This document shows, one piece after another, positions 1 to 64,000 of a DNA stretch of 64,000 bases (positions are counted from its first letter, which is position 1; the number at the start of each line of letters is the position of its first letter). The notes beneath the pieces are model-generated. The model was not told where the DNA came from. It did not search any database and saw nothing but the letters and a program-made list of their open reading frames with translations. Source of the DNA: Taeniopygia guttata (Eukaryota > Chordata > Aves > Passeriformes > Estrildidae); contig NC_133030.1 of assembly GCF_048771995.1 (NCBI RefSeq), positions 54,158,001 to 54,222,000 on the forward strand, given 5' to 3'. The translations under genes and the position numbers were made by a program.

Positions 1-1706
1 TTCCTTGGGCTTATAATTTAAGTAACACTTCAGTAGCACCACATGACTCTTGAAAGCAAAACATGCAGTCCCTTTGTAGACATGAGAAACTTCTTTTTAA
101 CTGTTTGCAAATTCAATCAAACAGCTGGCTGCACACTGCTCTGGGTGTCTTCATAAAGCTTAAAGGAAGGAGAAAAAAGATCTGATTCACATTGTGCAGC
201 TGCATCAAGACACGCAGCTGGGACTAGCTTCTGTGTGAAATAAAAAATGTGCTGTTGTCAAATGTAAAACTGTAACAAATTCAAGAGCAACTGTGCAAGC
301 CACTGAAAAGTGTGATCCAGGAATTATGATTTATAGGGAACAGAAAGGGAAACAAGATTTGAAAGATCAGCATGGCTGAATAAAAGACTAAAAGTTCTTA
401 CACAATGTGCTATAAAGCATAAAGGCTTATGCAACCATTCAACAGCAACAACTGCAGGAGGCACTGAAAAAGAAACAAACCTGTCCGTAATTGCCTTTAG
501 TTTGGCAAGATTGCATCTCTTTTCATTAATTAATTTCCAATAAACATCCCTCCTTTCTCGCTGAACACACCTGTAAATCTCTGAAAACGTTCTATGGTTG
601 CAAAAAGTGAAATTTTTTACATTAAACTGAAATGTCTTTAAGGTTTTTAGGGTTTTTCCCCTAAGAAAACTTAAGTTTGCAGCATGTAATTTCCTTACAA
701 AGCTACAAAGCCCTACTGATTCAAGCCGAAATGAAAAAATGAGACATTCTTAAAGCTTTCGGTCCCAATTTACTTTGCAAGAGTACTACCACATTTGGGA
801 TTTTTCTTTTAACAGTTTTCTGGCTGGAGAAGTAGAAATGTTTCTACAAGTTAGCAGGCAAAGCATAATGGTTGTCATTTAATGTGATGGTGATGGCAGC
901 AGCTGCACTTGCCATGTGGAGGAGGAAAGAAGCAAAGCAAATGTTATCAGTCCTGGTTGCATATCAGAGACAGCAGTGTGGGAGGAGAATAAAGAACTGC
1001 TGCTGTTGCTAGGGCACAAAGATATTGGAGAAATACTCATGGTGGGTATTTTTCCTTTTTTCTTCAAGACCAGTGACAAATTTTTTGAGTTATAGTTTTA
1101 TCATCACCAAAAATCTTAAAAGACTTTAATTTGTTTTTTCCTGAACTCTTCCTTCATCAGAACCTGATTTCAAAATATATCAGCACACAAGATCTTAAGA
1201 GCACAGGGGTCTTACACTACACTGTAAATCAAATTCATAAATCAGAGGGAGTGGATTCTTTAATCTCTTCTGTTTTTGCAGAAAGAACTAGTAAGTCCAA
1301 AAAAAGTGGGAAACACTTTACCATTAAGTGTATTAACAAGACTGAGGATAGTTTGTGATGCTCATGGGAGGAAATGAGCCATACTTTACACAGAGATCAA
1401 ACAGAGAAAATACTTTTTTACTAAATACAAAGCCATTGGGGAAAAATGTTCCAAAATGTTTCTTTGTAAATCACTTTTGTTTGTACTGTGTTCTGAACTG
1501 CTTTATTACTAACCTGCCACAGGGTGAAGAGAATGCCAGACCAGATGGGATTACTGCCTCATGAACCCTGCAGCCTAAGCACAGAAGCTTCTACAAATCC
1601 ATGGAAACGAAGATCATAGTATTCAAACCACATGCTCCTAATCTGAGTTATTTACCTTTGATTATCTTGATTAATGATAAGCAAAACCCTCTACTGAACA
1701 CAGTAC
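1..1706. other. Left-edge AT-rich stretch, no confirmed gene
   Basis: This should hold the 3' half of MOK if the gene were complete, but I could not recognise the PGVNELDQ or C-terminal MOK segments on either strand. Several short open frames exist without family resemblance. One exon-like block at 481-570 is listed separately. Confidence 0.5.
481..570 (-). other. Possible exon of unknown identity
   Basis: On the minus strand a 90-base block lies between TTTACAG and a GTTTGT donor. It is open in one frame (29 codons), rich in Lys/Arg, and includes VYWKLINEKRCNLAKLKAI. Its entry phase happens to fit the preceding MOK pseudo-exon at 1707, but it does not resemble any MOK segment I know. The donor is weak. 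It could be chance. Confidence 0.25.
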
Positions 1707-1879
1707 CTTGTGATTTCATAGAAAACACAGCCAGGACTCCACATGCCAATTTTGTAACTATAGAGCCCATTTGTTAGCAAACATTCAGGTGCTCAGTAGC
1801 AGCGTGGGGAGGTACTGTGTGCCTGCTGAGAATAGATACTCCTACAAGGTCCAAAATCTCTTAACTTCAGGGTGTTCTG
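1707..1879 (-). pseudogene. MOK: MOK pseudogene exon: DFG to subdomain IX, with stop codon
   Basis: The minus strand reads QNTLKLRDFGPCRSIYSQQ, then a segment two codons short with a TGA at 1793-1795, then APECLLTNGLYSYKIGMW and SPGCVFYEIT. It matches MOK LKLGDFGSCRSVYSKQ...APECLLTDG...YKMDLWSAGCVFYEI. DFG is kept. The T-E-Y phosphorylation motif is no longer in frame. The stop replaces the arginine before APE, and the invariant Asp of subdomain IX is Gly. The acceptor TTTTTGCAG is strong and the donor is GTACTG. Confidence 0.92.
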
Positions 1880-2748
1880 CTGCAAAAATAAAGCATTTCC
1901 ACGAATTGCAAACAGTAAAATATTCAAGCAATGACTGTAAAATAGTAATTGTAGAAGAAATCACGGATTACTTTAAGAAGAAATTTTCCAAAATCCAGGG
2001 GTAGAATCACAGCAGTAAAGCTGCATTAAAATACTAAGTAGGTCCAGGCTTGAAGATATCTGTGTCCACAGTATGTAATGCAAATACTGTTCTGTACATC
2101 AAAAAGAAAGGTCTAAGAGCATAGGGACTATAACAGAAGGAAAGGCTGATAAATAGGACTTCTAATTAAGTTATTAGCGTTCTTCTCTTTAGCAGTGATA
2201 AAACAGGTGGCTTTGGCTTCTCCTGTACACTTCAATGACTCAAAAATTTATCTTCAGAAAATAAAATTTCATAAATTGAATTTAGAAATACTTGCTTTTC
2301 AGACATTAGCAAAATAACTTTATGAAACTGTCAAGAGAGATGATTACAATTAAATCTTCTGAAAGCCACCATCTTCTGCTCTCTTTTGTTCGTGCAACTT
2401 CCACTAAATGTAGGCATTGAATATAGAAAGAAAGAGCTGCAAAATGGAACCCTATTTCCTGTGCCTAGATTAACACAGAAACGAAAAGTACGTATTAATA
2501 GAGGATAAAGAACAGGTTTTTAGCTTGGAGGGAACACATACAGGGTGTAATGCATCTCAGTCATTTCAGTTTTTAGCCAGTAACAAAATTGTTTGTTCAT
2601 TCCACTAGACTAGGAATAGAGTAACTGTCTACATATTTCTTAAAAAACTGTCCTTTTATTCATGAATAAATATCACCACCTCAGGGTAAAGAGAAAAATA
2701 CTTATACACTTCACTTTTAGTTAAATATCCTCACATAAAATTAATTAC

Positions 2749-2790
2749 CTTTATTATTATGTTTTCTTGTTGCTCTGAAATATCCCATTT
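2749..2790 (-). pseudogene. MOK: MOK pseudogene exon: catalytic loop deleted
   Basis: The minus strand begins AAATGGGATATTTCAGAG (NGIF plus a damaged His/Arg) and ends GAAAACATAATAATAAAG (family: ENILIK). Only 42 bases remain of the 49 expected. The bases lost cover the aspartate-containing HRDVKP motif, and the frame shifts into three consecutive TAA codons. The acceptor TACAG and donor GTAATT still look usable. Confidence 0.85.
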
Positions 2791-3300
2791 CTGTACTAAT
2801 ACAAACACAGGAGAGAGAAGAATACAGTAAAAAGATAAACATTATCAGTGCTTCCAGTTATTTGTTTAAATAAAAACCAACTTAAAGAAACCAGCACTTT
2901 TTTCAAACTTATCAAAATAACAGTAAAAAATTAAATTTTGCCATCATGGTGAGACAACAGCTGCAGATATGGGAATGGGGAATGGGCAAGTCCAGGAAGG
3001 AGAGGCCAGGCCTTCTGCTTCTGCTCTCACCAGGGCTACCAGAGGATTGCAAGGGCCATCCCCTCCCAGGAGGGCTTCCTGCAGCAGGGATAGAGCTCTT
3101 TTGGGGTGCTGGCAGCAGCTCTGGCTGCCTGCTGCCTCCCAGGGCTCTGCTGCAGGCAAAGATTTATCTGGGCCATGGCCTTTTCTCTCCCTGCAGCAGT
3201 CAGCAGCTGCCCCAGACAATTCTGTTTCTGCCTAGAGAAGACCCTGAAATAAATGTATACTACATTTGCTGTAAGGCTGTTTTTGAACCAGGTCTTTTAC

Positions 3301-3383
3301 CTATGTACACAATCTACAGATTTGCATATCTGGTACATGTTGTTCCTGATTTTTTTTTTTTTCAGGCAATGGCTTTCTCCTTC
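3301..3383 (-). pseudogene. MOK: MOK pseudogene exon: alpha-E helix with homopolymer frameshift
   Basis: The minus strand gives GRRKPLPEKK and, after a shift of frame, MYQICKSVDCVHR, matching GRRYPLSEKK...MYQLCKSLDHIHR of MOK. The exon is 83 bases against 79 expected. The surplus lies in or beside a run of 13 A (plus-strand T at 3350-3362). The exact run length could be affected by sequencing. The acceptor is TTCTAG and the donor is GTAAAA. Confidence 0.85.
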
Positions 3384-6140
3384 CTAGAATAGAACTTCAA
3401 GTTGTGCGAGTCCTTTTTAGTGAAGAACAAATAGAATACAAATATCGTAGTCTTCAGCTTCCAGAGGTGCATTGATATCACCTTTTTCAATTATACTACT
3501 TCCGTCATTTATAGCTAGCTTTGTAATTCATTTTCCACTCAACTTCTGACATAATTTGTATTTCAGTATGCACCAGAATAGCTCAAGTAATAATTGTCAA
3601 TTAAATACTCTGTAAGATGCCTTAGTTTTTACTGCATGTATTACTTGCAGTATTTCTATTTCAGTATTTCTATTTCCCCAAGTTCTAGCAGAACTGCAGT
3701 ATTTCACTTCTAAATATCTCATTTCCTCTCTACTCAAAGCAATTGTCCTTCAGGTTGAAGATTTGTATCAATCACCTCAAGTTACCACAATGGTTAAAAG
3801 ACTGTGATTCACATCTGAATTGCAAATTCAAGGCTAACCTGTGTTGTTTAGCTTGCTGTTGCTGTTAGGCAATAATTACAGTTATAAAATGTATCTATTT
3901 TTCAGAGCCATTCAGTAACTGCTCAGCTTTTTTCTTTTATAGGCTCCAAAGGCCTTTTAATCTTGCTGTAATGCCTTTATGTAATGCTGCAAGGCCATCA
4001 ACGGAGGCAGAAATGATCACATTTTTGAAAAACAAAGCAGGTACTGATCTGTGCGATGACAGCAGTATGAGTAATTGGCTGGGAGGAGGAGGGAGACTGT
4101 CAGGACAGTAACTCATTGAGGCCAGAGCCCCAGAGCCAGCAGGACTTGTGTTCCCAACTGATTACAGTGCTCCTCCAGGCAGCCACATAATCCCCTGAGC
4201 AGGATTAGATCACAAAGCACTTGGAAAAGAGCACCATTTACATTGGGAATTGTAGTAGTAGTGCCCCCATAGAGATAAACGGTGCTTTCAACATCAGGAC
4301 TTTTGTCATTTATAGTGGAAAATATATTATAAAATGCAGCTATTCAAATCAATTTAGATTATGATTTGTATTTAAGGAATTGGGCCTTCGTAGAAAGAAG
4401 TCATGCTCAATTGCTTTTTCATTACATGTCACTAGAAAAATCTGGAGCAGATGCTCTTCTACTTCCAGATTTATCACTGGAGAAACCTTATTTGGCGGTA
4501 ATGGTGCAGTGAATCCTAAGGCAGTGGCACTTGAGGCTTCTATCATTCCTCTTGAGAGATCCTCCACAACTCTCTCTGCCACTTTTTTCATTGCTTTAAA
4601 TTACCAAACTGCTGTTGATTAAATAAAGGGCAAGACTCTTTTTCAGTTATTAAATGCTTCTGCTATAAATTAACAGTAAGACAATTATGACTTTGTGTAA
4701 AGACAAGCTTGATTGGAGTAACATGGATGTCTTGTTCTTTTAAGGAAAAAACACAAAACTATCAGCTTTCCACACTAGTAGCATTACAGTGAACTGTCCT
4801 CCTAATTACAGAAGTGTCTCCATACTTCTTGTCAAATTAAAAATTCATTTTCAGTCCACTTCAGTTCACTTTTCTATTATATTCTATGATTTGACAAGCT
4901 CCACTCCATGTGTCACCACCTTATACAACATTAAAAATAAGGCACTGTATCATTGTAAACACAGTCCACACTCAAAATTCAGACCATAAAGAAGAATCAG
5001 CAATTTATAGAAGTTAGGTAAACCCAGATGAATGTTCAGATAATCCCTAACTGCAGCATTTCAGATTACTATTGAAAACAGATTTTGTTTTGAACTGCTT
5101 CACCATGTTATAGAAAAGGAGGTTACTACAACTAAGTGGTGTGAAAACAATCATCATCTTCTGGAAAACTTTGAAAGAACTTGTATTTTTAAATAGTAAA
5201 AAAAATCAGAACATACTGAAATGATGATTCTCATTTCCATCTGAATGCCATGCTAAATATAGGCAACTCAAAATGTCTTATTAAAACTAGTACACACAAA
5301 TATCTTCTTCAGCAATCAGCAAATAACTCAATTTTAATCTCACATTCTTATCTAGGTCAGAAACAGAGTTACTCGTTTTGTGAGAGATCTGAATAGTCAG
5401 TGTCACCAATGTCACGTTCAGGAGTCTTTATTGTATTACACTGAATGACACTTGCATGTTCAGTTATTTAAACTGAACTCCCAATTGTTAAGACATTACA
5501 AATTCTTAATTATTCATTTTAAAAAATCATTTTTTACTAATGAATTGTAAGCCCCTTCATTTGCTGTATCCAATTCCTTTACTGTTTATGTAAGAACTGG
5601 TTTTAAATCAGCTTTTGTTCTAATTTTTTTGGAGGAACTCTTCCTTAAGCTTTATGGTCTCTGACCTGCTTTGACAAACAGCTCCAGAATTTTTAAATAT
5701 AGAAGGTATGAGGGAACAATGTTATTTTATAAAGAAAACTTATTGAAAGGCTTTTTTACAAGGTATAAAAACTGTAAATCTTTATTTGTTGATTCAATAG
5801 TTTTGAAATAAATGGGAATAATTTTCTTAATACCTCAGAGTAGCCTTGACCTAACAAATATTCTGTTTAAATTTTATTGTTTTGTAACAGAAATTAATTA
5901 TTTTGTGTTTTGCAGTCAAGGTTGTTTGACTATAGAATAGATGGCTATTGACTGCATGTAGCCATGCCTTAAACAATTGGGTATATTCCCTTGGCAAAAA
6001 ATCAAGGGTAAAGGAGTACAGCACAAGATTCTCTATGAGTTCTATAATCTGTCACAGTGAACAACCAAATGAAAAATAATTAACTTCACTTTGTGATCTA
6101 CACAAGGAGAGTTTATGTTTCTTAAGCATATGCTACATAC
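3384..6140. other. Relic MOK intron, no gene seen
   Basis: AT-rich sequence between two pseudo-exons. At 4349-4622 both strands stay open for 80 codons, but I recognise no family. No other structured element was identified. Confidence 0.5.
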
Positions 6141-6211
6141 CTTTTATCAGCTCATAAATAGTCATGGCCATAAATTCAGATACCAGTGAAAGGGAGCCAG
6201 CGTTTTCATCA
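6141..6211 (-). pseudogene. MOK: MOK pseudogene exon: hinge region, still open
   Basis: The minus strand reads DENAGSLSLVSEF then MAMTIYELIK, matching MOK around SGSLALICELMDMNIYELI. The length of 71 bases equals that expected. The acceptor TATGCAG and donor GTATG are intact. The aspartate of MDM is now alanine, a change in the hinge that would be unusual in an active kinase. Confidence 0.9.
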
Positions 6212-7780
6212 CTGCATAAACAAATAAGAGAGTTTAAGCTAGAAATAGAACTTGCATATTGATTTGTACACAGTGTAGAAAAAAAGTATGTAGTTGAATC
6301 AGTATTAAAATGGACATGTTCATTTTTAATTGATACTGTCTCATGGAAGTTTTTTAACTTACATCTGAGGCATCATAGTTTTAGTTTATGCTATCCAAAG
6401 CACCCACTGCAGAGGTCAGCTCATTTATTCCAGGAAGCTTTTTGAAGGCATGCTTTCTGGGCACATCACCCTGTTCAGTATCAAGAAATTTCCAGTAAAT
6501 TAACTGATACAACTTTAGAATAAAAGAGAGGGAAGCCATTACACTATATGTGAAAATTCTTTCTGCTTAGAACTCCAGCAGTGTTCTGCTGCATGGCAAT
6601 GAGTATCTGGCTGGAATCACTATTTTGCTGACAACAGCAATTTAAAGTACAATCATGATGTAATACATCTGACACTTTATTTTCCATTTCACTGCCCTGC
6701 AGAGGCAGACATGTTTAGGTCTTCAGTTTTTCTTGTAAGATAATTGCATTACAGTCCATCTCCCCTGCAATGTTGTATTAAGCCAGCCAGGAAAAGGTTG
6801 AGGGTACAATCTGCAGTTCAGCTTGCAGGAGCTCAGCAAGCTGGCTGGCCAGATGGATTACACTTAGTTAACAGCACAGCAGCTGAGGCTGAGAGTTCCA
6901 GAAAGCCAAGCTGCTGACACAATTAGTGCCTTCCCATGTATTTGTAGAAAGCGGGTCTGGCAATAACAGTGTAGTACTTGTACAGCCTTGAACAGAGAAA
7001 TAAGACAGCCTGAAGGGCAAGAAAAAATATTTCAGAGCCGTCAACAAGTTTTGTGTCAAGTATTTAAATAATGAAGGATATGTCTGCTGTTGCACAGTGA
7101 TGAAATGTACCATGCAGTAATGGAGTAAATGCTGTCATAAAACGTGATCACTCTGGGAGACAGAACATGTCCCCAGAAGACACTGAAGTGCTTAATGAGG
7201 CAAGGAACCCAACTTTATCACTGACACCTCTTTCCAAAAGCATCGCTCAGCTGCTGCCTAATTCTGAGAGCTAAGCTTCAACTACTTGCACAGGGGTGTC
7301 TGTAAAGTTGCCTGTGAAATGATACTGCCAAATAGTTCACTTTGATCCCTAGTTCAAACTGATAAGTCAAGCCAAGATCCTCAAGTACCAGAGGCTATTT
7401 CAGCAGATCAGCTCTGAGTGTGCCTAACCAGAGTACTGAGCCATGGTGTACAGTTAAAGCGCCACCTGGATATGGGACATGAGTTGAAATCACCAGCAAA
7501 TCTTACATGTGATGAAATTAAATTTAACTATGCCTAACATATATTTATTTTTTCATTTTAATACTGATGTTGAAATATTTTGGTCTGTTGGAAAAGAGCC
7601 ACAGATAACAAGAGCTACATCAGACTTTCTCAACAGATATGTAGACTTCAGATTTTGAGAAATGTGTTTCAAACTCAAAAAGATGCTTAAGAATTTACAG
7701 GTTGTCTCCAGACCCAAAAGTTACTGGACATTGTTCAAATGCAGGAATAAAGAAGAAAGAAATCAATGCATCATGCATAC

Positions 7781-7871
7781 AAAACAACTTTATTTAAACA
7801 TAAAGATAGCAGGATGTGGAGTCAGCCTCCTTAGTGCTTGCATTTATCTCAGATTATTCAATTGTTCTATA
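7781..7871 (-). pseudogene. MOK: MOK pseudogene exon: alpha-C helix, with stop and frameshift
   Basis: The minus strand reads IEQLNNLR-stop-MQALRRLTPHP, matching the MOK alpha-C region (family: IEQVNNLREIQALRRL). The TAA at 7844-7846 replaces the glutamate that normally pairs with the catalytic lysine. The exon is 91 bases instead of the 90 expected. The extra base sits near its 3' end and shifts frame, yet the distal bases restore the phase needed by the exon at 6211. Confidence 0.9.
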
Positions 7872-9582
7872 CTAAAGTTGAATTAAACAGAAAAGAAGAT
7901 GACTGACTTGCAGCCAGGGACTAGATTACAGTTGACTTCTTCCCCTGCCATGAGGGTGTCAGAACTTTAGTCTGTCACTGAACTTTCAAATGCAGTTTGT
8001 TTGCTTCCTGTTTCTTTATTGAGCAGATCAGTAATTAGTAAATGGCTTTATTCCTTCTTGCAGCTTGGAGTAGCTGGGCTTACCCCAAGAAGAAAAGTAG
8101 TAATGTGTTGTGCCCCAGACACCAGTTACCATGCCAAGGAGCTCCCAGCAGGAATTTTGTGTTGCATAAGAGTATGGGTGATACTGTTTACTCTGTGCTG
8201 CTGTAGCATGCATTCCAAACATTGCTCAGTGGGATGCATTGCCAAATTTTACGTTTAAAATTAAGTTTTGATGGAAACCTCTTACATGAAAAACAGACAC
8301 TATTCAATTATTGTGTATATTATTTCATTGCCCTCCTAGGCTTTAATAAACAAAAAACCCATGCTACAGAAACTCTGGGGAGGAAGCAGGAAACAAAGAG
8401 CTTTGCACACTATTGAATGGATCAGGGCAGGACATACGTCTTTTCCCCGTCAGATGTACAGCTAAACACCAAAACAATATTTTCCACTTTGAAATGAAGA
8501 GGAATACCTTGTATGGGCAGGTTCTGTTTAAAATAATGTTATTATCTGTTGTTAAAAGAGTTCACTCCATCAAAGAATTTGTCAGTCAATTTATCAAAGG
8601 GTTAAAGGTCTAAAAAATGTTTTAGATGAAAAGATGACAAGAGTCTGCCATGCTTTACCACTGAGTTGTATACATCTGCTCTTGGATACAGTTAAGCAGA
8701 TAGTTTAAAAACTGTTTTAATCATAAAGTGGACAATTCTGTCAATTGTAGGTAGTGCATAAATGGACCAAGAGATTTCTAACAATACAACAGAGAATCAA
8801 AAGCCACATTACTTGAAGGTATTTTTCTTTTTTTTAACTGATATTCTTGAAGTTCTGAGTTACATTTTGAAACTTCACCTAAGAGCAAAATGTCCCATTT
8901 CACTTTGTATATACAAATGAGTCATTCCCAGTGATTTCATTAGGAACTTGATATATTTAACTGAGAATATAAAATCAGTAACACAAGAGGCACTGGTTGG
9001 AACTTATATACTTGGAGAACAATGTCAAGTCTATGTCTACTCACACACAGCCCTCTCCTCTATTTTCCTAATTGATAAAAATCACCTGTTTTGTGACCAT
9101 ATAACATCTGGATGTAAATACAAATGCAAATATGAAGGAGAACTAATACTATATATTGACTAAGGATAAACGCACTGGTTTTAACCTGCATTACAACAGT
9201 ACTTAAAGAGGCTGAAAAAAGTATTGCCCAAGAAGAGAACTGACACATTTCCTCCAATTATTATTTACAGATAAAAGAAAAGCAGCACAAGTATATTCAG
9301 TGCATTTGACAAGGCAGAAATCAACGATTTATTCCTCATTCATAGTTTCACCCTCTACCCAGTGGCCAGGCCCCATTTAATACAGTGGGTGACATCAATT
9401 AAAATACTCAGGGAAATAACCCCCGCAGTTCCAGACAGGAAGGCAGAGTTCCCTTTCTGTACCACATGCAAACCTTTTTAATTCATGTGTACTTAAAAAG
9501 CTTCACTTAGTCTTAATTTTGTGTTCCCTCACTGAATTTAAACATAGTTTTCTGTAGAATTTCCATGATTAATTATGCATAC

Positions 9583-9673
9583 CTTTCAAAATGTTGCTTC
9601 ATGTTTTTACTTGCATAGTACTTTCCTTCCCTAAGCCTCACTTTCTCCAGAACATCAGAAAATATTCCCTCTC
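9583..9673 (-). pseudogene. MOK: MOK pseudogene exon: glycine loop and catalytic lysine
   Basis: The minus strand reads GEGIFSDV, a G-x-G-x-x-x-x-V loop, then KYYASKNMKQHFE, matching MOK subdomains I-II. The acceptor is ATAAG just above 9673, and the donor GTATGC begins at 9582. The exon enters in phase 1 and leaves with AG, which the next exon completes as serine. If an upstream acceptor were used instead, the reading frame would meet a TAA immediately before GEG. This exon itself is open. Confidence 0.85.
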
Positions 9674-10039
9674 CTTATCTTAGCAGCTGGTATTTTAAAA
9701 ATAGAAATACACAGTTTCAGTATGTTTGAAATTATTATGAAGACTGTGTATCAATCCTTACTTTACTTGTTAAATGCTGACTAATGGAAAACTTTCAAAT
9801 AAAAGAGATATTTTGTTAACATGTAAGCTGAGAGAAAATAAAAAGAAAAACAGCAAATGAAGTTTTGCTGCCCAGATTACCGAAATATATATTCCAGAAA
9901 GTAGAAGACAGTAATTCTTAGACAATAAACTACCACTTCCTTGCTCAGAGACATGATGCCTCTCCACACAGCTCTTCCTACCTTTTTTATGCTGCAGCAT
10001 ATTAGCAACTCATATTTGAATTTATTCTTTGCTTCTTTC

Positions 10040-10080
10040 ACAAAAAAAACCCAAAAAACCAAAAAACAAAAACAAAACCT
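10040..10080. repeat. A-rich simple repeat
   Basis: Interrupted A runs separated by C or CC. Low-complexity sequence inside the relic MOK intron. Confidence 0.7.
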
Positions 10081-11220
10081 CCCTTTATTTACAACGTACT
10101 GAAAACAAAATTATCTTGAAAAGCATGTGTATTATGAAATCATTGTTCCAACATGGGGTTATTTGCTGGGGTTTTTTGTGGAGGTACTGTTTGGTTTGTT
10201 GTTTTTTGTTTGGGTTTTTTTTTAACATATTTTATTTTAAGCAAAGCAGTTTCTGATTTTAAAGCTTTATTCCCATATTAAATTCAGATATGAGATTTGC
10301 ACTGGGCCAAAAGTAATGTTTGGCTTTGATAATTAAATGCTTCAAATACAAGGATGTGAAAAATCAGTCAATTCTAATTCTGCAGAATTTTAAGGGATGA
10401 AGCAGATATGGGCTATCAAAAAAAGTTCTATTTATATTAATTTTCAGGTCTTCTAATTTCCATCAGAATTGACTTTTTTCTTTTCTCCTTTATTCTCCTT
10501 CAGCTTTGTGATTAACTGTTCCTTACCAATCCCAGTGCCTCGTTCCCTTCACCCACCTCATCCTCCTATTTCCTTTTATTTTTAGTCCCTACAGATTCTA
10601 TCCTTGATAATTTTTTCAGTAATTTCACCTGAGCACAATCCAATTCTAGTGAGCTTTATGCTGCTGTTGCTTTTGACATGGGTCTTATTATTCAAGAAAG
10701 ATGCAAACCCAGTCATTTTGATGGAGGCAGGGCAGAAAACCTCTTTTATCATATTCAGCCCTTTATGGGTGCCAGAATAACTGTGAGTCTCAAGCTTTGT
10801 GATAGTAGCAAATTCAGTGTGGCTGCCTGTTATTAGTTACTGTGACAACAGCACCTGGCAGGGACTTGGCTGTGACAATCAGCACTTTGTGAGGCACCTT
10901 CCCTGCCTGGTGTGAGGACTCCTTCTAAGGTCAGTTCTCAAGCAGTTTCTGTCCTACTGCCTTGTTTTGGAAGATAAGAGAATTTACTAGCAGAGATGAG
11001 GGCTATTTCATGCCAGCTGCTCTTTGTGTCCAAGCAGATTTCCAGATATGTTTAATTTACAAGTATAAACACAGCCTTCAGAGTGGAGAAAGCCTGCCAA
11101 GAAATTTTGCAGAGGGAAAAGTTACTTAGGCAGGGACATTCTAATGCTGTCTTCCAACTAACAATCAATTTGTGTCGTCTTATTCTCTTTTCATCTCCCC
11201 AGCTCTCATACTTGCTTCTG

Positions 11221-11263
11221 TAAAAAAAAAACAAAACAAAACAAAAACCCAAACAACAAAAAA
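11221..11263. repeat. A-rich simple repeat
   Basis: Imperfect AAAAC units, resembling a degenerate poly(A) tail. No adjoining retroelement body was recognised. Confidence 0.7.
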
Positions 11264-13859
11264 GTGTTTTCTTTCCTTATGAGTAAAATCCTCATATTTT
11301 AATTAGTAGAAATCTTCACCTTGCAAACCCTCTTTCTTCAATATAGTAGCAGCACTTACATGAGAATTGTCAGGTGCTCTTCTCATTTTATCATCTGCTG
11401 CTTCTGTTTTCTGATCATTATCAATCATGCTGCATCATAAAGTAACTAATTAGGCCATCTAAATTTGAAAAATTGGAAATAGAGTAATTTAAAATAAACC
11501 ACACCATCTCATACACTCAATATAGACAATTTACATAGAGAGCTATTTTAAAAGCACAAGCAGAATTTGAAAATAGTTGTGGGTAAAAGAGGCAATCTCT
11601 AACAGACTCCAGCACGGGGAGGAGACCACAGGACAGTTCCATTGTTTTGGCTGTAATTTGGTAAGTGGGCAGTTTGTGCTACAGGTGACCCTCAGCCTCC
11701 ATTTATTGAGACTGAGGAAATAACATCTTGTCAGGAAAAGTCACCATGTTCTCTATCCCCACCTTAAGTTTCAACTTCCTATCTAAATTGCTGAATAGAA
11801 GATAGAGATTGTAAATTCAGACTACTTAAATACTACTCTCCCAGAATTCAGTGTAAATGGATTTTTTTGGTAGCAACTGATACTCTCCAACCAGTCACAA
11901 ACACACTGGCTATATTATGTTCTTATAATGTCAGAGCCAGCCCTGGGGCCAAAATATACACAAGACAGACACAAAAAAAAAATTAGCTGATTGCTGATTT
12001 ATTCTTGTATTCTAATAAATGGCCATCCTGTAATTTTTTGTTTCTTAAATGCAAGTAATTGATTCTCTGGCATTAAAAAAATGTTTCAAAGTCATATGAT
12101 CTGTAAATGAGATCTTAATATCTATGGCATACCAGCCACAGTGTTAATGAACCAAAGTACTTGGGCAGAGAAATGCAGGGAAAGCATTATTGTACAAATT
12201 TACTGAAAATATCTTCAGGTATTTAAAGAAATCAGATAGTATATGTTTATACTATTTGGTTATGTTTATATATTTTCTTCTAGAAATATATTTTACACAT
12301 ACAAGAGAAGTCCAGATGACAGTAGAGAGCTCAAAACAACGTGAGTTGTTTAGATTTTAAATTGCAGAATTCTAATACTGTACAAAGACCTAATCCTTTA
12401 CACATTTTAGAACATTCTTAGAGCACTGAAAATCTTTTCCAGGTAAGCCTGTAAAACTTGTTATTGTAAATCTTTCCCAACAGAGAGCTCTGTAGACAAA
12501 ATAAATACCCCACACATAACCAACCACTGAGGCTTTAAGAGTGAAAAGAACGAAGCAAAGGTCTGAATAATTTCAACTGACTGAATAAAAGGTGGAATCA
12601 GGAATGAAAACTGCATTATTTGAAATGTCTCTTTGATGAATAAAGTCAATGCATAAACTCTGAACAAAACAGGTCATTAAAATAAGAGGGGTTTTCAACT
12701 AGGGACAAAATGATAATGAACACATGACAAGTTATTTAATCAGCAGCTGAAAGAAAATCAGATATTGTAAGAACAGCAGCATAGAAATTTATATAGAATA
12801 AGAAGAAATAGAATTTAGACTTCAGGTGTACTAACAAACTTTAATTTTGCATTCACAAGGCAAGATTTCTGGAGATTCTTAAAAATCCACTTCAGCACCA
12901 TTCTGATCATGATGTGATCACATCCTGAGAGTGACAAGGCAACAAAAAGAACCCTCCAAAACAAAAGACTTCAACCACACACTGAACAAAAAAAGCCAAG
13001 TCAGAGCAACTTCAAGCTATGAAAATTTGTACAGCTACAAAACAAACCTTACTACCAGTTAGATTACCTGAACTTGTTGTAGTCAAAGAGGCAGACTGAA
13101 AGAAAAGGTTAAAAATTTTATGAGCATTGTAAGACTGAAAACTTCAAGGAGAAATAAAGGAAGTGTTCCAAATACATTTGCATAGAACACTGAATAAAAG
13201 AGACCTGATCACTGGGTAGAGTTCTTTCATGCATCTGCAACAACAGATGTGAACTAACTTCTCCCCTCCCTCCCCTCTGTTTCGACACACACAGACATTC
13301 AAGCTTAGACTCGTCAGTGGGAAGGGAAATAAAGGTTGGGAAGAACAAGTTGTAGCAATATGAACTCATCCAACACCCCAAAAAGTGGCCATGAATTATT
13401 CAATAGAATAAGAGCTTAATGTGCAAGAGGCTTGAGAACCCAGAAAATAAGGAACAATTTAAACAAAAATTATGGGCAAGTGACGGAACTCAGAGACAAT
13501 ACCCAACCATTGTAACTAGAGAGCGTGGAAAATTAATAATCATTTAGAATTAAAAAATCCAATGCAAAGTGACACAAAAGACAGCACTACAGTAATCAAA
13601 AGAGGGTATTATAAAAATCTAAAGCACTTTGTTACAAGGATGCCAAGATACTGAGGAAGAAAAAACTATGACGTTTAAGTGATGAAAAGCCATAATGCTT
13701 ATTGATACACGTGGGAAGCGAAAAATAACCAAAGAAATTAAGGAAGCAGCAAGAAGCTGAGCTTCAAGGCCATGGTACGTAATTATTGCACTCAGAGGCG
13801 CGCCAGATGTGCAGGGTGTGAGACGACATGATGTGAAGGATACTAAGCAATGGAAGGCA

Positions 13860-14437
13860 AGGCGTGCCGAAGCAGGAAAACTTAGCAGCTCCTGAGAAAG
13901 CACTCGCAAAGACCTGCAGGCGGGTGATGCCCCGCAGGAGCCGAGAGAAAGACCCATTCGCTCCCTGTGGCGGAGGAGTGGGACGCAGAGACCAGCGCTG
14001 GCATGCGAGACGCAGGAGCGGCCCGCGGGCTGCAGGAACGGCATTCCCCGGGCTGCAGAAGCACCTGCAGCCCCCTCAGCGCGGGTACTCCCTAACACCC
14101 CGGCCCCCAGTGACCGTCAGCTTCCCTGGAGGCTCCGGGCCCGCACCACCCCTCAGAAAGGGCTGGAAGCCTTCCCTCGCACGCTCTTACTGTGCCTCCC
14201 GCGCCGTCCCGCCGGTGCCGGGGCTGGCGGGCGAGGGCCGGGCCCGGGCCGGCACCGCTGCCCTCAGGCCGCCATGTTGCGTTCCAGTCGCCCCGGCAAC
14301 CGCGCACGCGCCGGCCCCGCTGCGCGCGGCACGGCCGGGGGCGCATGCGCAGTGCGCACGGCGTGCCCCCGCCCCGGCCCTGCCCGCCAGGTGCGCGCCC
14401 GGGTGAGGGAGAGTTGTGGGTGTCGGACTCTCGGATA

Positions 14438-14440
<3 letters not shown>
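13860..14440. promoter_or_regulatory. CpG-rich island, probable relic MOK promoter
   Basis: G+C and CpG density rise sharply here, peaking at about 14190-14420, well away from the ZNF839 island at 16.6 kb. The palindrome GCGCATGCGC at 14341-14350 fits the NRF1 site, and GCCGCCATGTTG near 14270 resembles a YY1 site. By position it is where the first exon and promoter of MOK should lie (minus strand, divergent from ZNF839). No coding exon was found in it. Confidence 0.6.

Positions 14441-14474
<34 letters not shown>
14441..14474. repeat. Poly(T) tract, 34 bases
   Basis: An uninterrupted run of 34 T directly abutting the CpG island. It may be the poly(A) tail of a minus-strand retro-insertion, or simple slippage. 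The sequence to its right (14475-14640) is not recognised as a gene copy. Confidence 0.9.
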
Positions 14475-14477
<3 letters not shown>

Positions 14478-14499
14478 GAAAGACAATGCCAAGGTGAAT

Positions 14500-14885
14500 G
14501 GGCTGTCTGGACCAGAGCCACCAGGACTGAAGTCAGGAGGAAGGAGCAGTAACTGGGGAAAGCGTAATTTTGGCAGTGCCAGGTCGCAACCCATTGGGCA
14601 CCTACCCAGAAGGGACCGCAGACTCAATCTGAAAAAAAGAACTGCGCCTGCGGACTAATTAGCATGAAAAGCGAGATGCTACTACCAAATAGTTGTTTGA
14701 ATACTAATTAATAGAAAACTTACATAATTGGTAGCCGAGGAATGCTGATGCCTTTGTTTGTTAAAAGTTATAGCAAGTGTAAAGTTTTGATGATCACTGT
14801 GCTAGACTTTTGTGGGATACCACCCAGCTCCCTGCTTTGTGCAAAATAGAATAAAACCCGAAATACCTCGCCTCGAGGTGTCAGG
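14500..14885 (+). mobile_element. LTR-like fragment (avian endogenous retrovirus type), boundaries uncertain
   Basis: The 3' part (about 14690-14885) is laid out like an LTR: AT-rich U3, a TTTTGTGGGATACCACCCAG stretch, then AGAATAAAA as a polyadenylation signal followed by CCTCGCCTCGAGGTGTC. It resembles the R/U5 region of bird ERV LTRs from memory. No internal retroviral genes, paired LTR or target duplication were found. The left end could not be fixed. Confidence 0.4.
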
Positions 14886-15746
14886 TGGCGGCCCAACTCC
14901 CCGGGGGTGGCGGGGGTGAGCCGCCCGCGGGTCAGGGGGTAAGGAGGGGAGCCCTTGGGACAGGAGATGTGCTCCATAAATCCAGCGGCGGGCCCTGGCT
15001 GCTGTCAAGCCTCCGGTGGCCGGAGCAGCGCCCCGGCGGGCTCAGATTCATCCCCGGTGATGGGCTGATCCCTGGCGGATCCTGCGCGCCACTGCGGGAC
15101 GGGGAGAGCAGCCGTACCGCCAGTCCGGCAGAGAGAAGGGCCCGGGAAGAGGCTGTGTTCTCACCGAGCTGTCTCCAAAAACCTGCATTTTGGAGAGCTG
15201 TGTCATCCCCTCCCTGTCCCCACTGTTTGCCTCTTGCTAAACAGACATCTGTACTTTAACGTAGTCTCCAAAAGTGAGCAGAAAAGTTATTTTCTATGCG
15301 GCGTATGTAGTAAAAATCAAAACACCAGGAAAAGGTGATTTTTTTGGCCGTGCAAACTAAGATCCTAGTAATGCGTTAAACAGAATAGTAGATGATTTTT
15401 AAGAATGTTCAAATATTTTAATTAAAAGTAGCTTGAATCATATCTTAGTAAACTTGAAGAAGTATTAGCCTATTGACTTAGAGGCGAAGTTATCCCCGAT
15501 TACGCGTTACAGTTGTTCCCTACCAGGTGCTGCATCACTCTATAGGCAGGGAAGAGTTTTCCGATTTGCTTTTGGTTTTGCTGAGGCGTTAAGCGTGTGT
15601 TTCCGTGTGCGCGGGCCCGGCTCCGGCGCTCCCGGGGGCGAGGAGGCTCCTCGCCCAGTCCATTGCCTTCGCCACTTCGAGCAAAAGGTAAAATAATTGC
15701 CATAGCGTTATCTTTATTTATTGTAGAAGCGGCTGCGAAATCAGCT
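14886..15746. other. Spacer between LTR-like block and tRNA
   Basis: A GC-rich patch (14885-15140) precedes ordinary AT-rich sequence. Short open frames exist on both strands, but none has a domain or a convincing splice context. Confidence 0.5.
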
Positions 15747-15820
15747 GGCCGGTTAGCTCAGTTGGTTAGAGCGTGGTGCTAATAACGCCAAGGTCGCGGG
15801 TTCGATCCCCGTACGGGCCA
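15747..15820 (+). tRNA. tRNA-Ile, anticodon AAT
   Basis: A 74-base cloverleaf. The acceptor stem GGCCGGT pairs with the 3' strand ending in ACGGGCC, with A as discriminator base. The D arm contains TAGCTCAGTTGG (A box), the anticodon loop CTAATAA has AAT at 15781-15783, and the T arm contains GGTTCGATCCC (B box). A run of eight T at 15830-15837 serves as the Pol III terminator. A34 is expected to be edited to inosine, so the tRNA would read isoleucine codons AUU, AUC and AUA. No intron and no 3' CCA are encoded, as normal for a nuclear gene. All visible features suggest it is functional. It lies about 1.1 kb upstream of the ZNF839 start codon. I recall a tRNA-Ile(AAT) near human ZNF839 as well, though I cannot verify that here. 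Confidence 0.97.
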
Positions 15821-15829
15821 GAAGGATTC

Positions 15830-15837
15830 TTTTTTTT
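15830..15837 (+). terminator. Pol III terminator of tRNA-Ile
   Basis: Eight T in a row, starting ten bases after the tRNA 3' end. Confidence 0.9.
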
Positions 15838-16140
15838 CCCCCCTCTCTTTCCTTTTTTGTCCCATCGATTCCCACCCACCTCAGTTCTGCTGAGACGGGG
15901 CGTGACCTCTGTACAAGGGCACGGCCGCGGGCTTGTCTGTCTGTGCGGGGCTCGAGCGCCCAGAGCGGCTGCAGCACGGACCGAGCTTCATCGCACTCCT
16001 GCGGCGAAAGGAACCCGGCGGAGCGCGGGGTCGGCTACAGCGTGCTCGGGTGACCCCTTCGGGCTCTTTCCTACCGTGTGGGTTGTCCTTCCCGCGTGAC
16101 ACCCACTCCCCCGCCCGGTGAGAGCGAGTGGTGGAGCATA

Positions 16141-16615
16141 CACTCACAGAATGGGTCACTTTGGAGGAGACCACAATTCGTCCAGCCTCCCTGCTAAAGC
16201 ACATTTGTCCTACAGCACACGGCACAGGATTGCGTCCAGCCCGTTCTGGGATATCTCCAGTTGAGGGAGACTCCACAATCTCTCGGAGCAACCTGTTCCA
16301 GTGCTCGGTAACCTGCACTGTTAAGCTCTTCCGCATGTTCAGGAGGAACTTTCTGTGCATCAGTTGTCTCGTATCTAAGAGGCTGACACCTCCGAAAAGA
16401 GCGTGGATCCATTCTCTTGGCACAAGCCCCTTTAGATATTTGTACACAGACACGAGGTCCCCTCTAAGTCGTTTCTTCTCGAGGCTGGAAAGGCGCGACT
16501 CCCTCATCCTTTCCTCGTAAGACAGACGCTCCAGTCCTTCAACTTCCCCCACTGCCTACCACTGCACCCGCTCTAGGAGCTCCACGTCCCTCTTGTACTG
16601 AGACTCGGTACAGAC
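16141..16615 (-). mobile_element. CR1 LINE fragment (3' part)
   Basis: On the plus strand it starts CACAGAATGGGTCACT, the reverse complement of the CR1 3' tail, and runs back into the reverse transcriptase C-terminal coding sequence. Minus-strand translation includes LERLSYEERMRESRLSSL and VTEHWNRLLREIVESPS, typical of the CR1 ORF2 end. It is 5'-truncated, as most CR1 copies are. It ends just before the ZNF839 CpG island. Confidence 0.9.
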
Positions 16616-16892
16616 TCGGTTCAAACACCGGGGAAACCCAACTCAGGGTAACTCCGCCCGCGGGTCCCGCGTCCAGCCGCACGCGGGGCCGGGAGCTCCG
16701 GGCGCACCTCCGCCGGTTTTAGCCCACGCGAGCCGCCGTCGGCGCCGGGCGGCCCCGCCCCGGGGGGCGCGGCGGGCGCTGCCGGGGGCGCCATTGGCCC
16801 CGCCGCCGGTGCCCCGCGCATCGCCCGCGCTGCCGACACCGCCGGGGGCAGCCGCCGATGCGGCGCCCGCCCGCCCGCCCGCGCCTGCCAAG

Positions 16893-27054
<10,162 letters not shown>

Positions 27055-27417
27055 ATTAGAAAACATTATAAGCTTTCTTCTGGAAAAGACTGATTATAAA
27101 ATGTATATTTTTCTAATGTGAATACTGAGATAATTGAAATTTAACTTATTTGTAAACTGTTTCTATGCCCTGTACTTTTTATAACTTATGTTTATATAAA
27201 TTTAGCAGCATTGCAACCAAAAATTCTAGAATTAACATTGTTCTATTTGCTTTATATGTTGGGGATGGGTGGAAAGTGGAAATCTTGTCAACCCTAAAAC
27301 TTGCACTGTCTCCTTTTGTTACATAATTCCTTTTCTCTCTAGCCATCTAAAAATGCAGTAAGTTGTACTGCTGTTCAGCAGTGATGTGCTGTGTACTGGC
27401 GAGCTGTATATGGGTAA

Positions 27418-27423
27418 AATAAA
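27418..27423 (+). terminator. ZNF839 polyadenylation signal
   Basis: AATAAA about 365 bases after the stop codon, following a plausible AT-rich 3' UTR. Confidence 0.7.
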
Positions 27424-28619
27424 AGCTATATTAAAAATGTGCATTTTCTGTGCCACTGAGATTACAAAACACTGTTATTGCACTTTTTAAAAGCTGTCTT
27501 GAATATTCATTAGCATCTAGAGTTGATGCACATAAATCTGCCTGGGAAAATGAGCAGGTTTAAGTATAATCCACAAACTTGTGCATTCTGGGAACAATGT
27601 GACAGCCTAGCTGATCCTTACTGAAATAAGCATTTGCTGAGTTGAGACAAAAATAGTCTCAAACAAGATCTGATTTTTACTGAACAGTTGGAAATGTATT
27701 TAAGTTGCTTGTCTCATGTTCAGCCACACCTTTAAAAATTGCTGTTACATAGACATAAATGGGAAGGTGCATAAGTAGTGATCTAATTTTCCTTAATGAG
27801 GTACCAAATTCTTTTTTTGCTTTAGTCTGTCATGGCCTATTTTTGTTAGAGTGGTATTATACTTTTTTCTTCCCTCTTTCAGATGATGCATCCTTTATGA
27901 GTTCCATACTTCAGACTTTCCAGTAACTCCATGCTACCTTGTACTGTTTAATCATAATACAAAGGGACTGTTGCTCTAGGCAGCGAGAAAACTTGGCAAA
28001 TTACTTGAATTTTTGTCATACTTTCAGTATGATCCTTGGATCAGATTATGTTTTTGTGGAGACCCCCTACTAGCATGTTGTCCAGAGCACTGTCTTTTCT
28101 TTCAATAAGTTTAGCAGGTGAAAAAAAAAAAACAGCATTAAATGTGCAGACATTACTGACAAGTGGCAACATATCCTTAAAATGTGTGTGTCACCTCATT
28201 GCTGAATAGATCCAACTACTGGGACAATCAGACAAGTCTGCCAAGGACAGGAGAATTGTTCTTAAATTGAGTATGAGCACTGATATTTTTTTTTCAAGGT
28301 ATTGTTACCACTAAGAAAAATGCTAAAATTGAATCTAAACAGAAGACAATTTACAGATTAAATAAACTGCTCTACTAAACCAAAACCTTTAAACATAGTT
28401 GGGTTAGGCTTTTTTGTTTTTTTCTTCGCTGCATAAGTAGAAGATAAATTTGATTATCCAAAATGTTGTCTTTCATGAGTAGTTGTGAAAGGTACTGTAT
28501 ATTAATGACTATTTGTTTTGGGTTTTTTTACCTCTTTTTTTAGGAGGTGGTAATTGTCAGAGGATAGACCTACCTTGTGAGTGAAGGTAGTATACAAAGC
28601 AAAGTTCGGTTGGTCTTTC
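27424..28619. other. Intergenic space between convergent ZNF839 and CINP
   Basis: No gene recognised. Parts may belong to longer 3' UTRs of either gene. Confidence 0.5.
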
Positions 28620-30240
28620 AGTCTTTTATTGCAGTGAGCAATTCTTTATGATACTCTTTTGTACTGACTGTGTAATAATTATATTTGAGGGCTACAAATA
28701 TAACAATCAACTGCTTAGAGCTAGAATGACAAAACATCTCTGCAATGATTTTGCAGTAATCTTCCAATACCCAACAACAGTCAATAAGCAAGAGGGTCCG
28801 TGAATACGAAGACCCCTTCCTGAAGAGCTTTTTTCCTCTTAAGAAATGAGAACAAACCACAATTTCCACCTGTGGAGAAAATGAAAACTTGCTTCAATTT
28901 TGCCTTCCCCATCAATTTGCACATGCTGGGAAATACAATACACCTACTCTCATCTTAAAAGAACAGTTCTATATGTGAACCAATCTTTTCTCCTTGGAAA
29001 ATAGTTTTGAAGTACTGAGATGTTTCCATAGAGACACAGGTCTGGCCCAACACAGATGAAATAAGGTGGCTGTTAAACTAAGTGGAACACTTACACTGAA
29101 AAAATAACAAAACCCAACAAATCTGTTCCTAACTTCATCCTTGAGCTACAGCAGGATTTCTTTTTATATGCTGAAATTGTGGGCTAAGAATAGAACTCTT
29201 ATCAGCTGCCAGAAACAACCTCATTGTTCAACAGAATAACTTTTCAAGAAAACTTTTTAATTCACGTCTGTCTGTCCTGCTACTGCAGGAATTTCTCTTA
29301 CTAAACTTACAAGGTTTCAGCTTGGGGCTAATTAGGTAGGTAACCCTGTTTTTCTATCAGTACAGAGGGACAGACACACCTTCAAACCAAAACCACATTG
29401 ACATCAGTACCAGTAACCCAAGGAAAAACTCACTGAGCCCTATGACAGGGAGCAAACAAGATGGGGCACAGCCTTGACTAAAGCAGGTTTTGTTTTATTC
29501 ACAGATGCTTTCATGGAACAGCTCTTACAAAAAAAAAAAAAAAAAAAAAAAAGTTAATTAAAAGGGACAAGACCTTATTATATAATGACTGTAGAATGCT
29601 GAGTTGTACTAAACCTTCCCTTGGTGCTGGTTCAGGCTTGGATCACTCTCTTGAGGGTGATGTACCCTCACACTGCTACAGTACCCAAAAACACCAGAAT
29701 CAAAACCAAACCAGAATTTACACTATTGTCTGCAACAGCATTTCAAAATCACATACCAAACTATGTGGATCCCTTTTGTGCTTTCCTCCACTTACAAATC
29801 AAGTACAAAATAATTTGCTCTGTTAATTCATAAAAAAAAAAAACCCAAACCCATAGAAGATCAAGTGCTGAATTTCTGTGGCAAAAGGGACTGTGTAAGT
29901 ATTTTAGGCTGTCCAGACTTGGGAGGAAATAACATTTTTTGCTGTAGATTCTATTTGTATTGAACCCCCTAGACTACTAAGCAGTGCTTACCTCTTTCTG
30001 ACTATAGAGGACTTAGCCTTCTACATGTAGCCTCTGTGTTGCCCTTAAAATAGATAAAAACAACGAAAACGAGATAGTTCCACACAGAAAAAGGAGTATC
30101 AACGGAGACAAAATAAGGAATATGAGAAAAGTATTTTTAATAAGTTTTACAAAAAATGAATTTACTTGGTAAGCCTTGCAATATGCCAGTTCAGTTTCAT
30201 CTAAGCATCACTAGAAGCCAGCCATGTAACCTTTGCAACT
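28620..30240 (-). other. Candidate CINP 3' UTR and downstream region
   Basis: Minus-strand AATAAA signals occur at 29494-29499 and 28625-28630; which one ends the transcript cannot be told from sequence. A run of 24 A lies at 29529-29552. Confidence 0.4.
29529..29552. repeat. Poly(A) tract
   Basis: About 24 consecutive A on the plus strand. No retroelement body is attached. Confidence 0.85.
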
Positions 30241-30443
30241 CTAGCACTGCCTGTGTCCTGTTTCCAGCAGCATGGCCTCGAGCAGCAGCATGCTGCTGTT
30301 CTCAATGTAAGGCTGGTACAGCCACGATGATAAATACACCATCATCAGATCCTGGTCAGCACAATGAGCAATGTCTTGTACAATTGTTTGCTTGAGTTGT
30401 AGTTCCTTCTTGTACATTTCAGACAGCTTCAGAGAAACCTCAT
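30241..30443 (-). CDS. CINP: CINP exon 5 (last)
   Basis: Reads EVSLKLSEMYKKELQLKQTI and ends LLLEAMLLETGHRQC, stop TAG at 30241-30243. It matches the conserved C-terminus of CINP, which in human also ends near ETGHR. Confidence 0.95.
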
Positions 30444-33400
30444 CTGAAAGGGTTTCAAAAACCAAGCACATTGACCAGAACATTTCAGCAATTCTCTTAA
30501 AGCTAAATTTTACTTATAATACATGGATCATAAAAAACCCCTACCTTACATAAGCTATTCCCCAAATTTAGCCATACTTTTTTTTTTAACAGCATTAATG
30601 ATGTTTTTACATTAGAATACAAAATGCTAAACAATGTCCTCAGCTTTGGGATGTATTTTACACGCTGCTGATTTTGATGTGAGTCCACATTTAATTACAG
30701 AATAAGCAATGGTATTGGTCTCAGGACCCACTGTAATATTATCAGTTACAGCTATTCCTCAAATAACTGAAATTTGATTTTAAAATTTGGTAATGCTATC
30801 CTGCAATACAAGCTTCACATTTTAGAGTTGCTCTTGATTTTAACTAATCTTAAGGATGCCCTCACATGCTGTGAAGCACTTCAGTAATGCATGATCACCA
30901 GTAAGTAATACCAACAGTGAAAAACAGCAGTAAAAAACACCCAACAGACCAAAACCAAAGCATTTATTGCTAAAACTGTTACTAGTTAAGTAAGTAAAAC
31001 CGGTAGGGGGTTAAAATGCATCTGTAATCTTTCACTGTTTGAATTCCTAAAAAATTACTACACAAAGTATTTTGTGCTTCTAACTTGTCCTGAACTATCA
31101 CTACCTTCAGAAGGATTTAGTCTTTCATGGAGCAGACAGCATCACTAAATGATTCAGTCACAATGGGTGTTTTGACAGCAGTTGTCTTTATCATTCTTAT
31201 TATTTTAAGCTGGCAGAAACTAATACATTAAGATTTCTGCTAAATTGTAGTAATCAAGTAAGAGGCAGAGGTATGATTTTCGCAAAGAAGGCAGTTGGTT
31301 TGCATGCAATCAGGCTTCTCTTGAATTCAGACAGTTTTAAAGCGGGTAATACCAGTTGAGAGGCAGTACCTTTTGCCATCAAGTGAACACTAAAAGAATT
31401 AATATTAACAGTAGAGTGTAACATTTCTTTATTTGTCTTGATTGACACAGAGATCAGAGGTATTTTTCTTTGTCTGCTTGAGAATTAACTGATGTATAGC
31501 TTGCTCTTTGTATTCAAGGATTTAATTTCAATGTCAAGTAGGAAGTCAAGTAGTTAAGCCTGCAGCTTAACATCAGCAAGTCGCAAATTCTTCTCTGCCT
31601 GCAGAGGATGTGGCTGTTGCAGCTTGGACACTGTAAGCTGCTGACAAATTTAGTTCTATGCTGTAATTGTTGCATGTCAGACAATGCTTGGCAGTCATCA
31701 GCAGTAACCCTAAACCAAGTGATGCATTCATGTGTTTATTGATTAGTCAATTGTAAAGGAGACAGCACTCTCTCCCTCTCAGGCAAAAGACATCCAGATA
31801 AGAGGGTTTATTTTTCAATCATAAATTAGATTACACTGATGACACAATGTAATTAGCTAAGATAATCAATATTTTACTTACAGAAGTATGGTGTGGGCCA
31901 TGTATGAAAGAAGGGAGCCTTGCAATTCCCAGCTCTGTGGTGGAATGTTTCCAAGTCACAGATTGCTTTAGTAGTTGAAGTAAGCTTTTCCATTTTCAGT
32001 TGTATTTTTGTCTGTAAACGATAAACACGGAATGTTAATGAGTATCTCAGCAACATTAGGCTACTATAATCTTAAACATTTTTTGAAAACACACTATTTA
32101 TAAAGGCTATTTAATACTGACATTTCTAGCTCACATTTTTTTAACTCCAGACAGGAATCAAAACTGAAATCTAGATAAACACTTAATATGAGATACCCAG
32201 AAATTTTGAACACTGCAGATATGACTCTGTTTTGGACATTCTTTTGTTTCCCACATGTAGAAATACACTAAAGCCTTCTCATTTTTTCACCTCCCTACCT
32301 TTTCCTATAGCAATTTAGCACTGGGGAAAAAACATCACACTGGTATAGCACAAGCCCTATCAAGATATTTTTGTACATTACCGTATCAAGACGACTTTTA
32401 TTTCAAAAGATCAGCAGCAGGTGAGAAAAGCAGCTCAAGCTACTACTGACAATATATCTAGGGTGATCTAACAGCTTGCTTTAAAAAATAGGTCATTCCA
32501 TCCACTTCCTTCATGTTCATCTGACTGTGCATTTGGGTATGAATATTTACACCAAAATGAGCTTGCAGGCAGTATCTTTACATCAAGCAGGCTAAACCAC
32601 AGATACATCTCTGAACCTGTAAGCTCATATAAACTCCTAAGGAATGAAAAATAAATTAGGTCATAGTAGCTATGTTTAGTATCCAATCTAACACTGACTG
32701 CTTAGACTCCTGTTCCTCAGGAAGAGTAGAAACTTTCATCAATGCATTTGTAGTCTGAATATAAGAGTACATCAAGGAAAAAAAAAAAAACCAACCATTT
32801 TGCCCACAGAAAAAAAAATCTGAGGGAAATCTAGCCACTTTCCTGCTTTTTCTAATTACTGGAGGTCTATAGCCTGACTGTATAAAAAATAGATCTACCA
32901 TCCTTTTAATGGGCCTCCACTTTGGCAAAAGGCTGTAAAAGTTATTTTTAATAACAACTTTAAATTACAGTATCTGGCAGAAAAAAATTGTTTGCTTCCT
33001 GTCAAACTAACAGGTGACATTAATTCCTAGCAAGGGGTCCAGAAAAAAAACATTGGGTTACATAATTATCTTACTCCACTCTCCAGAGAAGGAGATCTGC
33101 ACAGCAAATACAGGTAGGCAGGCTAAATATGTGACTGCATTATGATCAGAGACAGCTGCAAGGATATGATGGCAGGTAAAGCACTGCTTTATGCTTTGCT
33201 GTTTCTTTTGTTCTAAACAGAGGGAATATCCAGGATGAGAAACAGAAAACAGGTGCACCTTTGGAATGCATTCTTTGTATGATTTGTTTCCACATCACTT
33301 TATAAAGGGGGGAGTAGAATTATAAGCTGACAGAAGATGTAAAACCAACTTTGCAATTTACCAATCAATCAAATAAATGTAAATAAATTCCTCTGATCAC

Positions 33401-36211
33401 ACAAAATCTGGATTTACAGTAATTTAGGTTTGAAGCCAAAGAACTATGAATGAAAATCCCAGTTTTCTGCCTACAATAAATACTTCAGGACATTTCCTTG
33501 TTACTTGAGCACACTTGGAATTGCTTCATGTAGACTAAGTCTGAAAAATTAGTATTACCATATGCTTTAAGGTCTCAAGTAATTCTGCACAGCAATTGTC
33601 CAGCTCTTCATTGTATTTTGGGGTTGGCTTTTCAGGTTCTGTGGCACTGTTATCACATGCTATCTCCAATTTGTTATCTTGAAATCTGAAAGAAACATGA
33701 GGCAGCATAAACAACTACATATAGGTTTACTTGAGCAGTGCAGATTTAAAATCCTTGTGATCTGATCCTAAAAAATCTCTCACTCACAGGCTGTTTATGA
33801 GAATTCCTACATAAAAATAGCACAAAGCATAGCTGGCCATGTGGGAAAAAACATTTGCAGGTGTTAAGATCGTAACACTTTTCCTCTCTTTGTCTCAGTG
33901 CTGGAGGTTGTCCTGTCATCATCAACAAGGTATGCCCAGGCTTCAGCTGCTCCACAGGACAATCTGGTGCCTCATCACAAGCTCACCTTTGTGCAAATTT
34001 AAGCCAAGACATTTATCTGTGACCCCAGAGCAGCCAATGCGCAGATATCTGCCCTGTCTGGCAGATTCTCCCACACCAGCTGTAAACTTAGACTGGAGAG
34101 AGAGAGCTGATAAAGAGCAAAAGCAACATCTGGCACCATTACAGCAAAATATTCCTCAGCTTGTACCTGTCAGAACCCTGTCAGACAAACCCTCTTCAGC
34201 TGTCAGGAATCTGGAGAAGCTGCTCACAGCCCTGTTAGTTAAGGTTTTTCACTACAGCATGAAAATAAAAGCTCTACCAAAGTTGAAGGTTTTTTCAGTT
34301 TTTCTGTGGGTTTTTTTATGGTGGCTGTGGTGTGGTATTTTTGTTGATTCTTTGTTGGTTTTAAGTCATCACTGTTAAAACTTTTTGTCTGTACAAATCA
34401 TTGATTCTTTCTTAAAATCTTCTGAACTTTTGACTTGAATTTTTTACACCTCACCATAAAACATGCAAGAGAATAAGGGAACTCACATGGGCTAAGATTT
34501 ATAGAATTAGATTTAACTTGGTACATTATGTAAGTACTTAAAATATGTTACATTGACTATGTGAAATAAACATTTCCCATTTATTGCAAATATTACTGTA
34601 TGAGACATTATTTGAATGTAAATAGTTTATGTAACCAAAAAATTGCAACTGCTGAGTTTGATCCAAGAGCTAGTTTATCCACTGTGACATGTTCTTTTCC
34701 CATCTCCTAAAATAACTTTCTAGTGAAGAAAGCAGATTAATCTCTCAATAAAAGCAATCTTTATGCTGTCTTTATTCATGTGTATTAGCATACTTACTGC
34801 TCACTGATCCTCATGTTGACTATTTTGTTTGCTGTAGTAAATCCATTATCATTCAGTCTCTCCCATTTCATCATTAAATTATGCCAGTCTGCTGCATTAT
34901 CTTTAATTTTTCTTGCACTGACAGATAAAACAGGCCTTCTTGGAGTACTATCAGGAGGACTTTTTGCTGCATGAGAAAATAAAGATATTGAAGCAATTTA
35001 AAGCATACAGAAACAAATCAGTGTCCACCAGCTATTTGTGTGAAGGATTTCCTTGCTTTAATGGCAAATATTGATTAAAGTAAAATGGAATTTACATTAA
35101 CTGTCTGTGGCATGAATTATAATTCCTCATCTATTGCTATTTGCAAGAAAACCATGTTATTAAACAAGTGCAAGCACATTCTGAGATATGTAGTTGCAGC
35201 ACGGACAGCAGTGCTTTGTAGTGCTAGCAGATCCAGCAGTCTCCTGACATCAAATGACAGACAGATGTTATTGCAGTGCATGACAGAGAGAAATCACAGC
35301 AGCAATTACCGTGCATGCATGCAGTGCTCATGCCATGAATGTCAGAATTCATTCACAGCAACATGTGAGCTGCAAGAGTTTGGGGAAAGGCGGGGTTCTG
35401 CTGAAGGTGGTGGGTGCTTTACTGCTGAGCACAAAGTCCTTGTCTCATGGTGTCTCCCTGGAAGGCAGACAGCTGTAAGAACCTGCTGCACTTCCTCTGA
35501 TCACACCACGCAGCTCCACCTTTGCACCTCAGGTCCTGCCCTGGCAGCCAAAGCACGGCTCAAAGCCAAGCCAAATGCCCTGCCTGAAAGTTTGCTAGCT
35601 TCAGCTTTTATCCACAGAGATGCCTGAAAAGAGTTCATCACATCAAAAGATCCACACAAAACCACAGAATGGGTCAGGTGGGGAGGGGCCCCAGTGGGCC
35701 AGCTGCTCCAACCTCCTTGCTCAAGCAGAGCACATGGCACAGGATTGTGTCCAGACGGTTCTCCAGCGATACCCGGGTATCTCCAGCGAAGGAGACTCCA
35801 CGACCTCTCTGCTCATCTGTTTAAGGGCTCGGTCACTGCATAGTAATAAATCTTCCTCATGTTCAGGTGGAACTTCCTGTGCATTAGTTTCTGCCCACTG
35901 CCTCTTGTCCTGTTAGTTTGCACTAAGGAGAAGAGCCAGGCTCAATTCTCTTGACACCCACCCATCAGATATTTATACAGAAAGATGGTAAAACACATGG
36001 GGGACCCCGTTACACCGGAGCATGAGGAGGTGCTACACACGGCGCACACCGGGGTGTGACAGCAGCAGCCCGGCGGGCTGGCGGAGCACCACGGGCACTT
36101 TGAACCCCTTTGGCTTGCTGAGAAAACGCCGGGACCCGCCTCTGCCTGCTCCCTGCTGCTCCCTGCTGCTCCGCGCTCCCCCCTGCAGCTCCCCCCTCAC
36201 TCACCCGCCAT
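30241..36211 (-). CDS. CINP: Cyclin-dependent kinase 2-interacting protein, complete, five exons
   Basis: Minus-strand exons: 36205-36211 (ATG GCG G), 34798-34966, 33559-33685, 31882-32011 and 30241-30443. They total 636 bases, i.e. 211 residues plus stop, against 212 in human. Phases join exactly. Landmarks are RRPVLSVSARKIKDNAADWH, KIQLKMEKLTSTTKAICDLE, FFHTWPTPYFY and SSWLYQPYIENSSMLLLEA, all close to human CINP. The protein is mainly helical with coiled-coil potential. Known from the family: it binds CDK2 and CDC7, acts with ATR-ATRIP in replication stress, and is a subunit of the 55LCC AAA+ complex (with AFG2A, AFG2B and AIRIM) that acts in ribosome maturation and at replisomes. It shares a divergent CpG promoter with TECPR2, so co-regulation of the two is possible (inference). 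Confidence 0.95.
31882..32011 (-). CDS. CINP: CINP exon 4
   Basis: Reads TKIQLKMEKLTSTTKAICDL then KAPFFHTWPTPYF, ending one base into a tyrosine codon before GTAAGT. Confidence 0.94.
33559..33685 (-). CDS. CINP: CINP exon 3
   Basis: Reads FQDNKLEIACDNSATEPEK then YNEELDNCCAELLETLKHM. The first half is divergent, as in other vertebrates; YNEELD is the conserved anchor. It exits in phase 0. Confidence 0.92.
34798..34966 (-). CDS. CINP: CINP exon 2
   Basis: Reads AKSPPDSTPRRPVLSVSARK, then IKDNAADWHNLMMKWERLND and NGFTTANKIVNMRISEQ. The donor is an ideal GTAAGT, and the exon exits in phase 2. Confidence 0.93.
35661..35995 (-). mobile_element. CR1 LINE fragment in CINP intron 1
   Basis: The plus strand begins ACCACAGAATGGGTCAGG and continues with CATGGCACAGGATTGTGTCC, GGAGACTCCACGACCTCTCT and CTCATGTTCAGGTGGAACTT, the reverse complement of the CR1 3' region. 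It ends about 0.2 kb from the CINP start codon. Confidence 0.92.
36205..36211 (-). CDS. CINP: CINP exon 1 coding part
   Basis: Only seven coding bases (ATGGCGG) before a GTGAGT donor; the third codon is completed by the exon at 34966. The context GTCGCCATGG is a strong Kozak match. Too short to be found by open-frame scanning. Confidence 0.88.
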
Positions 36212-36244
36212 GGCGACCCCGCGCCCCGCGGAAATTCGCTCACG

Positions 36245-36370
36245 TCCGGCCCCGCCCAGCCCGGCCCCCGAGCGGCGCAGGCACCGGGGCCGCCGCCGCT
36301 CCGCCGCCTCGGGGCTCGGCGCCGCCGCTCCCCGCCGCCCTCCCTGCGCCGCAGCCCGCGCCCCGGAGCG
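36245..36370 (+). other. TECPR2: TECPR2 non-coding first exon (left end approximate)
   Basis: A consensus donor GCG|GTGAGTG follows 36370 inside the CpG island. The next coding exon begins at 41806 with 66 bases of 5' UTR, so an upstream non-coding exon is required here. The transcription start was not resolved. Confidence 0.55.
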
Positions 36371-36811
36371 GTGAGTGCAGCGGAGCCGGGGGACCGCTCA
36401 GGGCGGGCCCGGTCCCGCTCCCCTCCCCGGGCGCCGCCAGCGGGGCCTGCCGCGGGCGCCTGTTGCGGGCGGCGCTCCCGGCCGGCTCCCGGGGTGCGGG
36501 CAGCCCTCGGTGAGGGGGCTCGGGGCGGGCTCCGGCGGGGCTCGGCCGCTGGTACCCGGAGGGGCTGCGGCGCCTTCCCCGTGCCGGGGCTCTGTGTCTG
36601 GGCGGTAAATCCGGCATAAGCCGAGGTAAAGCCGGCGGGAAGGCGAGGCAGCCCCGCGGGTGTCCGGCCGGGAGCCGCTGGCTCTGTCCTTCTGTGGCGG
36701 GGGCTGCAGCCGCACAGGTGCGAGAAGGCTCCTGCTAGGAAGGAGCGGTTTGAAACACCTGAGTATGTTTCAGTAGAATATGTTTTAGAAATGCATTTGA
36801 GGAGGGGGGTT

Positions 36812-37078
36812 AAGACAAGGGGGAATAGCTTCACAGTGAAAGAAGGGCAGCTTTATGTTAGATAATAGGAATAAATTCTTCGCTGTGACAGTAGCAAGGT
36901 GCTGAAACAGGATGCACAGAGAAGCTGTGGGTACTCGATTGGAAGTGTTCATGGTGAGCTTGGATGGAGCTCAGAGTAACCTGGTCTAGTGCAAGGTGTC
37001 TCTGCCCATGGCAGGAGTGTTGGAACTGGATGGTCTTTTAAAGTCTCTTCTAACCCAAACCATTCTAGGATTCTGTGA
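36812..37078 (+). mobile_element. CR1 LINE 3' fragment in TECPR2 intron 1
   Basis: Starts near GACAAGGGGGAATAGCTTCA, continues GAATAAATTCTTCGCTGTGA and AGAGAAGCTGTGGGTACT, and ends CCATTCTAGGATTCTGTGA, the CR1 3' terminus. Sense orientation relative to TECPR2. Confidence 0.92.
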
Positions 37079-37498
37079 AGTTTTTGTAGGGTGTCATAAG
37101 ACCATCAGCTGAATTTTCCCATCTCTATAAGCATGCGCAGTAACTGTAGGTTCCCCTTTTCTACCCTTTCCATGTTCTTCACCTAGATTTTTTGTTTTGT
37201 TATTTATTTTTTATTATGTCACAGAGGAAAAAGAAACAAACATCATTTGAGCCATGTTATAAATGACCAATGTAGTTATTGGCTTTTGCATTTATGTGTT
37301 AGCTTTTGCAAGTTATTGGTCACAAATATTCTGATATAGTATAATTTGTATTTCTTTTTAACTGCTTTTTGGTATAATATAACCTGTCAATTTATGTATG
37401 TACCATATAGCTTATATAACTAATGGTGTGATAAATACATATTGTGTCTTAGGCCTTAGCCTAATATTAAAATAAAAACTATATAATTTTTTTGTGTG

Positions 37499-37944
37499 TG
37501 TAACTAGCTCAGATAACGGTGTGTAATAGCTAAGTTGTTTCTCACATTTGTGGACCATCTTATCTGAATGATAACAGTGACAAGAACCAGGACACCAAGA
37601 GGAAAAATTTTCTACTGACTCTCTGGTTATTAGGAAGTGTCAAAACAACAGAATGGAGCCTCAAGAAGAAATAAAATATATTGATTTGATCTACAAGATG
37701 GCATGCAGACAAGTTAAAACCAAGCAAAAGAGTTCCTAGAACATGTAAACTCACAGGAATGTTTGAATATGTGCAAACTCTTATGAATATGTATGTGTCC
37801 CCTGTAATGTTACAGTATATAATAACATTGTTTAAGCTAACGGTGTGTTTTTGGCATATTGCTAAACACCCCAGCACGGGATATTGTCCCTTTTATCCCT
37901 TATTAAACTCTTAAAATTTCAGAGAGAGAGCTCTATTTCTCACA
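37499..37944 (+). mobile_element. Candidate solo LTR
   Basis: Bounded by TGTAACTAGCTC and TTTCTCACA, with TTATTAAACTCTTAAAATTT near the 3' end acting as a plausible polyadenylation signal, as in bird ERVL LTRs. No matching target-site duplication was found, and no internal region is present. The family call is from general resemblance only. Confidence 0.35.
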
Positions 37945-40900
37945 AGCCAAAAATGCAACATTTCATGAATTGTGTAAAGCCAAGTGTGTGTTAGTTGGGT
38001 AACCATGACCTTTGTGCAGGATACGTGAAGGAGAGCTCCTTTGGCAGGGCTGGGTTTGTGTTCTTTGCTCTGCAGCATTCTGCTGTGAAAAGCTCTGGAG
38101 TTGTGACAGTGGGGTAGCCTGCTCTGGGGCTGAATGTGTGAGAAGTATTAGAAAAGAAAACTGTTTTCCTCTTTAGCTGGCAGGATCTAGCTGAGAACAG
38201 AGACTGTTGATCATATGGGAGTTTGTCTGTGCTCTAAAAAACTTAAATGTAAGTTTTAATGTCAAAGATGTAAAAAAAAATGGAGCTGTTGTCCCTCTAG
38301 TACAAAGAGGACCCTTGGGCTGAGAGAGATGCAGTGACAGCTTTAGTTTCCTGCAGTCTGTCTGTGGTGTATCCTGGCACTGAAGCTTTGGGCACTGCCT
38401 GTCTGCTGAACCACAGGATTATCTCTCACTTTAGTTCCCTCTGTTAGGCAGCATTGAGCCTTATTCCAGTTTTTAAGACCAGGAAAAAAAAAATTTAAAA
38501 GCTGCTTTTCAAACCATGGCCTTGAATGCAGTATTTAAGAACTCGAGAAGTCTGAGAGTTGAGAAGGAAGGACTCTGGTGATTGTTTTTGATGTGGTATT
38601 TTTCTCCACTTTATCTCTGCAGGACAGCTGCTTAGCACAAGCTGATTTGCCCTATACGTACTTCAGAGTAAGTGTGGCTGACACAGACTGAACACATGCA
38701 TCCAGTTCCAAAATCTGCCTGGGAAAATAGATTATATCTGCTGTTTGCCTTTGATTAATGAGGTAGGAAAAACAGATAACAATTAATCCTAAAGCTGTTA
38801 CAGACTACATGTGATACACAGCTGTCGTTAGAGGGATATCAAAGACTTCAGGCTCCAAAGCAGAGAATTGTGTCATTTGTGCAGATGTTTTGAATCTATA
38901 GGCCAAATGGGAGATGTTCTAGTCCCTTATACATTTGGTTAGTATGGATAAAATTACCTAATATTAATAGTATTTTTAATAAAAGTATGGCTTTGAGTTA
39001 TCATTCATATGTTTTTACACAATCAGTAGAAGTGTTTTGTTAGTCTGTGAACAACTCAAGATGAAATTAATTTGTGTGCAATGTCAAGCAATTATAGTTA
39101 ATTAATAAATTTTCCCTTTTTTTGATTGACAGGGTGAATAGGTTATAGAAAACATTCTTAATTTGTTTTTTTGACTACTTTGCCATCAGAGTTTGCATAT
39201 ACATTTTATGAAGAGTGAGAATCCTTATCTAACAGCAGAGTTTTAGAATTTTACTTAGTAGGTGACAAGAAATAATTCATCCCATGTTTTTTTTGTGGAT
39301 AGGAAGACAAAACCCTATCAAACTTTCCTTTTTTCTGTGTTTAAAAATTAAATGTAAGCTTTCAAAAGATGCATGAGGTAGCAGATAGGGTTATTGTAGA
39401 GGAATGAAGAAAAGTCTTTTTCTGGATAATAAAAATTTGCATATTTTCATAGCTGGTAATCAGTTACCCTGTATTTAATGGTTTAGTTGAGCTGGAAGAA
39501 TAAGTGGTGGAGACTAAGAAGAGGATGAATTCTGAGGTCTTGGAAGGTCCTCTAGTAACTGAGGAGTGTGAGATGGTTCCAGCTACAAGAGCAGCTTTGG
39601 ATGCTGACAGATGTAAATTGCAAGAGTCAGAAAGGGGACTTAAAAACCAAAATATGTGGAATTCATGAGGCAGTAGCTGGGTAGTGGTAGAAGTTGAGGT
39701 TAGACAGAGGAAGGTTAGAAAATATGAGACTCAGAACAAAGACTGGATTTTATTTCATTAGAGAAAAGAAAAAAAGACCATTGACTAATACAATTACTGA
39801 AGTGACAAACCAGCACATTTGGAACAGCAAATGAGACTTTAACAGTGGATTCTTTTTATATTTAGTTAACTGTAAATGCTGAAGGAAGGGTTAGGAGACT
39901 TAAAATATAGGATAGAAAATCAATGGTTTGTGAAAGTACTGTGGAAGTGTCATGATGTTCTAAGGTTATCTCTTAACTTAGTAAACATCTCTGGAAGGAA
40001 CTCTTCATTCAGAAATAGTTTGGACACATGTACCAGCTGGTCTTTATGATATTTCATGTAATACATTGTGACAGGTTGTAAACATTGGAGGAGAGTGGAA
40101 TTAACTTCTAAACTCTAGCAAGCAATAAAATTTACCACAGTTAGGAACTTCTAACAATTGTAGTAGTTCTAGTGTAGTTATTGGCAGTTTTTGTAGCAGA
40201 TAAAATATAAGCCAAATAACCAGTCTTTATTCTTGTGGTCTTGTCTATGACGCACATGGGCAATGTCACACAAACACTCTCTTTGGCCTTAGTGCAGTTT
40301 TATATTGACTGCAAGTGTGTTGCAGGGCCAAAGTGTATGTGCTGAATGCTTTTGCACAATAACTGAAACTGAGACACCAGAGCTTTTCACAGTAATGGAG
40401 ATAATAAACTAGAACAGCTTTTTTTTTTTTTCTAGTTTGATACACACTGCAAGCAATGTATGAAGCTGCCAAACAAAAAACATTTTCCATCCTTAGACAA
40501 TTAAAAACTAGGCACAATAGAACATATCACAAGTTGCAGTAGGAGTACTTCACAGAATCATTGTGAGCATATAGAAGCATTTCTAACTTCAATTTGCAGA
40601 CTTCTTTTTTATTTTTCTAAGGAAGTTCTAACTCTGCTGAAGATAAAAAAAATCTTCAGTGTTAAGCTCTTAAACAACCATAAAAAACTGTCCTGTGTGT
40701 ACAGATATCCAAAATTTTTGTCTTGGAAAACTGCAAGATTATACCATTCTGTTAACTGGCCTTGCTCATAGCAAAATAAAACTCAAGAAGTGAAGGGTTC
40801 TTTTCATTTCAATGTTTCAAAGTCACCCATGAGGACAGGCAGCAGCTAATTCTGCAAAATGTTCTTGTCAAGGCTGTAGCGATGAGAAAAATTACTGGGT

Positions 40901-41805
40901 TTAATTAAATTTTTGGAATATTTTTATGTTCCTCATGATCAGGAAAGTGCCAGTGTGTTATTACTGTGATGAGCTCTGACTACGCTGTTTTTCTTGGAGA
41001 AGGCAAACAGACTCTTTGTTTCTGTTATTCGTAGATAGTCTCCCCTAAGTATATTTACAGTATGGCTCACAAGCATGAAATTATTTTCTTATCCATAAAA
41101 GGAAACCTGGACATATGGTACTTTTTTCCTGTTTACTCCTTATCTTTCTAAATTCAGTTGCTACATGGATATTTTCCTGTGTCTGTCAAAATAGGAGTTT
41201 TTAAGTTTTTACTCAGCCCTTTCTTCCCACATAATTCTAATTGTTTGGTTGCTATTTGAATGTATAGCAGATGTAGCTCTAGCTGAACTGCTTCTCAGCT
41301 GTGTTTTTTCTTGGGTTTGGGACATTAAGGAGTGGAGCACAAGTGCTGGTCTGTTGCTTTGATCTTACAGTGCTGTCTGGCACAGGGAGTATCCCATGCT
41401 CTTGGGCACTGGATTGAGGGTAGAGGATGCAGAAAGATGAGGAAGTACATCACATGGATTGGTCAGTGTCAGAGTCCTTATGGCTTTTTCACTAGGCAGA
41501 TGAAAAGAAACACTGCATTTCAACTCAACTTTGACAAATTTACAGATGCAATAAAAAGTGGTTATCCCGTATTTAGTGGTTACTATACATCTTTATTATG
41601 TTAGCTGAACTTACTTACTCTTTTTGGTAAGAAAAGTTTCTCCTAAGAATAGGTTATATTCACTACAAGAGTTTAACTTGCTTTTTCTTTGTGCAAAGCA
41701 AAATCTGAGAATTTTTTCTTCTTTTTTTGCTAGATTGTGACTATCTGTTTACCTTTTACTCTCTCCACACAAGGTAATGACATGTCTTTAGCTTTTGTCT
41801 TTCAG
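37945..41805 (+). other. TECPR2 intron 1, remaining part
   Basis: AT-rich intron with no exon, RNA gene or repeat family recognised beyond those listed. Confidence 0.6.
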
Positions 41806-42888
41806 ATTTCCTTATGTGATCATGTAGATGTGTTCATTACAGCCTTAAAATTGCTGATGCAAATCCTTGCTATGGCATCTGTGGCTTCACCAGTTATATT
41901 TAAGGAATTTTGTCCCTTGTATTATCTCCTCAATGCCATTCCTACAAAGATCCAGAAAGGCTTTCGCTCTATTGTGGTTTACCTCACAGCACTTGATACC
42001 AATGGAGATTACATTGCTGTGGGAAGCAGCATTGGAATGCTTTATCTCTACTGCAGACATATAAACCAGATGAAAAAATACAATTTTGAGGTAAATACTA
42101 ACTTTCACTGTTGTCTCTGCTGATGAAGCTGAAATGCTCAGAATTGAGCTCTCTGTTGGTGTCTCATTAACTTGTGAGTTCTTTGTATGGTTTGTTTCAA
42201 CAGGGGAGGTGTGAATCTATAACTTTTGTAAAGCTATTGAGTTGTTTTGATGATCTGGTTGCTGTTGGTACAGCCTCAGGTCGGGTTGCAGTTTTCCAGC
42301 TTGTGTCTTCCTTACCTGGAAGGAACAAACAGGTAATTTTTTTCATTTGCCTAAATCTCTGTGAGGTCTAGTATGGCCAGTTCTAGTAGAATGTTACTGT
42401 GATCCTTTGTGAGAGTGAAACCCAGCCAGTTTTGCCTGATGAAATAGCTGTGAGTATGTTTTAGGCTTGTATGGTAAGCTTATAAAACAGTAATATTAAA
42501 ACATGCTCTGCATTACAAAAGATGTATTTAATCAAATATGTTTCTGAGAGATTTCTGGTGTGTAATATAATTGGCTGATCTCTTTGGTGGAGTGGGGTTT
42601 TGGATTGTTACAGGGTTTCTGTGCTAAATAAACTTTAGAAGGACACGCACTTTTGTACTTGATCTCCAGTTTAACCAGTTAGGAGTCACTGATTAGGCTT
42701 TGTGCATCCATTGTCTCTTCAGCTCATTCTTCTATTGCTTTATTACTGTTTCATAGCTTCGCAGATTTGATGTTGCTGGCATCCACAAAAGTAGCATTAC
42801 AGCTTTAGCTTGGAGTCCCAATGGAATGAAATTATTCTCTGGAGATGACAAAGGAAAAATTGTCTTCTCTGCACTAGACCTAGACCAG
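41806..42888 (+). CDS. TECPR2: TECPR2 first coding exons 41806-42090, 42204-42332, 42757-42888
   Basis: The first exon carries 66 bases of 5' UTR before ATG 41872. It contains TALDTNGDYIAVGSSIGMLY; the second contains CFDDLVAVGTASGRVAVFQL; the third ALAWSPNGMKLFSGDDKGKI. These are successive WD-repeat blades. The intron between the first two exons is only 113 bases. Confidence 0.95.
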
Positions 42889-45800
42889 GTGAGCATTTGT
42901 TAATAGGGACCTTAATTCACATTTGCACTTCCTGAAAGGATGCTTGTATGTTTAAATATTTAGCAGTTACTTAATTGCTCAGTGTTACGTGTTTAGTTGG
43001 ATGGCTTTATTGGTATGTGTACACTTGGCCCAGTGTGTGCACACCCAGCGAGGCAACCATTGGAACTGCCTTATCTTTTTTAAAAGGTAATGCATTTTAG
43101 AAGAAGTAGTGATCCTTCTCATTTTTCATGAAATAACTATCAAATCTTTCTTCAACTTTCAGCCAGTACTTTCTCTTTTGTTTGGAAGGGGTATTTTTGA
43201 CTGATGTGGCTCTATTGGTGAAGTACTTCTCCCAGAATTGTTCAGCATCTCAGTCTAGAGTGTAGAATGAAGGTAACATCTGGGTGCTGCTGGCTGAGTT
43301 GCATGTAACCAGTAAATGGAATTTTTCTCACATCTTGTTAGTTAATACAGATCTGAGATGATAACAAATTTAGTGCTAACTTGAATTTTTTAAATGGGAG
43401 AAAAGTTTAAACAATATCTGTCCTGATTTATCTGTGACTGTGCCTCAATTTGGCTTGACAGAAATCACCAAAATTAATGATTGTCTCCACAATGTATGAG
43501 CTGGCAGTGGAGAAGAAGGAAGAAAATGTGTCCTAAAATTCCTGAAGTTTCTGTTGATTTCAAGAGAAATGTATTAGCTAATATTACAAGAGAAACTACA
43601 TTTCATAGTGTGTCACACACAATCTAACTCTCCTCTTGCCTATGTAGATTAAGTCCATATTCATTAAGTGAATTTCATGCAACAGGAGTTCAAAAGCTTT
43701 TTTTTTTCTTTTTTTTTCTCTTGGGCTTATAAATTTCTTTGAAGTGTTAGTTACCACCTTGTATTTTTAGGAGGGTTTGACTCTTGTGAATTGTGTGTGT
43801 CTTTGAAAGGGTATTTGCAACTCCAGCCTTGTATTGGAAGAGCCATCTTCGATTGTCCAGTTGGATTACAACCAGAAGGTGCTGCTTGTCTCTACTTTAC
43901 AGAGGACTCTGCTTTTTTACACAGAAGAGAAATCCGTCAACCAAGTTGGAACACAGCCCAGGAAAAAGTAACCCTCATAAAATCCTGATGCGGGCTCATC
44001 TATTGATTCTTACATTTCAAAGTGAATTACAGACAGCATGATCTAGGCAGTAAAATTAATAAAACACAGCAGTCTGCTCATAAAAAGCTAGTTACAATAG
44101 CTGTGTGTGATCAAACATGAAATGACAATTTTACCTATTTAGAAAGTGGTTGCAAGTCTGTCATGATCATATTTTCAAGGCACTATTAAGCAAAAATATT
44201 TAGCTGAAAACACTGCCAAACTTCCTCTGCAGTCCCTCTTTGTTTCTGTGACTTGCAGTGAGCAAGCATTGTAATCAAGTCTGTCTAATGGGTGATGTAA
44301 TATTTGATGCAAAAAGCAAGTCACTATCCCCGTTTTTCTTATGCACTGAAGTGAGTTAATAGGGAGAATGTACAGTAAGCACTTAAATTTGAGTTGAAGA
44401 CTAGGAACCTCTTGAGTAGCTTTGATATCTTCTCTTATGTAATCCCTCTTGGGTAAGGAAGAGGGAACCCGGTCATAGAGCAGCATGACTGGGTATTTCT
44501 CTGAGGAAATTTACCCTTGAAAGGGGGTTTATGATGTTTCAGGTTTCAGGGATATGAATAGTAAGAGGAATATCAAGGCCCATCTTATATGTGAAGGTTT
44601 TCTTGGATGATAGTAATGGTGTTTCTGTGAAATTAAGAGTTTAACAGCTGAGGTCTGTTCCATGCTTCTTGCAAGTAAAGGCTGCCAGTTTCTTAGCATC
44701 AGTTTGTAGTGTTTTGCTTGTTTTTTATTAATTCTGGGAGAAGAAAGAGTGCATAGTAGGATGTTTTTGAGATGGACAGAGTGGCATTAAGGCTATAAAA
44801 GCTCATTAGGAGGAGTCATTTAACTTGCTTAGTTGATATAGTGTCTGACATCCAAAGCTGAGGGGAAACTTGTTATTTGGAATTACTGCTCATGTCTCAT
44901 TGTAACTAAATTTGTACTTCTGACATTTGACTGAATATTTTAATCAAAGACTTGATAATTTGTGGTTGTGAATTTGTGCCATTAGTTTTTAAATTGTTTC
45001 TAAGTTGAGTATATAGCTTTTAAAATAAATTCTTTTGCATTTTAGCACTGGCAAATTTGGAGCATGTTTTATACCTGGCCTGTGTAAACAGAGTGACTTG
45101 ACACTGTTTGCTGCCAGACCTGGGCTTCGTCTGTGGAAGTCTGATGTTCATGGGACTGTTCAGGCCACATTCATATTGAAAGATGTATTTGCTGGAGGAA
45201 TAAAAACTTTTGAACTGTATCCTCGTTTAGAACCACCTGACAGAGGAAGTTACAGCTCTCCAGAGAAACACCTTGGGCTTGTCTCATGCTTTTTCCAAGA
45301 AGGATGGGTGCTGACCTGGAATGAATACAGCATCTATTTACTAGACACTGTGAATCAGGTAGCTAAATCTTGTGGCTGCATATTTTGTTTCTTCTGTGTT
45401 TTTGTTCATGCTATGCTATGAGGCTCTGTTTTGGTTATACATTCTATGGCTGTGATTTAAATCCCTATTTAAAATGAAGAAAAGGAATATTTATTGTCTC
45501 ACATTGTCATTGCAATGATATACTCACCAACTAGCTCAGTATGTTGTTTATGAAAATTGCATATATTTAAAGCTTTCAGTTAAGGTGTTAACATCATAAA
45601 TAATTCTGATGCTTAGTGAAACATATAGAAACCTACAGTCTAGGAATTAATGCAGAAAGATATTTTAGGCCTATAAAATATGCCTATTTCTCTTCTACCA
45701 CTGTTGGTGTCTTGAAAAAAGACGTATTACCTTTTATTTGGCATACAGTGAAGTGTTAGCTATTTTGTTGTCTTAAAAATGCATATGAATGCAAACAAGC

Positions 45801-48800
45801 CAGTATATTTTTGTCTAAATGATATTAAATATTCATACTGTGTTTCTCTTCTGCCACCAAATTGTATATTGCTTAAGTTGTTATATTTAATTGCCTTTGG
45901 TTGGACAAAGAATGCCTCTGCAGAATTTAAATTAGTATAAAAATGAAGTTGCATCATGATTAAAGAGTTCTTTTCTGTTTCTTTTTTCTTTGTTTTTTGA
46001 TAAGATAAAAATTTTTAGCCTGTATTGTTTATGTTGATTAAAATCCAGCAAGTGCTTTTGTTAAGAGTACCATGTTGTGCAAACACTGTGTTAATCTAAT
46101 GCCAGTTATTTCTTTCTCTGCTGACTCTTTACAGGCTTTGATTGGTGGCTTGGAAGGATATGGTGATATTGTGTCTGTGTCCTGTACCAACAATGAGATT
46201 TTTCTCTTAAAGGGAGATAGAGACATAATAAGAATTTCCAATAGACCTGAAGGACTGTCATCAATAGGTTTGTATAGATTAGTAAGCTTACTGTGTAGAA
46301 ATTAGTAAGTTTAGTGTGTATAAATTAGTGTGTACATCATGGAATATGGTCCTACTGTACTTTCTTAATAACAAAAAGCCAGAACCAACAAAACTGAAAC
46401 ACATTAAACCTCAGACAAATCCCTTCACATTATTGCAAAAACCTGCCAGGTCCTGTAGAGTTACACATCTGTTTTGATAGGTTATATTTAGAGATCTGGT
46501 TTATCTGCTTATCTGAGCTTCTCATTTGGCTGCAGTGAGAATGAGGGCATTAAGAAATGAAATATGCTTGCCTTTTTTGAGAGTGGGTCAGCATTAACCT
46601 AATGAGATGTCTCTAATCTGTGCATTTGAGAGCTCATTCTGAACCATGATGTTGAAGCAGTCTGGATTCCTGATCATGGTTATCCCTTCAGGATAAGTCT
46701 CAACAGCTGAATACTTTGGTTCTGTGCCACCTGTCACCAGCCACGTTCCAGGGGAAATCTCAGCCTTCCTAGCAATGAAAAAGAAAGAATTGGCAAATAA
46801 ATCCAAAAGAATTGGCAAATAAATCCAAAGAATGCTCACTAAACTTCCAAAAAAAATTTGACTCTTTCGTACTTGTTGCCATCTGAGTTAAATATTTATG
46901 TTACTAGAGCTCTTTAAAAGGGGCTACTAATCCATTTAAATACTCCATTTTAGCTTTGTTTTAGCAAAATGCTAATAAATATGCTATGAAGTCTCATTCA
47001 GTGCTGAAGAACTTTCTTGTCATTGCATGTTGGCAATAGCTTTAGTCTTTTAGGCAGGTCTTTACTCACAAACCTCTAGAGACTCTATGTTTTAATCTCA
47101 ACTTTCAAGTATAGTTTGAAAGGAACCTTTAGAAGTGTATTTTCTGCTAATCACTGCAGTGATTTATCTGATAATTTTCCTTGATTTTTTTTCAAGCTAC
47201 TGAATGTTTGAAAGAAGAAGTTAAAGATATAGGATGGCACTTCAGTATGTGATAGAATTGTATCTTCCAAAGCTGCAGACTTGTACTATTCCTTTTACAT
47301 AAATTCAGAATTTTGCTAATAGAAGTTTGATACAGGGTTTGGGGGAAGTGCTTTCTTATAGATTAATTTACAGGAAGTTTATAGTGTGTGCGCATGCACA
47401 CAGGTATTTATTTTTAAATGTTGTTAGCTTAGAATTCTTTCTTTTCATAAATATTAATTTCATTCAATACTCTCTGAAATTGTGCCCCTATTCATTTGAT
47501 GCTAGCATTTATACTTGAACTAGTATTTGTAGTTTTATTTTTCTTTTGGACAATTTCAGATGTGAATTCAAAATTGTCAAATCCTTTAACAGATACAAGT
47601 CCTAAATTGCTGACTCCGTCATCAGTAGTTTCATCTGTATCATCCAGCCCTTCAGTGGAAACAGAAAAAAAAATGGTTACTTCCCCTTCAGTTACTGGTG
47701 ATAAAACTGGCACTTCTTCAGTGAAAGATGATCTGGAAACTCCAACACTATCAGAGAAAAGTTTTGATAGAGTGGGAGACTTGAGCAATGAAGCCAGGAA
47801 AAGGGGCTGCTCTGTAGTAAGTGAATCACGGAGCAGGAGCAGCTCTGTGAACTCTGTGGACAGTGGCTCGAGCTTTATGATGTGTGCAGACCAACTCCCA
47901 GAAGCTCAGAGAGAAGGTCAACTTTCTTCACAACGGTTCAGCACCATCAGCTCTGAAGATTTTGATCAAGAACTTATCGTAAAGCCAATTAAGGTGAAAA
48001 AGAAAAAAAAGAAGAAGCAGGGTAGGTGCAGCAGAGATTTCCCTGACACTTCACGTTGTTAGAGCATGTTACATGAAAGAGTCTGTGTTTGGTAGGCTTC
48101 CTATATACTGTGGTGTTGTGCTTCTGAAAGTGCTGAGGGCTTGTGATGAGCCATTTCTGTTTAAGATGAAAATCTTTAAAAGTGATAAATTGATTAAGTC
48201 TTTTTAGATGTGTTAGGAGTTTATTTCTTTTGTTTTGCTTCATGTGAACATGCTTTGAGTTCTAATGTATTCATTAATGGGACCGTACAGTGGACTCTGT
48301 ATCCAGTTTTATGTTGGAAATGTGTAATATCTATTCAGCCTATTCAGAATATTTGGCAGTGTCTTTCTTAGCCATCCTCTTTAGTTTGATGAAGTAGTGT
48401 GAGTACTCAGTTTTTAAAATTGTTTACTGTATTAAGACTTTTTTTGGCTTTCTATGTATCATTTAATGTTAAAGTTGAAAAATATTCAGTATGGTTAAAA
48501 TTTAGATTTAGCTTTGTTCTTCCTCCAGTTCTAAAAATATTTTAATTTCTTTCTTGGCACTGGATTTAATAAATTTTATTAATATTGCTTTTTTCCCTTT
48601 TTTTCATGTGTATGTGATGACAGAAAGTGGGACAAGGAGAAACCACAGCTCTCTGGAAGGCACACCAATTTATGAGCGCCAACTTTCTGGTGACAGTCCA
48701 CATTCCTTGAATGCAGACTCCTTTTCCATGACTTCCAGCATAATGAGTGGCAGCATTGATCATTTGAGTACTGGATCTCCAGATCAGGAAAGTATGTTCA

Positions 48801-51800
48801 GTATGGAGTCCCATACAGTCTTGCAAGAAGATAATGGTTCTGAAACTTTCAGTTTCCTGCAGTCTCCTGAGTCAGCAAATGTACTAATTAATGAAGAAAA
48901 TGGAGATGTGGCTGATTTCCAGAAATTTCCAAACAGTGACAGTGGCATGGGTACTTCGGCTGTTATAGCTATTTCGACATCTGCATCTCCTCTGATGCTC
49001 ACAGAAGACTTGACAAGCAGTGTTGGTGGTGAATGTAATGGTGGTGTGGTTTCTGCAAGCAATGAATGCTCTCCTGGAAAGCTGAGCCAGGAGGAGGAGG
49101 AGCAGGATTTTCCTACATTGTGTAAAATAGATGAAGACTTGGATAAAATGAAGCTGCAGGATACTGAAAAATCTTCTGAAGATCCAGACCTTACAGACCA
49201 GATGTTTTTGGAATGTGACAGTATACTTGGTGTCCAGACATCCCTGACACCAAAGGAAAGTGATGAAACTGGTGAGGAAGACCAGCAGCAGCTCTCTCTA
49301 ATCCACAGCACTCTGTCAGACCCTTCTGCACTCCAGTGTGACATCTCTGACAATGTTCATTCAGATAACTGTTCCATTTCTGGCTGGAATTTTGAAAGTG
49401 CAATCAAAGCTAAATGTAGTACTAGCACTGCTGAAAGGGTAGCAAACACTCATGAAAGTAAGACTGAAAAATCTGCCTCAAGTGATGAAGAGGATATTTA
49501 TGGACATGGATTACCATATTCATCCTCAGAGACCAGCATGCCTGAAGTTGGTGCTGTGCCTGGTGCACAGGATGTAGCCAAGATAAGCCTAGATGAAATG
49601 GTGCTGTTAAAATCTGATCAGGTATTTCTTTTCAGTTTAATTAAAGTGTCTTTAACCTTAAAAAGAAACAGCTTTTGAAAAGAAACATTCCTGCAATTAC
49701 TGTCCTTTACATCTTTAGGAGAGCAATTTTTTTTACTCGATTCAATACACAAGTAAAGTATAAAGCCAAACAACAGTACATGTTGTAACTCTTAAAAAAT
49801 GTGATGTATCTGACTTCAAAATGGGTGATGTGTGCTTGCAGTGCAAAGAAGCTGTTTTGCCTATATTATTCCCAGCTCAACAAAAATTCTGTTAGAAACC
49901 CATCCATTTTAGAGTGAAGAGTAAAACCCAGTCACTCTCAAAGGCTGCTGCTTGTTTGGATCTCCAGTAGTCCTAATTCTGTATGATGCTGTTCCCAAAT
50001 TCAGCTGACTTCATGAAGAATTAATGCTAATTATCTCACATGGCTGGCTTCTGCTTAAGGATTATTTTACTTCTAAGTACTCAGAATAAGGATTAGTCTT
50101 TGCCCCCTAGCCTGCAGTAGTTAGTACTGTTTAAAATGTTGACAGTTTCCTTCTTCTGTTATTCCTCTTTCCTTCATAGTTACTTTGTGGGTAATCCTCA
50201 TAGATACTATAGAAAAGAATTACTAAAGTTAATTGTAAAATCTGCAAAATTGCCAGAATCACTGGGACTTATAGCAGAAGTCTTAAGAAGGAGATGCAGT
50301 TCTTGTAGTGTGGAGGATATTGTTTCTTTTAGATTTGTAACAGCCTTGTATTGAGGTCAACCAAATATTCATTCATAAAGGTTGAGTTTGAAGTTGATGG
50401 TGTCCTACCTACTGATAACCGCAGCCCAAAGTGCAGAAGATTTTTGTTTCAGGTTATGGCATTCTTACACTCTGTCATGTTCAGAAACCTCCCCTGGTAA
50501 TGTATGCAGTGCTTGAGTTCACCTCATGCAAGCAATCAAAATTTAAGAGAGCAGATTGTAAACCAGATTTCTGCAAGACATGGTTCCTCTACCATATAGA
50601 GAGTACCAGAGCTGGATATTCAGCTGTCTCTGCCCTTCAGCTGTCTTGTTGCCTTTGCTCATCACTTCCTAGACAATGAATAATTTCCTGGAGTACAGGC
50701 AGACTGTTCATTTTTATATATTCCTTCTTTGGATGATGGGGTGGAGGGGTTTATTTTGTTGCTAAACCTGTTGTTTGAGCAGTCTCATTGTGCACATACA
50801 GCCTTAGAGAACAGTGGCAGATGTAGTTTTATTTTATACAAGGTAAATTTATTCATTGATTAAAGTACTTAAGTTTAGCTTTTTTAAAATCAGAACGTGG
50901 GAGCTGCAGTTCTTATATACCAAATTTTTATGCAGTTTGAAGACACCTGACACTGACTCTACAGTTTTTAGTTTGCAGAGAGCTGGATGGGATACTCTGG
51001 CCCTGGATATGGCATCCTGAGCCTGGTTGTCTCAGAAAAATACATTTGGTGCCTGGACTACCGAGGCAGCCTGTACTGCAGTCCCCTCCCTGCGGCCGGG
51101 CTGCGCTGGCAGAAGTTTGAGGATGGAGTCCAGCAAGTGGCAGTTTCCCCCTCAGGTAGGTTGGCTTCTGCTGCACTGTTGCCTTGTAAATATAAAACTT
51201 AGATAGACTTGAGCCTTTTCTTTGGTTGTTTTTTTTTGTTGTGGTTTTTTTTTTGTTTTGGTTTGGGTTTTTTTTGTATGTTATTATTTAATTAGGTGAA
51301 ACTTGTCATCTTTATCAGGTTGCATACATAGTTGAGTGCATATGTAATTTCCACACAGGCAGTTCATTGTTTGTTTTTTTCAAATCAATTACTTCCAGAA
51401 ACTTGGTTGTTTAGGGCTTGTTTCATGTAAAAGTAGTGTGTTGGTTTGGATTCCTTTTTGTTTGTTTTTTTTTTAATAGTCACAGTTGTATGACTGCATC
51501 TTCACTACCTGTGCATCCCATGTTCTAGTTTAAGTTGCTGTCTTTCTTGCAGGTTCACATTGCATTTTGGGAGGTTTTCAACATGCATTTATTTGCCTGG
51601 TTAAAGTGAACTTCAGAAGTAACAGTTTAGTGGTAGGCAGAAAAGAGCTCCTTGTAACAAAAACCTTGGTTTTTGTTACAGAGCTATAGAAGTTCTTGGC
51701 TGTGAGGGTGGTGAGGCACAGGAAGAGGTTGCCCAGAGAAACTGTGGATGCCCCATCCCTGGAAGTGTTCAAGGCCAGGCTGGATGAGGCCTTCAGCAAT

Positions 51801-54800
51801 CTGGTCAAGTGAGAGGTGTCCCTGCCCTGGCAGGGGGGTTAGAACTAGATGATCTTTAAGATCCCTTCCCACCCAAACCATTCTGTGATTCACAATTTTA
51901 AAGTTCTTTTTCTTGTAAGTGTAGAACTGGCTTTGTGTGTGCGTGGGTTGGTTATTTGATTTCTTTTCAAATACTGAAGAAAAAAAACTTTGAAGTTTTA
52001 GTACACTTGCATGTGTATTTGTTCTGGATGGTTGTGAATGAGGATTATGTTGGATTAAAATTAAGCAGGTTTTGGTTATAAACTTGCGTCACTTTTGGCC
52101 TTCCAGATTGTTCCAGGACTGGAGTGAAAATACAAAGTTTCTCAACCATTTTAATTTCTTTTTCTCCTCCCTTGCCACTACTTTTCTTCCCTGTCATTTC
52201 TAAAAGCACATTTTCTTCCCTGTCATCTCTAAAAGCTCTTCCCTTCTGTCTGTAGGGGAAGACTTGCTATCTGTTTTAAGAAGAAAATTCTGTTTGATCT
52301 GTAGCTGAGCTTTGCTGTAGCCGAAACAATTTCAGTTGCAGTAGTTGAAAGTGTGGGTTAATCCAGCTCAGTATCTTACCCTTAAAAGTGGTCCAACAGG
52401 GTCCCTGCAGAAAAGTGAAAGGCATGGACGTGTGTCATATTTGCCCTTGGTAGTTTCAGGATACAGTTGTTGGTGGCTCAAATTGCTGGGGCAAAAAGGT
52501 TGTTCCTCTGCATTTCTTATCCTTCAGTTCCAGGAATTCACCCAGCTTTTCTCTGAATCTGTGGAAGTTTCTAGCATCCACAGTTTGTCATGGGTGCATT
52601 TATGTGGGAGCATGTTAACCACAACATGTCAAAATGGAATTAAATGCAACTGTGTGGAATCATTCAAAGGAAATTAATATGACAATGTACTGTTCTGGTG
52701 CAAGCCAGCAGTTAAGCTTGGAGTTCCATTTGGTTTTCTTTTTTTAAGATATTATTATATCTTAGAAGTCAGTTACTGTTCTGGTCTCGCTTTTAGAAAA
52801 ACTGTAAGGGCTTCTTAAACTTGCATTTTTGTTTAATGCTATGATTTGCTTTTCCCCTCCTATTAGTTTAGATGTAGCTAGAACACGTCACCTGTGGCTG
52901 TTGAAATAATTACTGAGTGCTGTTGTGTTCTTTCTTTGCTTCTCTTACAGGGGCTCTTCTCTGGAAGATTGAACAGAAGACTAACAAAGCTTTTGCTTGT
53001 GGAAAAGTAACTATAAAAGGAAAACGGCACTGGTATGAGGCTTTACCCCAGGCTGTATTTGTAGCTCTGAGTGATGACACTGCCTGGATTATCAGAACAA
53101 ATGGAGATCTGTATCTGCAAACAGGTACCTGAATTAATTTTTGTGGGCTGAGATTACTAGATTTCAAGTCTATAGGATGATGACAATTTGCTATAAATGT
53201 TATCCACAGACAGGACATAATGAAACCTTTTTATCTTGAGAAACACTTGGAAACAGTTGTGAGATTTTGTGTAATTAGGAGAATGGAAAAGCCAGTTCAT
53301 GGCCACTTGTTTTGTGTGTGCCAAGTGGAGTACATACAGTGCAGAGAATTTATGGCATGAGGAAGATATGAGATGAATGGAGATGAATGGAAAGGGATTA
53401 TAGAAAATATCTAAATAATATCCCTGCTTTGAAAGTGGTATTGTGCAGTGAAACAGCTCAGCCTTAAGTGGGCAGAATAGGGAAATGTAGAAGCTTTGTG
53501 TTTTGAAAAGTGCAGATCTCTAGAAGGTAAGAGTTACCACTTGCTAATGACAGGAAGGTATTCTGAGACAGATGGTGAAGTGCTTTGGAAGTACAGACAA
53601 GTGGTATATGTTTATCTGATAGGGAAAGCAAAACCATGGGGGGCTAGAATGGACTGTGGAGCAGAAATCTGCAGCTGCTTTCTTCCTGGATGTGAATGAG
53701 GCACGAACTGGAAAGAAGGGCTAGTGTAGTGGCAGCTTTGAAGTTGTGGCTTTAAAGTTCTTCAGTGACTAGAAGAGGATGTATTTGGAAAGTGTTATGC
53801 AAACAATATTCAGGCTAATTGCAAGCAGCTAGGATGAAGGATGGTAGCACTAGTTTTAGAGTTAAGGGAGAAAAGTGTCAAGGACTTTCGGGCATGTGAG
53901 GCTTGCACAGAGAGCTGAGTTGCTAAGGAAAAATTACCAATAACATTTTGAAGGAATTACTGGTGAATGGAGGACTGGGTTAAGGGCAAACTGTGTAAGA
54001 AGTATAGAAACAGGACATCATGTCGAGTGGCTATCAAAATTCTCATTTACCTTTCATTTAATTTTGGTACTCTCATAATTTCTCTTTTAGGTTTAGTTAC
54101 TGTAGCACAATGCAAAAATTCTTTGTGATTAAGAAAACTGTTTTAAGTACACAGCATTGTTTCAAAGGCACTCTATTAAAGTTGTGGTTTTTGTTTTATT
54201 TTTAGTTAAGTATAGTAGTCCCAGAGAAATCAAGTGACCTGCCCATGGTCACATGCATACTGCCAACAGGCATGGATAGTGGTGATGGAGAGTAAATTTT
54301 GGATGCTTATCATACTCTGTGGAGTTTTGAATCAATATTTTTCCTCCCTTTGAGAGATTGGTTTGATTCTGTCAGCTTACATTCTGCTGTTCTTAGGCTT
54401 CAAAATTTGTCTTTTGATGCAAAAAATAATTTCTCAGTGTATCGGTCTTCCTAATGAGAGGCAGCCAGTGAAAATTGTTTCTCCAGGATCTTTTCATTCC
54501 CTTCACTGTCTTTTGTACCATTTATAACAAAAGTGTGTGCTCAGAGGTTTAGAAATGAGTGTTCTTGTTAGTCTAGAATATATAATACACGTGAGTCGGT
54601 TCATACTGGCTTTGGCAGCATGAGGAGAGGAAACAAAAGCTGTGTCTCCTGAGATGTTTCACATGCAGTTTCATATGTGTAAATCAAGCTTCACTGTAAT
54701 CATAAAGAAGACATGTTCCTGTAGTAGATGTAGAAATGTGTGCAAACTGCCTGTAAATCTACCAGAACATCTCTGCTCCTTTCAGTACTACACACTGTGG

Positions 54801-57800
54801 CATGCTCTTTTGTAATTGCTCTGCTGTCACTACTCAGATCAGGTTGCGTCTCTCCCTGGCATGTTTTGGGCAAAAGTTCTTCCATTACTGGCTTTTTCTT
54901 TGACACTTCTGTCAGCTCTAATAGAGGTTTTATAAATGGAGATTCCTGGTGCTGACACTAGAGGGAGAAAAGGAACAGAAATGACAGGACTGGACATGCA
55001 CTGTGCAGGGTGTTGAAGGATGTACAGTGTCTTGTTTAAAATGTAACATCAGCTATATTAGAGGAAATTATTAGTAGTTTACAGAAAGAGCAGTTACTCA
55101 AGGAAATTGTGATCAAATGACAAATGTTAGCATGTCAAGGAGATTCCCTTCCGCATTTTCTTTTATTGAGTTGCTTTATCTCTTTACTTTTTGTTTCAAA
55201 AAGCCAAAGTTTGTAAAGCAATCCTCATTTTCTGATTTCTAGGCCTGAGTGTGGATCGTCCTTGTGCCCGAGCAGTAAAGGTTGACTGCCCTTGTCCACT
55301 GTCACAGGTCACATCCAGAAATAATGTGGTGTGGGCTCTGAGCGAGCAGCGGGCGCTGCTGTACCGGGAGGGCGTGCGCAGCTTTTGTCCTGAAGGAGAG
55401 CAGTGGAAGAGTGACATTGTCAGGTAGTAACTCTGGTGGGACATGCTGGGCATAACCAGAATGACACAAATAATTGTGCTGGAGCTCCTTGATGTTTGAA
55501 AAAGTATTACCTGAGCTCGTGTGTCTATATACCACTGTGTGTATGTGTATATATGTATTTTAGCTGTCTGTCTCTACTTCCTGCCAGCCAGGCAGCCATC
55601 CATCCATCCATGACTGCTATGTAATGAAAGGAATTGTCATAAACAGAAGCAGGTTTAAAGACTGAGAAAAAAATTTAAAATCTCTTTATAATATTTGTCA
55701 ACATTATTTTTTATTAAATATTTTCTTTAATCTGTGACATAATGTTTTTGAGGAGCTCTACAGTTTTGAGGGATTTTTTTTTTCTTTTTCTTTTTTTTTT
55801 TTCAGTGAGATTAAATGTATGCATTTTCTTGGTCATCCACACAGTTGGATAACACTTCTGCACTCTCCAGCCACAGATTTTTATAAATACTTTGTAGTTG
55901 GTATTTAGCTTTGTAGTTGATCCTATGCTCATGGTAGTTCCTTTGTGATAAAGTTAAAAGCACTGAGTCTCTACTGCTGGCTTTGAGAACGTAGAATTTG
56001 GTGTCTCTTGTGACATCAGCCTGGTGCAAGTTTAGGAAGAAATTCAAGTTCTTCTTGTCAGGAGATTTTATCTACTGAATATCCTCTTGTGAAACCTTAA
56101 CTTGTGCTACTTCTCTGCCTGGTATTCTTCAACAGTCTGAGAAACTACTGTGTCTTTGTTCAAATGTGAAATTTGCTTGTACTCTCATGAGTTTGTTTAA
56201 TGAAAATACCTGCTGACCTACACCTTAGGTACATTTCATGTTCTTGGGCTTTGTGTTAAAATTGCAGAAGGCAGTCACTATTTGTTCTTAAATTGTCAAG
56301 AAAGGTTATCTGAAAGAACTAGCATTGTTTGCTTCCTTTTCAGTGTCTGATATGATCACCTGACCCTGTTTTCTGAGCTTGAAAATGGTTTACTTATGCA
56401 GGAGACTTACAGTCCTGAATTCAGCATTTATCTCTGTCACATAGTTAAGTTGAGTTTTCTCCTTGTGGTCCCTGAACTGCAGATATTGTTCTCAGAATAG
56501 GTCAAGGAAGTTGAGGAGAAAGATTTATCAAGCTGTTTTATCAAAACCTTAAAGAACACAGGATTGCTTATTTACTGAACAAAATAGGGCTTGTTTAGTT
56601 TTAATGTCATGTATCCAAGTTTCAAATCTTGAGTGATCTTTGAAGGACTCATGCTCTTTGTTGTAGTTGTTGTTGAATGTTTTCTACTTAAACAAATAAA
56701 ATATAAAGTACTGAATAACTGAAAATTTAATGTCAAATGTGTTTTTAGCTTGGCCCCACTGAGTTTCAACTGTGTTAAACCATTAGTATTGTAATAGCTT
56801 CCTTAAAATACCATTAACATAAATTTGAATTAAGGTTCTTAATATTTTTACTTGTTTGCATTTCCAGTGAAATGCAAGCTTTGGAACCAGTGTGCATAAC
56901 CCTTGGGGATCAGCAGACATTATGGGCTTTGGATATCCATGGCAATCTCTGGTTCAGGACTGGTATAGTTTCAAAGAAACCACAAGGAGATGATAACCAT
57001 TGGTGGCAAGTAGGCATTTTTTTATTTTGCTTTCAGTTTAGTCTTTTACCTTTGGTTGATTATTTGTGTTGCTTTCCCACAAGGTTCTAAGAAAAAATTC
57101 AATTAATGGTACACTTTATTCATTATATTTAAACTTGCGTATGTCTGTGGCTGAAATCCCCTTTCTGTGTCTGCTATAAAGAGGGAAGGAAAACCATCCC
57201 ATGGTCATTCAGAGCAGCATTGCAGAAGCTTTCAAGAACACTGGAAATGCTCTGTCAGGTCATAGGACATGCTGTTGAGGCAGAGCATCAAATCTGACTG
57301 CTGAACACAGCCTCTTCTCTTGTCTTTTAGTGCCCATCCTTTTCCTTAGCTAGAGAAAACAAATAATAAGTCACCATGCAAAAGAATGTGTTTCACATTT
57401 TTCCATTCAGTTGAGGTTTCTTTGAGCCATGTGGAGCTGCTTGCTTCAGCCACAGTTCATGTGGGTGAAACCAGCTCAGTTACTGCAATTATTGTCTGGT
57501 ATTGATTTGGGATCCTGACTCTGTTTTCTCTAGCTTTTCTTGTTTTCTCCAGAGATAAGGGTGGGGAAGAAGGGAGTACAAAAACAGTCTTACTGAAAAT
57601 TTGTCTAGATGCTACCTTAGTCAGAAGAATTTTGGTCTATGTGCATATATAATCCCTTTTTGCATGTGGGCATCATGAGTAGTTTGGCTTTAAGGTTATT
57701 GGCAAACTGCTGCTCTTCTTGTGCTCTTAGAAATTTCATTCCTTTTTAGTAGTATCCCAGAGCATTGCCAACCTAGTTGTCCATGACAGAATTGGGCAAT

Positions 57801-60800
57801 TGCTTATTTAGACCTCCTTCTGCACTGTGAATTAAAATGTCCATGAGGTAGTTGCAAAGGAGTGTTGCACTCAAGTTTGTCATGTGGTTTGAATTCCTAC
57901 ACTGTAAAAGTTTCTCTTCCTTTGGGAAGTTGAAAATTCACCTCTTAGTTTGCAGAGTTTGGCATGTTTTTAGAGGGATACATCCTAAAATAAAGGGCTA
58001 TCTTAAAATGCAGATTTCTAAATGGATTGTTGGATAGAAAGGAGTTGCATGCTGGTGTTCAGTACTGATTTTGGCTTATTAGTAAGACAATTACTCAAAA
58101 TGTACCATTTTTATTTTTCCCTTCCTACACTTCGAATTCTAAAAAAGCTTCTGGTGAAAGATTGTGCAGTTCACTCCTCAGCTTAACTAATTATCAAGAG
58201 CACTTTTTTCTTTTTCCTCTAGGTAAGCATCACTGATTATGTAATGTTTGACCAGTGCAGCCTGTTCCAGACCATAATCCAGGCAACTCACACAGTGGCA
58301 ACAGCAGCTCAGGCACCTGTGGAGAAGGTGGCTGACAAGCTTCGAATGGCATTTTGGTCACAGCAGCTTCAGTGTCAGCCCAGCCTCCTCGGAGTCAATG
58401 GCAGTGGAGTCTGGATCTCTTCAGGCAAAAACGAATTCCATGTAGCAAAGGGAAATTTAATAGGTTGGTGTGCTTTTGCATCTTTATTTTTTTAAGTTAA
58501 GAATATTAAATAGATGGAAATAAGTAACTACAATTCTGTCACCACAGAAATTACCCATGGCAAGTCAGGGCAGCTTTAACTTACTTAAAAATTAAATTAA
58601 ATTATTCATTAGCATTTGGTCTTAAATACTTTCTCATTTAAAGAGAAATATTTTTCATGGAAGAGTCATTATCAACCAGTGAGCTGTGCACAAGTTACTG
58701 CTTTTAACACCTACATTTGTCTCTTCTCTGGGATAAGGCAATCTTAAGCTTCTGAACCTATTTTATCTTGCACAATGGAGTCTGGCTCATGATCAGTGTG
58801 ACTGTGCAAGACACTAATGTTATGGGTTCATAGTGCCAGTAGAAGGATTGCTTTATTTTTCTTGCTACAGTTCTCAAAATACAATACATATTTGGTACAT
58901 TTCTTTGTTTAGGTAAACACTAACAGTACATCTAGGATATTGTTTAACCTCATCATCAAATTGGTCCCCTGTTGAGGACCATTAATATTCTTCTTTATCC
59001 TCTTCTGCATTCACAGTTTCCTCTGTGTGTGTTTACATAGGTGTCAGGAGGAGGCTTCCCCCTCCCCCCAACAATATCTTGGAAGATTTTAATAGAAAAT
59101 CTTGTCTAAAATATATTTAATAATTTATTGCAATAGAATTTCTTCTAAATTTGAAATAACAAATTTTAACAGAAAGCAGTGTTTCCTATTTAATGCCGCT
59201 TGCTCTTTCTTTCAAGGCACGTATTGGAATAATATTGTGCCTCGTGGTACTGCTTCTGCCACAAAATGGATTTTTGTGTTGGCATCCCCAGCTTCATCTA
59301 ATGAAGGTTGGTAAATCAACAGTGCAGGTGTATGTGATTTTTAAACAGAGTGGAATTGATGGTGTAAGTAATTAAATATCCTGAATTACTTCAGATTTTT
59401 GTTGTCTTTTCTGTTTGCAGGGATCTAAAATAGTTGAAGTAGGGTGGAAGTATATCTGTAAAACTACTGGAGATTAAAATAACGTATTAATCACTCTCAC
59501 CTTTGGTGTGGAGTGGCATCCAACTGAGAAATGGGTGGTCCTCAAGAGCAGCAACTTCCTAAACTGCCAAAGCATGAATTGCCAGAATTTGTAATTGGAA
59601 GTTTCAGAGCATGCTTTGCTGAAATGCCTGTAGTAACCAAGTGCTTCTCCTGTGAGTGCAGTTACTGCAGCAAAATTGCCCATTATTGGTAAAAGTGAGA
59701 CCCTGTCAGGGAATAGAACTGCTGGTAGTTAGAAGTTGCATTATCTAAGTACACTGGCTTTAGTGGAAAAAATGTGGTTTAGAGCTGAAAAATAATGCTG
59801 CTTTTCAGAGGCTATTACCAAGGATATAAAAGAGCAAAAGAATAAAGAGAGGTGATAGTGCACTGTTACATGTGTCTTCTCTCTATTAGTTCCTTCAAAT
59901 GAAACATTTCTTCAAATGAGATCACTTACTACTTCTTTTATTTGAGAAATGGAGTATTTAAGTGCCTAAATAAGGGCCTAGGATGTGTATTTGTACTTCA
60001 AAGCCTTACACTATGAGTATAGCCAAGAAGCTTTAGTTTTGCCTTCAAATGTACTATTTTTTTTCAGAAAAAGGAGATGTGTAAGCTTTCTCAGAGCGAA
60101 TTAGGAATTATTTTATTAACACAAATGTCCTTTCCACAGGAAGCTTTTTGTGGCTGTGCCAAAGCAACAAGGATCTGTTTTGTGTCAGTGATCAGAACCC
60201 TCATTTTCGTCCTTCTACGGTGCAGCTGCCACCGGAGGCTGAAATGGTGCACTACTCTGCCTGCCAGGATGCCATTTGGGGATTGGATAGTCTTGGGCAG
60301 ATATTCATCAGAACACTTTCTTCCAGCTGCCCAACAGGGATGCATTGGACAAAACTGGATCTCTCCCAACTAGGTATGACTTTTTTTTTGAGTAGACTGT
60401 CTCTTAGCACACCATATTTTTCAGAAGTATCTTTCAGTTTATTGATGTAGAATATAACATTTGCTGGATTAAATAGTACCTATTGGCAGGTGATTGTAAA
60501 ATATCAGGAACAGATGTGGCTTTCAAATAATTTTCTGGTTAGCCTTTTTCTTGGAGGCAAGAAGTTTCCTGTGTGCAAGGTACTTGGAGTGAGTTCAGTG
60601 CATCTTGCACTTGGTCAGTCTGAAGTGGCTCAGCCTGACATGGTGCTGTGCAGGGGCTCCAGCAGCTTTAACTGGGCTGGCTCTTGTACCTCAGTGCAGC
60701 CATAATCACCTGATCTTGGGCACAAACATCTGAATTTTATGGTTAAACACATTTTTAGCTCCTGCCAAGGAAGAATTGTGCTCCAAGAGTTGAATCATTC

Positions 60801-63800
60801 ATGAGTGATGCAGCTGATAACACTCATGTTCAGATTTATAGTGATGTAATCATTCAGCATAATGTTTAGAATGTGATGCTGATTAACTGCTCTTTTCATT
60901 TGCTTAGGTGCTTGACCATGATTTGATCATTGAAATGTAGTCACATTTTGGAGTTTGGCTCTGGGGTAATCAGGTTATTTGCCAACTTCATGAATAATAT
61001 TCTCATCAGATTTATGTCTTTAATAGTCTGACTGTTAGAACATTCTTACATTTGTGCTAATCTGCACTCCTATTTCAGGTGAAGGTAAAGGAAATTGAGA
61101 CTATGCACCATTCTCTCATAATTTTAAAAATAATTCAACTGGTTTGCAATTTTTCCATTTTTGATGGCAGTGTTCTGTTCTTGACTGGTCTGATAAGAGA
61201 CAAGCAATTTTAACTTAAGGTTTAAGGAAAGGCAGACACAGCTGGTAGAGTTTAAGCCACATGTACAACTTTAGTGTATAGTTTATAATATTTCATATAA
61301 AAATTCTAAAACATGTCTTTTAAAATTAACTTGTTTTTCAGTTGTACACCAGGTATTTTTCAGATCTGATGAATTGGTTCCGAATCACTCATCATACCAT
61401 AGTTTAAACACTAATGCCCTTTACTGACCTACAGGATATATTTTTCCACTTTGTTCTTCTGTGTGGTTTGAAACTCTTCTTATAAACCACTGCTTTCTAG
61501 CAGTTTAGACAGTAACTGTTTAACTGAAAAAATAAGTAACTTCTGGACACTGTCTGAAAATCTCAAAAGAATTCATACAGGAAATCAGTGCAATTGGTGA
61601 TAGCTGACTGTAATACCTGGCTTGTGAACTTCAGCAGTTCAGAAATTCAACCATTACATTCAGCTGTTCTGTCAGCTCTGGCACATGGTGGTGACAGAGA
61701 AGAGATTTGGGGCAGCAAATACTCAAACACTCCACTGTAGCTGTCACTGTGGGTTAGCACTGAAATGTGAAAATGGTTTAAGCGTTTTTCCTCCATTTAA
61801 TTGTGTGTGGTACATCACTGCTTAACAAGTGCATATCCATGGCTAAAATAGAAAAGTCTTTATTTGTTCTAATGGGGCTGAAAAAATTGGAGAGTTATTA
61901 TTATTGTGTCAAGTGTATGTTTAAGTTTACTCCAGAAACATTAGGATTGTGACTGTGAGGGCAGGCAGAGTGGGAACAACTTTCTGTAAAGTGCAGTTCA
62001 GAATTCCATATGGAAGTGATGGGGTTTACCAGCATTAAGGTTGAAATATTCTTATTATGTTGTTAGTATCTTGCCTTTTACATTATGTACTGGGAGTCGC
62101 ACCCGGTAGATTATTTTGATTAGCATTCCACTATCGCTATCAAGGTTTCTAAACACAGTAGAATGACCTTTAGGCTTTAACAATAAACAATGCTGCTGGT
62201 TCATGCTACTTGCTCTAAAACAGTTGGTGAATGTGGTTAACGTGACCTTGCCCTAAGATACCAATGGTGAGTGGGAGCAGGGAGAAACCCCAAAACATTT
62301 ACATGGGGCTGTGTTTTTGAATATCAAATTGTACTGTAGACGTAAATGATACCAGCTATGCCAAGTAGGTGATATGTGAGTCCATGTTTGAGTGCCTGAT
62401 GCTTGTCTGGATCAGAACACTCGGACAGCTGAGGTATCGTGTGACAAAGCCATTGCTTCGAGAGATACTTTATTAAAAGGAATAACGAGGTTTTAAGAAA
62501 GATTTTGGCTTTGCAGCTCAAAGTCAAGTCTCAAGTCTACAAAAGAAAGTTGCTATAGATGTTCTCATCCCAAGCAGTAGAAGTTTTTGTCATTTGGTTT
62601 TTATATGAAGCTGTCTGGGTAAAGGAAATTTTGGGATGTGAGAGGTTGATTTCTATTCCTGTGATTCAGAAGATTAAATAATTTTGCTTAATGAGATCTG
62701 TTTACTACGCATAATTAAAAGATAAAGCTGTGTTGTCCTGTTGTTTCCTGTTCTTTTCCCCAGCAAGCCCTAACAATTGGGAATATTGCATTCTGCAGAA
62801 ATACTTTGAACTTGCACTCTGAGGGATAAAATTCCAAGCCCCTCTTTAAGGAATGCTGTGTCTGATGCACTTTACAAGGATTTGTTGCCAAATTTCACAT
62901 CCCTGAAAACAGAACTGTTACCAAGAATGGGATATCCCAGGCAGCACTGGCATGTTCAGTTAACCAGCAAGGCCTATTTTTAGAATCTTTAGTTTGGAGT
63001 CTGACCAGAGCATTCCTTCTGTAGTGGATCTGTACTGCTTGGGTCCCACTTTCTTTGGAACTTGTTTTCCATTACTTAGCTTTGTTTTGTCCAACATGGG
63101 GTGAAAAAAGGAAATCAAATGTTAGATACATTATGTCACATGGCTATTTTAAAATTAATTTGAAAGAGTAAGAGTTTCAGTACAGTTAACTAGCAGTCCT
63201 TTTTAGTTTAAAATACCAGGTTTGCACCTCTACTATCTTTGCAGGAATCTAGACTAAATCCAAACACAAACCACATCAAAATTCCAACACACACTTATTT
63301 GGCAGCTTTGTTTTGATGGTGCTGACAGGGTTAAAATACTGCTGCACATTTGAGATTGGTGTAATAAATATGTACAGTGGTGAATATTAATCCATTTTAT
63401 GATCAGTTCCTTTATTTACAGATGTGACACTGGTATGTTAACACTAAAATGCATAACCCATATGCTCTCATATTTTTGAAATGCTGGTGGCATTAGGAAT
63501 GTTCTTTGCTGACTGTGCTATCAGATTGACACCTTTAAAAGTCGCCAAGCATGGCCAGTTACAGAGAAGAGTTCACATTAGGTCATGTGAAAGTTTGTCT
63601 AGGCACTGATAACATTTGTCATGGAATGGTTCCCTGCTTGAATTTGGTTATTGTAATAGAGTATTTATAATGTGCTTTAGAAATTGCACTCTCCTATGAC
63701 TAAAACATTTATTTTTAGGTTTAGAAGAGAATTTTCTCATATATGTACTACCTGTTGATTTTGTTCATTGTATCCAGCAATTTTTTTTATTCTCCCACAA

Positions 63801-64000
63801 GTTGTATTAACTTCTAATCATTTTTCTGTGACTAAAGCTTGTTTAATACAATGAAGTCTAAATACAAGTTATGCTTTTTAGCTGAAGTTGAAAGGAAAAT
63901 GCCAGGTTGCTAATAATCTCTTTGTTATTAGGTGGTGTAAAGCTGATCAGCTTGACCTGTGGAAATCAGCATGTTTGGGCCTGTGACACCAATGGTGGCG
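41872..64000 (+). CDS. TECPR2: Tectonin beta-propeller repeat-containing protein 2, 3' end beyond window
   Basis: Coding exons: 41872-42090, 42204-42332, 42757-42888, 43810-43967, 45046-45358, 46135-46267, 47560-48021, 48624-49621, 50972-51155, 52951-53124, 55243-55423, 56868-57009, 58223-58463, 59217-59306, 60140-60373 and 63932 to the window edge. All phases agree, giving about 1,286 codons of a protein of about 1,411 residues in human. The start MASVASPVIFKEFCPLYYLL matches human. Layout: WD-type repeats, an acidic/serine-rich linker, then tectonin (TECPR) repeats. Known for the family: it binds Atg8/LC3 proteins, stabilises SEC24D at ER exit sites, links to HOPS and BLOC-1, and supports autophagosome-lysosome traffic; human loss causes HSAN9/SPG49. 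The C-terminal LC3-interacting end is outside this window. No damaging change was seen. Confidence 0.96.
43810..46267 (+). CDS. TECPR2: TECPR2 exons 43810-43967, 45046-45358, 46135-46267
   Basis: Peptides include EEPSSIVQLDYNQKVLLV, TGKFGACFIPGLCKQSDLTL, LVSCFFQEGWVLTWNEYSIY and GYGDIVSVSCTNNEIFLLKG. They complete the N-terminal propeller. Exon exits are phase 2, 0 and 1, each matched by the next exon. Confidence 0.95.
46786..46829. repeat. 22-base tandem duplication in TECPR2 intron
   Basis: AGAATTGGCAAATAAATCCAAA occurs twice in succession. Confidence 0.85.
47560..48021 (+). CDS. TECPR2: TECPR2 exon with Ser/Thr-rich linker and poly-lysine
   Basis: 154 codons. A variable Ser/Thr-rich part is followed by conserved SESRSRSSSVNSVDSGSS and RFSTISSEDFDQELIVKPIK, then VKKKKKKKQ. 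Human has a similar lysine run. The donor is CAG G|GTAGGT. Confidence 0.92.
48624..49621 (+). CDS. TECPR2: TECPR2 long acidic linker exon
   Basis: 332 codons, rich in Ser, Glu and Asp, predicted disordered. Ends with SSDEEDIYGHGLPYSSSETS and LKSDQ, matching the human SSDEEDIYAHGLP region. Most of the rest is weakly conserved in the family. Confidence 0.93.
49622..50971 (+). other. TECPR2 intron before exon 50972
   Basis: A 72-codon open frame at 50136-50354 has no recognised family and no splice support. Nothing else was seen. Confidence 0.55.
50972..53124 (+). CDS. TECPR2: TECPR2 exons 50972-51155 and 52951-53124: tectonin repeats
   Basis: Starts FAESWMGYSGPGYGILSLVV and contains EKYIWCLDYRGSLYCSPLP, WQKFEDGVQQVAVSPSGALL (across the junction) and DDTAWIIRTNGDLYLQTG. 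The W-x-x-x-G-x-L/V-Y pattern is that of tectonin repeats. Confidence 0.95.
51220..51275. repeat. T/G-rich simple repeat
   Basis: T runs interrupted by G, low complexity, within a TECPR2 intron. Confidence 0.75.
51683..51892 (+). mobile_element. CR1 LINE 3' fragment in TECPR2 intron
   Basis: Reads GGCTGTGAGGGTGGTGAGGC, GAGGTTGCCCAGAGAAACTG, GGAAGTGTTCAAGGCCAGGC and ends CCATTCTGTGATTCA, the CR1 3' end. Sense to TECPR2. Confidence 0.95.
52182..52239. repeat. 29-base imperfect tandem duplication
   Basis: TTTTCTTCCCTGTCAT followed by TTCTAAAAGC (first copy) or CTCTAAAAGC (second copy), offset 29 bases. Confidence 0.8.
53125..55242 (+). other. TECPR2 intron 53125-55242
   Basis: No gene seen. 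It contains the MIR-like relic listed separately. Confidence 0.6.
54205..54290 (+). repeat. Possible ancient MIR-like SINE core
   Basis: CCCAGAGAAATCAAGTGACC then TGCCCATGGTCACATGCATA resembles the MIR core consensus (AAGTRACTTGCCCAAGGTCA). Short and diverged. Confidence 0.45.
55243..58463 (+). CDS. TECPR2: TECPR2 exons 55243-55423, 56868-57009, 58223-58463
   Basis: Contains NNVVWALSEQRALLYREGV, DQQTLWALDIHGNLWFRTGI and LLGVNGSGVWISSGKNEFHV, further tectonin-type repeats close to human TECPR2. The acceptor at 58223 uses CTCTAG|GTAAGC, so a donor-like GTAAGC is the start of the exon, not an intron. Confidence 0.95.
59217..64000 (+). CDS. TECPR2: TECPR2 exons 59217-59306, 60140-60373 and partial 63932-64000
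   Basis: Contains YWNNIVPRGTASATKWIFVL, ACQDAIWGLDSLGQIFIRTL, and in the last piece VKLISLTCGNQHVWACDTNG, which stops at the window edge inside a tectonin repeat. About 125 residues of the human protein remain to be found to the right. Confidence 0.94.
60374..63931 (+). other. TECPR2 intron 60374-63931
   Basis: A 3.6 kb intron. Short open frames lack domain or splice support, and no repeat family was recognised. Confidence 0.6.

Follow-up and report, generated by a model that had tools for sequence, protein, structure and literature searches.

MOK, a kinase of the LF4 type, shortens or limits the length of cilia and flagella. The zebra finch locus where its exons lie raises the question whether the gene still encodes a kinase in this bird, or only its remains are left. 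The window, by which we mean the whole stretch of 64,000 nucleotides analysed, was claimed by a sequence-only reading to hold a MOK gene decayed at its syntenic place.

Exon layout and lesions of the MOK relic

Avian MOK proteins were compared by tblastn with the first 20 kb of the window and the 20 kb flanking it on the left. Within these 40 kb the matches were ordered and all on the same strand. Six MOK exons occupy positions 9686-1707 of the minus strand in the order previously described, and their splice phases join up into the avian protein. On the same contig, immediately left of the window, lie five further exons, E8-E12, which brings the relic to eleven exons (E2-E12) in order on one strand as placed by tblastn and by hand. 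With P0121 as query the E-values were 5e-25 for E7, 2e-19 for E11/E12, 3e-17 for E9, 9e-10 for E2 and 3e-9 for E8, with weaker values for E3 (5e-6), E4 and E10 (1e-5) and E5 (3e-5). For the exons in the window (E2-E7), ends were placed manually at AG and GT sites; E9, E10 and E12 were given manual ends at non-GT sites, so their splice sites are provisional. The codons split by the ends of E3 rejoin E2 and E4. The exons in the window and a possible first exon are as follows.

14139..14285, minus strand: possible MOK exon 1 or 5' leader remnant, a weak match (E 0.024) with GTQHGGLRA in common with Columba MOK P0157
9583..9686, minus strand: MOK relic E2, glycine loop and ATP-site lysine, AG and GT at its ends
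7781..7871, minus strand: MOK relic E3, in-frame TAA at 7846 and +1 frameshift at 7798
6141..6211, minus strand: MOK relic E4, open, 17 of 24 codons identical to the avian reference
3301..3383, minus strand: MOK relic E5, frameshift of net +4 within a run of 13 A
2749..2790, minus strand: MOK relic E6, catalytic-loop exon, net -7 bases across HRDVKP
1707..1879, minus strand: MOK relic E7, DFG kept, 6-base in-frame deletion in the TEY segment, W changed to C, TGA

Over a stretch of 30 residues, E2 shares 73% identity with the MOK proteins of Charadrius and Columba. Its lesion near KIGEG is ambiguous: one reading is a stop together with an in-frame deletion, the other a pair of indels that compensate each other. 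E6, the short HRD exon, escaped tblastn and was spotted by eye; its two conserved ends combined score 53, against a maximum of 36 over 200 shuffles. E7 matches the Pfam Pkinase family (E 3e-9, stop read as X), and its TGA at 1795 replaces the R of WYRAPE.

The unambiguous lesions in the window are the stops in E3 and E7 and frame-changing indels in E3, E5 and E6, so the two stops and three indels counted earlier were correct, with the E2 lesion as an extra. Left of the window we found one further stop (E10) and five frame-changing indels, one in E8 and two each in E9 and E11, those in E11 aligning as single-base insertions. Single frameshifts aligned at the ends of E10 were left out of the count because these splice ends are provisional. 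Over the whole relic, at least three stops are unambiguous (E3, E7, E10), and six exons (E3, E5, E6, E8, E9, E11) contain frame-changing indels. The HRD catalytic loop is gone through the deletion in E6, the TEY motif, which is the activation-loop motif of functional MOK and RCK kinases, through the deletion in E7, and the arginine of the APE motif through the E7 stop. DFG and the ATP-site lysine of YYACK can still be read, but they stand in separate exons with no common frame. With its reading frame disrupted and the catalytic loop, the activation motif and the arginine of APE destroyed, the relic is unable to encode a working kinase.

At the 5' side, a search along the window's whole minus strand with a narrow pattern for an avian-type start (M-N/S-N/K-Y) gave no hit. 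The stretch holding the possible exon 1 (13600-14600) has a CpG observed/expected ratio of 0.84. As this CpG-rich promoter stretch persists and E4, E12 and most of E11 remain open, transcription of the relic locus is possible.

Pattern of decay and MOK in other birds

The relic is altered at 20 of 101 sites that are invariant in 69 functional sequences. When functional sequences were held out in turn, the median was 0 invariant-site changes and all but one sequence showed 3 or fewer; the outlier, P0136, is changed at 11 of 114 such sites and is perhaps mis-spliced. Relative to the avian reference, the relic is changed at 72 of 274 kinase sites and 33 of 119 tail sites, compared with medians of 5.5% (kinase) and 18.8% (tail) in the 42 functional sequences with both parts covered. 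The ratio of tail to kinase change is thus 1.06 in the finch against a functional median of 3.4, a near-even ratio that is not unique to the relic, as functional P0165 stands at 1.2. In the relic, the kinase domain has decayed as much as the tail and lacks the stronger constraint to which this domain is subject in most functional orthologues. Invariant sites are changed somewhat less than the rest (20/101 versus 85/292, p 0.09), which fits a period of function before the loss, or noise. When neutral evolution was simulated with substitutions only, at the divergence measured, the expected means were 3.7-5.7 stops. As a rough estimate, divergence suggests that MOK was lost about 40-60 million years ago.

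It is quite unlikely that the locus still yields a useful product, be it a non-coding RNA driven by the former promoter or a short protein encoded in the C-terminal exons. Retention of the CpG-rich stretch and the largely open E11 and E12 would fit such a product, but E11 bears the two insertions mentioned above and the tail is without extra conservation, with 28% of sites changed against a functional median of 19%.

Among the best 120 of 1456 matching clusters, 64 were bird proteins named MOK or matching MOK, from which list 10 bird and 2 reptile sequences were obtained. These rows are predicted proteins, many of them marked partial, and a cluster hides the names of its members (45 in one bird MOK cluster). 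Predicted full-length orthologues are present in many other birds. None of the 64 bird rows among these 120 clusters is from a passerine, while the ZNF839 list used for comparison contains 33 passerine rows; for this reason the loss probably extends beyond the zebra finch, and it is perhaps common to other songbirds. The missing passerines are a strong sign of this, though an indirect one. Parrots, owls and the woodpecker group are likewise absent from the MOK rows of the best 120 clusters, which for slowly evolving groups may be an effect of clustering.

Neighbouring genes and the search for a second copy

The relic sits between WDR20 on its left, open where matched, and ZNF839 on its right; as yardstick for the syntenic place of MOK we used what we take to be the human gene order. 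CINP and TECPR2 were located with query sequences presumed to be those of the human proteins.

16893..27051, plus strand: ZNF839, right-hand neighbour, open, eight exon matches covering residues 1-1067 of zebra finch protein P0223
30250..34967, minus strand: CINP, open where matched, three matches to human CINP without stops
41872..46257, plus strand: first exons of TECPR2, open where matched, six matches to human TECPR2 residues 1-358

The exon matches of ZNF839 show no internal stops; five are at 99-100% identity, one at 98% and two at 85% and 78%, the last two extending past the exon edges. As a check of source, the half of ZNF839 that was aligned shows 100% identity between the exons of the window and the protein of Taeniopygia guttata. 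CINP was matched at residues 3-57, 103-145 and 147-210 of 212, with 58-102 unmatched, and the single stop displayed in a TECPR2 match is intron read-in. With Rfam, at gathering scores, the window yields one tRNA. The claim that ZNF839, CINP and TECPR2 are intact holds where they were matched, and generally poor sequence as a cause of the lesions is not supported.

An assembly or sequencing error concealing an intact MOK is a most improbable explanation. A run of 13 A, such as the one with the E5 lesion, is a typical error site, but an error would have to account for several independent lesions of differing kinds together with the 20 substituted invariant sites, next to a ZNF839 that matches the finch protein without stops, and for the missing passerines among the listed bird MOK rows.

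The sequence-only reading had also proposed a search for another MOK copy. The bird's own assembly gave 81 matches at E 0.001 (93 of 573 first-look candidates scored), of which none outside the MOK locus exceeded 56% identity, where a functional bird MOK is expected to show near 94% in the kinase domain. A duplicate with a working partner elsewhere is hence not supported, and a processed pseudogene is ruled out by the introns, which the remnant retains at the orthologous place. The kinase-domain exons of the sister kinases CILK1 and MAK (query residues 1-291) are open, save for intron read-in at exon edges.

Songbirds also have a germline-restricted chromosome, which somatic cells lack and which need not be in the assembly; a functional MOK might reside there for use in germ cells alone, the ordinary copy having decayed. 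In the zebra finch, over 115 genes with paralogues among the ordinary genes lie on this chromosome, and many of them are expressed in the gonads (PMC6884545). We nevertheless consider such a copy very unlikely: two papers on this chromosome make no mention of MOK in their main texts, gene copies on it tend toward fragments (PMC10387091), and a germline copy would leave the loss in somatic ciliated tissue unexplained. With introns retained, several lesions, neighbours open where matched, no second copy seen in the own assembly, predicted orthologues in other birds and a relaxed kinase domain, the locus is almost certainly a unitary pseudogene of MOK, an LF4-type RCK kinase, still in the ancestral position between WDR20 and ZNF839.

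Ciliary function and known gene losses

In mouse kidney cells, knockdown of MOK made cilia about 40% longer and added nothing to knockdown of ICK (CILK1), and overexpression of MOK left cilium length unaffected (PMC4171540). We suppose that constraint on MOK would have been lost about 40-60 million years ago because MAK and CILK1 could cover the braking of ciliary growth; null alleles would then drift to fixation, and neutral decay of the locus would follow. A bolder scenario, to which we give somewhat less than an even chance, places the loss on the passerine stem or in early songbirds within that period and makes a very large bird radiation a natural MOK knockout. Release of the brake may have changed sensory cilia and eased the evolution of long and variable sperm flagella, the latter a conjecture on our part, and MAK and CILK1 would keep the remaining control. 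Among songbirds the zebra finch is a standard model species. Should it be without MOK, perhaps together with further passerines, its cilia, sperm and retina are being studied in a naturally MOK-null animal, one that would test the capacity of MAK and CILK1 to replace MOK.

The loss in a bird had been put forward as notable. The relic is real, but a lack of MOK occurs outside birds too: according to PMC6682161, LF4/MOK is absent from zebrafish, Drosophila and C. elegans, so the kind of loss is already known and the zebra finch is a new case. Like the finch, these are ciliated lineages without MOK that have kept RCK kinases of the MAK/ICK type. Unlike them, the finch, an amniote, has a remnant that is readable in place, which allows its lesions to be mapped and a rough date to be put on the loss.

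For songbirds, PMC7759463 reports a loss of cornulin (CRNN) accompanying the evolution of the group, the gene being pseudogenized or absent in a survey of 363 genomes. That is another gene whose pattern was mapped across genomes, whereas MOK is known here from zebra finch DNA. Among ciliary genes, WDR93 and CFAP46 were lost in landfowl, geese and other birds, again through gene-disrupting changes at the syntenic locus (PMC10445033); they are parts of the axoneme, however, and MOK is a length-regulating kinase. WDR93 is expressed in the zebra finch, minus exon 6, according to the same paper.

Exon structure and lesions of the MOK relic

MOK exons were found ordered along the minus strand, matched first by human MOK, a query borne out by search, and then by avian MOK proteins. 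Six exons lie within the window and five (E8–E12) further left on the same contig (C7), with hand-picked boundaries; the window itself, 64 kb long, occupies C7:54158001-54222000.

Exons of the MOK relic, mapped by frameshift-aware alignment against an avian MOK reference
9686-9583, minus, E2
7871-7781, minus, E3
6211-6141, minus, E4
3383-3301, minus, E5
2790-2749, minus, E6, found by eye, holds the catalytic loop
1879-1707, minus, E7
-605 to -2928 (C7:54157395 down to 54155072), minus, E8-E12

The reference residue is retained in 288 of 393 aligned codons, and split codons rejoin across exon joins, e.g. F at E3/E4 and G at E4/E5. For the short E6, the two conserved ends jointly score 53, where 200 shuffles of the interval reach at most 36. 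The minus strand of the window yielded no match to an avian-type start pattern; a weak match to the Columba MOK leader peptide persists at about 14285.

The sequence-only reading had claimed two in-frame stops and three frame-changing indels, and all five were recovered in the window (stops in E3 and E7, indels in E3, E5 and E6).

Lesions of the MOK relic within the window
7846, E3, stop
7798, E3, +1 frameshift
A-run of E5, net +4 frameshift
E6, -7 deletion, catalytic-loop motif HRD gone
E7, 6-base deletion, activation-loop motif TEY gone
1795, E7, stop in place of the WYRAPE arginine

E2 carries an additional lesion of ambiguous reading. Left of the window, E10 holds a stop, and the alignment puts one frame-changing indel in E8 and two each in E9 and E11; placed differently, some of these would become extra stops.

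Decay of MOK among neighbours that are open where matched

The lesions reflect decay rather than error. The relic is altered at 20 of 101 sites invariant among 69 functional MOK sequences, which represent 64 bird and 5 reptile clusters; when the functional sequences were held out one by one, the median was 0 changed sites, with one at 11/114 and the others at 3 or fewer. Changes in the relic are equal in kinase domain (72/274) and tail (33/119), as against functional medians of 5.5% and 18.8% (n = 42 with both parts covered), a contrast that is strong, not absolute, because the lowest functional tail/kinase ratio is 1.2.

The neighbouring genes that had been claimed to be intact, ZNF839, CINP and TECPR2, all to the right, are open where matched. 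Eight exon pieces without stops match residues 1-1067 of P0223, the zebra finch ZNF839 protein, and two joined ZNF839 exons from the window are 100% identical to Taeniopygia guttata ZNF839 across the 52% of the query that aligns (next species 96%). On these matches the window is assigned to zebra finch, order Passeriformes. CINP is open in three pieces, residues 58-102 being without match, and TECPR2 over its first 358 residues, the sole stop within the match being intron read-in. On the left is WDR20: two stop-free pieces at C7:54131939-54137996 match residues 83-569 of the human protein, while a search of 40 kb did not reveal residues 1-82.

A second copy was sought in the animal's own assembly (1.14 Gb, 41 contigs; avian MOK query, E 0.001; 81 matches, 93 of 573 candidates scored), where the best match off the locus reached 56% identity over 41 residues. 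Exon series on contigs C4 and C3 span residues 1-291 of a human CILK1 query and stay open save for intron read-in at exon edges. From their identity to that query, which reaches 97% and 89%, we take these to be CILK1 and MAK, respectively.

At first and second codon positions the relic diverges by 0.086 per site (strictly invariant sites) to 0.137 per site (sites at least 90% conserved). PMC2911116 gives a rate of 2.21e-9 per site per year for the zebra finch lineage, at which this divergence corresponds to 39 to 62 million years (95% limits 19 to 80), a rough date because looser conservation thresholds also count changes preceding the loss, one published rate was used and neutrality is assumed.

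Distribution and significance of MOK loss

A protein-cluster search with the relic translation listed 120 of 1456 clusters, among them 64 bird rows, assigned to orders from row names: waterfowl, landfowl, ratites and tinamous, pigeons, sandgrouse, nightjars, swifts and hummingbirds, hoatzin, shorebirds, tubenoses, cormorants and allies, one heron and one eagle. No passerine row was among these 64. Passerines are well represented in this collection, since a search with finch ZNF839 gave, among 120 listed rows counted from names, 33 passerine, 14 parrot, 4 owl and 4 woodpecker-group rows; yet the passerine absence of MOK is indirect, because cluster members are not named. Parrots, owls and woodpeckers likewise had no MOK row among those listed, which supports no inference for these groups. 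The significance of the loss would grow if it were common to all passerines.

The sequence-only reading knew of no description of such a loss, and full-text literature searches (MOK in birds or as a pseudogene, MOK in zebra finch, passerine or songbird gene loss, germline-restricted chromosome) showed none in the titles and opening lines of the papers listed. MOK is also unnamed in the main texts of PMC7759463, PMC10445033, PMC6884545 and PMC10387091. The finch pseudogene is a new case; MOK loss itself is already known from other animals, LF4/MOK being absent from zebrafish, Drosophila and C. elegans according to PMC6682161, which also reports that cilia lengthen in Tetrahymena and Chlamydomonas when the orthologue is lost. 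In mouse kidney cells, according to PMC4171540, cilium length is held down by both MOK and ICK (CILK1): MOK knockdown gave cilia about 40% longer, knocking down both lengthened them no further than ICK knockdown did by itself, and overexpressing MOK had no effect. Most likely, redundancy with MAK and CILK1, which we infer, would have allowed MOK to be lost. Other ciliary genes, WDR93 and CFAP46 among them, have also been lost among birds (PMC10445033).

Other elements near the relic

CpG observed/expected is 0.84 at 13600-14600, the former MOK promoter region, versus 0.10 at 1-13000. Because CpG is kept, the old promoter may remain unmethylated and might still be transcribed; alternatively, ZNF839 may share it. 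Between this stretch and ZNF839 lies a tRNA-Ile (anticodon aat) gene at 15746-15821 (plus strand). An open frame at 15881-16555 (minus strand), beginning LSYEERMRESRLSSLEKKRLRGDLVSVYKYLKG, gave no family in a Pfam scan; we take it to resemble the end of a CR1-type LINE reverse transcriptase. In the E5-E6 intron, a GC-rich block at 2970-3210 with many CAGCAG/CTGCTG-like words may be an insertion.
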